Assembly: GCF_000346465.2 (NCBI RefSeq)
Contig: NC_034009.1
Coordinates: 30,500,131-30,564,130, forward strand
Length of the DNA stretch: 64,000 nucleotides
Origin: Prunus persica
Lineage: Eukaryota > Streptophyta > Magnoliopsida > Rosales > Rosaceae
Reading direction: 5' to 3'
In this document: piece after piece, positions 1 through 64,000 of the stretch
How positions within the stretch are numbered: position 1 is the stretch's first letter
Layout: the number at the start of each line of letters is the position of its first letter
The notes under the pieces: model-generated
Seen by the model: only the letters and a program-made list of their open reading frames with translations
What the model was told of the DNA's origin: nothing
The model's database searches: none
Program-made: the position numbers and the translations under genes

Positions 1-2100
1 TCTTTACTTGCTGATCAGAGGGCTCAAGTTCAAATCTCCGCATCATCATAGTTGTGTGTGTGTGAAAAATTCTCATATTCTATAGTTTAGATAATCACTT
101 GTACTAAGAAAAAAATTAATTGTGTTTGACTATACACCTGAAAAATATTCCAATAACAATTAATTTATTTTTGTTATAATTAATAGTTTAGTCACAAAAA
201 TAATATAATAAACTATGAAACCGCTCGTATATCCCTTTCTTCATGTTTGCTCAACTTGAGATTAATAAGTCATGTTTTTATTTGCTAAACTTTTAATTGA
301 AATGCGTTTGGGTTTATTTATTTAATTATTTTAAAGATATAACGAGTTTGGCTTGATTAGGTTGGTCCAACTCAATCTCGTCGAGTCATCCTTAATGGAC
401 AACATATCTCTTACCATTATATATGTTTTCAATGGCAAAACTGGAATGTCAATATTTGATAAGAAATACAGTTTTAAGCATAATTAAGAGAAACATGAGA
501 TTATGAAATTGCTCTCAAGTTGCTGTGCATGTTGTGAAGGCATCTTTCTTACAATATTGATCATGTGACCGACACTTATTTTCAGTATAATAAATTGGGA
601 ATTTGAAATTAAATAAAACCTTCCAAAACGAAAACAATTACATCATGGGATTCTTGTGCAAAATGTCACACATTAGGTCAAATGATATTTGATTACCCGG
701 GCAAGCAGTAAAACATTGAATGAACATTATTATCTATAGTTTAATTGCCAGGCTTTGGCCATTTCTGTTTGGCAATTCGTTGAGCTCACCTATTTTGAGT
801 AGAGTAGGTATTGTGGAGAAAAAAATAAGACACCATATCATATTATGTCAGTAAGTTCGTCCTTTTGTATTTAAGTTCGAATCGTCATTTTTCAAAATTA
901 AATTAATTTAAAATAATTTAGATCATAAATTATATTTAAAATAATAACTTGTTATGTACCATGGATGTGTGTTCCTACAAAATCGATAAAATTTCATAAT
1001 ACGTGTGTGTAGGAGGGATCAAACGTGAACTCTTGAATTTATAATAGTATTTTTTTTTTTTGAGATATTTAGTTATATACCAATTCTTAGCACTAAAACT
1101 ATAAATAAACCATACACCATTTTATTTCTATAAACATACCAAAAAAAATCTAAAAAGAGATAGCTGGCCCTATTAAATTAAATTTTGATTATTAAATTAC
1201 TTTAATGCATTATTGAGTGTTTTAGATTTTTTTATGAGTTTTTGGGTTGAGTTTGTTTTAAGAAATTAATGGCAGTTTTGTATTTAAAAGAAGTTAAGAG
1301 CCTTTTTGTTATATTGTAAATGAGTTTTGGGTGTGTTTCTAAAGTCCATTTCATATAGGTTTTTTTTATAATTTAGGCTCATATATTAAGCATAATAGTG
1401 AATCTTTTTTTTTTTTTTCAGGTCGACTTGAATTTATAATAATATACTAAAGTTAAAATGAACATAAAATAATAATAATAAATATGAATATAATAGTGGC
1501 GTAAAAAGTAAAAAAGATGAATATACTACGATTGTTGCTAGAAAAATCAGCACTAATTTATTCTTAGGGTAGGCGACCGTTGGGTTCGATCAATCAAAAC
1601 GTGGGGATCTGACTGCAGCACTTGCGCAAAGGCCTAAAAGGCGCGTTGCCTCACGCCGTTACAAAGGCCGTGGGCTCTAAAGTCTAAAGTGAGAATTAAT
1701 AAATGAAAGTCTAATCGTTTTCTCGAGAAAATCGAATGGGGATAAGGAGGAAAAAAGACATCGTCCCCATCAGAGAGTATCCCACCATACACGTGTCAAA
1801 GAATTTCCTCCATCACACGTGTCAGTAGTTAAGATCCTCACCTTAATGACTAATCCGAGTGGCCTCAATGCCACCAATCGCGACCCAGTTTAGTAAAAGT
1901 CACTAGATAACGCTCAAGCTCATGGCCCATCAATAGTTACTTACTCACACCCCACACACTCACAAACATTACCTATGTTACCCTTGATAAACTTCAAATT
2001 CCCATCGATTCCAAGCATCACGACCGTATTTGAGTAGAGACAAGATTGTAATTTCGAAATATGGGTGCTCCCATCGCATTAAATCATGGGCGCCCCAAGT
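1..2100. other. Intergenic DNA, no gene seen
   Basis: AT-rich DNA with long A and T runs and no convincing reading frame. The first 100 bases (GGGCTCAAGTTCAAATCTCC) and 870-890 carry phrases resembling the tRNA-derived B box found in plant SINEs, but the matches are too weak to call. The part from about 1560 on is richer in GC and probably belongs to the promoter of the DUF789 gene downstream. Confidence 0.6.
1789..1823 (+). promoter_or_regulatory. Pair of ABRE/G-box motifs
   Basis: The 9-mer ACACGTGTC occurs twice, at 1789-1797 and 1815-1823, with a 26-bp period. The CACGTG core is the binding site of bZIP (ABF) and bHLH (PIF, MYC) factors. The pair lies about 800 bp before the DUF789 start codon and may give it abscisic-acid, stress or light response. 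The role is inferred from the motif alone. Confidence 0.5.
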
Positions 2101-2624
2101 AGATGGCGATTTCTTTTTATTTTTTTTATTTTATAGAAAATAAAAATAAAAATTTGTTTTGTTCTTCTCCTACCACTACGCAGTGCCCATCCATCCATTT
2201 ATTCAGAGCCTTGCTTCGCCATTTCCTTCCTTTCGCTTCCTCCATCGCTTCCCTTCCGCAACTATTCAATCTCTCTCTTTCTGTCCAACTGGTTTTACCA
2301 AATTGCCCCCGGAAACCTGCCCTACCCTACCCTTACCTTCTTCCACCAGATCCATTTCACTCTCAGCCTCCATTTTAGGGTTTTACTATTTCGGTCTAGC
2401 CACAGACTCCAATCCTTTTCTCCGATCCGATTCGCCCCATTGTTTTCGATTAACTCTCATTTCTCACAAACCCTTGAGACGCCGATCCTCTAATTGAATA
2501 AATTCCCAGAATCGCTTTCTTCGTTTCCATTCCCGTTGACTTTGTTTCAGGGTTTAAGAGGCTACGTACGTACAAGGACCAGATTTAGGGTTCTCGTGCA
2601 AGTTTCTGATTCGGCGTTATTGCG

Positions 2625-5489
2625 ATGTTGGGTACGGGGTTGCAGGTCACGCGCGCCCGCGGAGAAGACCGATTCTACGACCCGGCCAGAGCCCGTAGAG
2701 CCCACCAGAACCAGAAAGCCGAGCAACTTCGGCGAGCTCAGAGCGACGTCACGCCAAGCCAATCGCCTTCGCTCAAGGGTAACCCTAACCGGGAACCCGA
2801 GAACAGGGTCGGGTCAGATGACCTTCCCAAGCCCGTCGCCGTGCCTGCTTTTGAGCCCGTTGTCAATCCCTTGAGTAATCTCGAGCGGTTCTTGCAGTCG
2901 ATCTCGCCATCCGTGCCCGCTCAGTACCTCTCTAAGGTCTTCGTCTAAACTAAACAGAAATGTCACATTTCTTGGTTATTTTTCTCTTAATTTTGTGATT
3001 GAATATTTTACTTTTGGTAGCAGACGACGATGAGGGGATTGAGTACTTGCGACGTGGAATTTCAGCCATACTTTGTTCTTGGAGATCTATGGGAGTCTTT
3101 CAAGGAGTGGAGTGCTTATGGTGCAGGAGTGCCTTTGATTTTGAATGACAGTGACTCTGTGGTTCAGTACTATGTCCCTTATTTGTCCGGTATTCAGATA
3201 TACGGCCACTCTATGAAATTGCCCACTAAGACAAGGTATGCATTTTACTCAATACTCGTCACTTAATTTGATCAATTGTAATGTTCCATATGTTGCCTTT
3301 TGAACTAGTTCCAGAGGTGAAAGTAAATTAATTCCATTTATTTTAGTTAATTTTATTGTCCCCTTTCATGCTGAGGTTTGTATTTTTCTCATTATAATGA
3401 TTACTCAATATAGTATTTTGTCATTAATATCTCTTCTTATCCTTATCCATTATTGATTGTTTTTGCTAAGTATTTTATGGCTTGAGAATGGATGGTAAAC
3501 GGATTTAATGGTTTGCTTATTCTTCCTACTCGTTGCATCTGAATCTGTACTTTTGACTGAATTGATTGATAGTGTTTTACTTAGTCCCCGCCCCCCTTCC
3601 TTCCCGTATATTGCATATTATGTACTCTATCCAAAATTTGATGGTCCTTGTGTGTGATAGGCGGCCAGATGAGGACAGTGACAGTGAGTTCAGGGATTCT
3701 AGTAGTGATGGAAGCTCTGATTATGAAACTGATAGATTAAAATATTTGAGGGAGCAGCGGAATCACCAAAATCTATCGAGTGAAATTCCTCTTAGGATAG
3801 AAAGATTATCTCTGAGAGAGCCGCATTTTCCACCTCATGAAGACTGCTCTAGTGACGAGGGTGAATCCATCAATTCTCAAGGTTGCTTACTATTTGAGTA
3901 TTTTGAGCAGGACCTTCCTTATTGCCGCGAGCCTTTAGCTGACAAGGTTATAATTGCATTTATTCACTAATTCGTTACCATGTTTAGAACAATTATATTA
4001 AAATTTTGGTACTTGTAATTTTCCTTCCCTGTTTTAGGAATTTTTTTCTCAACTTTCCAATTTTACAGATACTAGATCTTGCCTTCCATTTTCCTGAGCT
4101 GAAGACACTAAGAAGTTGTGATCTGCTGTCTTCCAGCTGGATTTCTGTTGCATGGTACTTTCAAACTCTGCATTTGTTTCCTGGGTCATACACCGTCATG
4201 TGACTAATTGGTTTTGGTATAATTGTTTCAGGTATCCAATTTACAGGATTCCAACGGGACCAACTCTAAAGGATCTTGATGCGTGCTTTCTGACGTACCA
4301 TTCACTTTTTACACCCATGGGAGGTACTAATCAATTTCACTGTTAGTTTTGAAAACTTGTGTGCATGGTTTTTCCGAGAATGGAAGTTTGTCCCCTGGCA
4401 TTTGCTATGCATAATTTATACACTTGAGATGCCAGGTTGTTTCATTTTGTTCATCAGTCAAATTTTTCCACATGTAATCATATCTGATGACGTGGTCTAA
4501 TTTTTTCACATATAATCATATCTCACAACGTGGCGACAGAAAGAATATTATCCTATCTACATTCTGGAGTTATTGGTTTTCCTTATAGATGGTATTATAT
4601 AATTTGAGCAATTTACACCCATGGGAGGTAATAATTAATATCATTGTTAGTTTGTCGTGTGCATGGTTTTTCTGATGATGAAAGTTAGCTCCCTGACATT
4701 TGCTCTTTATAGAACACGTTTGAGATCCAGGCTGTTTCATTTAGTATGTCCGTCTGATTGTATATTACTATGTGACGACAAATTGAGTATTACCTTAATT
4801 ACTCCTGGAGTCGATTGGCTTGCATATATATGGTATTTTCTAATTTAAGAAATTTACAACTTCGGGAATTTTATTAATGTAAATTAAAGAAAGCTTTTCC
4901 ATAATTCCATTATGCTGGATATATCTGTAGAACTCCAGAGTTATGTATTGCGCTTATCCCCAGCACCTGCATGCATGTCTCCGTGTCAAAATTTAATTTG
5001 GCAGACAGATATACTGCTGATGATGTCATTAGGTGTGAAGTATAACTAAAGTGCAACTGTCTCAGGACCACAAATAAATATAAAAGGGCTGGATAATTGT
5101 CTAAATGCCAAGTTGTTTTCTTTAGAATCATTCTAGGTGTTGTACAATCATCTCTGATAAGCTCGTCTCTTCTTTTGATTACTCTTGCTGCTCTTGTCAA
5201 ACCAAACTCATCTATTTCTCAGTTGCTTATATTATTTACGTAATGTTATGTTTCAGGTGTACAAGATGACCGGGCTCCTGTAGTGACATATCCGAGTGAA
5301 ATGGATGGTGTTCCTAAGATGTCATTACCTGTTTTTGGCCTTGCTTCATACAAATTCAGAGGGTCCTTGTGGACTCCTAATGGGGGATTTGAACGCCAGT
5401 TAGCTAACTCCCTGTCGCAGGCTGCTGACAACTTTCTAAGAGTGCTGCAGGTCAATCACCCTGATTTTGTGTTTTTCAGCCGTAGATGA
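2625..5489 (+). CDS. DUF789 family protein
   Basis: Six exons join in frame: 2625-2936, 3021-3235, 3661-3946, 4069-4154, 4232-4323 and 5257-5489, giving 407 residues. Exon 2 could instead start at 3024 and lose one Gln. The product has a variable basic N-terminus, then the conserved DUF789 core: a block around [19 protein letters not shown], an acidic serine-rich middle, the [19 protein letters not shown] block and the C-terminal [10 protein letters not shown] block. The biochemical function of DUF789 is unknown. The start at 2625 opens the long conserved exon 1, and an untranslated leader of about 400 bases probably precedes it. The 3' UTR probably runs to about 6000 and holds a GAT repeat at 5931-5951. 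The neighbour downstream is convergent. The match resembles Arabidopsis At2g01260/At1g15030. Confidence 0.88.
4311..4880 (+). repeat. Imperfect duplications in DUF789 intron 5
   Basis: The last bases of exon 5 with its splice donor (ACACCCATGGGAGGTA) and about 150 bp of following intron recur 304 bp later at 4615-4760. A third, more diverged block (4804-4876) resembles 4564-4638. The second copy therefore carries a decoy exon end and donor site inside the intron. Confidence 0.6.
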
Positions 5490-6302
5490 TATGAACTATG
5501 AAGATGTGACTAACTGTGTTGCTACCACCGTTCTAGAAGTGAAGCCTGTTTGCATGAGTTACTTGTGAAAAAATCCCTGTATTGTGTGAAATTCAGGGTG
5601 GCAAGTTGGTATGCAGGGATTCCCTCGTTTTGGTTATCTGTTATTTTACTACAGGAGAAAGAAAGAAAGGAAAAGGAAAAGGAAAAGGAAAAGAAAAGGG
5701 TGAAGGCAACTTAAAGAAAAGTGAAGCTTTGGCATGTGATGAAATGAAGGCTGTAATAACCTCAGCGAAAAGTGAATAGAGGAAATATAGTTAGATAAGC
5801 TATAGATGGTCTAGCTAATCAAAGTTGCTTTTTAATGGAAGCAAGCTCTGTCTTGCTCGTTTTCTGTATTTTGTTCTTAGTAAGGAAGGGTATATTATAA
5901 AAGAAAAACCAGGCTCTTTTTTTATGCCATGATGATGATGATGATGATGATGTTAGCATGTGTAATTTTATCTATGAGGGGATTTTGATATAGAGATTGT
6001 ATTTAAGGTTTAGCTTGAGCTTCCTTCCCCGTATGTGTTTTTGTTTGGAGTCACAACCGCCCGCTTATTAACTCTATCTATCAAACTGTGTTTTATAGCG
6101 TAAAGATTGTTGATTCTGCTCTGTGGGTTTAAGCGGCAAAGAGGCTCTTCAAACCAAATTATTATTATTTTTAAAATTTCAACGCAAGAAAGAGAAGAAC
6201 ACAGAGCGCAAACGGGAAACAATTTTCAGGAGATAGGAAAGGAAGATCGGAAGTCCAATACAAAGGCTCTGAGAAATCATATGTTTTACAGCAAATGAAA
6301 AC

Positions 6303-8017
6303 TCAAGATCCATCAACTTCAACTTCATTATTAAGCAGGTCATGGAACTTGGTGTCCAAAGCGTCGGAACACATCTGACTCATAATGCGGTAGAAAGACA
6401 ACAAATCAGAAAGCTGCTCTATCGACATCTTCCCAATTATGGCCCTTGCAACTCTCTCCCTTTCCTCGCTCATCTTCAGTCGTTGTATGTATGCCGAAGC
6501 ATTTCTTACTGTTGCCCCCATCTGCTTCAGCCTTTTCTCTTGCTGCAAACTCAGTGCTGTATTTGCCTGCATATACCACAACATTAGACCATTAAAATCG
6601 AACGATGACGGCTAATGTGATTATAATCATCGTTTATTACTCACCTCCAGAAACTCTGCTCCAACGTCCAGTTGATCAGATTCTTTGCCTGAAACAATTC
6701 CACGCCTAGAATACATGTTTTTGGCAATGGAGAAGCTCCTTACAATACTATTCCTCTTCATCTCTAGGTCCTGATCAAGCTGTGGAGCCTTCGGCACACA
6801 TGCCGAGTTTTGACTGAGCTTCTTTTCATAAGCTCTCACTGCTTTAACAAATTCCTGCATGAATGATAATATTAACCATGACAAATGACACGCAACAAAC
6901 CACAAACATGAAAAAACAAAACAATAGAACAAATTAATTAAGGTCTTACCCGATATGCAGCTGCGCATCCTGGATATTCAAAATTGTCTGAATCCTGTTG
7001 TCGCATTCTCTCCGGATGGAATTGAAGTCCCATAATAAACTTCCCCTCCTCAGGATTATAGGCATCCGGATCATAAAACCCTTCAACCAAACCATCAGGA
7101 GCGAAAGCCATCGGCGCGAATCGCTCTGCCAATCGCTTAACCCCCTGATGGTGATAACTATTCACCCACATCTCCATTTTCTCATCATCCAAAGAATCTT
7201 TGAACCACTGATGCAAAGGTGTATTCTCCACCACCTTCACCCCATGTCTATGCCCATCATAATTCTCATAGTTTATGTGAGCCACTCTTTGAGCGCAACT
7301 CTGATATGGGCATTCTTTCAAAAGTTCTCTCTCAACATCTTGATAAAGTGTGCCTCCGCATGCAACATTAAGGACTTGGGATCCTCTGCATATTCCCAAG
7401 TAGGGGATGTTTCTTTCTAGGCATAGCTTTGCAAGCCCCAGTTCAATGGAGTCTTTCTCTTTATCAATGGCGGTATCGCTTGCATGTAGCTTGCCAATTT
7501 CTTCTAGCTCGTCTGGAGAGAAACCAGAGAGCTGCGCATCGTAATGGGACGGATCAATGTCTTCACCTTCGCAGAGAAGAACTCCATGTATTGGTTCAAA
7601 GCTTTGGAGTAGCATGTGGACTCCACTGACTCTGGGGACAATAACAGGTACTGCTCCATAGCTTACAATTAGATCTAGATGATATTCTCCTGTCCCATAA
7701 GATGTTTTAATAATCAAAATTAAAATCAAGAGCAACTGAAAGATTTTATTTGATGTTTGAAATAATAAAAACCAAATTAAGTTTATGATAACCAAAGGTA
7801 TTGTTCCATTTGCATTGAAACTATAAGAACTGCTGCGAAATCTGAGTAACGGCATATTATATTCCAAGGAGATGGATATACGTAAAAAGTCGGTAGCCAA
7901 AGCCAAACAAAGAGATAGAGACTAACCCACGAAATCTACAAACTTGTTCTTGCGGAGGGTTCGTCGAGAGACGATAAGAACCCTAGGCAAAACCATTGAC
8001 ACATCAGAATTAGCCAT
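6303..8017 (-). CDS. Class I glutamine amidotransferase-like protein (GAT1_2.1 type)
   Basis: Four exons on the minus strand, 8017-7927, 7689-6950, 6854-6645 and 6566-6303, join in frame to 434 residues. Residues 10-277 form a class I glutamine amidotransferase / peptidase C26 domain with an intact Cys-His-Glu triad: Cys131 in the elbow YLGICRGSQ, and His255 and Glu257 in LQFHPER. A plant-specific, coiled-coil-like tail of about 155 residues follows. The family hydrolyses gamma-glutamyl amides, but the substrate cannot be read from the sequence. The closest remembered relative is Arabidopsis At1g15040, a nitrogen-responsive gene linked to shoot branching. The MANSDVS start was chosen because its exon splices in phase 1 to the conserved GEYHLDL; the longer intron read-through frame ending at 7906 was not used. 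A compound CA/TA/GA repeat lies in the leader. Confidence 0.9.
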
Positions 8018-8067
8018 TGATGAAGACAGTAAGTAACGTTGCACTGGACGAAGATCAATTATCTCTA

Positions 8068-8145
<78 letters not shown>
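8068..8145. repeat. Compound microsatellite (CA)n(TA)n(GA)n
   Basis: About 10 CA units, 7 TA units and 20 GA units follow directly on one another, 51-128 bp upstream of the amidotransferase start codon. On the sense strand of that gene the long part reads (TC)n, a common 5' leader element in plants. The tract is likely to vary in length between cultivars. Confidence 0.9.
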
Positions 8146-8147
<2 letters not shown>

Positions 8148-8149
8148 AG

Positions 8150-9396
8150 ATGAGTATAAATATAACGAGAGAGTGATGTGGATGGATAGGGATCTTCTAA
8201 ATGAGGTCTTAAGAAATGACGTGATAGTTGGTAATTATGTGAATAGAGAGCAATCTGCTAAGATTACATTTTGTTTCCTTGTTTCATGGGTTGGATTTTG
8301 TTTCTTGTTTTGCGTTTTGTAATAAGATCATAGACAAGATCGACTCTAGGCTGCCTCCTCTTCTTAATATAGTAATTACGATGATAATAACCAAATTGAA
8401 GATTTGCTCTTCGTCTTGGCTCCGCCTATGGCCTTTTTTGGCCAATGCTTATGCTTTATTTTCGTGCCATGTTTGTTAGCTTTGCGATATTTTAGGAATT
8501 TGGATAATTAATTAGCACCAAACCCAAAAGTCAAACTGAGAGTGAGTCAATCGTACATTCATTCATTCGTATGTGGATTGATATTTGAGCACTCATTTGT
8601 GGCAGAAACAAACAACAAAAAGCCCAAACCACCTCTAAATTGCCAAAGGCCCGAACACGGACAGCCCGGCCCCGACAAAAGTCCATATACTTGGTTACCT
8701 TTAAAAAGATCCGGTTCTGTGTTTAGGTTTAGGTATTAAACAATCACTAAGTAATCCTTAACCAAGTACCAAAACAAGAATCTCAAAAGCATCGTGTCCG
8801 TCTCATATATAAAATGTAAATCTGTAACAAAAATAGTAAAAAATTATCACACAATGTCATCATTGTTGGTGCTAAGTATGTGTAATATCACTAAACAAAC
8901 ATCTAGTTAATTCATGATCGTAGAATGATTAATTATTTACTCGGAGATATAGATAATGTTAATTTGTGTGAGTACATACAACGATCAATCTACATCAAAC
9001 ACCCATCCATCATTGAAGGGGTGACCTCCTACATCCGGTAGCACAACCGGCAACTGGCGCTCCGACAATCCAACCGCGCTCCTGCTGCTGACTATCTGTC
9101 CAAACCCATTTATGTTTGTAGATGTTATTAACGTTCACACCCCCACCACCGCACTTGAAGACAAACTCTTTTTGAAGTTTTTATTTTATTTTTTATTTTG
9201 CAAGAAAAAGCAACATGTGAAACTCCAATCCAAATGTAGGACCTAAACCAGGGCAGCGACAAATTCCCGATTTTCTTCACCCAAAGAATAAAAAGAAAAA
9301 GAAAAAACGAAAGTTGCCTATTTCTTTCTTTTTCATCAAAAGCAGAGATATTTTCAGGGAACCCAACCACATACACTCGCTCGCACAGAGAGAGTA
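8150..9396. other. Intergenic DNA between divergent genes
   Basis: This 1.25-kb stretch separates the amidotransferase gene (minus) from the DUF1218 gene (plus) and must hold both promoters. No open frame in it has coding character. No repeat was recognised. Confidence 0.6.
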
Positions 9397-11072
9397 ATGG
9401 CAGTCTCCATACCCATAGTGGCCATCGTCACCTCTCTGCACCTCATCGCCTTCGTTTTCGCCGTGGGTGCTGAACGACGCCGTAGCACGGTAACTTCATA
9501 TCTCTGTCTCCTCTCCCTCTGTGTTTTATTGAAGTTAAAAGCCCTAACCTTTTTTGTGTTTGCGTCTGTGAAGGCCAAGATAGTGCCTGATGAGTACGAC
9601 GAGCACACCTACTGCGTTTACGGGACGGACGCTTCTACGGCGTACGGATTAGCGGCTTTTGGGCTGCTTTTCGTCAGCCAGACGGTGCTAAACGTCGTCA
9701 CGAGGTGTCTCTGCTGCGGCAAAGGCTTAGTGACTGGCAGCTCCACCACTTGGACCGTCTTCTTCTTCGTCTTCTCCTGGTAAATTTACCATTTTCTCCC
9801 CCCTCTTGTTTTGTAATTTCTTGTTTATCTTATTAGTAATTTAGTACACACTGGTCCCACTGGAGTGTCTTAATCTCAGCTCGAGGGTTGGATCAACGGT
9901 CATAATCCTTCCATCTTTAGTAGAACTTAGAAGGAAGGAATCAGGTTCAATCTACTAATTGGGTTTCCAATTATGACCAAATTACTTATTCATTTGGTTA
10001 ATATGTCACTCATCAGTTGTTTACGAGCCACCACCTGCCCTGCTCTGCCCTGTCCGCCGCCTACATGTTTCTTGTGATGGCGAAAATCTGAGACTTTTGC
10101 ACTTGCTTTTAATAATTGCCACAGTGCCACTCTACGTTTAGATGATCTAATGGTTTATTGGAGTTGTTACACAGTTACAGTGTATTCATTTTTGTTTTTC
10201 ATTTGTCTGGAATTTGGTAAAGAAAAGTTAAAGTAGCTTAAGTCATGATTTAGACCCAATTCCCTTACTTTGGCCCCTACCTTTACTTATCGTTTCCCCT
10301 TTATCGATCCGAGAGTGCTTTAATTTCAACATCTTTGACATTACGCATTGTGGAACTTATCAATGGATGATACAGGAGCATATCCAAAACTTTTCCCAAA
10401 GTTTGGTTCTTAAACAATGTTATAGACGATATGGCAGTATCTTGTTAGAAATAAGCGTGGGGTTAAGTGGGTGTAGATATGAACACATGAAACACTATCG
10501 CTTCATTAAACTACGTTGGTTTAGAGTTGGGACTGTTTTGGTATCTCTAGCATTACTTACTTGGAATAGTGACAACCCAAATAAACAGTATGGATTCCGC
10601 TCGTAACCTCCATTGTGAATATTATTTTTCCCTTGTTACTCTTGCGCGCTTGAGCCTTGAGTGAATGCTGTTCCCTACTCTCTAGTATTATGTTTGTGTA
10701 AATGATCTCATTTGCTTCATTTTGCTAAATCAAAATCTGAAGACTCTGAACTATGAATTAATTAGGACAAGCTTTTTGGGAGCCGAGGCATGCTTATTGG
10801 CAGGGTCAGCAAAGAATGCGTACCACACCAAGTACCGGGGAATCTTTAACGCAGATGACTTGTCCTGTTCCACTCTGCGTAAGGGCGTGTTTGCCGCCGC
10901 GGCTGCTCTTACACTGTTGTCATTGGCAGGGTCAAGTTTTTACTACTGGGCACATTCCAAAGCTGATACTGGGGGATGGGAGAAGCACAGAAATGAAGGC
11001 CTCGACATGAGCACTTCTAATTATGCAAATCATGAGCAGCAACAGCAAACCGGTGGATTTGAGAAGGTATAG
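9397..11072 (+). CDS. DUF1218 family membrane protein
   Basis: Three exons, 9397-9489, 9574-9779 and 10766-11072, join in frame to 201 residues. The product has four hydrophobic segments: an N-terminal signal-like helix (residues 4-22), about 53-70, about 88-100 continuing into FLGAEACLLAGSA, and about 147-165. Conserved cysteines lie in the loops (YCVYG, CLCCGKG, DLSCSTLRKG). This layout and the WTSFLGAEACLLAGSAKNAY block mark the plant DUF1218 family, whose MWL members affect lignin in secondary walls; whether this copy does so is unknown. The tail is hydrophilic, Gln-rich and probably cytosolic. The long second intron (about 990 bp) holds no other gene. The 3' UTR probably ends near 11260. 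Confidence 0.87.
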
Positions 11073-11259
11073 TTCTGGTATTTGACATTTTCGTTTTGTT
11101 GGGGGCCATGATATGATTGTAGTATGAGATTGAGTAGATCAGTTCCATAGTTTTGGTTGGTGGCTTCTTCTGTTGGAGGAGGGGGAAAACTTGAATGGGG
11201 CAAATATGAAATGGTCCTTCATGAGCCAAAAGACTTGTATATGCTATGTCATCATCATG

Positions 11260-12289
11260 TATGTTTTTTTTTATTTGTTACGGATGTCATCATGTATGTT
11301 ACAAGTGGATTTCCAATTATATTTTCCACTTATGCTGGTTGTTTGCTTTTCCTTACTTCCTGGTATTATAGCACTACCAAGACTCCTTTCCCATATTTCT
11401 GGATTTGTGGTATGTATATAAATCTCTGCTTAAAATGCTTTTTGTATGACTCCTTTCCCATCATTCAACCCTATTTCAAAAGAATGTTACAAGTTCTCTT
11501 GACTGTCTATCTACTAACTATTTACGACAGAGGTCCAATGTTAATGGGTTCATTCTAAATTCTTGCCTTTGTCTAAGACAATCTTACCAGGACAAACAAA
11601 AGTCAAACAAGAAAGAACCAAACAAATTGAAAAATATTTTTAAAGCCATTACATGATCTAGCAGTAAGCTGAAAGCTCCATCAGGTTGAAGATCAACCTC
11701 GGTGTTCTTCACATTATCAAGAAAATGATCAAGAAACCGATATATGATCCAGAAAACGAACGGATCATAAATCAAAGGCCTAAGCTTTTCAAAATATTAT
11801 CAAAATTAAAAAGTCAAGTCCTTTTCCGCAGCGGATTACACTCGTGTCTTGAGTTATTATTGAAATTAATATCGCCATGCGTTAACAAACGCATCCTCTG
11901 AAATTGGGTATTGCTATTGACACAAAATGAAGTTTTAGACTTTTTAAAATCAAAGCCCAGTAGCATTAGGTTATTCACTAATTGGACGTAAATGAAAATT
12001 AGGCATATAATTAGGAAAGCCATATATTATATATAAAGCTTCTTCTAAAAGCTTAACTGCAAGAGCAACAAGAAGACCAAAACCAAAAATAAAAAGCTTC
12101 AACACAAACAATAACTAGGCATATACGTCCATCTCTCCCAAGTCACAAGGGCCTGGGAAAGCCAGGACCATTATTCTTTCTTAATACCAACACCACTCAC
12201 TCCTATTGGCCAATGCTGCTACTAATCAAGATCACAAACAAAAACAAAGTTGTAATTAAGATATAAAACGACCATCAAACTTGAGATGA
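11260..12289. other. Convergent intergenic region
   Basis: Lies between the 3' ends of the DUF1218 gene and the lipid transfer protein gene. The stretch 11590-11900 is less AT-biased and carries 60-70-codon frames on both strands that resemble no family known to me; it could be a decayed gene or transposon piece. The part 12050-12280 is probably the 3' UTR of the LTP gene. Confidence 0.4.
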
Positions 12290-12592
12290 TTAGCTAGAGC
12301 ATGAGGGAAATGGGGAGCCACAAGTGCTTGCCACCTTCTTGGCGTTTGGGGAGTTGACCAGCTTCTGGAGGTTAGGGTCCTTGACATACTTGCAAAGGCA
12401 AGGCCTCTGCTCCTTCAGTTTGCCGCAACATATGGCAGAGGGAGGGCTTGAGGATGTGATTGCTGTGGCGCATGGAGCTAGCTCCAGTGGGCTGCAAGTC
12501 ACTGCTGCCGTACACAGCTGGCTTCCCCCAAAGACAAGAACAAAAGCTACAACGCACAATATTGCAACATTATAATAACACACTGATTTCAT
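12290..12592 (-). CDS. Type-2 non-specific lipid transfer protein precursor
   Basis: An intronless frame of 100 residues. Residues 1-30 are a secretion signal with a hydrophobic core. The mature part of about 70 residues has the eight-cysteine motif with exact nsLTP2 spacing: C33-x7-C41-x13-C55C56-x8-C65-x-C67-x23-C91-x6-C98. These cysteines form four disulfides around a lipid-binding cavity. nsLTP2 proteins are apoplastic, bind fatty acids and sterols, and act in cuticle formation and defence. A TATA box stands at 12727-12733 and a CT-rich leader (sense strand) at about 12664-12692. The gene is complete. Confidence 0.93.
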   Translation of the reverse strand: MKSVCYYNVAILCVVAFVLVFGGSQLCTAAVTCSPLELAPCATAITSSSPPSAICCGKLKEQRPCLCKYVKDPNLQKLVNSPNAKKVASTCGSPFPSCSS

Positions 12593-12726
12593 CTTCAGCT
12601 TTCAACCAATCAACCAATGTATATGTTATTATGTATGTTATGTTGCTGTTTGTAACTAGGAGTCAGAGAGAGAGAGAGAAATAGAGAGAGATGGGTGCAG
12701 TGCAGCTCTAGCTAGGTCTCTTGGCA

Positions 12727-12733
12727 ATTTATA
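12727..12733 (-). promoter_or_regulatory. TATA box of the lipid transfer protein gene
   Basis: The minus strand reads CTATAAATTG, ending 134 bp before the start codon. With the usual 30-bp spacing, transcription would start near 12700 and give a leader of about 105 bases. Confidence 0.6.
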
Positions 12734-12739
12734 GAAGAG

Positions 12740-13920
12740 TGGCAAAGGATTACGATCAGTTTGAGATTAATCGGAGAGATTATTATTTTTTAAATGATTA
12801 CACTAAACTAGTAGGATATTAACCAAAATGCCCCACCCCACCCACATGCTTAACATAACATGATTAGCTACTGACCAGGATTTACCTATTTAAATCACAT
12901 TGCATTTCCCCTAATAGCTTTATCTTTTTAAAGCAAACATTCTGCTTTTAATATCTTGTCGTTGTGGCGAACGGGGTCTAGCTCAGTAGAAATGGCCTTA
13001 ATTTACAGGACAATGATCTCATATTCGAACCCCATAATACTTTATAGTTTAAACCATCACTTATATTCAAATATATATAGCCGCTGTGATGATGATGACA
13101 AGCTCAACACCGAAAGATCAACATTTGCCATCTCTTTCATCACCAGTACTAATTTCATTTGGTCAATGGTCAAATATTACTAGCCAGTCTAAATCACAAT
13201 CTTCTTTTGATGTTAAAATGATGTTAAAATGATGCGAGTTTATGCATGCCACTGCCATTATGCCATATGTGCACTAATGATGATTGTTGGATGGAGCATG
13301 CTTAATTATCAGTGGCTCATGTGGTTCATGTGGTTCAGATCCACCGCACCCTTTTATATCCAACTTGTGGTCCACTCCAGTCACAAAAGCCACGCCTTAT
13401 TTACCACCACACCAACCTTTGCTTTCTATTTGTCCCTCATCCAAAAAATAAAAACTCAAACTCTGTAATTATTAGCAACACTAATTACTCTAACCACCGT
13501 ATCAAAAGAAAAACAAAAATCCAAAGATTGGGCTATACAAATCGTTTGGCAATTGCATTATTCGTTGAGTTTAGGCCCATGACAAAGCCCAAGGCCCAAA
13601 TAGTTCAACCAAAGTTCAGCCCAGGACCCAACTCCCTCTTTTTTATTTTATTTAAATTCATAAAGAAAATCCTGATTATTGAAAGTGATGAGCTAATCAA
13701 ATAATTATAGGTGTATTAATGTTCGAATTATTTTCTTTCACAAAAATGCGATATACAAAAACCATTAATAGATATTTAATACAGCGTGAATTTGATTTTA
13801 TTATACTATTGATCTGAAATAGGCATGTGAAGCAATCTTGTAAGCCATGCCAAGGCCATTCCTTTCTTCCATGAAGTGATTTTCTTTGCTACCAAAGCTT
13901 AATTAGGAGCACGCTTCTTT
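12740..13920. other. Intergenic DNA with a possible SINE head
   Basis: No gene was found. The segment 12966-13045 reads GGTCTAGCTCAGTAG followed 40 bp on by TATTCGAACCCC, resembling the A and B boxes of a tRNA-derived SINE. No target duplication or poly-A tail was found, so the call is tentative. Confidence 0.3.
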
Positions 13921-13923
13921 TTG

Positions 13924-13933
13924 TATATATAAA
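13924..13933 (+). promoter_or_regulatory. TATA box of the reticulon gene
   Basis: TATATATAAA lies 88 bp before the ATG at 14021 and is followed by a short, A-rich leader. Its position fits a core promoter. Confidence 0.6.
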
Positions 13934-14020
13934 GACCCAGAACAAAACAGGGGCAGCAGCAAGCACTGTTGCAAGCTAAGACGCAGTGACATTGAACAGA
14001 ACCATATCAACCAACCAACA

Positions 14021-15008
14021 ATGTCCATGCGTCAAAGGCCACCGCATGCCATTTTTGGAGGAGGAAAGGGTAAAATCTTACATAAACATGGTACCATGAT
14101 TTGCTGCACTTTTCCTTAACTTGGTTTTGGTTTTGGTTTTGGTTTTGGTTTTGTAGTGGCTGACATATTGTTATGGAAGGACAAAACATCAGCGGCTACA
14201 ATCTTAGCTGTGTTCACCATAATATGGCTTCAACTTGAAGTACTAGAATACCAGTTTTTAACCCTTTTTTGTGACATCCTCATGCTGGCTATGCTTGCCA
14301 TTTTCGTCTGGCACAAGGGGGCACAACTAGCCAACCTGTAATGTTTTTTACTTTTTCTTTCTAACAAAGCGATATTTTAAACTACTCTAATTCATGTTCC
14401 TCGTTAGGTATGGTTTTAGGTCTCCAAGCTTGGTCTCTTACATCCGGTGTCCGCCTAATAGCAATAACTTTCAACTCTCAGAATCGGCTTGTAGATACTT
14501 CTTTCAACAAATTAACTTCTTTTTGTTCAAATTCTTTGAAATTTCAGCCGGAAAAGACTTGAAACTCCTAGTTTTGGTATGCAATTTTACTTTTTCTCAC
14601 CAGTTTACCCTGACCATTCTCTAAAGATTGACAATGATGTTAAGTGCTCAATATACAGGCAATGGTCTGTCTATGGATGTTTTCAGCTCTAGGAGATTGC
14701 GTCAGCTCTGTGAGCCTTTTATATACATGTAATATCCCAGACCAACATAAATACATACACATATTTGTACTGCAGATATATTTGTAATTTCCTTATTTGA
14801 GAGCCTAACCTAACCAGTTTCTGTTTATTGGTATGAAGGCACTCTCCTTCTCGGAACACTGCCTGCTTTGTATGACAGATACGGTGTTCCTTCTCAGGTC
14901 GATACATTTGCTGCCAAATGCATCCAAGAGGTGAAGAAATTGTTCCAAATGTTTGAGTCCAAAGTTCTTAACAAGATTCCAGGAATGGGGAAAGAGAGAG
15001 TAAATTAG
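14021..15008 (+). pseudogene. Reticulon-like protein B gene, apparently frameshifted near its 3' end
   Basis: Exons 14021-14069, 14157-14337, 14408-14576 and 14659-14709 join in frame. They encode a short N-terminus (HAIFGGGK), then VADILLWKD and the first reticulon hairpin helix, a loop, and SAGKDLKLL leading to the second hairpin. Reticulons shape tubular endoplasmic reticulum with two long hydrophobic hairpins. The last exon begins near 14819 with FLFIG, but the expected continuation TLLLGTLPALYDRYG (to the stop at 15006-15008) lies in another frame. Leaving out the eight bases GTATGAAG at 14832-14839 would restore a normal reticulon end; as read, the frame runs into about 30 unrelated residues. 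The gene may be a recent pseudogene, a truncated allele, or use an unrecognised splice. By position it matches Arabidopsis RTNLB15 (At2g01240). Confidence 0.65.
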
Positions 15009-15009
15009 A

Positions 15010-15728
15010 TAAAATAATTCGTCAGATTATATATTCAATTATGGATTAGTATCAGATTAGGTTCTCTTGAGAATTCTCTTCTGCTTATCACTAGCACTAT
15101 AGTATTGAAGTATACTAATTTGAGGGTAAATAATCCCACATTCAAATTGACATGTTATGAGGAACTCAGTGTGGTCTTATCCATTAAAATAAGTATTTAT
15201 GGCATGAACAACTTTACTTAATTACTATTTACCAGAGCCTCCCTTGTTTGACATGGTGAAAATTCATAATAGCATCAACAATTTGGTTTTTAAGTTCCCA
15301 TTGTCGATGCATCAACAATCGAGATGGCTCTCTCTCTACTTTTTCAATTGATCTAATAAAATATGATCGCTTGTTTGGTCAAAAAAGTTCCTATTGTTAT
15401 ACTACACTTGATCCAACCGGTCACACATCATTACTTTAGCTACTATGTTACGTCTCTTCTAGAATAATCTAGAGGAAGGCAAGATGACGAGAAGCTAGAT
15501 ATATGAAAACAAGACATGTTGATTGATTGTTTCCAAGCTGCAGAGACTTAAGAAAGATTTGTTTGTATGCTGCTTAGTTTAGTGCTTGCCTTCTTTCATC
15601 CGGCAAACATCAAACACAAGCATCCACATCATTATGCAAACTCTAGTGTAAAGTTACCAACAAAGAAAAATGGCAATTCTATGAATTATCACAGCCAGAT
15701 GAACTGTCAAAATAGGGAGCGTGATCGG
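15010..15728. other. Intergenic DNA between convergent genes
   Basis: About 700 bp between the reticulon 3' end and the end of the bHLH gene. It must include both 3' UTRs. No other feature was recognised. Confidence 0.5.
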
Positions 15729-16495
15729 CTACTTGTCACTGACTGATGAAGGGGGTGTTACCACGTGACTAGCCAGCACCTTAGATTTCTACAAAGATTA
15801 AACATTCTCAAAATCAAAAGTGAGAACCATATAAAACAGCAGATAACAGAAGAAACAGAGCATACAAAGAAAGAAAAACCATTTGACATGATTCAGGAAA
15901 ATCTAAAGGGGTGAAATGAACCTTGCTTATAATTGGCACTCTCTGGTTGTCAGCAGAAGCTGCGTTGTTTGTATAGTTTTGGAAACTAGACTCTCCTTGG
16001 TTTGCATAGTTGAATGTGTGAGAGAAATCTGTAGCAAATTGCGGCCGACCCATATTTATGGACCTGGATGTGGTAGTGGCTGTAGGCATTACTTGCGAAG
16101 CAACGAATGGCATCGGCATTTGCAGTTGGGGATTAACAGGAAGAACTCCTGGTGCAGACATTAGAGGGAACCCTGCAGTTGCTGGCTGTAATGGATTGAA
16201 GCGGGCTGAGGGAACGGACATGATTGGAAGGCCTGTTGTTGAGTAGCACATATTAACCATTCCCATTCCCATTCCCATTCCATACGCATTGCTCGTTCCC
16301 ATGGGCACATACGACATGAATTGGGGTGTTTGTGTGCTTTGCATCCCAGCCATGGACAAATTTGAAGCCTGGTACAGAGCTCCTCTACCCATGGACATCA
16401 TCTGATGTACATAAAAATGCATACACAGTATCACTATTATTGAGTTGGGCAATTCAAAGTTTAATTGAACAGACATTTGCACGCATATAACAAAA

Positions 16496-16546
<51 letters not shown>

Positions 16547-18221
16547 ACTTGTATTTGAAGCTTGAGGGCTTTAATATGTTTGATGGCATCATCCAGCATT
16601 GAAGCTCGGTCTGACTAAAATTTGAAAAGCACAATTGGTTCAGTAACAATGAGAAGAAAGAAACAATTAATGTATCAATCAGCAAAGCAATTTTTCCATT
16701 TATTTATGGAAGATAATAACCAGAACAAGGTTAAAGAAACAGTAAGGCAGAAGAAAGGTAAAATGATATGTAGAAGATGAGATGAGTCTCAGCTTGCTCA
16801 TCATCCTAGTCAGCAGCATAATCTACAGAGTCATCATAACCCTAGTCAACAGAGTCAACAGCTTGATGTTAGATGATGACAGAACATGTGTTTAGATTAG
16901 TTACATAGCTTAGTTCTGATCGGATTAGTTGAACAACTAATCTCATTGCTTGAGCAGGATAAATATGTAATCTGGCACTGCCCAAATTAATGAGAAGTTC
17001 ATTATTTTTCATGTAACAGAAAAACAGTACACAACAATTGGAACACTAATGCTAATTAGCAAAACAATCCAAAAGCACAAAGAGCGCAGAAACCTCAAAT
17101 TTATCAAAAGAAGCAAAACAGGACACATAAATTGCAGCGGCAACTTGCAGCAGTGATCATACAAACATTACGTACAAACACAACTGTGGGTCCCATTTAT
17201 GTGAGACTACATGAGTTCAGCAAAGTGATAATACAAACAAATAGTGCTGTGATCATACATATATATATATATATATATTCTTATTTTATACAAACAATAA
17301 GTGCTGCACAAATTATGTTCCGAAGTTGAAGGCAAGAATTCAGTAGTAATTCTTGTATTGAGTGGTAAATAACACTTGATTATTTTACTGAAACTTATTA
17401 ATTAAACAAATCTAAAGCAAGGAGATAATTATTAATGATTGAAATGAAACCACCATTACCGTGTTACAGTTGGGTATAAGTTGCTGCAATGCTCCCAGCT
17501 TCCCCCGGATTTTCTTCCTACGCTTCTGCTCAAAACAAGCGTAATTAATAAAATATAAAGTGTAATGAATTAATCCTGTTTTAGCTGTAGTAATAGCGTA
17601 CAGCAGGCTTAATACCCTCTCAGACATATTATGTAGTTCAGCAGCACGTGTTCTTTTGGGCTTAATACCCTCTCCAGACACTGATTTTGTCTCCTAAACA
17701 AAAATTAAGCAAATAAAAGAGGAAATTAGTAAAAATGAGTAAAAGAAAGTTCCAAAGGAGAAACTAATTGAAAGTAGTATTTAAGTTAATTTGTACAGAC
17801 AGACCATAAAACAAGAGGTGGTTTTTAGTTCTCCCTTGTCGAAATCACATACAAAGTGTCTGTCGGATGAAAAAATAGCATTGGGTGTAATTGTTGGTTC
17901 AAGCTGAATATTGGACAAGTCTTCAAATATTTCTTGAAAACACTTGTGATTATGATCTTCTGCTGCTCCAGTTGCACCACTAGCACCACTAGTATTAATA
18001 TTCCAAACAGAATAATCATGATCAGTTTCAGTTTCAGTTTGGGGATGTGGATGATGATGAGGGACAACAGAATCAAGAAGCGGACCAAAATCTTCATATT
18101 GAAAACTCTTAGAAGAATCACCCTCTTCTGTCGTGGTGGTGGTGGTGGTGATGGTGGTGGTGGTGGTGGTGGTGGTGGTGGTGGCGGCGGCGGCGGCCCA
18201 GTCGGGCACTCGGTGCGTCAT
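15729..18221 (-). CDS. PIF-like bHLH transcription factor
   Basis: Six exons on the minus strand, 18221-17805, 17693-17616, 17525-17460, 16614-16549, 16401-15922 and 15788-15729, join in frame to 388 residues. Residues 150-209 hold the bHLH domain, split over three exons: a basic region with HNMSERKRRKK (the His-Glu-Arg pattern of G-box binders), helix 1 LGALQQLIPNC and helix 2 SMLDDAIKHIKALKLQIQ, followed by MMSMG. That order is typical of the PIF/SPATULA group. The N-terminus has Ala and Thr runs and HRVPDW but no recognisable APB motif for phytochrome B. A Met-Gly run (GMGMGMGM) lies in the C-terminal half. The last 20-codon exon is the least certain part. Intron 4 begins with a long CT repeat. 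Confidence 0.82.
16500..16543. repeat. (GA)n microsatellite at the start of bHLH intron 4
   Basis: About 21 GA units on the plus strand read (CT)n on the sense strand, starting 6 bases after the splice donor GTGTCC. The tract will vary in length and lies where U1 snRNP and pyrimidine-tract proteins act. Confidence 0.9.
17254..17278. repeat. (AT)n microsatellite in bHLH intron 3
   Basis: A run of 12 AT units inside the 845-bp intron between helix 1 and helix 2 of the bHLH gene. It is a plain simple repeat. Confidence 0.85.
18133..18197 (-). repeat. Trinucleotide run coding Thr and Ala
   Basis: A near-perfect run of GGT/GGC triplets on the plus strand codes, on the bHLH sense strand, about five Ala followed by some 17 Thr with one Ile. 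The tract is likely to vary in length in frame and sits just after the conserved HRVPDW. Confidence 0.85.
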
Positions 18222-18251
18222 ATAATGAAATGAAGTGTAATGGGCAACCGC

Positions 18252-18257
18252 CACGTG
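18252..18257. promoter_or_regulatory. G-box in the 5' leader of the bHLH gene
   Basis: CCACGTGGC contains the palindromic CACGTG, 31 bp upstream of the bHLH start codon. PIF-type factors bind this site, so self-regulation is possible. This is an inference from the motif and the family. Confidence 0.5.
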
Positions 18258-18546
18258 GCTACAGCACAGGGCACAAACGCAACGCACTCAGAGATATTAT
18301 TTGTTTGAACCGTAAAGAGAATACTTGGTTGAATGGTAAACTAATTAATGCAAGTGGCCAGGAAGATAGATATGGGATGAACAAGGCGCACTATTTCGGG
18401 TAGGATTCTCGGGTGCCGCTTAATATTTTTCCAAGGACAATGCATGCAGAATGAGGATAGAGAGCGGGAATTCGAAGGGAGGGAATGAACCAACAGAAAA
18501 GTATGATTGGACTTGGGGAGTGGCTCTTGCAGCTCTTGTAGTCGTC

Positions 18547-18554
18547 TATTTATA
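18547..18554 (-). promoter_or_regulatory. TATA box of the bHLH gene
   Basis: The minus strand reads TTATAAATAG, about 325 bp before the start codon. It predicts a leader of about 290 bases that includes the G-box. A short GCATT tandem run (18577-18592) stands just upstream. Confidence 0.5.
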
Positions 18555-18659
18555 AGGGAAGTAATGTTGGGTTGCATTGCATTGCATTGCATGCGTGGTT
18601 GTGGTTGATATCCGGGTTTAGGGACAGCTGCCTTCACTCATAGTCTGCTTCTCGTATGA

Positions 18660-20254
18660 ACCCAGATTAGCTTAGCCCACCATAGTTGTAGTCTTCAGCA
18701 GCGTATCTCTTGGGGTAGTGGGTCCTTCTCACTGCTTCCTTTTGTCCCTTAGTTGGACTACATGTCGGGTACAGCTCGACACACGTGGACATTCTATGAC
18801 TCGTGTCGACTCACGGAGCTCCCCACATCAGAAAAATCCCAATCTAATTTACTGTTATTTTCTTCTTTGTTTTGTTCGTAACCTCCTTACTATTTATTCA
18901 TCAACTTGAACCCTCTCGTTACGCTTACGATATTCATAAATCCTAATGCATGTTACTATATTAAAATTAATATATATATATATAATTCAGGAGTAAAATG
19001 GCTGAAAATTCAAAAGTTGTAGATATTTCATATAATAATAAGGGGTATTAAAACAGAAAGAAAAAGTTCAAAATAGTTAATTTGGTTTATGAAATGAAAG
19101 GTCAGGGACTAGTCCACGTTTTCAACCACGTACGTTCACATACTAATTATTTCATGGAGTATATTTATTATAATACATATGCTAGGGTAGCTGGTTATAT
19201 ATATGCCGGCCAAAACTCAGTCTGAGTCTGAAGTTATGTTGGAAAGTGTTCCACGTGAAGCTGACGAACAAATAGGGCATGCAGATGCAGTTGCTGTCTT
19301 GTGTGTGTCCACTTTCACTCTCACTTCCACTTCCAATTCCAATTTCGATTCCAATTCTAATTCCTTATTACCTAGGGCCTATCTCTATCTCTCAAACCCA
19401 GATCACAGCACCGTTCTTGTCTTGCGTCTTTATTCCGCTATCAATACCACATTTATTTATCACATTACTACCACCTTTTTAATAGAGATTAACTCTACCT
19501 GTATATATGGGACTCACTTGGCTAATCAAATAAATTAAACATATAGAATCAAATAAACAAAGATTAAGAATTTAATATGATAACTTGAAACTCAATAACT
19601 TAACATCCACAAATCTGAATATTTGAATTAGGGCACCATCCTAGCCCTAGCGCTCATTAAAATTTGGAAGTTTAATAACCTTAGAACTCTTAATTGCAGC
19701 TCTTTTTACTTTTTGTCTTTGCCGTGACTTTGCTTGTTTTGTTTCGTTTTGTTTAATCTCTTGCTTGCTTTCGAATTGCTGCACCCCTTTTGAGTTCTTA
19801 GTTGTGTTTCATTTTGTTTTTATTTTTAGTTAATGTTAAGTAGTTGAGTCTCGAATGAAGTTAAGTTAAAGAACTAGAATTGATCACTAAACGACACTCG
19901 CAATTGCATTACTCTATATTATAAATCAATTCGTGTACTTGCAAGTTTTAATTTGATTTAAATTAATCTAATATTTAGATTGGTTTAAACGCACATTAAA
20001 TTTTATCGTTAATATAGTCAGTAAATATGATACAAATACAACACCCTTTAACTATGACTGTGGCCTAAGTATGTTCTCTTTGCTTCTTTTGGGCCTGTGT
20101 CCCTGCCTTGGGCCTTTATAAATTTATCTGTGCAGACCCAAAAAAATTTGCAATTGCATTGCAAATATATGCCAGGATCAGGTCGGTCTTTTTATTTAAA
20201 ATATGAAAATAAATAAATACATGAATGGATTTGTCATGCCGACAAAATGAATGA
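18660..20254. other. Intergenic DNA, no convincing gene
   Basis: AT-rich stretch upstream of the bHLH gene. A 111-codon plus-strand frame at 19203-19538 begins with a plausible Met but has low-complexity composition (Ser/Thr/Asn from a TTCCAATTCC run) and no known motif, so it is not called a gene. Confidence 0.5.
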
Positions 20255-20263
20255 ATAAATATA

Positions 20264-21450
20264 GGGTTTTTATCACTAATGGCCTTTGAAATTTGTTAAA
20301 TTATTACTTTTGGTCCTTTTATGTTTTTTTTTTCTGATATTATTGATTTCTTATGTTACACCTCACACATCAATTTGGTCCTTCAGGTTCAATTAAAATT
20401 TTCTGTTATATTGCTGACATGGACGCCACGTGGATTAAACAATATTGTAAATATTTTGGGTTTTATTCAAATGGTCCCTGAAGTTTGCGAAATTATCACC
20501 TATGATTCTTTATGTTTTTTTTATTGACATTATTGGTCTTATATATATATATATTTTTAAATAGTTTAACATTTAAAATCTTTTAGAAAAAATGTAATTA
20601 AAAAAAGAAAATTTTCAAAACATAATTTGTTTTTTATTCAAATCCACTTGGCATGTTATTATCGGACATGTAGGCTCCATATACATGTCACGTCAAATTT
20701 GTTATGTTCTGTTGAAATTTCTGTTAAATTGATGAAAATTTCAACATAACCTAAAGGATTTGACGTGGCATGTATGTGGAGCCTACATGTCCAATAATAA
20801 CATGCAAAGTGGATTTGAATTTAAAAAACAGATTATTTTTTGAAAATTTTCTCTATTTTTAAAAAATTTTAAATGTTAAACTATTTTGAAAGGATTTAGG
20901 GTTTTTCAACAAAACCTAACGGATTTGACGCGACATGTATGTGGAGCCTACATATCCATTAATAACATGCCAAGTGAATTTCAATAATTTAAAAAAAAAT
21001 TATGTTTCGAAATTTCTCTCTTTTTGAAATTTTTTTTTTTAAAGATTTTAAATGTTAAACTTTTTATTTTTATTTTTATATATAAACATTTCTTCATTTA
21101 GATCCACTTGACATTTTCTCATTGGTTATGTGTGCACCAAATATGTGTCATGTCAGCAATTTAACAAAAAAAATTTACAAAATCTCACAGTTGGATCAAA
21201 TTGATGTGTGAGGTGTAACATAAGAACCAATAATGTTAGAAAAAAAATATATAAATGGCCAAAGGTTACCGCAAACCTCAAGGACAATTTGTGATAAAAC
21301 TTAAAATAAAATTTTAATTGAACCTGACAGTGGGACCAAATTGATGTGTGAGGTGTAACATAAGGGATCAATAATATTAGAAAAAAAAAACATAAAAAGA
21401 CCAAATGTGATAATTTGGCAAATCTCAAAGACTATTGGTGATAAAAAGCC
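20264..21450. mobile_element. Non-autonomous Mutator-like element with nested inverted repeats
   Basis: The ends are inverted copies: left GGGTTTTTATCACTAATGG, right (reverse complement) GGCTTTTTATCACCAATAG, and the similarity extends over about 140 bp. The element is flanked by a perfect 9-bp duplication, ATAAATATA at 20255-20263 and 21451-21459, the size Mutator-like elements make. Further inside, 20459-20540 pairs with 21219-21302, and a second inverted pair (about 20580-20740 with 20742-20890) has a further direct copy at 20898-21066. No transposase frame is present, so movement would need a partner in trans. Confidence 0.85.
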
Positions 21451-21568
21451 ATAAATATATAATAAAAATGCCAAATGACGCATGTCATGAGATGAGATGA
21501 TAGGAAAACCGAAGCGAAGACCTCACCTCCATTGTCGACACCACCTTTGTAAGTAGTTGCCGCAATTG

Positions 21569-21571
<3 letters not shown>

Positions 21572-21614
<43 letters not shown>
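21572..21614. repeat. (TC)n microsatellite
   Basis: About 21 TC units on the plus strand, 430 bp before the small membrane-protein frame and 120 bp after the Mutator-like element. It may lie in the promoter of the small gene. Confidence 0.9.
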
Positions 21615-21617
<3 letters not shown>

Positions 21618-22045
21618 CATTTGTACAACTATGTATGCTTAAGTTATGATAAATAATAAATAAATAAAAACTACGTATGCTTATGATGTGGTGCTTCCTT
21701 GAATAATAAATCTACTTAAATCTCATATCACAATTTGGGTTGATCATATATATACCATATAGTATATGTGCTATATTTATTTACACGTCTCCATCTCCAA
21801 CACGGTGAAATGTGTGATTGGCCACAATATAATGATACGAGGGCATCGGATATAAATGATTCTTGCCGTCTTAGGAAAGAAAGAAACAGAGTCTTATCGA
21901 TAATATTATAGAAGTCAGTCAGCTTATCATCAATTCAAAGCCTTTTTCGAAAAACCTTATCAGCCATTTCTGCGTACACACACAGACTGAGACAGACAGA
22001 CAGAGAGAAAGAGGAGGCAGATAAGATAGCCATATCATATTACGT

Positions 22046-22321
22046 ATGGTGAGGGACTGGAAAGAGTTGTTGGCAAGAAGAGGGCATGGAGATGGAGGTG
22101 CTGGGAGTGGGGAGATTAGTTTAAGCAGCAGCAGCAGCAGTGCAGCTTTTGTGATGCTGTTGTTGTGGGCAGCTTTCGTCACCTTTGCTGTTATCTCAGC
22201 CGTCATCTTCTCCTGTGCAGATGGTGTTCCTAAAGACAAAACCTCCTCCTCCGCCACCCACACTGGTACCCACGGCGCTACGTGCGCCGCTGCAGGCTGC
22301 AGCGCAGGCTGCGGTGCTTGA
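22046..22321 (+). CDS. Small single-pass membrane protein, unknown function
   Basis: A single-exon frame of 91 residues. It has a charged N-terminus (MVRDWKELLARRG), a Gly/Ser stretch, one strong hydrophobic helix (residues 34-57, AAFVMLLLWAAFVTFAVISA), and a Ser/Thr-rich tail ending in four cysteines within 16 residues (ATCAAAGCSAGCGA). Its GC content is clearly above the flanks, as expected for a real exon. The cysteine-tipped tail recalls small plant membrane proteins, but the CYSTM motif is absent. A CT/AC-rich leader precedes it. I do not recognise the family; a chance frame cannot be excluded. Confidence 0.5.
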   Translation: MVRDWKELLARRGHGDGGAGSGEISLSSSSSSAAFVMLLLWAAFVTFAVISAVIFSCADGVPKDKTSSSATHTGTHGATCAAAGCSAGCGA

Positions 22322-22329
22322 TCAGAAAC

Positions 22330-22915
22330 AGAGCATCAGCGTCAGTGCTTTCATCTCTTGATTTCTTCCTTTTTCTCGGCTATGATTAATTGAATTGTTG
22401 CTTATTTCAAAGATAAAAGTTGCTTTCTATTACAGTTACACACGAGTGTGCTTATCATGATCACGAATATATTTTTCCGCCCAGGGCCTTTTTATCTGGG
22501 TTTTTTTTAAATTTTTTTTAATTTCAGTGGTTGACATGCTGCCATGAGCGTTTGTTTGGTTGGGCAATTCACATCAAGATTAGACGTCTCTTCCTCTTCC
22601 TCTTCCTCTTACCACCCATATGTGTTTGTTCCCATCTACAAATTTCATCTTAATATTATCAAGTCAACGAATGGTTTCTAATCAAAGAGACCACCTCCAT
22701 ATTCCAATAAATAAATAAATATATATACACTCCACCAACTCACACGTTTGCTGGTTTTATAGTTTTCAGATAAACAACATATGTATGGATACTCTAGTTC
22801 TTGTATCGCCTTTTATTCACTCAGGCAAGTCAGCAGCCATGCTTTTGCTTTTCTTTCAGAATCATATGTTGGGGGCAGGCAGAAGCCAATGCTTTAGTCT
22901 AAGCTACTGGAACAT
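22330..22915. other. Convergent intergenic region
   Basis: Contains the likely 3' UTR of the small membrane-protein gene and that of the nucleotidylyltransferase gene. A run of TCTTCC repeats lies at 22586-22608. No other gene was seen. Confidence 0.5.
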
Positions 22916-25900
22916 TTACTTCTCAAGTCGTTTCCTAATTTCAGTGGAGGATAAATCCATGCGGAACTTCTCTTCTGGTATTGAGATGAACATATCTCTG
23001 AACTCCTCTGGAATATCAAAATCTTCAAGAACCTGACAGGGTTTTATAAATAAGAATTAACAACTTCCATAAAGGATAAAAATGAGTCGTTGGAAATGAG
23101 AAGGAAGTTTGTCAAGCTTCTAATATGGGAACATACCTTGAAAACACCATCCACATTACGACCACCCACGAGAAAAGTGGACCCTGTTTTCTTGCATCCA
23201 ATAAGTATCTCCAGCATCTTCTTGTAGTCGCCGTCATAGTATTTGGGCTGGAAAGGAGGAAAAATTAACTTCATTGCTTCCATTCACAATTCAAAGATTA
23301 CTATATATCTCAAAAATCATAAATCGAAAGAAGTAATATTTCAATATTCTATTAAACCACCTATTAGACAGATTTGATTCTGTTAAGGTAGTGATTAAAT
23401 CCTTCCATATGGAATCAAATCAGCATGCATATCCACATACACATGTCACAAGAAAACGATACAATTATAATTCGTTAAATAACATACATTAATCAGCCTT
23501 GCTGCTGTGTCAGCACCAATCACAAAAGCACTGCCTGGGAAAAGTTCAGCTTTCTTATAAAAGTATGGCTGATTGGATATAATTACTGTTTTTCCTGTCA
23601 TTAAAAAAGAAAGATGATTGGATATAATTACTGTTTTGCCCCAGAAAATTTCACGCATTCATCCCGTATCATGACTCATTATCTCTACACAAGCAGGAAA
23701 TTGAACAGGAAAAAGAATTGAAACAGATAATCAGCCTCACCAACGTTCTCAAACTGCTTGACACGATCTTTGATTTGTGATGTTGAAAGTGGAGGTTTGT
23801 CAGCATTGACTGCTGATATTTCAAAGCATGGGTAGCTATTGCCACATAAGCTGCATAGAAATGAGTGATGGATGAGCAGCACCATACACAAGTGATATGA
23901 TACATACGTTTGTGCATGTGCATAAGATCCAGAAGAAACAAAGCAAATATAAAAGAAGAAATGATAAATCTCCTCAGAAAGAGTCTTGTCATCATCGACA
24001 ATGTCAAAATAAATTGTATGTCGGCGTGTGATGAGAAAGAGAGAGAGAGAGAGATCAACAATCCTTCATCTGGCCCTGCTGCAACTCAGTTGCAGTTCCC
24101 AAAGAAACCCAGAAAAACAAAACATTGATGGAAATTTTAGAAAAAGAAATGGAATCAAGAGTTGCAGTTAAAGCAAGCTGTTGTACCTAGTAGCAACCTC
24201 CAAGAGCTTCATGTGACCTTCATGTAATGGATTAAAAGAACCAGGCAGTATTATCTTCCTTTCTGCAGTTGACATGTGTGGCTCTGCAAAACAGTTGATG
24301 AAAAATAAAGCATAATGCTCAAGCACAGGACCACACTGACACACGTATGAGTATAGTGCACAATTGTGCTAGTAAAGGTTAAAGCATACCACTCGAAAAC
24401 GGATAAACCTTAAAGCATATTTTCCCATTTATAAGTTGCTCCAACTCTTCATCTTCACTGAACTGCTTTTCACATTCATCAGGTACTTCGGAGTCAGTGA
24501 GCTCTGAAACAAATGTTCCAGGAACTTTACATGCATTTGCAATTGCCTGTAACCAAATTGATAGAAAGGCTGCATAAGAAACAAATCTAAAATATGAGTT
24601 TAAGCAAACCACATTTAGCAAAAATATGAAACTAATAAAGGGATGGCATTATGCTGGTAAATATTCACTTCTCATATATAAGGTCTCCAGAGCAATTAGT
24701 AGAAATCTTCTCAGACCTTGAGTAGAAGATGACTTGCAACCATATCTTCTTCCTCTCGATTTCGTAAACCCTAGAATGATAAGAAGCATGTTATAAGAAT
24801 ATGAAAAACTTTAAAATCTTAGTCAAGACCAAAATAAATTACAATCACCTTAGAAAGGGTCACCGTTGATACCCAGAGTCTGTCAGATGTCCTTGTTGAC
24901 AAGTGAAGCCTATACATCAAGAAAAAAGCATGAAGCTAAACAGGCCCAGGTTGACCAAGCATGAAGTAAAAGCGACATCAACAAAAACAAGCCCTTATGG
25001 AGGTGTTATGAGCGTAGAATATCTTGGAGTAAAACAAAAAAACAAAATACAATGATACAATGATACAATGACACCAACCAATTGCAGGTGTCATGTTGCA
25101 AAATGCAGCTTCTTAGCAGGATCCTTTGATTATGTCAAGCAAGTAATAAACGTTCCCAGTTTTGTTTCTACCCTGATTACTTGGTGCCTTTATTCATGTC
25201 TGCCTCAGCAAATCGGCTTAAGACTAAGTTGTGAAGTCACTGCCATCATAAGAATACCAAAAGAAGGGACCATTGAAAAAAGGACCCTGACAATAATCCT
25301 AGAAACTTACGTAGTAAAAACCAATGCTGAGTTGCTTTATGAAACAATAACTAATGAATTTCTGTCACTTTGACAATCAGGTACACTGGTAAAGATAAAG
25401 AAATTTAAAACGATTGGCTAAGGGCCTAAGACCATAACAACAACTACATATCAATGTTTGCACTGTCCCTGAACTTTCCAGCTACATAGAAGAAAACTGT
25501 GTATATATATTGAAATTATACCTGTGGTCCCCGAGTTTTGGACGTGAGGTAGCCAAAGTACCAGTAAAACCCACACCAACAACCGGAGAACCTATTGCGT
25601 ATAATAAAAATGCCATATCAGTTCACAAGTTGCATTCACATATACCTATAAACATAAAGTGTGTGTTCGTCAGTGCGTGTGGCTACAGATGACACCTAGT
25701 AAGACTGTGTTTGGCACTAGGGTGTACAGAAAGTAGAAGTTCCCCAAATGATGCAAAGGTAGCTACACAATTAAGCATACAAAATTCATATCACAGTGTT
25801 AGGTCCTAATAAATTCTTCTGAACCCCAATTCAGTATGCAAGTATAAGAGTATCTAATGCATAACCTGGTGAGGAGAGCTTGAGAGCGCGATTGTAGGCC

Positions 25901-26257
25901 AACAAAGCCATTTCTTCAGCAGTGTGTGAGCTACAAAACTGGTTCGGAATCTGCACCAACAAAGCAACCAAATTTTTAATTTTTAAAAGAAAAAAAAACA
26001 GAACTTTTCTGTTAAATTATACAAAAATTGGAGCGAGAAACAGAATAATTAAACAAAAGGAGAGGACGAACCTTCCCGAGTAACTGGATCATAGACATTC
26101 TGGAGTAGGGCACCACGGCTTCGAGGACTGTGCTTGAGGCTCCAGGAACGGACAGCAGCCACGCAACAGCCTGATTTATATTACTAGTTTTAATTAATTA
26201 ATCTTCATGAATTCTTAATCATAATTAATTAATTAATCTTAATATGTGTGTATTTAT

Positions 26258-26306
<49 letters not shown>

Positions 26307-26444
26307 AGAGGCTCCACCAGAGAGATAGAGGACGGACTGCGTGGGGCTTGCGTGAATGGCTTCCACTACTGTTTTCAGTCCCGTACTGATTATCATTCCT
26401 TCCCTCGTTTTCTTCTCCTCTCTTCTTCCTTCAGCATCATCCAT
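22916..26444 (-). CDS. CinA-like domain fused to a nucleotidylyltransferase
   Basis: Twelve minus-strand exons (26444-26304, 26170-26072, 25950-25866, 25591-25522, 24909-24849, 24770-24717, 24546-24390, 24283-24187, 23850-23741, 23594-23488, 23247-23137, 23032-22916) join in frame to 402 residues. Residues 15-165 resemble the CinA C-terminal amidase fold (VLYLSGGASQ, VPYSRMSMIQLLGK, VVGVGFTGTLATSRPKLG). Residues 230-402 form a Rossmann-type nucleotidylyltransferase with both signatures: HxGH as PLHEGH (His243-His246) and the C-terminal SSTEIRKRL. NAD or phosphopantetheine adenylyltransferases use this fold; in bacteria CinA acts on pyridine nucleotides, so a role in NAD metabolism or repair is a reasonable inference. 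The closest remembered relative is Arabidopsis At2g01220. Confidence 0.88.
23589..23640 (-). repeat. Partial duplication of the start of exon 10
   Basis: The minus-strand segment AAAACAGTAATTATATCC, which starts exon 10 of the nucleotidylyltransferase gene, occurs a second time about 46 bases upstream inside the intron. The intron copy keeps about 22 identical bases but lacks the AG acceptor in front of it. Confidence 0.7.
26260..26302. repeat. (GA)n microsatellite fused to a splice donor
   Basis: About 21 GA units on the plus strand. On the sense strand of the nucleotidylyltransferase gene the exon 1 donor is itself part of the run: CAG/GTCTCTCTCTC. The repeat therefore forms the first 44 bases of intron 1. 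Confidence 0.9.
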
Positions 26445-26499
26445 TTCCTTCCTTCTTTTGTTCAGTCTTTTCTTCTGTCTGCTAGTCCGCGCTGGAAGA

Positions 26500-28680
26500 G
26501 AGAGAGAGACCCCGTTAACCGATGTCGTCGGCTTCTTATTTATTTAACGAGTTTTTTAACTTTTACGCGACCATTCAGCTCTTCAAATTGCCCAAGGCCA
26601 AAACAGTCATAATGGGCTCTAGGCCCATTCCATTCCGATAATAAAGCTGAAGCCCAACAAAGGCCCATTCAGCCAAGTCGTTTAAATCGTTATTCTTCAT
26701 TGTTGTCCGTTGTCAGTTGTCAGTTGTCAGTGCACGACTTCGTAGGGTCTATCGTTGAAGAAATTGATATGACATGGGAGATTTCTTCCGAGATAGACGG
26801 AGATATTTTCGTGTAAGCAATCAATAAAATGGATTGTCGTAACTTTGACGAGGATCTTCGCCGCCTATAATTCAGCTAATTAATTATACTAATAAGAAAT
26901 AAAACTAAAAGAACACTGCTTTGGTTTGGTTCAAAGTGTAACCAAATGCATTGCTTGGAAGCTTGCAAAAATTAGTCAAGTAACGAACTAGAAGCTAGAA
27001 AGAAAATCACTCACTATAAGCAGAGAAGAAAGCTGATTGCTTTTTCGCTGCTGAAAATTTGAGAGAAAAGGTAGCTTTAATGAAAGCAACTTTGTGCTGT
27101 AAAGCTTCCCTCTCTCTCTGTCTCTCTGTCTTTTTGTAAAACTTTGGTGGTGTGGTGGCCTAGAGCTGGAGGAGCCTAGTGGGCCTTGTCCTCGCCAACC
27201 CTTTGAGGCGTGAGCAGCATGTAGCCAAAAATTCTAGACTCTGCAACTTAATCAATAATGGTTGGCTAATTATGCGTCCTTATTTCCTGATTATGAATCT
27301 AATTAACAGAGTAACGGCATAAATAATGTAGTGGGTAGAAATAGGATACTGTTGAGTTGCACTGCAAGCAAGGAATCAGATTATTCATCCTTGTGAATCT
27401 GTGATGGTGACAAGACAACACCCACCAGCCAGCCCTACACAAATTGTCCATATGTTATATATTATTAATTAGCATATGAGCATTGAGGAAGGAAGACCAT
27501 CAGCGATCACTTCTGGCTGATTAACTTTAAAATCCATCCATCGTTTACTGTGTCTGTGCTGTGTGTAGAGTAAATCAATTCATGTTACACAACGTTGTTT
27601 GTGTCGTCTCCAGAACACAACTTACCAACTCAAATGCAGCCAACGTAACGTAAGCTACATTGCTTTTCAAATTAGTTTTAAACTGATTAAAAAGGCACAT
27701 AAAATAAAAAAAGGAACAACTTGGTCCTTGTACAGTATGAACCTTTGAACCAGAGCGGAGACCAGTTAAAGTGAAGGATGCCATGTCCTAATCTTTAAGC
27801 TTTAGTTTACACTTCAGGGCCCTCCCAATACAGTGTTATAAAGTTCATAGAGTGGGGTTCACCACTGACAAACGGCTACTCTCTAGACTCTGTAATTCAC
27901 GTGTCAATTTCTCGCCATCTTTACTCACTCCATATCTCGACATTTACAACTGTCAATTCTGCTCTTCTTTTCTATTTCAATGCAGTGTCAGCAAAACCTT
28001 TGTCCATTGTGTTTAGTGTTTAAATTAAATATTGGGAAGCTATCAGTTTATTATACTAATTATAGAAATTTGGATTAATCGGCCTTTCCAACGAATAATA
28101 TAATACGGTCTTCGTCGGAGCAGAGCAGTTAGTGGCCATAATCATCTTATGTTCCCTTAACGGCTTATAAACTTGTGTGGAACAATCATGACTGTCTAAT
28201 GCACTGGCTGCCTGCCTGCCTGCACTGCCTCTCTCTCTTTTTTATTTCATTCATGCAAATATGTTGTGGTCACATGTGTGTTCTGTTCTGTTCTGTTGAC
28301 GATAACTTTTTTTCATGCTGTACAAATTACAAATCCGAAGTTTTTCTCTTCTTTTTTTTTTTTTTTTTTTTTCTTTCCTAGTTGATATTTCTTATTTATT
28401 TACCAACAAATGGAAATGCGCCCATGAACGAAAATCTCGCGATAAATTGTATTGCAGAGATTTGACAGTATCATTACCATATGGATTCCCACACCGTCCT
28501 TCTCTTTAAGCCATTTTCTCTAATTTTCTATCTTCCCAAGGTCTTGCTTGCTGAGCCTTTAGCGTTCTATACTACGCTTTCTCCTCCATCACTCTCAAAG
28601 CTTTCACACTTCCCTTCCCTCTTCACCTCCATTGTCTCTCTCAGCTTTCTCCACAACCTTCACTTGGGCTTCTGGTACTG
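26500..28680. other. Intergenic DNA between divergent genes
   Basis: Holds the promoters of the nucleotidylyltransferase gene (minus) and the LRR receptor kinase gene (plus). Features are low-level: short TTGTCAG repeats near 26705-26730, a poly-T tract at 28347-28371 and a pyrimidine-rich leader at 28500-28680. The leader may contain a small intron starting at AAAGGTAATC (28681). No additional gene was seen. Confidence 0.5.
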
Positions 28681-28751
28681 AAAGGTAATCCCTTTGAACT
28701 CCAAACTTTGTTATTTAGATTTGTTCCAACGGTCAAAATTTTCTGCTGGAA

Positions 28752-31079
28752 ATGTTTTATTTGGTTTTGGTGCTTCTGCTGCTCTGCAACTCTCATGTCC
28801 TGGTGGGTTCTTTGAATGATGAAGGCTTTGCGCTTTTGTCGTTCAAGCAGTCCATGACGGAAGACCCAGAAGGGTCTCTGAGTAACTGGAACTCTTCTGA
28901 TGAAAACCCCTGTACATGGAATGGGATTACATGCAAGGAACAAAGAGTTGTGTCTCTTAGCATTCCGAAGAAGAAACTTTTTGGGTTTCTTCCTTCTGCC
29001 ATGGGGTCTCTCTCTGAGCTCCGCCATGTAAATTTAAGAAACAATAAGTTATATGGAAGCTTGCCCCTTGAGCTCTTTGAAGCCCTGGGGCTCCAAAGTT
29101 TGGTCCTTTATGGGAATTCCTTATCTGGGTCTGTACCAAATGTTATTGGTAAGCTCAAGTACCTTCAATCCTTAGATTTATCACAAAATTTATTCAATGG
29201 GTCAGTGCCCTCCTCAATTGTACAATGCAAGAGACTGAAGACCATCGATCTTAGTCAGAATAATTTCACTGGGTTTCTACCAGATGGGTTTGGAACTGGT
29301 TTTGTTTCTCTGGAAAAACTTGATCTTTCTTTCAATAAATTCAGTGGTTCAATTCCTAGTGATATGGGAAATTTGTCTAGCTTGCAAGGCACTGTTGATT
29401 TGTCTCATAATCTATTCTCCGGTGCAATCCCAGCTAGCCTTGGAAACCTTCCTGAGAAGGTTTACATTGATCTCACTTATAACAATTTAAGTGGTCCAAT
29501 ACCCCAAAATGGAGCTCTAATGAACAGAGGACCAACTGCCTTCATTGGGAATCCTCGTCTTTGTGGCCCCCCATTGAAGAACCCATGTTCTTCAGGAACT
29601 CCAGGTGCAAGTCCGCCATCCTCAATTCCATTTCTGCCAGATAACATGCCCCCTCAGGATTCTGATGATAATGCTGGAAAGAGTGGGAAATCAAGAGGGT
29701 TAAGTAAGAGAGCTGTGATTGCAATAATAGTGAGTGATATAATTGGTATTTGCCTTGTTGGGCTGCTTTTCTCATATTGTTATTCCAGGATTTGGGCTTT
29801 TAGTAAGGTCAAGGATGAAAATGGGTATGGAATTGACAAGGGTGGTAAGGGAAGGAAGGAGTGCTTGTGCTTCAGGAAAGATGAATCGGAAACTTTATCA
29901 GAAAATATGGAGCAGTATGATCTAGTGGCATTGGATGCACAAGTGGCGTTTGATCTGGATGAGCTTCTAAAAGCATCTGCATTTGTTCTTGGAAAAAGTG
30001 GAATTGGAATTGTTTACAAAGTTGTGCTTGAAGAAGGACTTACCCTAGCAGTGAGACGATTGGGTGAAGGGGGCTCCCAGAGATTCAAGGAATTTCAGAC
30101 GGAAGTAGAAGCAATTGGAAAGCTAAGGCATCCTAATGTCGTTACTCTGAGGGCTTATTACTGGTCTGTTGATGAAAAGCTGCTCATATACGACTATATA
30201 CCTAATGGCAGTCTTGCCACTGCCATTCATGGTAAGCTCACCATCTCTTCTTGCCCAATTTTGCTATTTGTACTCTTCTTAATTATATTTATATTTAGCT
30301 CGGGTTTTTTTTTTTCCTTGTTAATGGTAGTTGTGTTTATCTCAGATTTGGGAATACGATTGTATTTGTGGTGATTTTGTTGGTTTCATTGTTTTGGTGT
30401 GTCATCAGGGAAGCCGGGAATGATATCATTTACACCACTATCTTGGTCTATTCGGTTGAAAATCATGAAAGGAATTGCAAAAGGCTTGGTCTATCTGCAC
30501 GAGTTTAGCCCTAAAAAATACGTCCACGGAGATTTGAAGCCGAATAACATACTACTTGGACAGGATATGGAGCCCCACATTTCTGATTTTGGACTTGGAC
30601 GCCTTGCAAATATAGCCGGAGGGTCCCCGTCGCTTCAATCCAATCGAATGGCCACAGAAAAATCACAAGAAAGGCAACAAAAGAGTGCACCAACTGAAGC
30701 TACTGTAATTAGTCCGTCCAGTAACTTGGGATCTTGTTATCAGGCTCCAGAAGCTCTGAAAGTGGTGAAACCATCACAGAAGTGGGATGTCTATTCTTAT
30801 GGGGTTATCTTACTTGAAATGATTACTGGCAGATTGCCAATAGTCCAGGTGGGTTCCTCAGAAATGGACCTAGTTCATTGGATTCAGCTCTGTATTGACG
30901 AGAAGAAGCCTCTTTTAGATGTTTTAGATCCAAATTTGATGCAAGACGTGGATAAAGAAGAAGAGATTATTGCAGTTTTGAAGATTGCAATGGCTTGCGT
31001 TCATAGCAGCCCCGAAAGGAGACCAATAATGAGGCACATTTCTGATGCTTTGGACAGATTGGCTACATCTTCTGTTTGA
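28752..31079 (+). CDS. ZAR1: LRR receptor-like kinase, ZAR1 type
   Basis: Two exons, 28752-30231 and 30409-31079, join in frame to 716 residues. Order: signal peptide (1-20), LRR N-terminal cap with [10 protein letters not shown], about six leucine-rich repeats (to about 250), a Pro/Ser-rich spacer, one membrane helix (about 320-344), and a C-terminal kinase domain (about 412-710). The kinase keeps the glycine loop ([11 protein letters not shown]) and DFGLGR (about 553), but the usual VAVKR lysine is Arg ([10 protein letters not shown]) and the catalytic loop reads HGDLKPNN (about 535) without the Arg of HRD, so it is a non-RD, possibly weak kinase. Length and motifs match Arabidopsis ZAR1 (At2g01210), a plasma-membrane receptor acting in the asymmetric division of the zygote. 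The 3' UTR probably extends to about 31500. Confidence 0.9.
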
Positions 31080-32134
31080 GATGCTATCCTCCTGATAGTG
31101 GTGAGTTCAATCCACTTGTGAAGTTTGATGTTTGGGTTAGTTCAATCTTAGTGAATAGATGACCCGATTATGATTGGTGTATCTGTCTATTTGGCGTAGG
31201 TTTTATGACAGTAAGATTCTCTTGTTTTTCTACTGTCATTTGATAGAGGTAGGTGGAGGTAGGTCTGCTGCAAGAGCATTATTAACTGGATTGTGCATCT
31301 GTTGGCCCTTGATTAGTATATATTTTGTGAAGGATGTCTTCATGCTCTTATTGCAGACCTTTTGTATCTTGTGTTGTTCTTGTAGGTTAATGAAGTTGAT
31401 GATTTCTTTGTTGGTCTATACACATCCTCACACCATTATCTTATCTCTTAAGCATCATCTTTGTTCTTAATCTTATTTTAACTGTCTATGTCTATCAAAT
31501 TGTAGGATTAGGATAGTTGAGTTTCTAGCTACCAAGCATGTAGCGCGAATGTAGGGATAGTGGACTCCACCAAACCATTTCGTCAAATCTGCAAGAAGAT
31601 TCTAGCTGTCCTCTTGAGTTTAATTGGTAATTAATCTGCCTATTTTATTGACTTCAACAGAGCTTCTTTTTGTCGGAATGTATTTGGTCTATTATGTCCA
31701 ACTCTGCATGCTATTTATTTACCAAGCTTTGAGTAGTGATTTTCACAGATTCACGTGCACGAGAATGTTTTGTATCCACGTGTCTGCCCATGAGTGATAG
31801 ACAAGAAGAAGAACAGTGTTATTCAACATTGTTTCAGCTTGATGCCTTTCTTACTATTTAAAGCATCGTGGCATTTGCAGATATGGCATCTTTATGGATG
31901 CAATGCAATGCAGAGTGTTTTCTGTGCATACAAAACATGCCACTGCTGGTCCTGTTTTAGGATTTAGGACCTTAATCTAATTATTAATTAACTGACATTA
32001 AATTAATCTCTCAGATTAAATAGATGAACGCACTTTCAAAATGTAATTGAACTGTTTCCAAAGTTAAACTGCCTCCAAGTCAGAGATGCTCTCTAAACAC
32101 ATATGAATGAAAATGCAAAATGGGAAAGGATAAA

Positions 32135-32960
32135 TTAGTTAAATTTCAAAGAAGAGGAAAGAAGAGCTTCGTTCTTTCTTGCAATCCTTAGCCGCTTCAC
32201 ACATTCTACAAATTCCCTGTCACATTTTAAACGAAAAGCTTCAATGAATAACTTGGTTCAATACCATGCTTTGCCATAAATGCCAGATCTAAAAGAACAT
32301 ACCTCCATGGAACATCACCAACAGTTCTCCAGTTGTCATCTCTGTCCTTGTAGAAAAGTGAAAATTCGGAACCAGTCTGGAATAACCTTAACCCGGATAC
32401 GGATTGTCTACCTGAAACAAATGAACCACTTGTTAGTTCCTGAGTGTAAAATCCTCCCTCCTTTGAGATTATTTGTACACCTACCAAACATGTCTTCTAG
32501 TTGAAATGCAAGACTTGAGTAACTACTATGATCAAGTATACAAACTTTTCTGCCAATGATAATCCCATCCATGTTCACTTTCACATAAGCCCACCTCTCC
32601 TTGCTTTGAACTCCCTCTGCCTCTTCATCACAATCTTCTGGGTTGTTTCTTGGATGTATAATGCTAGAATTCTTCAAATTCAGGTTAGCCTGTGGCCAAT
32701 CTATCAAATCATCATATCCCTCCAAGCTTTCCACTACACATAAACATGCAATTAGCACGTCACAAAGCAGAACAGAACCATAAAAATAAAAAAACAAAGG
32801 AAAGAAGTAATTTACACTGCTCAGATGGATGGTAAGTTTCAGGCTGCAGAGCTCTCAGGCTGAGACCAAGATCAATTATGCCATCATTCTCTTTGGCTTC
32901 ATAGTAAACTGACTGCAGGGTTGAGGGATTGAAGAGAAACCTTGATGCATTGGGATCCAT
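32135..32960 (-). CDS. IAA32: Aux/IAA protein of the IAA32/IAA34 group
   Basis: Four minus-strand exons, 32960-32816, 32733-32485, 32411-32303 and 32216-32135, join in frame to 194 residues. Domain I is IDLGLSLRAL, an EAR-type repression motif that recruits TOPLESS. Where canonical proteins have the degron VGWPP(I/V), this one has only IDWPQA, so TIR1/AFB-auxin recognition should fail. Domains III/IV (the PB1 fold that binds ARFs and other Aux/IAAs) follow: WAYVKVNMDGIIIGRKVCI, the LAFQLEDMFG block and DVPWREFVECVKRLRI. This degron loss is known for Arabidopsis IAA32 and IAA34, which are instead stabilised by TMK1 phosphorylation. At2g01200 (IAA32) also lies next to ZAR1, as here. The MDPNASR start was chosen over an upstream in-frame Met whose 46 residues look non-coding. 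Confidence 0.9.
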
Positions 32961-33792
32961 TAAGATTAAGAATATATGAATGTCCTCCCACCACATACAA
33001 CATTGGCTAGTACAGATATACTTATTTATACTAGCAAGCAGCAAAGCATTGCTGACAACAATTAATGTGGCCAGCAAGAATAAGTGGACCAAAGGCATTT
33101 AACATGGAAGCTGCTTCCATTCTCAATCATTCAGTGTACTTATCTTCTTCTTCTGCTGCTGCTAGCCTGCTACAAAACATGAAAGTACAAGAAGTTAGGA
33201 ACAAAACACTCCACAAGAACAAGGGATGGTCAATGTGATTTTCTGACAGCAGTTGGTTAGATTCTGCAACCCAAGCTTCTTACAAATTAAGGGTTAAACA
33301 TTTCACGTCGGAATCCAACCGCAATCAGACGCAGGAGACCGATTAAGTGCAGGATAACGTGGATTGATCAGTTCATGCATATATACGTGTTCATTTCAAC
33401 ACCATAGTATATCAAAAGTATCTTGTTGCTACATTTTGCTTCACGTGGACCTCTCCAAATTACCACATAACCATTTCACTGAGTTTACATTATTTGTTCT
33501 CTGAATTCAGCAAAATACAAGTCTTAAACGACAAAGTCTCATTTTTAATTCCGTAACCTCTGGTTCATTTTGTTGGCTGGTTTCTATTGAATTTCAGATT
33601 GCTACTCTTGAAGGGAACAACGAGACTGGTCAGGACCCTACATCCCATTCCAGCATGCCCTTTAAAATACAGGACATGAGAACACGAAACCACTGAAGTA
33701 GAAGCTGAGCCATTGGATTGAAACCGGAGCATAAAACCCTTTTAACGAAATGGGAATATGGGCTTTCTGGACTCAGATGATTCTATTTTAAA

Positions 33793-34455
33793 GAGTGTTG
33801 CTATTTTCACCCACCTGTCCTATTTTTCCATCCGCTTTATCTTCAAAATTTTAAAAACAAATTTATCCCTTTGTAAAATTACTTCTAAGGACTTAGCTCT
33901 CTTCAAAATTACTCCTATCCTATACGTTTCAAAATACATTTCAAGAGAATGCTAGAACGCTTTGATGTTATCGATTGACATGATTATATCAAGTCATGTG
34001 ACATGCAGCTATAAAGTTGTCTAATTTTCATTCAGGTTAATGAACAGAGCAAAATGATTCCACAAGTGAAATAGATACCTAAATCAAACTAATATAAAAA
34101 GAAGACAATATTGCAGGCTATCCCATGATTATTCATCTTTTCTCATATTATGACTATATGCCCAGAAGAAATAACAGTTTTGCCCAGAAGAAATAACAGT
34201 AATTAAAAAGTGCCATCACAAAAGCAATACCCTCATCAATAATGCTTAATTTAGTTCCAATTTATCTGTCTTGGCAGGTTAGTATCCCACCAAGAAACAA
34301 ATGAGAGAGAAAATTTGCTTGAATTAATAATTAAAGGGTATGTTAAGAATAATGGTGGATGGAAAGATTAAATTATGTTTTTTCAAATTTACATAGTTGG
34401 TAGAAAGATAAAGTGAGTGGAAAAATAGGACAGTAGGGTGAAAATAGCAGCACTC
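33793..34455. mobile_element. MITE with GAGTGYTGCTATTTTCACCC termini
   Basis: The left end GAGTGTTGCTATTTTCACCC and the right end (reverse complement GAGTGCTGCTATTTTCACCC) match at 19 of 20 bases, and similarity continues for about 40 more (CTGTCCTATTTTTCCA). Flanking direct repeats are ATTTTAAA at 33785-33792 and 34456-34463. The 663-bp interior has no coding frame. Terminus style and an 8-bp duplication suggest a Mutator-like or hAT-like MITE; the superfamily is uncertain. Confidence 0.75.
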
Positions 34456-34463
34456 ATTTTAAA

Positions 34464-35137
34464 ATAACCATGGCTAGCTAAACTTGAGCAGGCCCAATTA
34501 CCACTTGCCTAATTCATCGATGGGTGCCGAAAATGAACACCAGAACTTTTTGGTCAAGAAAAGTTTCATTACTCAGGAACACCAGAACTTAGGTAATTGA
34601 AATCAAGAGATTAATTTCACCCAAAGCAAAAAGAAAGCAAGACATAATAAAATACAGACGCATGGTGTTCAAATCCATAACAAGGGTTGGTATTCGATAC
34701 AATACCACAAGCAGCTGATAAAATGCTGAAAATACCCGGAAAATGAAGCCAGTAACATCAAATACTTGCGTTCCCTTTTGCTCATAAACAAACTTAAGAA
34801 TGATATTAACTTCAGCAAACAGACAATGACCTTTTCTGATGCACAAGGTTGACCAACAAATAAAAAAAGTTCAATGCACAAGTGTTGATCAACTGTGTTT
34901 TACTTCTATGTGTCCTCAAACCAAAAAACAAAGAAAAAAAGGTCTCTTCCTGTGTATCAACTTATATTTGGGAACTTGTAGTGTTCTTCCTGCATGGAAT
35001 GCTTCTCTGGCCCCATCATCCTAAAGTAAAGAACATGATCAGGACGTGTACAAATACTAAAGGCTTTCCAAGCCTGTTGTGAAATCAAGCTTACTCCAGT
35101 GATGAATTGAAGCGATTAAGCTTCATGGATTTGGTAA
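34464..35137. other. Intergenic DNA
   Basis: Lies between the MITE and the 3' end of the hydrolase gene and probably includes part of that gene's 3' UTR. Frames of 60-85 codons on both strands overlap each other and have no recognisable motif. Confidence 0.45.
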
Positions 35138-38100
35138 TCATGTCGAGTCATGCCGACTAAGAAATTCGATTATACAGGGATAGATCTGCTCCGCTGCCTG
35201 CACTTCAAAAATATATAACTATAAACAAGTGGCTATGCAAACAAATAATCACTAGAGCACATCATTCTATTGCACCATAAGAGAGAAGAATATTCCATAC
35301 CATTCGGCCTCCCACCAAATCATAATGAGCATAGTGTGGACCTCCAGATTCTCCAAAAACTTTATACGTAACTAGGTGTCGTGGAATCAGCTTAACAGTT
35401 TCTGGTCCATCAAAGTATCATAAGCATGAATCACACCAACCCCCCCAAAAAAAGTTAAAAACATAAGACATCTCTGATATGATTTTACCCTCTACAGCTT
35501 CAGGCGGGCATATTAGATCCTGGTCTCCAGCAAGTGCCAAAATAGGGACACTGCTTTTGTGCAGATGATCCTTATACAAATAGGTACCTCTCCTGTCACG
35601 TAGTCCACCCTCCCTAAAAGCTGTTGTTAGCTGCAACAGAAGTTTTGCGGGTATGGTGCCTGCCAGTTGTAATTGTATCTTATGTTTATTACTAATTAAT
35701 AATATAAAGTTATTCAGCCAACAAACAAGAAAACTATATAAGGTTCAAATAATATATTTAAGCTTTCCAATTAATACCACTGGCTTAGGCCCTTGGTATC
35801 CTAGGGACATTTTTCCCATCTTAAGGTAAAGATACAGGGTTCAACTGATCATGCTCGAGAACAGATAACCTTAGGTATTCCTCTGTTATTGAGCCCACAA
35901 AACCATCTGCAACACTTTTTGAAGGTTCAACAAGTATAAATCAATGGTTGACTTGTGGATTAATCAGTAGAAGGCAGCCATGAAGTGACTCTAGCAGTAA
36001 TTTTTTGAATAACTAGCCCAAATTCTTATGATATTGCAAATCTTAGGATGAAATTAACAAAGCATATCATGACAGTAGGAATCTCACAAAAGTTATTCAG
36101 AACAAGCTTTTTCAACAACTCTGGATGCATCATGTCCTCTGCTGAAATCAGATTATTGAGCCACGAGAAAACATAAGGAGGACGGGTTGAGAGAGGATAA
36201 GCAGCTGCCAATAATGTTCCTAAAGGAATAACTGGGACATTGAGAACCTGGGCAGGATCTGCCTGTATGACAAGTTCCTTAACATTAGTTTCTTAACACT
36301 GTTTAAGCTACACTTAATCAGACGGTCATTGTAATTAATTTAAAGATGATCTACCACAACTATCTCTGCATCCACTTACAAGGGGTATGAGCAATTTGAG
36401 AGTTGATTTTGAAGGTGTGTAATCAAGTGATGATGCCAATGTAACAACAGCTGCTAATTTGGACTCTCTTCCTTCAGAAACTTATAAGATGAAATAAATG
36501 AAGGTATCAAATTCATATGCTCAAGCATTCCTTACAAAGGCTTGCAAAATGAAAATAGGCACCAAAACATAAGTAGGAACCAAAACTGGAAAACATTCAA
36601 TCAATGCTACATAAGACCAGAATTTAATCAAGTTCTTAAAAAACAATCACAATTTCTAATTTTAGATAAGAGCATGTCATCAATAACAAAGGAGATACTT
36701 ACAAACAACACAAGGGTCTGCACAAATCTCATTGTTGGACAACTAAAACCATTGCTCTTAAACAGTGCCCTTAATACGAATTAAGACGCAAAGGCACTCC
36801 ACCCCAAAAGGCAACTAATCTTATTTATAATCTAACATAATATGTTAGAGCAGTGCACACCACCCCAAAAGGCAACCAATCTTATTTATAGTCTAACATA
36901 ATACGTTAGAGCAGTGCAATCCACCCCAAAGGATAATAAAGAAAAGAATATTATATGCATGGGAAGGAATGGAATCTCACCGCATCGTGAAAGCATAGCG
37001 TAAAGCAAGATACCTCCCATTGAGTGTCCAATAGCTAACAACTTCCCATCCTTTGGCTTACTTTCTGCCATTATGTACTCCATCTGTACGGTTAACATTG
37101 AAGACAATAAATTCATCTTGTAAAAGATAGAAAAAAAATATTTGATTCCATATAAAAGAAAGGGTACTATCCGTAATCAAACTGGATGTTTCTTCTAAAG
37201 ACTAAAATCAAAATGGGCAAACATGTGATAGCCTTCCAGCAAGATAAATTGTCACCTCACCACAGCGGGTACATCCTCTTCCAAGTAATGATCAAAGTCC
37301 CAATCATACTTCACTATCAAGTCAAGTTGTTTCTGAAAATCTTCCAGTGTGGAAGCAAAACGCTCTTGCAAGTCAAACAATGGGGGTGAAACTGATCGCT
37401 GACCTTCTTCAATGATAGTTACAAGCCTTTGACTGAGGTCCCTGATCTGGCTAGCAATAGATGAGTTTTGTCTTGTCTCTAAGAGGCCTAAAAGCTTATC
37501 GCTTATCTCATTAAGACGCTCAGATAATGTAGAATCAGCGAAAAGTTTTGAAACTTGGTCAAGTAACTTAGCAGCCATGATTTTTGACTGACCTTCACTG
37601 AGAAAGCCAGAGAATCTTTCTGACAACTGCGTAAATGTTTCTGTCAACCTAGTCACTGATTTTGATTCGTTGCCTACAGTAATTATATTTGTAACGTCTC
37701 CTTTGCCAGCTGAAATGTCATATTCTTCTTCTTGGGCAGGAGTCTCAGGTGCTGAGGCACCAGGAAAACCATTTGATTGGCTTTTTGTAATGTCTCCCTT
37801 GGTAGCTGAAATATCATATCTTTCTCCTTGGACAGGAGACTCAGGTGCTGAAGCACCAGGAAAACCATTTGATTGCTTTTCTGCAGAAAAAGCTGCATTA
37901 GTTGCACCCGCAGAAGCAGTTTCCATCTGATCAGATCTTGCATGGGCAGACTGCTGGATTTCCATGCGATTTGGTTCGTGCACGCTCAATCCAGCACCAC
38001 GAACTTCGAGAATCCATGTCTCAAATCCTTGCTTTGACATGTAACGTGCAAAAGAAGACTGCAAATATGCCACATTCATCAGCAAACACAAAGGAACCAA

Positions 38101-38954
38101 ACCCATAACACATATACAATGACATTGATAACTTTAGTCTTTAGAGAAAAATAAAAATATCAAAAGAGGGTCAAGGATGGTTGTGAAAGTAAATATGAGA
38201 TTTGTCCAACTGAAAGAATATGCCAGACCAGTGATTAGAATTTAAAATTTTTCTGAATAATCTCCTATAAACTAACAACAGTATAACAAGAAGAATCGCA
38301 TAAAAGTACTGAGCTATGCCGTAACAAGAAAAATGAAATTGATTTAGTAAATAAAACAACAATTGAGGCATTTAATAATAATTAAATCGTGCAAATGTTA
38401 CCTCAGGAGAGAGATCATATCCAATTGCATTGGTCCCCACCCCCGACAGCAGCAACAATGGGTGATTCCTCTGAGGCGCCTGTTTCAGTAATATTCACTA
38501 CTCAGTATCTAATCCTTGTATAACTCAACTCCTAAAATCAAAATACACTCTTTTCACAAAGAAATGAGCTCCTTTCTTTTTGGGTTTCTTTTTTAAGTAA
38601 ATCTAGTACCTTGGGGCAAGGGTGGTAGCGCCAGAGGGCGAGCTTCCAATCGGAGTTTGGCACGGACACGTAGTGGAGCTCATCGGCGGTACAAATCGAC
38701 GGCTTCTCCGGAAGCTTCACCGCGGCCTCTCCCGCACCTATGGAGAAGGCTCTGAGCCTGAACGACGTCGTCCAGCACGAGGTCGACAGCGACAGAACCC
38801 GGCGCGCCGCAGAGGCCCGCGAGGCCATGAGGTGGGGAGTGAGAGACCGAATTGTAGATAATGAAGGCGACGACGTCGTCGGTGACGATGATGAAGATGC
38901 TGCTGCTGTGTGAAGGAGACGCGCGCAACGAATATCGTACTGAATCGTCGCCAT
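35138..38954 (-). CDS. Alpha/beta hydrolase with inserted repeat region
   Basis: Nine minus-strand exons (38954-38610, 38479-38402, 38058-37261, 37083-36981, 36471-36380, 36262-36088, 35659-35489, 35401-35301, 35197-35138) join in frame to 640 residues. The Ser/Thr-rich N-terminus looks like an organelle transit peptide. LLLLSGVGTNAIGYDL and FETWILEVRGAGLS start the hydrolase fold; a large variable insertion (about 160-400) follows; then the nucleophile elbow AIGHSMGG (Ser428), the acid loop LAGDQDLICPP (Asp578) and GGPHYAHYDLVGG (His610 or His613). The catalytic triad is complete, so esterase or lipase activity is likely, substrate unknown. The insertion carries two tandem copies of a roughly 31-residue unit. 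The closest remembered relatives are At1g15060/At1g73750. CCAAA repeats stand in the promoter at 39149-39173. Confidence 0.88.
36799..36930. repeat. 61-bp tandem repeat in a hydrolase intron
   Basis: CCACCCCAAAAGGCAAC and the bases after it recur with a 61-bp period: unit starts at 36799, 36860 and (truncated) 36921. Between them lies the conserved TAATCTTATTTATA and GTTAGAGCAGTGCA. It sits in intron 4 of the alpha/beta hydrolase gene. Confidence 0.8.
37695..37880 (-). repeat. Tandem duplication inside the hydrolase coding region
   Basis: Two copies of a roughly 93-bp unit encode SNGFPGASAPE-x-P-x-Q-x-E-x-YDISA-x-KGD-x-T. The copies differ at several codons, so the duplication is not brand new, but it keeps the frame. 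Confidence 0.8.
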
Positions 38955-39497
38955 CTGATGTTTTGCCTTGGGTTTTGTCGATTTTATAATTCCAACATTT
39001 GTTTTGGTCGTTGAGACGGTGGTTGTGGTGATGAATCTGATTTGGTGCTCTTTCTCTCGTTGCGACAGCACAAGATTCGTCGGATGTAGGTGTGTTCAGA
39101 TGATTCGTGGGCCTGAAATATAAATGTTGTTTGACTTCATGAGAAGCAAACCAAACCAAACCAAACCAAACCAGGGAGGGACCACTGCCGAACATTTTAG
39201 ATTCGATTTTTTTATTATTTTTTATTGGAAATTAGAATTTAGATTCAACTTGGGGCAGGTGGATTGGAAAAGAACACGTTCAACTGATCCCATCCTCTAC
39301 TGTGATGAATGGACTATATGGATTTAAGGCCCAAAAAGCAAGTCTCAGATATTGGGCCTCAGCCCATTTGTCTAACGACGGCCCAAATACTCTTTCTTCC
39401 TTTCTCTCACTTTACAGAACAGAACCAGCAAAAGGCTAAACGAGCTTCCAACGCCTGAAGCCGCCATCTCTCTGCTGAAGCAGTGCCAAGTTTCACC

Positions 39498-42493
39498 ATG
39501 ACTAGTGGATATGGAGGTGGGAGTGGGGTCGGAGTGAAAGGAGTGTTCATAGGAGCAGGTTGCAACAGAGTAGTGAACAACGTTTCATGGGGTGCTTGTG
39601 ATTTAGTCGCTTTTGGTGCCCAAAACGCCGTCGCTATTTTCAACCCCAAGGTCCGCTCCTTCTCTTTCTCTCATGCCTTCCCTTCTCTATGCTTTCTGAA
39701 CCCACTTTTCCATTCAAAAACTAATTCCTTCTTGTCTTTTTTAAATAATAAAAAAATGGCTGCAGACTGCTCAAATTTCGACTACGCTTCCGGGACACAA
39801 GGCTGCTGTGAATTGTACCCAATGGCTCCCAAGTAACAAGTTTGCATTTAAAGGTACCTTTTCAAAGAATTAAAATTTGATTTTAGTGTTAGTTGGATTC
39901 AAGTTTACTGTTTAAGTTGTTATTGGGTTTCTGAGTACCTTTGTCGTCTGTGCACAGCTAAACATTTGGACCGGCATTATTTGCTATCTGGAGATGCCGC
40001 TGGTGCCATTATTTTATGGGAGTATTCTGTTCTTGAAGGGAAGGTAATCTTGTTGCCGATGGTGTTCATGTTATTGCAGTTCTTATTGTTAACTTTTGGT
40101 GTTTTATTAAATTTTACTTCACAACTTGTTGATATAGTGAGGTTACATTGAATTTTTGAATAGTTAGTTTAGTTGAACTGTGTGAAAAAGTAATTTTTGG
40201 TTTCTTGGCATTACCTCTCGTTTATTTCCTTGCTAGTTGGTGGATATGTTATTTCGTTTCAGTTTTTAGAAAGTGTTGTACTTCATTAATCAGTTAGTTG
40301 TCTCTTATTTACTAATATACTTGAAAGACTGGTTTCCTATTGAAATGCGATGTCTTCATTTACTCTCTTTGCTTTTGTTTACAGTGGAGGAATGTACAAC
40401 AAGTACCTCAGTTGCACAAGAAGGGTGTCACATGTATTACTGGAATTATGGTTTCTCAAACTAAGGCAGTCTTTGCCTCTACTTCTTCCGATAGTACAGT
40501 TCATTTATGGGAGGTCGTTTTTCCATCTACTAGTGGAGGTGAGCCCAAAGTTCACTGGACTAAATCAAAGTTGTTTCACTTTCATGCATTTTATAGATAT
40601 AATATCTAGATTAATCCGCATCATTAGTTCTACACATTCTGCCCATTTCTGACAATGTTGAAGAAAGGGTGTACGAGACAATTTATCGAAATGGAAACAT
40701 CTTTCCTCCAAACTCTTCTTTAGATACATAGGTTCACATCATGCATTGACACAACGCTTTGTTGAAAACTTCAACTGCTCTCAAGCAAGAAAATATCATG
40801 TCTTTGTAATAAGTGGTACAACTGAAAATGCTATCACAATGAAAGAACTTGCAAATTGCATGCAAGATATGACTTTGCTGTGTTGTTTTAGGTGACTGTA
40901 ATTTGTTGCATCTGGATTCTCTCTGTGTTGGTGTAAAACCTATGGTAGCGCTTTCATTATCTGAGTTGCCCGGAAGTGCTGGCTATTTAGTCCTGGCAAT
41001 GGGAGGACTGGATAACAAGATTCACCTTTACTGCGGGGAGAGGAGAGGAAAGGTATTCTGATTCAGAATTATCAATCTTACTTTCTGATTTATTTCAGAC
41101 TTGTGGTGCCTTAAAATATTTTAAAATTTTTCATTTGTACATCAAGTTTGTTCGAGGTTGCGAGTTGAAAGGGCATACAGATTGGATCAGAAGTCTAGAT
41201 TTCTCATTACCTGTATGCACCACTGGTGAGGCAAATAACGTCCTACTTGTGAGTTCTTCTCAAGACAGAGGCATACGCATATGGAAGATGGATTTGAGGG
41301 ATTCTTTGGATAGCAACCAGAGTGCTTACAGGAAAGAAAAAATAAGCTTAGCATCTTATATAGAGGGCCCTGTACTTGTAGCTGGCACAGACTCATATCA
41401 GATATCATTGGAATCTCTTCTAATTGGACATGAGGACTGGGTGTATTCAGTGGAGTGGCAACCCCCATCAACTGCATCTCCAGAAGGGATTGCCTACTGT
41501 CAACCCCAGAGCATCTTATCTGCATCTATGGACAAAACAATGATGATTTGGAAACCAGAAAAGACTTCTGGTATCTGGATGAATGTTGTTACTGTCGGAG
41601 AGTTAAGTCATTGTGCTCTGGGGTTTTATGGTGGCCACTGGAGCCCTAATGGAGATTCAATTTTAGCACATGGATATGGTGGATCTTTCCATCTCTGGAA
41701 AAATGTCGGTACTGATTTTGAAAATTGGCAACCACAAAAAGTTCCATCTGGGCATTTTGCAGCAATAACAGATATTGCGTGGGGAAGATCTGGTCAATAC
41801 TTGCTGTCAGTCAGTCACGACCAGGTGATATGTTGTTCATATTATAGTAAACCCTAATGAAATTTTTGCTGTCTTAAAATGATGCAGTTAGAAGATTTTG
41901 GCTCTGATTCTGCCCTTTTTAATATATAATTTATATGCTGTATCATTCGGGTTTCCTATATTAAGTGCATTGAACTTGTGAAGCTAATTTCAAATATGGA
42001 AAACATCTAGAAAGTTCTCCTGCTAAATTTTTAGCAGTATCATATGACATTAAGAGTGGTATAACTTTGGATTACATGACATCTAATTCAACAGAATTAA
42101 ACAAATTTATCTGGATTTTCATGTTACTTGAAGTCGAAATTATGATTCAGAATCCTTTTAAAATATGCAGACAACTCGAATTTTTGCTCCTTGGCAAAAT
42201 GAGGCGTCTCTAGGAGACGAGGAATCTTGGCATGAAATTTCTCGCCCTCAAGTTCATGGTCATGATATTAACTGTGTGGCCATCATCCAAGGAAAGGGGA
42301 ACCATCGTTTTGTCAGTGGAGCTGATGAGAAAGTTGCCAGGGTGTTTGAAGCTCCTTTATCTTTCTTGAAGACATTGGGTCATGCCATTTCACAAAAGTC
42401 TAGCTTTACTGAGGATATCCAAGTAGGTGTTCAGATTTTGGGTGCCAATATGTCTGCTCTTGGGCTATCACAGAAACCTATTTATGTTCATGG

Positions 42494-42541
<48 letters not shown>

Positions 42542-44134
42542 AGGCCTTAGACTCATTTAATTGCTTCATTTTTTGCTCATCAATGAATTGAAATCTCGAG
42601 AAATGAACAATAAAGTTGTTTGTTTCTGTTATACATACTGGAAGAGCAGCAATAGACAACGGATGGATTAGTTTTTTTATAAGTTATTCTTATCCCAGTT
42701 TCACGTAGATTTCTTTTTTCCATAGTATTAATGTAATTTTTTTTCTTTTTTTCTTGTATTTTTGTAACTATCATGCTTTGAGAATAAGTTTGTATATTTG
42801 GAATAGTTTTATGGGGTTTTATTTTTATTTTTTCTCTTTGTTGTCAGCTGAGCAGCAGACACCAGACAGGAATCTAAATGATAACCTTGATACATTCGAA
42901 GCCATTCCTGATGCAGTTCCAGTTGTGTTCACTGAACCTCCCATTGAAGATCAACTGGCATGGCATACACTGTGGCCAGAGTCACACAAACTTTACGGTC
43001 ATGGAAATGAGCTGTTTGCTCTGTGCAGTGATCATGATGGGACACTTGTTGCTTCTTCATGTAAGGTATATGGTGTCACTGTACTGCTGTTACATATATG
43101 TGAACTTGGATATTCTTATAAAGTTCCTAAGAAAGAATCGCTTTAGGAAAGGGAGCACTTGACTGGTGGGTAGATTGGAGGAAATTATTTTAAAATATTA
43201 AAGAATTGGATTCTACATGAATTGATACATTATTCCTATACTATACGTGATATTTATTGCAGGCCCAATCAGCAGCAGTAGCGGAAATATGGCTATGGCA
43301 AGTTGGTTCATGGAAAGCAGTCGGTCGCTTGCAGTCTCATAGTTTGACAGTGACACAAATGGAATTCTCGCATGATGACAAATTCCTGTTGGCTGTATCA
43401 AGGGATCGGCAGTTCTCTGTATTTTCAATCGATAAAACAGGTACTCTTTAATCCAAGTCCTGGCAATATCTAGTTCATTGCCGTGAGTTGTTCAGGTGTT
43501 GAATATTTTAGGAGAGAGATTGATATGATATTATGAGTGTTATTTTCAATGATCACCCATCAAGAGCAGACATTGCTTTCTACGATTGAAGCCTGTTGTT
43601 AAACTTTTCATGATACATAGTTCTTTTGATGTCCGTTTAGGCACCGATGAAACTAGTTACCAGCTTGTATCAAAGCAGGAGGCACACAAAAGAATCATAT
43701 GGGCATGTTCTTGGAATCCATACGGCTATGAATTTGCAACCGGCTCGAGGGACAAGACAGTGAAGATCTGGACTCTGGGAAAAGACACTTCCGTTAAGCA
43801 GATCACGACTCTGCCGCAGTTCAATAGTAGTGTCACAGCCCTATCTTGGGTTGGTCTCGATCGCAAGAGCAATGACGGACTCCTTGCAGTTGGAATGGAA
43901 AACGGTCTCATTGAATTATGGAGTCTATCTGTTAAAAGAAGTGAAGATGGAGTAGCAGCAGATGCAGTTGCTGCAGCCCTTGTTGTACGGCTGGATCCAT
44001 TGATGTGCCATGTTTCTTCAGTAAATCGATTGGCATGGAGAAATCGCAGGAATGAAGATTCCAGTAGCAGCATACAGCTTGCTTCCTGTGGGGTGGACCA
44101 ATGCGTGAGAGTGTTTGAAGTTAACGTTAACTAA
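39498..44134 (+). CDS. ELP2: Elongator complex subunit 2 (WD40 protein)
   Basis: Ten exons (39498-39650, 39766-39853, 39958-40043, 40385-40538, 40892-41052, 41147-41824, 42171-42492, 42848-43065, 43263-43440, 43641-44134) join in frame to 843 residues, close to the usual ELP2 length. WD40 repeats run along the whole protein and form two propellers, for example [53 protein letters not shown] and [26 protein letters not shown]2 is the scaffold of the Elp1-2-3 core of Elongator, which modifies the tRNA wobble uridine and has been tied to histone acetylation, defence and auxin responses in plants. The exon 6 acceptor (ATCAAG) is weak but gives the conserved [10 protein letters not shown]. Intron 7 starts with a CT microsatellite. 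Confidence 0.92.
42497..42538. repeat. (CT)n microsatellite at the start of ELP2 intron 7
   Basis: About 21 CT units begin 4 bases after the donor GTGA of intron 7, on the sense strand of ELP2. Read through, it would add a Ser-Leu run and a stop to a retained-intron product. Confidence 0.9.
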
Positions 44135-44835
44135 GATTATTGTGTTTTTTATATGTAAAATTAAATTTTGTAAGCCAATATTAATGACCATTTCTAATTA
44201 GTAGATTCTTGCATTATACAAGTTGAATTGAAAACTAATGAATCTCTTCTAGTGGACCCGACGCTATTGGGTCGTCGTCGACACTCGGGCGCCATGCAAT
44301 TTTGGAAGTAATCTTGTTTGGCAAAACTTGCCTATTCCCGTTCATTGCTCCATTCTTTATTTCTCCATGTAATTAGATTAATTCTAGTGATTCTCGTGCG
44401 TTGTATCAAATCCAATTCCAAGACGAGGCAAAACGATTCTTCTTTTTATTGGAATGTGACATGAGATGAGAACTGATGGCGCCGATATCTTCTTCTGACT
44501 GGCAGCGCTTTCTCTCGATTGATGCCCATACGCCAAACTAGGGATCAATAAAATAAATGGTCCAAACTGCGACTAAAAAAAGTTGGGAAATAGTTCAAAA
44601 TACCACCTATTTTATAATTTTTTGTCAAAATACCATCCCTTCCCAAAATTTTTAAAACTACTACCTATAAATACATCTTTATTGTAAACTGATTGCACCC
44701 ATATCACATTTTCAGAAATTGGTTCTCTCTCAACGCTCTTGGCTCTGTCTCTCTCTTCAGCCCATCTGTCTCTGTCGCTGAGCTCTCTCCCTCGTGTAAC
44801 TCTCTCTCCGATGCAATCGTCTTTCTCCCTCAGCG

Positions 44836-45099
44836 ATGGCTGTTTATCCAAGCTTAACTCCACTGTTGACATCCACGAGGTACTGTTCATCTAACCCTCA
44901 CCCATCTGGCAATAACAGGCACACTCCGTCACCCTCATTCATCACTCCGAAACGACGGCGTATCACAACTCATTCTCATGGTGCCGTACTTAAACTCCAG
45001 ACCATCTCCTTCCTCCTTCCTCCTTCCTCCTACCTCCTCCCTCCTCCTCCTCCTCCTCCTTCTTCTTCCATCTCCGCCAGTGCTGGTTCCCCAGTTTGA
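44836..45099 (+). other. Captured N-terminal exon, transit-peptide-like (inside the Pack-MULE)
   Basis: An 87-codon frame, Ser/Thr/Pro-rich with few acids at its start and then RRRITTHSHGAVLKL, looks like the first exon of a nuclear gene for a chloroplast protein. It ends in a Pro run and a stop. It starts about 250 bp inside the left end, downstream of a CT-rich stretch (44720-44830), so element-driven transcription is possible. The donor gene is not recognised; it might belong to the same gene as the rRNA-methylase-like piece downstream. Confidence 0.4.
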
Positions 45100-45329
45100 T
45101 AGATTGAAGAAACAGTGTAAAGAGATAGATTGAACAAGTGTACAAGGAAATCGAATTTCTTCCATGGTAGCGTGCCGCCGATAACTTTGCAAGTAAAGTA
45201 ATCAACTTTATTTATGGTTTTTTTCTCCATGGTTGCAGTAATGACGTCGTAATTGAATCGATTCTGTTATGATTTTGGTTAACTTATCTGAGGCTTTTGA
45301 TTTACAAAACCAATGTCCTAAATGTTGCA

Positions 45330-46443
45330 GCTGCTGATGTGAAAACATATTTGTTGACTGCTATTAGTGGAGGCTTAAACCAGCAAAGAAGAGGGGTGAG
45401 TTTCTTGATTGAGCTGTAGCTGCATATTAATCCAGTAGACGCCCATCTTAGTTTTCTTCCATTTGAGGCCTAACTTATCGTTCTAATATCTTCATTTAAG
45501 GCTTAAAGTACATTGTGGTTATGCATTCAGATTCCAAATGGCTTCTTTATTAGTCTAAATTTGATTTGTTATTTCGTTTAGGCATCTGGTTATAAGTAGA
45601 TCCTGTATAGGACTTGTTGATAGGACTTTGTAACTTTTTCATTCCATGAGTGATAAGACTGGTTTGTTATCATGCATGTTTTTTATGCTGATTCAGCATC
45701 TTGTGCTTCTTTCTTGATTCTGTTACAGATAACTGATGCTCTTGTTGCAGCTTATATCTTGAATGCTACTCTTCTTGTTCTCAAGCTGGGCCAGAAATTA
45801 TTTTGGAAGGATTCCAGGTCATTTTCACCATATCACAGATACAAAACTACTGTAAAGGTCCATGTAAGCAAAACTGTCTGTGGATTAATATTGTTATTCG
45901 GGTATTTGGTGCAGCAACTTTGATGAAATCTTTGATGTAGACTGGTTTATATAATCTCTATCAAAAGATGTTGAAATCATTAAACAGCTTCCAACAAAGG
46001 GAGGAAAAGCAATGAGTCCATATAGCATGCGTGTCCCAAGGAAGGGCAATGCAAAATGCTACCAGAATCGTTTAGTGCCTGTTCTTAATAAAAATATTGT
46101 AAGTGTATTTCAGGAGAACCTACCACATTTTTGTAAAGAATTTGTTAATTATCATATGCTGGTGTATATAACCAAGGAAGAAAAATTTCCAGTGCTTGAA
46201 TGAGTGCCTTTTTTGGGATATATAGAATTTACAGTTGTTTGTTATGCTTTCTAATGTGCAGGGTGTTCAGCTCACAAAGTTTGATTACAGGCTTTCAAAT
46301 AAATTGGATTCAAATTTACAAAAACTTAGGTGTAGAGCAAATTATCATGCCTTGAAGTTTAATGACCTTATTAATGAAATGGGGAAAACGTTGGTTGACA
46401 GAATGAGAATGAAAAGCAAGCATTTCATTGCCCTGCATTTGAG
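45330..46443 (+). pseudogene. O-fucosyltransferase family fragment (captured)
   Basis: Exon-like pieces follow the order of a plant GDP-fucose protein O-fucosyltransferase: YLLTAISGGLNQQRRG (about 45340-45397), ITDALVAAYILNATLLVLKL and FWKDS (45729-45816), NFDEIFDVDWFI (about 45916-45951), SLSKDVEIIKQLPTKGGKAMSPYSMR up to QNRLVPVLNK (45955-46098) and VQLTKFDYRLSNKLDSNLQKLRCRANYHALKF to KHFIALHLR (46262-46443). An in-frame TAA at 45952-45954 breaks DVDWFI/SLSK, and the C-terminal half of the enzyme is missing. Introns are still present, so genomic DNA was captured, not a cDNA. The piece is non-functional as an enzyme. Confidence 0.85.
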
Positions 46444-46919
46444 GTAAATTGCAAATAAATAAAAAATTACCTGCTTGAGTATTTTTTTTTTCCCCAAAAG
46501 ATACATCTGTTAGGTACTCACTATAACCCAAGTTTCTTGATGTTCCTATCTTATGGTTCTGTGTTTAAAATCTTAATGCAATTGGCATTTGATTTATGAG
46601 AAACGTGCGCAGAGCTAAAATAAGAAAGAAACTCAAGGCTATTAAATTTCTTCTAATGGCCAAGATTAATGCAAATCATTTTTGTACGTCTGTTTTATGT
46701 TCGATTTGTATAATCATAAACTTATCGGTATTCATATTGTTTGCTTCAATAACTTTTGGCTCTTTATTGAAGTCGGAATGTGTTCTGTATATTAACCAGG
46801 AAAGTTATTGAATATTCGACTAATGTTTATTATACTTAATATCATGTTCATATTGTATGGAAATATTATCGAACGTATTACTGCATTATTTTTCTTAGTA
46901 GAAAACTTGCTTCCTGAAA

Positions 46920-47103
46920 GGTTTGATTTCGTGGGTGATTAGGCTTGTCGCTTTCAATCTTGGCTATCTTCCGGGGGGTGACAAAACAATTATCAGAGTC
47001 AGAAACAACACTGAAGAAGGCGTTGGAAGTTGCAAAAAGTATCGTGGTGCCATGAGGTCTTATCAGTTTAGTGGTTTACATGGGGCATCCTGGTGGATGG
47101 TAA
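46920..47103 (+). pseudogene. rRNA-methylase-like (YtqB family) fragment (captured)
   Basis: The frame reads [16 protein letters not shown], the hallmark block of the YtqB-type SAM-dependent methyltransferases, then continues as [18 protein letters not shown] and ends [10 protein letters not shown]. The first part matches a known family from memory; the rest does not obviously belong to it and may be a fusion. The catalytic SAM-binding N-terminal part is not visible nearby. Confidence 0.5.
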
Positions 47104-49440
47104 CAGTTCTGTTCTCAAATTTTATTTTTATTCACTCTGTATGCTAGTTTGTGCTCCCTGGTTTTTATTATGTTCATTATGCAGGTTGAGCAAAACCTAT
47201 AACAATGGCTTGAGTAATTTTCCTTTAAGATACTAGAATAAATAAATAGATAAAGTTGGATAGTTAGGCCAATATAAGCTCAATTAAGTTCCTCCCAAAC
47301 TATGCCTGAAATATTTTGCTTCTTATTATTAACAAAGGAATAGTTCTTTTGTAGCTAAAAATAATGAGTATGTTATAGCATGGGAAAATTGTTTTGCCCT
47401 ATTTAATTTGTGTGTTTAGTGGGAGCATGACTTCTAAGGAACTTCTTGTGCAATGAAAGCAACAGTTGGAAGCTTGCCTTTTCAATCAACCCCCTTTTAT
47501 TTTATTTTATAAAGTCTGGTAGATGAAGCCATCATTTATGCTTCCCCTTCAGATTGGTTTGGAATTGGATTAAGATATACATGGTTAGTTTTAGGTACTA
47601 GAGGAGTGGGATAGGCTGTTTGGATTTTACGTTCTAGTCTTGCTTTGAGAGGAGAGAGGGGGAAGGGGAGAAGGAGAGTGACATTGGAAGTCTTCTATGA
47701 CTAGTAAATTGGAAGTCTTGGACTCTTATTAAGTTTGTGCATTTTCAGAATGAAGAATAATCTGTTTTTAGGCTCAAAACAAATAACGTGGATTGAATTC
47801 TAGGACACCGATGCTACTGTAGATCATAATAGAAGCTTTCTGCTCATGTTCCAGTCAGGGAAACAGAAGTGCAGTATCCAAGATTGTGCTTGATTCGTGA
47901 AATTGTTATTAATATTGATTTATGACATTGGTGATTGAGTTGGAGATTTCCAAATTGGACAATTCTTATTGCTTTGCTGATATGGATCCAATATGCTTTG
48001 TTTTGGCAAAAAGGGTCCTACTTAATGTACATTATTTGTTCTTTTAGACTTGATACGTATAAGTTTAGTTTTGTCATATGCTCCTGGCTTGCTTGTTCTA
48101 ACTGTGGGCACACATAAGGCGGAAAACTTTACACGTAAGGCTTCACTGATGTCTTGAATGATGTCATTCAATAGTGACCTGTTTTATATAATTTGTATCT
48201 CTGCTTTATAACTACATTTGATATTTGGGGTTATATTGCATGCAGGCAAGCAACCCTGACAAGGTACGAAGTGAATATAAATCATTCTCAGGGTAAAGTG
48301 ATGCCTAGTGTAAGAGTTTCATATCCAGGTTTTCTACTTAAACCTGACGAACCAAATTTGGTATGAACTACATCTTATGATTGCATCTTTGAGGCCAAAG
48401 CAGAAAAAATGCTAAACTACGTACAGTTTAAAAAATAATAATAATAAAAAGTCGAGGCTTTATGAATTAGTTGACTATTCTTTTTATTTATTTATTTAAT
48501 TTTATACTTTTATACATTTTGTGAAGTCTTTTTCTCTTCTTTTTTTTTTTTCAAGTTGCCCTAACTTGGCACAGATGCATGTATGCACGTGTGTACTCAG
48601 AGCACAAACTCCTTTATAACTCAAAAGAACGGTCGCAAATGTTAGTTTTTAACTTGGAAAAATAAAATAAAATTGAAAGTTACTTTTGGGAAATGTTGAA
48701 CTTTTATAACGAATATGGCTTCAGTGCAGAAGGCTTGATAGTAAATAGAAAATCTATATGCTGGGGGTTTTCTGGCTAGCTAAAAATGTGTGAGAAATGA
48801 TGAATCCATCTGATTGCAGCCTATTTAATGTTTAATACCTTCATTAAAAAAAAGGTTATTGACAGTGCTTTGACTATCTTGCATATTATAATGGCAAAAC
48901 CAGCAAGTGGCCCTAGTAAGAGAGATCAGCATGCAGGGATGGATGAGGACTAATTTTGTGTGTATGAAAATTGACTATCTTTGCTTGTATTGCTCTATGT
49001 TAGGGATCTTTTGTTCCATTTTAGTAACAATTTTGTTTAGGAGAAAAAGAAACATATTGCAGTTCATGCTTTGTAAATGCCACTCTTCTGTTACGATGGA
49101 CACGTGGTATGCCCTTGTTGGGTAGGTTTGGATTGAAACCATGGTCGAGTGCTTGAGCCATGTTTAGTGAGAAGCTTGAATGGATTTTCTTTTCTGTTGT
49201 ATTTGGCCCTTGTCTTTTCAAGCATGCCAAAAATCATCCTAGTTTTGTAATATGTGGTTTGTGCCCAATTAATTTACTGTGGATCTTGCATTTTTGTACC
49301 CAATATTTGATAGCTGCCTTCTTTTGAACGAAGATTCATTGAGGGAGAGAATTACTTTCCTTTTGAATATGAATCGATGTGCAACTCCAACTATCATTTC
49401 AAAGGTCAACATCAATTCATGCTAATATAAGGATGGATAA
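47104..49440. other. Pack-MULE interior, mostly unidentified
   Basis: AT-rich DNA with one exon-like piece at 48246-48360, which reads RYEVNINHSQGKVMPSVRVS and FLLKPDEPNL before a possible donor (GTATGAAC). I do not recognise its family. The remainder shows no coding sequence and is probably captured intron or intergenic DNA. Confidence 0.4.
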
Positions 49441-49539
49441 CAATTGTCGTGTCCATGAGATTTGAATTCAAGATTACTTTCAACGAAGTGGAGACTCTGT
49501 TATTAGACCAAATGGCCATTGACATACGATATAATAGCA

Positions 49540-50290
49540 ATATTAGGCCAATACATGTACACTATAGAGGCAATATTAAAGCAATATAACCACAATACGA
49601 TAGCAATAGTATTACAATATCACCTATAAAAATATAATTTTTGTCCACTTATTGCTGATTTTTCACATGTTCAGAAATTTTGTTCTCTCAAGCTCACTCG
49701 GCTCTCTCTCTCTCTGGCACATCTCTCTCTCTTTGGTATCTGTCTATCGCAGCTCTCTGTCTCTCTCTTGGCTCTCTCTCTCTCTCTCTCTCTCTAGTGC
49801 AACTCTCTGTCTCTCTCTTTGCTCCCTTTCTGTAGCGCAGCTCTCTCTCTGTGTCTCTCTCTAGCTTCGTTTTGTCTCTTTCTCCCCTTATTCGCTCTCT
49901 GTCTCTTTATTCATACCTTCCTTTTTTTGTAAATTATTTTTTAGTTGTTATTATTTTTTAAAATAATTTCTTACAATGTCTTACGATGCAATTATGATGC
50001 ACCTGACTGCTTGTTTTTGAAAGGCACGTTGTTTCTTTCTCCTCCTCATCTTCTTTTTGAATGAAGTATGGCCTAAACTGTAAACCCATTGATGAGCCGT
50101 AGTCAATATACATACACTAGAGAGGCAATATTAGGGCAATATAATGGCAATACGACAGCAATAGCATCACAATATACATGCAATACGATGGCAATATGCA
50201 TACAATATGTATACAATACACAGACAATATTAGTACAATACACATGCAATAGGACAGCAATATTAAGTCAATCTACATACAATACACACA
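49540..50290. repeat. CAATA-type minisatellite blocks and internal terminus copy
   Basis: Two blocks (49540-49625 and 50100-50290) consist of degenerate units of about 11-12 bp around GGCAATA/GACAGCAATA. Between them, 49640-49690 resembles the inner end of the Pack-MULE terminal repeat (TTTTTGTCCACTTATTGC and then TTCAGAAATTTTGTTCTCTC), followed by about 200 bp of CT-rich sequence like that behind the left terminus. This looks like a nested or fused second element. Confidence 0.55.
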
Positions 50291-50799
50291 CATCCATTAC
50301 AGACTACAATTTAGAAATGGAAAATAAATCGCCACCGAACCCTAACAATACTATCCCGAGAAGCAAAAATTATTTCTTTCATAAAACTTGACAATTCAAT
50401 TGTTATTACATAGTCAACCAATCTTTGCTCTATTACATACATACTTCCTACCTATAATTATAAATAATGGAGAGCTCACAAATTCTACTAATTTGATCTT
50501 AACTTCATCAATTTGTTCTTCGTTGTATGAGTTAGCTCTCCCTTCTTGCACATTTTCCAAGCTGTTCTATTCTCCTCCCGTGTAGCAATATCAGCAACAA
50601 CAGGTTATCTACAGATCTAAAATCATAACTGCAGATGATTCTCAATTAGCAAAGAGGAAAACCATTTTCTTTTATAACTTCGGTTCTGAAATATATAACA
50701 AAATACAAAGACCTTTGCTTCTGAAAAGGAGCCAAAGTTTGTCAACCAATTCATAGTAAAAACGAAGAAACTAGTGAACCTAACCAGAGAAATGCTAAC

Positions 50800-51122
50800 C
50801 TGCAAAACCAACTCCAAAACTTTAACCACATCATTAATACTTGAGATTTTCTTCTCATGGATTATGATTAGAGGATTTTCCAATTCCTATCAGCACATAC
50901 ACAAGTTTGAAGATAATCAGCATCAAGCAAAAAGGGACTTGAGGTGCTGCTAACTTTAACAAGCAGCCATCTAACAGTTTCAAGACATAGTTATCGCTGG
51001 GTCAAACTAAAACTTACACATTTCTGATTGTTCTGGTTGGTGATGAAATAAGGGGATATGTAGCCCCTGTCTAGCTTCATTCCCTCAACAACCTCCAACT
51101 CATTGTCCAATGTTTTCCCATC
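50800..51122 (-). pseudogene. Mitochondrial chaperonin CPN60 fragment (captured, two exons)
   Basis: Minus-strand exon 51122-51018 encodes [20 protein letters not shown] and on through [15 protein letters not shown]; the adjoining exon 50886-50800 encodes ELENPLIIIHEKKISSINDV to VLELVLQ. Together they match two consecutive exons of the HSP60/CPN60 apical-domain region, with the intron and intact splice sites. The rest of the roughly 575-residue protein is absent. Confidence 0.88.
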
Positions 51123-51369
51123 CTGCAGAAATTAACATAGTGTGAAGCTTACATGTTTTGGGTATCATTTGGGAATAAAAAACTAAAATAAAATTATTTG
51201 CCCTCCAATATATTTCTGTAAAAATTTCATAAGACCCATACATACCTCACTTTAAAACAACAATAAAAAGAAGCTGATATCATCCAGATTTCAGCCCTTG
51301 CAATACGGTAACTACACTAATATGCCTATGACAAATCTGCTGACTAGAAACAGACACAGGCAAATAAAT

Positions 51370-51560
51370 TCACATACCCATCAGCACAGCCACTGTCCAG
51401 GTCGTGATGAGATACAAGCCAATAGACGACCACCACCAAATTGCTCTTCAATGTGCTGGTCAAGGGTGCAAATCTGTTGACGCTTCTCCAACTTTCTTAC
51501 TACATGGTTGTTCTTCTTCACCTCCTCAGCAACGGCAACGGCAGCATCACCTTCCTATCA
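51370..51560 (-). pseudogene. 40S ribosomal protein S8 fragment (captured)
   Basis: The minus strand encodes [19 protein letters not shown], then [20 protein letters not shown], the C-terminal third of eukaryotic RPS8. After SSRPGQ the frame is lost (about one base missing compared with QCGRADGY) and a donor-like GGTATGTGAA follows. The N-terminal two thirds and the last exon were not found. Confidence 0.85.
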
Positions 51561-52019
51561 AACAAATAACACAAAATGCCATCAAAGACAGTAAAGTTCA
51601 TTGCGCATGTGTGTGTCCAAAAGTAAAGTTCATTACCAGAAAAGCTCCTTTATTTCATTTTACAGGCATAGTATTCTTGTTGATCAGTAAAATCAGAGGA
51701 CTTGAGCTGCTCCAGTGGGACTACCACTGACTCAATTCGCCCAAACAAGCAAGCACTATGAGATCCTCTTGGCAAAACTAGACAACCAATAACCATAACA
51801 CCCTAACCCTATCACGAGTAGTGACTCTCCAGATTGCATGTGCATTACAGGCCACTGCCCCCCTCCATTTCAGCATGCAGGGAAACTCAACCAATTCTTC
51901 CAGCATGTGTACTTTGTCATAGATAGCATCATCCTAGCAGACAGAATCTCATGTGACAATCAAGTTCCATTTTCCAATTTTTTTTTCCAATTTTTCATTA
52001 TATAGCTAGAGACAAGGGG

Positions 52020-52200
52020 GCAGATTAGTATGCAGCTCCCACAATGGATGACTGGTCTTCGGTGTTGACTGCTGCTTCAGAATCTGGCTTTCCTGGTTTG
52101 ACCTCTTCATTGAGTGTAAGTTTTATCTTGGGTGACAACCTCTTGACTTCCTCTATTGTATAGATAAAAATCTCCTTACCATGCTGTAGAACTCACTGCA
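52020..52200 (-). pseudogene. Unidentified C-terminal exon (captured)
   Basis: A minus-strand frame reads HGKEIFIYTIEEVKRLSPKI, then LTLNEEVKPGKPDSEAAVNT, and ends SSIVGAAY-stop. It is clearly protein-like (acidic, no low complexity) and looks like the last exon of a gene, but I do not recognise the family. It lies between the PATROL1 and RPS8 pieces, all on the same strand. Confidence 0.5.
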
Positions 52201-52684
52201 ACAAAAGTACATAGATTGTACGGGATGAATATTCAAAGGCATGAAGCTTAGATTCATTAACCTAATTACTTCTGGCGGAAGTTCATAAATGGGATGGATA
52301 CCTGAAATTTAAAATAAACAAAAAAGCTTCCTACCTGTAATGAGTCGATCAAACACAAGGCTTGATTAACTACAATTCCAAGGCAGATAACCATTCACAA
52401 AAGTTTGAAATTACCCATTATGAAATTAAACATTCGTGAAACATTTTGCATTGTCAGTTTTATCAGATTGAACTACACTTAGTGAAGAAAGAATTTTTGT
52501 TTTAAAGTAAGAAAAACCAAAATCCAAAATTGGCCAAACCAGTAACAAAATTAAGCTCCACATCCATCCCATCATCACAATTATCACAATGATAAAAATC
52601 AAGCATTACCCACCAAACAAAATCAAACCCATCAAACCAGATCAACCAAGATCACAAATAAGAAAGCACAGAAATTGAGCTCAC

Positions 52685-53080
52685 CTGAGCAGCAGAAATC
52701 CTAAGCAGAACTCTCCTGACTCTAGAGTCCATAGCGTCAGAAATCCCCATTTGGATCCTCATTAGCTCACCCACCGTCATAACCCGCTTGGGCTTTCCAG
52801 GTCCCGACCCGGACCCACCCGACCCAAGACTCTTCTTGGAACCCGAACCCGGCGATTTGAGACCCAATGCCTTCTTCATCCTGCCGGCAGCTACAGAAGT
52901 GAGCGATCTTTGCAACTCCGGCAAGCTGTTGAGCGAGTTGGCGTGCTGGGTCGATGAGTCCAAGTGAGAAGAAGCGAAAGACGATGTGAAAGCCAGGGCC
53001 TTTCCGGTGGATGTGTGGTAGGCAGCGACGAAGATCTTAGTGGAGCAGACAATATTATCGATTATGACTCTGCAAAGCAA
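52685..53080 (-). pseudogene. PATROL1 / unc-13 homolog fragment (captured)
   Basis: The minus strand encodes AAGRMKKALGLKSPGSGSKK, a Gly/Ser run, KPKRVMTVGELMRIQMGISD and AMDSRVRRVLLRISAAQ, then a splice donor (CAG/GTGAGC). This is the N-terminal region of the plant DUF810/MUN-domain protein PATROL1, which moves proton pumps to the plasma membrane. Only this exon part is present, joined directly to the inner edge of the right terminus, so the element end could supply a promoter reading inward. Confidence 0.85.
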
Positions 53081-53253
53081 AAGAAGCTGTGGTCGGTGGA
53101 GAGAACAAAATTTCTGAAAATGTGATATGAGTGCAATCAGTGGACAATAAAGATGTATTTATATGTGACAGTTTTAAAATTTTTGGAGAGGGATGGTATT
53201 TTGACAAAAAATTATAAAATGGGTGGTATTTTGAGCTATTTCCCAAAAAAGTT

Positions 53254-54340
53254 CATGTAGTAGAAAAAATTACAAAAAGATCATGTTGATTGATTTGTTG
53301 CACAAAGCGGAATATAGCTTACCATAAGTAATGAATGACGTGACCCACCTGTGTTGAATTTAGACTGGAGCGGGAGAGAAAGGGCCAGGCACCAGTGACA
53401 GTTGAAAAAAGTGCTAAAACACGTGTTAGCTTAAATTATAATCACAGCACTACAGCAACAAACTGTGTAATCTCTCCCATCCCAAAAACAAAACGCAGAA
53501 CCTCGTACTTAATTACTAATTAAAGCATTAATTACTTGGTTAATGAAACAGAAGAATCTCTATCACTGCCTACTCACATGAGAATCAGTGAGAGACGAAT
53601 ACCATGCGCTTCTTGTGTAGATTTTTGGATTTATACGAGGAGTTGGGGGTCAATTTTTGATGTGATGAGATGAGATGGGATGAGATGATTGTGTGTTTGT
53701 TTTCTTTTGTGAGCCGAACTTTTCAAGATGCACGACATCAAAATGTCCTTATCGTTTGATCTTACTCAATTCCACACAAGATTTGTGTCCCCATCTTGGC
53801 CGATTCCATTATTACCATTTGCAAATCTGATCCTCAGCTAAGCTTTGCACCAAAATCTTGTTTACGAGGCCCTCGTTGTATTAGCTATTTCTTAATCTGA
53901 CTTTTTTCTTATCTTAATTTGCCCAAAACTTCAAATAGCAAATATGGATCTACTTGGATTGGAGATTCATAAACGGGAAGCATGGCATGGCAACATGAAT
54001 TCAATACTCTTGCTACTTATAAAACATTTTATTCAGAAACTGATCTGCACAAGCACACAATATAAATATATTGTTCAAGTTTCCAGCTTTTACAGTATAA
54101 TCTGAGACCACCTTTCCATTTCCTATCGAGTCTATGACAATGAGCAACGATATCACATACAAGAAAGAGTTGAAGAGACGACCAAAGTTCCTTATTATCT
54201 ATCACAAATACATACCACAACCAATTACCAATAACAAGGGCAGACGCTAGAAACACAGATAATGTAAACATAAAATCCAAGCCAACTTCTCCAAAATTGT
54301 TTCCTTCTTCTCAAACTGACTAACAAACGCTGTTCAGTCC
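53254..54340. other. Intergenic DNA
   Basis: Lies between the Pack-MULE and the 3' end of the PB1 gene. A short GATGAGATGAGATGGG repeat lies at 53660-53690. The last 300 bp are probably PB1 3' UTR. No gene was seen. Confidence 0.5.
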
Positions 54341-56600
54341 TCATCTCTGCTGCTTGATGTTGTCAGTTGGAAGCTGGGCAGAACCTTCCGGCAGCACCAT
54401 GGCAGCGGCCGCTGTCATGGTTTGGTACTGAGAAGGTATTGCCGGAGCCAGAGGCTGTGTATAGTATATCTGGGCATGAGAAGGCTCAGCATATTCATAC
54501 GCATAATTAGCAGCACCCCCTGAAGAAGGAACAGCAGATTGATGAATCTGAGTGGTGTAACCAACATATTGTTGCTGATGCTGAGGAGGAACTTGAACCA
54601 CAGAAGGAGCAGCTGCGGTTGCTGTTCTGTACACACCCCCAGCCATATCGGGTTTCGCAATCTGGGCATTCCTTATCTGGTTGAAAGATGCAGAAGGAGA
54701 GACCATGGCGGAATTTGGAGGTGTTTGGGAGCGGCTAGAAGGGATAGAAGTAGCAGCTTCATTGATATTTGATTGCTGCACAGGCAAGTTGGTGTAAGGT
54801 TGGGCCTGTCTGGCAGGCATGTAATAAACCTGGTATTGCTGCTGCTGCTGCTGATCAAGCTGGGGGTGATGATGGTGCTGATGGTGTTGCTGCTGCTGGG
54901 AAGGATATACAGGGTAGTATGCCGGGATTGGAACAGAGCCAGGGTGATGCTGAATGTAATGTGTACCAGCGTGTATAAATTGCTGTTGCTGTTGTGCTTG
55001 TTGGTGTTGCTGGTGTGCTTGTTGGTGTTGTTGTTGCTGCTGCTGCTGTTGTTGATGATCAAATTGGGCTTGCAATACATACCCAGAATCATGAAGCTGT
55101 TGTTGCATTTGAACCCGAGTGTTTGGATCAGCCATATTCAATTTTGGATCCACAAGGTTTGCAGGAAACCTGGTATTTCCAGAGGGTATTTGAACAACTG
55201 GGTCTTGGTAAATTACAGGTTTTGGGCGAGACGCATTTGAGAAACTACTATCGCTGTAAAATTGAATCCAACATAACACAAGAAGCAAAAAATAAACACT
55301 AATTAAGAACTTGTTGATCATCACAAACAACAACAACAACAACAGTAATTTAAGCAACCAATTTACTGAAAACAGAAAGGACTAAAGACTGAGCATAAAT
55401 TACCAATCAGGCGTACCTTGATACTGAATCTGGGGATGGCAAATCAATAGATTTGGGCTGAGACTGAGCGGGCAGAGTCTGTGGCTGAAGCTGAAGCTGA
55501 GGCTGAGGCGGTCTCCGATACCCAGCCGGCGCGCCGTGATCCGATCGCTCGTCGTCCGACACAACACGATTCAAGTACTCGGTGGCCGAACTCAGCGGCG
55601 CAGCGGAGGCCACGATAGTAGTCGGCATCGGAGGCGGCGGAGAAAGCACCACGAAGCTACCCTCATCTTGCTTCTGCCCACCACCACCAACAGTCATCTG
55701 AGCAAACTGCTCCTCAATCCCCATCTTCTGATCCTGCACTCTAATCCCACCACCACCTCCGCCGCCGTCTTCCACGTGGACCCGAATCGGCGGCAGGTTC
55801 GCAAGAGAAGGCGACGATGACGTGGACCCAAAAGATGACGAGTTTTCGAGCATCGGGGAATCGGGCACAGAGTGAACGTCCTGCCCACCACCACCACCCT
55901 GTTTGGCATTCTTGCAATTCGCAGGAATCGTAGCCTCGGCGTCTCTCGAAGCCGAGTCCAAATTATTGGGAGCGCCACCGGAAATCCCATCGTCGTCGAG
56001 ACCGAGCAAGCAATTCACGGAGGCGGAATCGGAGAAGCCCCGATTGAGCATACCAGACGCGCCATTCAGCGCGTTCAAGAACCAGTCCTCGGACTTGGTG
56101 GCCGGCATATCGAGAATGGGTCCCATCGATTGCGTCGATTCGGGCTTCAGGGGAAAGAGGAAGAGGCGGAGGCGGGAGGGCTTGGAGGAAGAGTTGCTGT
56201 TGTTGGTGGCCGTACGGTCGTACTCGTCGATCATGTTGTCGAGGTCTTCGTCGGTGGTGACGGAGATTAAGGAATCGAGGTCTTCGCTGGGGAGCTGGTA
56301 CTTGAGGGTGAAGGGGCGGCCGTTGAGAAGGGTCTTGGAGAGGCGGTTGGAGAGGTCGGAGAGGGAGGTGTGGCGGTCGACGACGACGATTCGGGTGTCG
56401 CCGCCGACGTAGCACAACGACTTGTCGTGCGGGCGGGGGACGATGTGGCCGCCGTAGCTGCACATGAGGCGGAGCCTGGTGGTAGGGGGGAGAGGCTCGT
56501 CCCATGAGTCGGTGTTGCGGGACCTAGGAGAGGAGTCGACGGAGTCGGCGTAGTTGGGGTGGTGGGGCTGCAGCGATGGGGCCGCCGGTGGTGGTTCCAT
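54341..56600 (-). CDS. PB1-domain protein with Gln-rich C-terminus
   Basis: Two minus-strand exons, 56600-55417 and 55253-54341, join in frame to 698 residues. Residues 43-130 form a PB1 (octicosapeptide/Phox/Bem1p) domain: LRLMCSYGGHIVPRPHDKSL, YVGGDTRIVVVDR, FTLKYQLPSEDLDSLISVTT and the acidic DEDLDNMIDEYDR. PB1 domains pair head to tail through a basic and an acidic face. The rest is low-complexity: Gly/Ser-rich, then a Gln/His-rich tract (about 480-560) that may form condensates. The closest remembered relative is At2g01190 (PDE331), and the function is poorly known. The MEPPPAAP start follows a CT repeat in the leader; an in-frame upstream frame is probably untranslated. High GC in exon 1 is typical of the family. 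Confidence 0.9.
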
Positions 56601-56630
56601 GGTGGTGGTGGTGAGAGAAGTGGAGTGAGT

Positions 56631-56654
56631 GAGAGAGAGAGAGAGAGAGAGAGT
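56631..56654. repeat. (GA)n repeat in the PB1 gene leader
   Basis: About 12 GA units on the plus strand, read as (CT)n on the sense strand, 31-54 bp before the start codon of the PB1 gene. Confidence 0.85.
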
Positions 56655-56849
56655 ATGTGGGTTTTTGGTGGGAGGTGGTTTAGAATCTTTTAACACTCTC
56701 TTCTTCTTCTCCTTTTTGGGGTTGGAGGGAGGAGGAGAGCGAGAGAGCAAAAGAGGGGTGATGTATGGGTAGCGGATGCTCTTATAGTTACTCCACACCT
56801 GGTCTGGTCGCCTCCAGGCTCCAGCTGTTTTATTTTTCTTTTCTTTTTC

Positions 56850-57420
56850 CTTTTTTTTTAAATCTATAATTTGTTAAATTGGTTTGCTAATTATTGGGGA
56901 AAATGGATTTTATTTTTGTTAAGTAATAAATTGTAACATTTTTTTAGGCTTTTATGGGGGAGAGGGAAACGGGGAGGAGATTGTGGTTGCACTGTGGGAA
57001 AAGGCCAACTTGGAAATGAAACTGTGTGCGAGTCCAGATGGGTTGACAGCTAGTTTACTGATTGGCTCCAGTTGGGGTGCGAGGCTCTCTCCCTCTAGTG
57101 TGGGATCTGCTAGCCTACATCCATGTTCACAGTTAGTAGTACTATGATAATCATATTTGGATGCTCCGAGTGCCATGATTATCTTCTACTTCAAAATTCA
57201 AAATTGAAATCAAGATTTCCCCCTTTCTAATTCTCCTAACCGAATTTTGTTTTTTTAAGTTTTATTTACTTCTTATTATCGGATTACTTAAACATTCCTA
57301 AATTTACATGCAAAGGACTTTGTATTGCTTTAAGTCACTCTAAGTCTAAGTTGAATTTTTCTGTGAATTGAAGCTTCATATACTATTTTTAATAATCTTT
57401 TGAATGCACGTTTTATGTTG
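56850..57420. other. Promoter and intergenic DNA of the PB1 gene
   Basis: AT-rich DNA with a GC-richer island at 56950-57180. A 74-codon minus-strand frame in that island has no recognisable motif and is probably a chance frame. Confidence 0.45.
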
Positions 57421-57423
57421 TAT

Positions 57424-57673
57424 GCCCCCTTGGCATACACGTGGTTTTTTTTAGATAATTAAAAAAGATAATGGATTATTGTATTTCATAAAAATAAGAC
57501 TCATCTAATTTTTTATTTTTTTTATTTTTTTAATATGAAAAAGTGTGAATTTAATTTTTTTTAATTATCCTCATTTAATTAATAATTTCAATTCTTAATG
57601 TTTGTATTAACCAAGGGTATTTTCTTGTATTTTGAAGGTTTCACCATTCTCTGTCTTTTCCTTTATATATAGA
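57424..57673 (-). mobile_element. Degenerate short Helitron-like element
   Basis: Read on the minus strand it begins TCTATATATAAAGG with GAGAATGGTGAAACC just inside, and ends with a decayed hairpin (CACGTGTATGCCAAGGGGG). The interior (ATTAAGAATTGAAATTATTA) matches the family copies at 61.8-63.4 kb. The conserved CTAG end has mutated. About 250 bp, no coding capacity. Confidence 0.55.
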
Positions 57674-57901
57674 TAGATTATGATATGTGCAAAAGTATTT
57701 TCATAAGATGACCAAAAATATATATATTTTACATAATTATTCATGCACAAACATATATCTTCTTTTTTTTACATACGATAGAATACTTACAAGATACTTT
57801 TTTATAATGAGTTCATACATTTATACAACACAATAAGACTAACCACAACTAATTAAGTATTGAAACTCATTACATATATATCGTTTTTCTGTCGAACTAG
57901 G

Positions 57902-58129
57902 TGTAAGATCTCACATCAACCAACGGAGAGGGGGTGATGTGCCTCATATGTGCACACCCGCATCTATCTAGCACAAGGCCTTTTGGGAGCTCACTGGCTT
58001 CGGAGTCGTAGGAACTCCGAAGTTAAGCGAGTTGGGGCTGGAGCAATCCCAGGATGGGTGACCCACTGGGAAAGGGGGCCCAAAGCGCACAATATCGTGT
58101 TACGGCGGAGTTGATCCCGGGATGTGACA
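57902..58129 (+). mobile_element. Solo LTR of a Cassandra-type TRIM retrotransposon with 5S rRNA homology
   Basis: The 228-bp segment begins TGTAAGATCTCACATC and ends GGGATGTGACA (TG...CA) and is flanked by a perfect 5-bp duplication, CTAGG at 57897-57901 and 58130-58134. Its middle (about 57995-58075) reads AACTCCGAAGTTAAGCGAG and CCCAGGATGGGTGACCCACTG (split here by a short gap), which is the 5S rRNA internal promoter region. A 5S-like promoter inside a short LTR is the mark of Cassandra elements. Only one LTR is present, so the rest was probably lost by recombination between two LTRs. It is not a functional 5S gene, as homology is partial. Confidence 0.9.
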
Positions 58130-58134
58130 CTAGG

Positions 58135-59520
58135 TAAGAACTTTATGTTGCCATTAGACCCCTTCTTATATATGTATTAACCCTTTGTGATTATTGTGTT
58201 TGTATTGTTCCTTATAGTTAACGATCTTTACACTTGAATTATAAATGCAATATTTCAATTTTAGCCCCAAAAAAAAAAGGTGATAAATACAACTAGAACA
58301 AAGACTAGTTATTGGCGCAAAAAAATATCCATCCTAATGTACTAAAGAACCACTAACGTGCATTGAAATTTTGTACACTCAAAATAAAATTGCTTTAAAT
58401 TCCTCAACAATTGTAGAAGGAATAATCTTTTGACGCTTTTAGTGGCTTCATCCCTCTCACAAAATCACAATTCACATATGGAAACAAGTTTTCTTAAACG
58501 CGTATGGGAGAACCTTGAATTATGTAGGCTTTAATCCCAATTAGGAAATAATTAAAGAAATAAAACGAGCTTCCCCAACTCCCACTCCACCTCAAAACCA
58601 AAACCAATCGGAGTGTTGGCCGCAATTCTAGTAACGCACCCACGGGTGACGCAATCATTTGCACTTTTCTCTTACTAACCAAAAAAGAATTCTCCAATTG
58701 AGAAAACTCAGTTGAAATGATAGACCACGCTCTTCCATATTCCACGCGCGAAAACGCTTACTACAATTGGGGCTCAACCGTCGAAACCACGTATTACTGG
58801 TAGGTGTAGTTTAGACACGTGAGGGTTCACTTTACCAAGGGCAGCCACGAGACTCCCTGCAGTAAAGTGATGACGTTTTGCAACAGCCAGGGCAGTGGTT
58901 TTACTTTTATGTTAGAATAGAATCTGGTGCTTCTGGGTGTATTTAGCTTTTTGCTTGCAGTTTATGCCTCTGCGTTTGGCAAAAGCATACAATATTTTAT
59001 TTTATTTCCATTTTTGTGTTTTATTTGGAATGTCATTTCGTGGTTAAGGAGCCTAGACAGTAAATTTCTTCACATTCATACAGTATTATAATTTGCAAAT
59101 CACAATGGTTAATTCTAATTTGATCCAGCTTCGGCTCAGATAACAAATCTTGTCGTTTGGGTATTTAGTCCCGGCTATTTTTTGGTTGGTTATGATGCAT
59201 TGGCCTCTTTTTTCTTTATCATATTTTCTTTCGTTTTTGGTTTCTTAAGGCAAGGTTTAAACAAGGTCACACTTGTTGCATCACCAGAATCCAGTTTTGT
59301 TCAATTGTATTCACAGTGTGTTTCAATTAAATGTTCAATTGTACGTTCTATTACTTATTTTTTTTTTAGAATAAATATTTCATTAAAAAAAAACCAAAGA
59401 AGAGAGTACATATGCAGAAAGAGAAGGGAGCAACCATGTAGGTTGCTTCCTTAATCCAAAAAACAAAAATTATTACAACTGATTGCAAATTGATCACGTT
59501 TTATTACAAATTTAAATGTT
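58135..59520. other. Intergenic DNA, no gene seen
   Basis: AT-rich with a moderately GC-rich patch at 58730-58880 that includes GACACGTGAGG. Frames of 83-90 codons on each strand have no recognisable motif. No other feature can be supported. Confidence 0.45.
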
Positions 59521-59528
59521 ACAACTGA

Positions 59529-59940
59529 TTGTCTCTACATACAATAACATTTGTTGGCCAAAACCTACCAACAAATGTTATGGTATGCAGGGGCGGAGCT
59601 AAGATTTTATATTTGAGGGGACCAAAATGTTAAACACAAAAAGTTTAGTTGTATATTTTTTTTGGCTTATTGAGTAAACTATTGCATACAAAAGCACTAA
59701 ATTGAAATGAGTGATTTTCTTTCATAAATGTAGTATGATTTCACTATTATATTCATATTAAAATACAATTTTGACAAGCATTGATTTGTGGTGAGGGGAC
59801 CATAGGCTTAAGTATAGCAATTTTTCTTTGTATTTGTTACCACATCCAATATATACATTCAAAAGGGTTAAATAAATTAGAGGGGCTAGGGCCATCCCAA
59901 GCCTTAGTACAGCTCTGGCCCTGATGATATGTAGAGACAA
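59529..59940. repeat. Hairpin (fold-back) sequence interrupted by a hAT element
   Basis: The left arm TTGTCTCTACATACAATAAC (59529-59557 in full) pairs with a right arm that starts CCAACAAATGTTATGGTATG (59568-59587) and resumes as TAGAGACAA at 59932. Removing the inserted hAT element and one copy of its target site restores a 29-bp arm with one mismatch. Confidence 0.8.
59588..59923. mobile_element. hAT-type MITE
   Basis: The 336-bp element starts CAGGGGCGGAGCTAAG and ends in the inverted form of CAGGGCCAGAGCTGTAC, typical hAT termini. Flanking 8-bp sites are ATGGTATG (59580-59587) and ATGATATG (59924-59931), differing at one base. The interior (GAGGGGACCAAAATGTT, GAGGGGCTAGGGCCATCC) is non-coding. 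Confidence 0.85.
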
Positions 59941-60455
59941 CATATATATTTTTTACTTTAAAATATCACATTAATACATATACACGTGTTCTTGTATCAG
60001 TGAATTTGTAACGTCACGTTATCACGATCAACACGACAAAGTATTTCATTTTTTGGTATGTGGCTTAGGATCAAACCTTTAAGTGAAAGTATAAACAAAA
60101 TCAAACTTCAGTATCTTCCATGAAAAAATAATAAAAACAACAATGATTGATAACAAAAATAAATTCTTAAAGAAATTTTTGTTTGTGACTGTAATATTGG
60201 CACGTGCTATTACAAATTCAAATATAAAGAATATGAGCGGACAACATATTTATATCTTAAAGTATCATATTAATACAGCTTACACATGCTTTAAGACAAA
60301 TAAATTTGTAACATCACGATGACCACGACAAATTACTCCAGTTTTTTGACATGTGGCTTAGGATCGAACCTTTAAATAAAAGTATAAACAATATCGAGCT
60401 TCAGTATCTATCCATGAAAAAGTAATAATAGCAACAATGATTGATAACAATTAAC
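59934..60455. repeat. Tandem duplication of about 220 bp, period about 307 bp
   Basis: The stretch 59934-60153 (from GAGACAACATATATATTTTT through GTGGCTTAGGATC to AATGATTGATAACAA) recurs at 60241-60455 with about 80 percent identity by eye. Function unknown; both copies lack coding potential. Confidence 0.65.
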
Positions 60456-60459
60456 TTGT

Positions 60460-61430
60460 CAACAAAGACATGTTACTGATGAGTGGATGAAAATGAAAAT
60501 CGTATCTTAATCCCACGTCATAATATAGATGACAAGCAAACTGGTTGTATTATATGTTTGTTTGCTTTTTCTTAACATAATTGGGGCATATTGATTATGG
60601 TCAAAATCTAAATCATACAAAAAGATTTCGGTGACTTTATCATCCATTGGTAAATCTACGAAAGGCTCTCAAAAACGTCTGGTCCGTAGTCCACACTGAC
60701 TGAATATTCACCCCTATTATAAGTTATTAAGCAAAAAGGAATATTCACCCTACAATTCTACTCCAACGCTTTAGCTTATAGCCTTTAACAAAGCAAGAAG
60801 AGGGACCCACCCATCATATTGGAGTGAAAACTCTTGTTTGATGACCTAACCCATGACGTGTCAAGTTAGAACAGTTTATACACCATAATGATGTTATTTT
60901 ACGTGTCTAAGCAACCACTTGAATTATAAACATTTTACGAACAAAGCGGTAACCTTTGATTTGTGATTAAGAGAGAAAAAATACAATATGAATTTTAGTA
61001 TGGCTGCTGAATTGTTAGCAGCCTTCTAATTTCAGCTGACGTTGTCTCCAATAAATGTGACATATATATATATATATATAATGAGGGATAATGTGGCGCA
61101 TCGCACCGCTCTCCAGCTCATGTATAAGACTACCATCTTAATTTATTATTGGGTTTATTATTACAAGATGGCAACAAGTTTTCTATTATGAAAATGAAGA
61201 TAATAGCACGATTGGACCTCTTATTGTGGGCTCCTGCTACGACATTGCTTCTAGTACGAATATATTAAAAATATCACATTCCTTCGACCATCTTGACTCA
61301 TTTATTAGTGGTAGACTCACTAAATGCGAGATCGTACGGTAGAAAAGCACTGAATTATTAATTTATGTGAGTAGTATAACCAAAATTGTATTGGAAAAAT
61401 TAGGTATGGGTCCACCCTCATTCTCCAATT
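60460..61430. other. Intergenic DNA, no gene seen
   Basis: AT-rich. A (TA)n run lies at 61063-61079. No open frame or structured element was recognised. Confidence 0.5.
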
Positions 61431-61439
61431 GTTTTTCTT

Positions 61440-61754
61440 TCTTTTTTTTTAATTTTTAAATTAAAAATAATAATGAATAGTTGTATTTCATAAAAATAAA
61501 TTTTTTTATTTGATTTTATTTTAAATTTTTTTAATATGAAAAAAATGTGAATTTATTATATTATTCTAATTTAATTAATAATTTTAATTCTTAATATTTG
61601 AATACTTTGACTTTTGCTATATATATACAATTCTGATTTCTTGGACTACAAGTGTCCAAGAGATTTATGGTCACTCACTGTTTGATATAAATTCAATAGT
61701 TCACTTACTCTTGTACTCTTTTTAAGAAACTTTTATACACCATTGGATTAATAT
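61440..61754 (-). repeat. Helitron-like body plus flanking segment, copy A
   Basis: The segment 61440-61630 matches the interior of the Helitron family in minus orientation, and 61640-61754 (GTGTCCAAGAGATTTATGG, GTCACTCACTG) is shared with 63385-63490. The same two blocks adjoin in the same order at 63140-63490, so body and flank were duplicated as one unit or both belong to one longer element. Clear ends were not found here. Confidence 0.5.
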
Positions 61755-61938
61755 ATATAAAAAACAAAAGACAGAAAATAGTAAAATATTCAAAATATCA
61801 TATGTTCTTAGTTAATGTAAATATTAAGAATTGAAATTATTAATTAAATGAGGATAATATGGTCAATTCATAATTTTTCATAATAAAATATTAAAATTAA
61901 AAACAAAATCAGATAATAGATTATACTTTTATGTAACA

Positions 61939-62962
61939 CTAGCCCCTTGGCACATGCGTGAGCATGTGCCAATTGGTTTTATTTTTTATTTTTTATTCTA
62001 TTTTTAGAATGGGTAATGCTAGGGAGACCATCTTTTTGTACCACAATTGTATACCATCTGATGTGGAGGATGATGTGGCATGCCAAATCATTTAATACAA
62101 TTATATATTTTTAAAATTTTTATTCTCCCCTAATTAATGCACTGATCCCATCAGATTTATTTATTTATTTATTCATTCATTTATAGCCTTTCCTCTTCCT
62201 CCTTCTCCGTCTCACCCATTTCATACAACAAGGAAAGGTAGTTGGGTTTTGATTCTAAATATTATATTATTTAAGATCTACAAGAACAGTATAACTAGAT
62301 TTCTGAGGGAGTCCATGAAGATATAAAGTTTTTATCGGATCAGTTGCTTTTTCCACCACATTATAGCGACTAGGTTTTTTTTTTTTTTTTGGCTGCGAAA
62401 TTGACCACTAGTTGCAGGCCGTAAGAGACAAAAGAACAAAAAACGGCAGCCAACATGAGGAAAGGGGTTGATTCTGTGTTCAACACCTATGAAAAATCCG
62501 GCAATCATAAAATTATTTTGGAGAAGACAGTGTTGGGAGAAGGAAGAAGAGAGAGTGAAGATTGAAAGACTCCTATCGGTAATTGTGCTGTAATTAGGGG
62601 ATAATAAAATATATTTAGCTATATTTAATAACTTTTGTGCTTTAATTAGGAGAGAATAAAAATTTAAAATATATGTAATTATATTAAATGATTTGGCATG
62701 CCACATCAGATGGTATACAATTGTGGTATAAAAAAGATGGTCTAGCATATTAAGAAAAGATAACATGGTAGTTATGTTCCATAAAAGCAGGATCTATTAT
62801 CTGATTATTTATTTATTTATTTTTTAATATAAAAAATATGAATTTACCATATTATCCATATTTATTTAATAATTTCAATTCTTAATGTTTGAATTAACTA
62901 ATGACATTTTCTGGTATTTTGAATGTTTCACCATTCTCTACCTTTTGCATTATATATATAGA
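61939..62962 (-). mobile_element. Inner Helitron inserted between A and T, itself carrying a MITE
   Basis: On the minus strand it begins A/TCTATATATATAATG at 62962 and ends with the hairpin GGCACATGCTCACGCATGTGCC, AAGGGGCTAG/T at 61939. There is no target duplication: joining the flanks gives TATGTAACA+TAACTACC, which matches the uninterrupted family sequence TATGGAACATAACTACC at the corresponding place. Insertion exactly between A and T without duplication is specific to Helitrons. Without the nested MITE the element is about 290 bp, too short for a Rep-helicase, so it is non-autonomous. Confidence 0.82.
62017..62747. mobile_element. MITE nested in the inner Helitron
   Basis: The left end TGCTAGGGAGACCATCTTTT and the right end (reverse complement) TGCTAGACCATCTTTTTTAT share terminal inverted repeats of about 110 bp, including ACAATTGTATACCATCTGAT and GGCATGCCAAATCATTTAAT. 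The right end lacks three bases (GGA). The target duplication could not be resolved. A 144-codon minus-strand frame runs through it and is not considered a gene. Confidence 0.75.
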
Positions 62963-63084
62963 TAACTACCCATAGTATCTTTTCTTAATTCTAAAAAAAA
63001 AAAAAAACAAAAAAACAATTGGCACATGCGTGAGCGTGTGCCAAGGGGCTAGTATATTTGATAAGAAAGAAAGTTTAAATAAAT

Positions 63085-63365
63085 TAGCCTCTTCACACGT
63101 GCTTCTGCGCTTGCAAGAGGTTTTTTTCAAAATTTTTAAATTTATTGTGGAATTAAAAAAGATACTAGGTAGTTGTGTTCCATAAAAATAGGATCTATTA
63201 TCTGATTTTTCTTTTAATTTTAATTTTTTTTAATATAAAAAAGTGTGAATTTACCATATTATCTTCATTTAATTAATAATTTCAATTCTTAATATTTGCA
63301 TTAACAAATGGCATTTTATGATATTTTGAATGTTTTACCATTCTCTTCCTTTTGGTTTATCAGTA
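63085..63365 (-). mobile_element. Helitron-like element, copy B
   Basis: On the minus strand the body matches the inner and outer copies, and its end reads AAGCACGTGTGAAGAGGCTAA/T, a diverged form of the hairpin plus CTRR end. The 5' end is not conserved. Non-coding. Confidence 0.6.
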
Positions 63366-63545
63366 CTGATCTCTTGAACTACAGGGGTCCAAGAAATTCG
63401 TGGTCACTCACCGTTGGATGTAAATTTAACGGTTCACTCACACTTGCACTCAATTTAAAAAACTTTTTTCAACCATTAAATTAATATTCAACGGTGAGTG
63501 ACCATAATCTCTTGAACTTCTGTGATCTAAAAGATCGGAACTGTT
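63366..63545. repeat. Inverted repeat (hairpin) next to copy B
   Basis: ACTGATCTCTTGAACTACAG and CACTCACCGTTGGATGTAAA pair imperfectly with AATATTCAACGGTGAGTGA and CTAAAAGATCGGAACTGT about 100 bases on. The left half is shared with 61640-61754. It is followed by a (TA)n run at 63550-63571. Confidence 0.55.
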
Positions 63546-63574
63546 TCTTTTATATATATATATATATATATAGA

Positions 63575-64000
63575 TTATCTGAGTTAAGCTAAAGTTGGAG
63601 GGTAGATGATCTCCCAAACGGCATAGGACCACGACGTATGCAACATTCAGAAAGAAACCACCTAATCATGCTTTGTTTTTTGCCCTTTTAGATTTAAGCT
63701 AATTGCTAAGGGATAAGATAGCTGCTACACTAATAATTTAGGTATTGACGCAGAAAAAGTCATTGATATGTTGCTAGCTGACATGAAATGAAAGTTATTC
63801 GTCCCAATTCGCATGCTCTTATTGAAAAAGATAACAAATTCAATTCCTTTTGGCGTCTAGGGGCAAACTTCTCACGAATATTGCTTACCTAAATATTGCA
63901 TATCGTTCTTGAGCCAGATTTTTAAATAAGCTCGTAATTTTTAAAAGCAATTCCACTGATGACTTGTAAAATTATTATTCATCTTTTTACTTTTTTGCGA
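63575..64000. other. Intergenic DNA at the window end
   Basis: No gene or repeat was recognised in the last 425 bases. Confidence 0.5.

Follow-up and report, generated by a model that had tools for sequence, protein, structure and literature searches.

A probable Pack-MULE in peach with fragments of at least six host genes, from a family with rearranged ends

An 8,660-bp element at 44585-53244 of the Prunus persica window (the whole 64,000-nt stretch of DNA analysed) is very probably a non-autonomous Mutator-like element, a Pack-MULE, that carries pieces of six or more host genes and moves as one unit. This reading is based on its termini and target-site duplications, donor matches, nested pieces, four copies, and relatives with and without particular modules. 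The first-pass annotation had proposed a Pack-MULE with five or more donors; we identified six, the sixth being ARF-like. The element is of a known kind, with many donors and informative intermediates (Table 1).

Table 1. Features of the window element; C1 to C8 denote donor or related loci elsewhere in the genome.
Feature	Position	Strand	Match or remark
Left target-site duplication, AAAAAAGTT	44576-44584	.	perfect 9-bp match to right flank
Left terminal inverted repeat (L end)	44585-44729	+	90.4% to right end
CT-rich subterminal sequence	44730-44892	+	common to left-type relatives L057, L026, L060, L061
O-fucosyltransferase (O-FucT) piece 1, exons and introns	45142-46489, short gaps	+	C8:17857135-17858333, 88% over 45279-46489; shorter blocks from 45142
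YtqB-type rRNA methylase piece, nested in O-FucT piece	46494-48115	+	C8:6458361-6460013, 93.7%
O-FucT piece 2, two blocks lacking ~760 bp of intervening donor sequence	48116-48354	+	donor C8:17.857 Mb
Module M	48350-49041	+	also at C1:20.730 Mb and C3:16.149 Mb, inside larger repeat
Internal terminus-like sequence without outer part	49604-49690	+	to right end 75% over 85 nt, 80% over 70 nt
Sequence common to transposase-bearing relative and other family elements	49906-50363	.	83-88% to L068, L057, L022
CPN60/HSP60 pieces, ~0.8 kb of donor missing between	50602-51200	-	C1:4.013 Mb, 88 and 93%
RPS8 last-exon region	51197-51596	-	C4:14.748 Mb, 89%
PATROL1-like piece 2	51663-51741	-	C1:37.850 Mb, 85%
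ARF-like 3' piece, nested in PATROL1-like piece	51741-52326	-	C1:47497842-47498427, 97%
PATROL1-like piece 1, exon 1 and intron	52327-53037	-	C1:37.850 Mb, 87%
Right terminal inverted repeat (R end)	53099-53244	-	aligned to L end
Right target-site duplication, AAAAAAGTT	53245-53253	.	perfect 9-bp match to left flank

The inverted termini of ~145 bp proposed at 44585 and 53244 align as predicted: 44585-44729 and 53244-53099 (145 and 146 bp) are 90.4% identical over 146 columns. The reported 9-bp target duplication is indeed perfect at both flanks. Its 9-mer occurs five times on the plus strand of the window, so that a single duplication, taken alone, could be due to chance. Perfect and mutually different 9-bp duplications flank all 12 family elements for which both flanks could be read, the window element included; this count omits C5_3.78, whose left flank spans just 5 bases (4 of 5 agree), and four spurious pairs from loose terminus matches (C3_20.6 1501-10541, C4_18.6 486-10227, window 96-10160 and C1_15.65 3825-7299). 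The genome search for further termini, which had been suggested, found the L end at no fewer than 40 places (40 scored among 150 candidates, a lower bound). Long inverted ends, the 9-bp duplication, and ends in common with an element carrying a MULE transposase place the element among the Mutator-like elements. Helitrons are not known to have terminal inverted repeats (TIRs) or target duplications and use a different mechanism; the window element has both features.

A Pfam scan of 10 of 107 stop-to-stop frames found no transposase. A relative at C6:15151302-15166691 shares its ends and contains a MULE transposase domain (PF10551, E 2.6e-18) and a SWIM domain (8e-8); it came from pairing termini, while a search for transposase by family scored 150 of 710 candidates. 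Because its domains are spread over three reading frames, from a frameshift or introns, and its flanks, read by eye, agree at only 6 of 9 positions, this relative is a candidate rather than a demonstrated active source.

Matching of DNA within the genome located all six donors elsewhere, including each of the five named in the first-pass annotation (O-FucT, YtqB-like methylase, PATROL1, RPS8 and CPN60), although the gene that matches a piece best may not be its true donor. Fragments on both strands with introns had been described, and the pieces do keep introns, with two donors (O-FucT and methylase) on the plus strand and four (CPN60, RPS8, PATROL1-like and ARF-like) on the minus strand. Pfam recognizes O-FucT on 46226-46447 (E 4.5e-18) and rRNA_methylase in the methylase piece (E 5.8e-7), and 51018-51122 matches mitochondrial HSP60 chains (E 5e-12). 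The captured RPS8 piece scores 22.1 for Ribosomal_S8e, under the cut-off of 30.2, and its donor 32.4, over it. The captured ARF-like piece received no name in the Pfam scan; AUX_IAA (E 3.6e-9) lies in an uncaptured frame adjoining the captured part of its donor, which we take to be an ARF rather than an Aux/IAA gene, although Pfam itself gives AUX_IAA. PATROL1-like is likewise the name we assume for the donor at C1:37.850 Mb, whose frames obtained none from Pfam or NCBIfam. Coding sequence extends beyond the captured part in the O-FucT, methylase, PATROL1-like and ARF-like donors. No family terminus matched in the donor stretches, with flanks of ~0.14 to 3.4 kb per side. As expected of a Pack-MULE, the element holds host gene fragments whose parents lie elsewhere without these termini (six donors, fetched stretches). 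The two other loci of module M were rejected as donor genes; they match each other along 1.6 kb and thus belong to a larger repeat, and we name no donor gene. Matching to own-genome DNA found no donor for several short stretches besides module M.

The window element is one of four full-length copies (form A) that agree in order from end to end, and each has a perfect duplication of its own. Main blocks of the other three are 99.8% identical to it over 8,148 columns, 96.1% over 8,147 and 95.7% over 8,686 (shortest BLAST matches reported, 60 nt); in the closest sister, identity falls to 96.4% across the 474 columns at the far left, which adjoin an assembly gap. Each end is closer to its counterpart in the three other copies (left, 95.9-99.3%; right, 97.3-100%) than to the opposite end, so the ~90% identity between the two ends is no signal of age. 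Other mosaic relatives share modules with the window element (shortest matches, 50 nt; 40 nt for module M and the transposase-bearing relative). In the rearranged forms, the left arm, inverted, lies at both ends (form B), or the right arm does (forms C and D), with arms of up to ~4 kb in a comparison that left out C3_18.0. The form B junction, 51311 joined through a 4-nt filler to 48639, is identical in three loci with three different duplications. The methylase exon is unbroken over 48 of 51 residues in one arm each of C2_25.8 and C1_14.8. The first-pass annotation could not see the rest of this amplified family or its rearranged forms.

Comparison of the copies, with form B arms matched by structural role and not by physical left and right, indicates that outer arms have recombined. 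Recombination within the CPN60-RPS8 module was considered and rejected; the reduced identity that C4_18.6, a form A copy, shows in this module traces to a single stretch of ~150 columns with the look of an indel or misalignment.

The mosaic was put together stepwise: the ARF piece is nested and missing at that point in relatives, the methylase piece is nested, and both are nearer to their donors. The ARF piece is absent exactly at 51741|52327 in four loci from three places (L016, L054, L055 and L056; shortest matches, 50 nt). The p-distance to the donor is 2.7-3.2% for methylase in the four form A copies and 9.7-11.1% for O-FucT, and 2.6-2.7% for ARF and 8.1-8.4% for PATROL1-like; each nested piece thus stands at roughly a third of the donor distance of the piece that it interrupts. 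Shared matches at eight junctions average 2.6 nt, versus 1.7 for random joins (p 0.008), a modest excess (at least 4 nt in three of eight, only 1 nt in another three) at junctions set by BLAST ends, which may favour overlap.

These observations are consistent with a scheme in which MULE transposase supplied in trans would move the element, and a break within it would be repaired by copying unlinked gene DNA, switching at short matches and so capturing a piece. The joined element would then be amplified by transposition. Broken elements could gain a new end from an inverted duplicate of the opposite arm, taken from themselves or from a sister element, giving forms B, C and D, whose long arms would then recombine. 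We tentatively generalize that Pack-MULEs may regain a lost end in this way during break repair ('snap-back end rescue'). A left-right mosaic would give rise to still mobile elements of left-left and right-right type, with arms in the kilobase range; arm recombination would swap ends around the middle and, with nested gap filling, make a self-renewing gene-shuffling system across the genus Prunus.

Instead of serial collection by one element, two smaller Pack-MULEs, a left one (O-FucT and methylase) and a right one (CPN60, RPS8 and PATROL1-like), might have fused via shared sequence. The truncated internal terminus-like sequence points that way, as do C5_3.78 and C1_45.5, which combine CPN60-RPS8 with left-type ends, and C1_15.65, with PATROL1-like arms at both ends; none of these three has an O-FucT match among the matches listed (50 nt or longer, or over 60% of a module). 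In C4_18.6, a form A copy, the ARF and PATROL1 modules are 98.6-99.8% identical to form C and 96.5-97.6% to the window element, which also fits. No junction shows a clean element-element join, however, and the internal terminus lacks its outer part, so we consider fusion somewhat doubtful as the whole account, and compatible with being one step of the serial scheme. Two form A copies have a 100-N gap in much the same position, which would fit a nested insertion cluster or assembly artefact rather than a single mobile unit, but that reading is extremely improbable given the same order at four loci, with its own perfect duplication at each.

We also regard it as very unlikely that selection maintains at least one chimeric protein encoded by the element. 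The PATROL1-like stretch stays open across 112 or more of its 118 codons in seven of the eight copies or arms read, its dN/dS to the donor is 0.28-0.40 in six, and gene prediction in almond and apricot yields chimeric proteins. When copies or arms are compared in 28 pairs, however, the PATROL1-like exon diverges more than its intron in 23, less in 4 and equally in 1, and 27 of 30 exon changes between the window element and C1_15.65 are transitions, so the low dN/dS fits mutation bias; a protein-coding role was dropped on this comparison. Measured against the donor, exon divergence is below that of the intron in 5 of 8, which a constrained donor gene would predict. Stops interrupt O-FucT exon 2 in all four form A copies and exon 3 in four of five form B arms, and the methylase exon is spread over different frames in all four form A copies. 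Judged from sequence, the coding capacity has decayed and the captured pieces are probably pseudogenes without supported coding function.

Pack-MULEs of rice, maize, Arabidopsis and tomato likewise have long Mutator-type TIRs, 9-bp target duplications and intron-bearing host gene fragments, and are multicopy; the window element differs in its six identified donors within 8.7 kb. According to PMC3310237, sequence that MULEs have picked up can be incorporated into extended TIRs; beyond such multiple or extended TIRs, the same modules occur in the peach family in asymmetric, left-left and right-right arrangements. PMC8277862 describes short breakpoint matches in animal Pack-TIRs, as seen here, and proposes template switching followed by transposition for multicopy cases (FoSTeST model); the median captured size there is 224 bp, whereas capture in the peach element is serial and nested. 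Maize gene-fragment Helitrons similarly join many donor fragments, up to nine, in one mobile unit (PMC6431247). Acquisition of gene DNA by MULEs is described as not understood in PMC3310237, and PMC13317346 suggests an undiscovered mechanism. In the peach family, elements that have or lack a given capture survive alongside exact junctions and rearranged ends flanked by intact duplications, which allows the sequence of captures, the breakpoints and the exchange of ends to be read and placed in time order.

The first-pass annotation had inferred a fairly recent insertion. This fits the perfect duplication and the sister at 99.8% over 8,148 bp, which suggests recent movement, but it does not extend to the whole mosaic. 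Predicted proteins of almond, apricot and cherries have some junctions of the window element, which makes parts of the mosaic old even though the insertion looks young; the junction peptide of O-FucT piece 2 (48116-48354) also occurs in an apricot protein. Several proteins annotated in Prunus, under the names O-fucosyltransferase, origin recognition complex subunit 1 and 'root hair specific 17', look like transposon chimeras.

The first-pass annotation had read 44585-53244 as a Pack-MULE with inverted termini, a perfect 9-bp target duplication and pieces of several host genes. Sequence comparison confirmed the inverted ends and the perfect duplication, and DNA matches in the peach genome itself (227.5 Mb, 192 contigs searched) showed that the donor pieces are real; the best named matches in a protein search came from Prunus. 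In that genome the window occupies C1:30500131-30564130. That the element is a Pack-MULE, with donors more numerous than usual, is well supported, and it belongs to a family with unusually clear intermediates. The insertion is ~450 bp downstream of the end, at 44131, of an open frame that by eye resembles a WD-repeat protein. The O-fucosyltransferase (O-FucT) and methylase pieces were named by Pfam on the element's own sequence, the CPN60 piece by comparison with HSP60 structures, and the RPS8 piece by Pfam on its donor. The ARF-like gene was named from an AUX_IAA match in a neighbouring frame of the donor, which we take to be an ARF rather than an Aux/IAA; PATROL1 is likewise our presumed name for the donor of the captured PATROL1-like exon.

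The annotation had also proposed a search for other copies of the termini. The left 196 bases match at least 40 places in the genome (among 150 candidates), and the right end at least 40 (among 251 candidates). The end-to-end order of the window element (form A) recurs in three further elements, named by chromosome and Mb: C3_20.6 (99.8% to the window element over 8,148 columns; 96.4% over its leftmost 474 columns, beside a 100-N gap), C4_18.6 (96.1% over 8,147; 94.0% over its leftmost 569, also gap-adjacent) and C1_17.5 (95.7% over 8,686). Form B (C2_25.8, C6_26.8, C1_14.8) follows the element from its left end as far as 51311, where it turns to 48639 and returns to another left end; both ends of C3_18.0 are left-type sequence, around a middle that is N in the sequence compared. 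Both ends of form C (C5_16.8) are right arms, ARF piece included, and form D (C1_15.65) carries PATROL1-like arms without the ARF piece at both ends, with no O-FucT match in the module comparison. Inverted arms were measured by self-comparison in 13 elements. The 9-bp duplications are perfect and mutually different in all 12 family elements that entered the flank comparison with both flanks. The left arm of C5_16.8 contains an inversion of 345 bp (window 52219-52563).

Modules of the window element, inverted arms in the family and predicted proteins containing family pieces
Feature	Location or identifiers	Content or length
Left part of element, in order		O-FucT; methylase nested in O-FucT; O-FucT again; module M
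Middle of element, next		internal terminus-like sequence and family-type sequence
Right part of element, in order		CPN60; RPS8; PATROL1-like; ARF-like nested in PATROL1-like; PATROL1-like again
Internal terminus-like sequence	49604-49690	outer part missing
Direct repeat	49549-49620 / 50104-50175	72 bp (83%), adjoining the internal terminus-like sequence
Inverted arm, form A		146 bp in 4/4 copies
Inverted arm, form B	C1_14.8	4,083 columns
Inverted arm, form B	C2_25.8	512 + 3,514 columns
Inverted arm, form B	C6_26.8	382 + 435 columns, interrupted by N
Inverted arm, form C	C5_16.8	686 + 1,875
Inverted arm, form D	C1_15.65	1,004 + 193
Inverted arm	C5_3.78	1,614
Inverted arm	C1_45.5	845 + 757
Inverted arms, two further elements		427 and 215
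Proteins with VVIDNIVCST(E/K)IF-type lead	P0001-P0006 and P0032	
Almond O-FucT/methylase proteins	P0057, P0058, P0059, P0061, P0064, P0065, P0068	

A 15.4-kb relative with the same ends as the window element (C6:15151302-15166691, loci L068/L069) contains MULE transposase and SWIM domains spread over three frames (L068:1824-3357), a Rad51-type fragment on the opposite strand and a sub-cut-off match to DUF1985; its flanks agree at 6/9 positions by eye. It is a candidate decayed autonomous element. Two family elements have another captured-looking open frame in common (L057:3412-3738 and L068:7641-8036), the latter copy giving only sub-cut-off Pfam matches. Excerpts of the literature on Pack-MULEs (Prunus, acquisition, multi-gene, extended TIR) and on peach MULEs contained no report of this family; those of a Prunus review name a 349-bp FaSt MULE.

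Nesting and divergence give the same order of captures for both nested pairs. Four loci lack the ARF piece, with the join at exactly 51741|52327; two of them, L016 and L054, belong to opposite ends of a single element. In form-A copies, the gap-free distance of the ARF piece to the donor is 2.6-2.7%, versus 8.1-8.4% for the surrounding PATROL1-like sequence, and that of the methylase is 2.7-3.2%, versus 9.7-11.1% for the surrounding O-FucT; these distances are ranks, not dates, because exon content differs among modules. Relative to the donors, the ARF piece was inserted without loss of PATROL1-like sequence, and ~360 bp of O-FucT are missing at the methylase insertion point. Eight junctions were compared, of which six join different sources and two are internal deletions of a single donor; their longest shared runs within 6 nt were 1, 1, 3, 5, 4, 4, 1 and 2 (mean 2.6 versus 1.7 for random joins, p 0.008). 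The form B junction carries an identical 4-nt filler in three loci, and that of form C a filler of ~14 nt, parts of which resemble, by eye, copies of nearby sequence. We assume that such features suit break repair with template switching or polymerase-theta-type joining as candidate mechanisms.

Forms B and C look derived, because their breakpoints fall within modules that form A has uninterrupted: 51311 is inside the RPS8 piece and 47874 inside the methylase piece, where the donors of both run on without a break, and 48639 is inside module M, unbroken at both its other loci. One result speaks against a simple recent self-copy in form B: the two arms of one element (96.4% in C1_14.8, 97.3% in C2_25.8) are no more alike than form B arms are to form A, where compared (96.1-97.5%), so the inverted copy may be of older date or come from a sister element. 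Comparison of the C1_14.8 through arm with C2_25.8 across 44585-47784, the outer 3.2 kb, gave 7 differences from the snap-back arm and 102 from the through arm; across 47785-48639 the two through arms differ at 1 position. The outer arms are thus swapped around the middle between the two elements, which indicates that form B arms have recombined; crossing-over or conversion between inverted arms would have this effect. The fit is imperfect, since 45785-46984 and 47785-48484 require additional conversion tracts, and an end-exchange route in the family is plausible but unproven.

Pieces of these kinds were also found in Prunus and Malus proteins, all of them gene predictions. The PATROL1-like query matched 55 proteins, including those of the cherries Prunus speciosa and campanulata and of armeniaca and dulcis. 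VVIDNIVCST(E/K)IF or a variant precedes the captured exon in 7 of the 14 proteins compared, as in the window element, whereas the donor has different residues before IF, which points to an outer PATROL1 junction common to cherries, apricot, almond and the peach genome. PATROL1-like pieces are joined in apricot to CRM1-like and CPN60 pieces (P0002, P0034), to RPS8 (P0005), or to an ORC1-named piece (Cdc6_C match 17.0, cut-off 25.1), an O-FucT tail and module M (P0054). P0054 contains the peptide spanning the internal O-FucT deletion, QATLTRYEVNINHSQGK, so this junction is common to the element and apricot. P0054 and P0055 (Prunus armeniaca), which combine PATROL1-like and O-FucT pieces of the family, are named Origin recognition complex subunit 1. 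In cherry P0042 and P0043, PATROL1-like pieces are joined without ARF, an absence not thereby proved, as these are predicted spliced proteins. In a predicted Malus domestica protein, P0045, a PATROL1-like start is fused with a 14-3-3 domain.

A second protein search yielded 15 proteins (11 almond, 4 apricot); for seven of them, O-FucT and rRNA_methylase domains are listed together, and P0066 and P0067 resemble the normal O-FucT gene more than chimeras. In almond P0062, O-FucT, methylase, O-FucT and CPN60 pieces follow one another in a single sense, as they would be read through the turn of form B. Seven Prunus dulcis proteins have O-FucT and methylase pieces arranged as in the window element, under names that include O-fucosyltransferase and root hair specific 17.

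The captured pieces behave like pseudogenes in decay. A stop interrupts O-FucT exon 2 in 4/4 form-A copies and in none of the five form-B arms read; exon 3 has one in four of five form-B arms, the fifth matching only beyond the stop. All four form-A copies have the methylase exon divided between frames; C2_25.8 and C1_14.8 each have one arm in which it is unbroken over 48/51 residues. In 28 pairwise comparisons of copies or arms, divergence of the PATROL1-like exon exceeded that of its intron in 23, equalled it in one and fell below it in four (those among C4_18.6 and C5_16.8, plus one pair of short arms).
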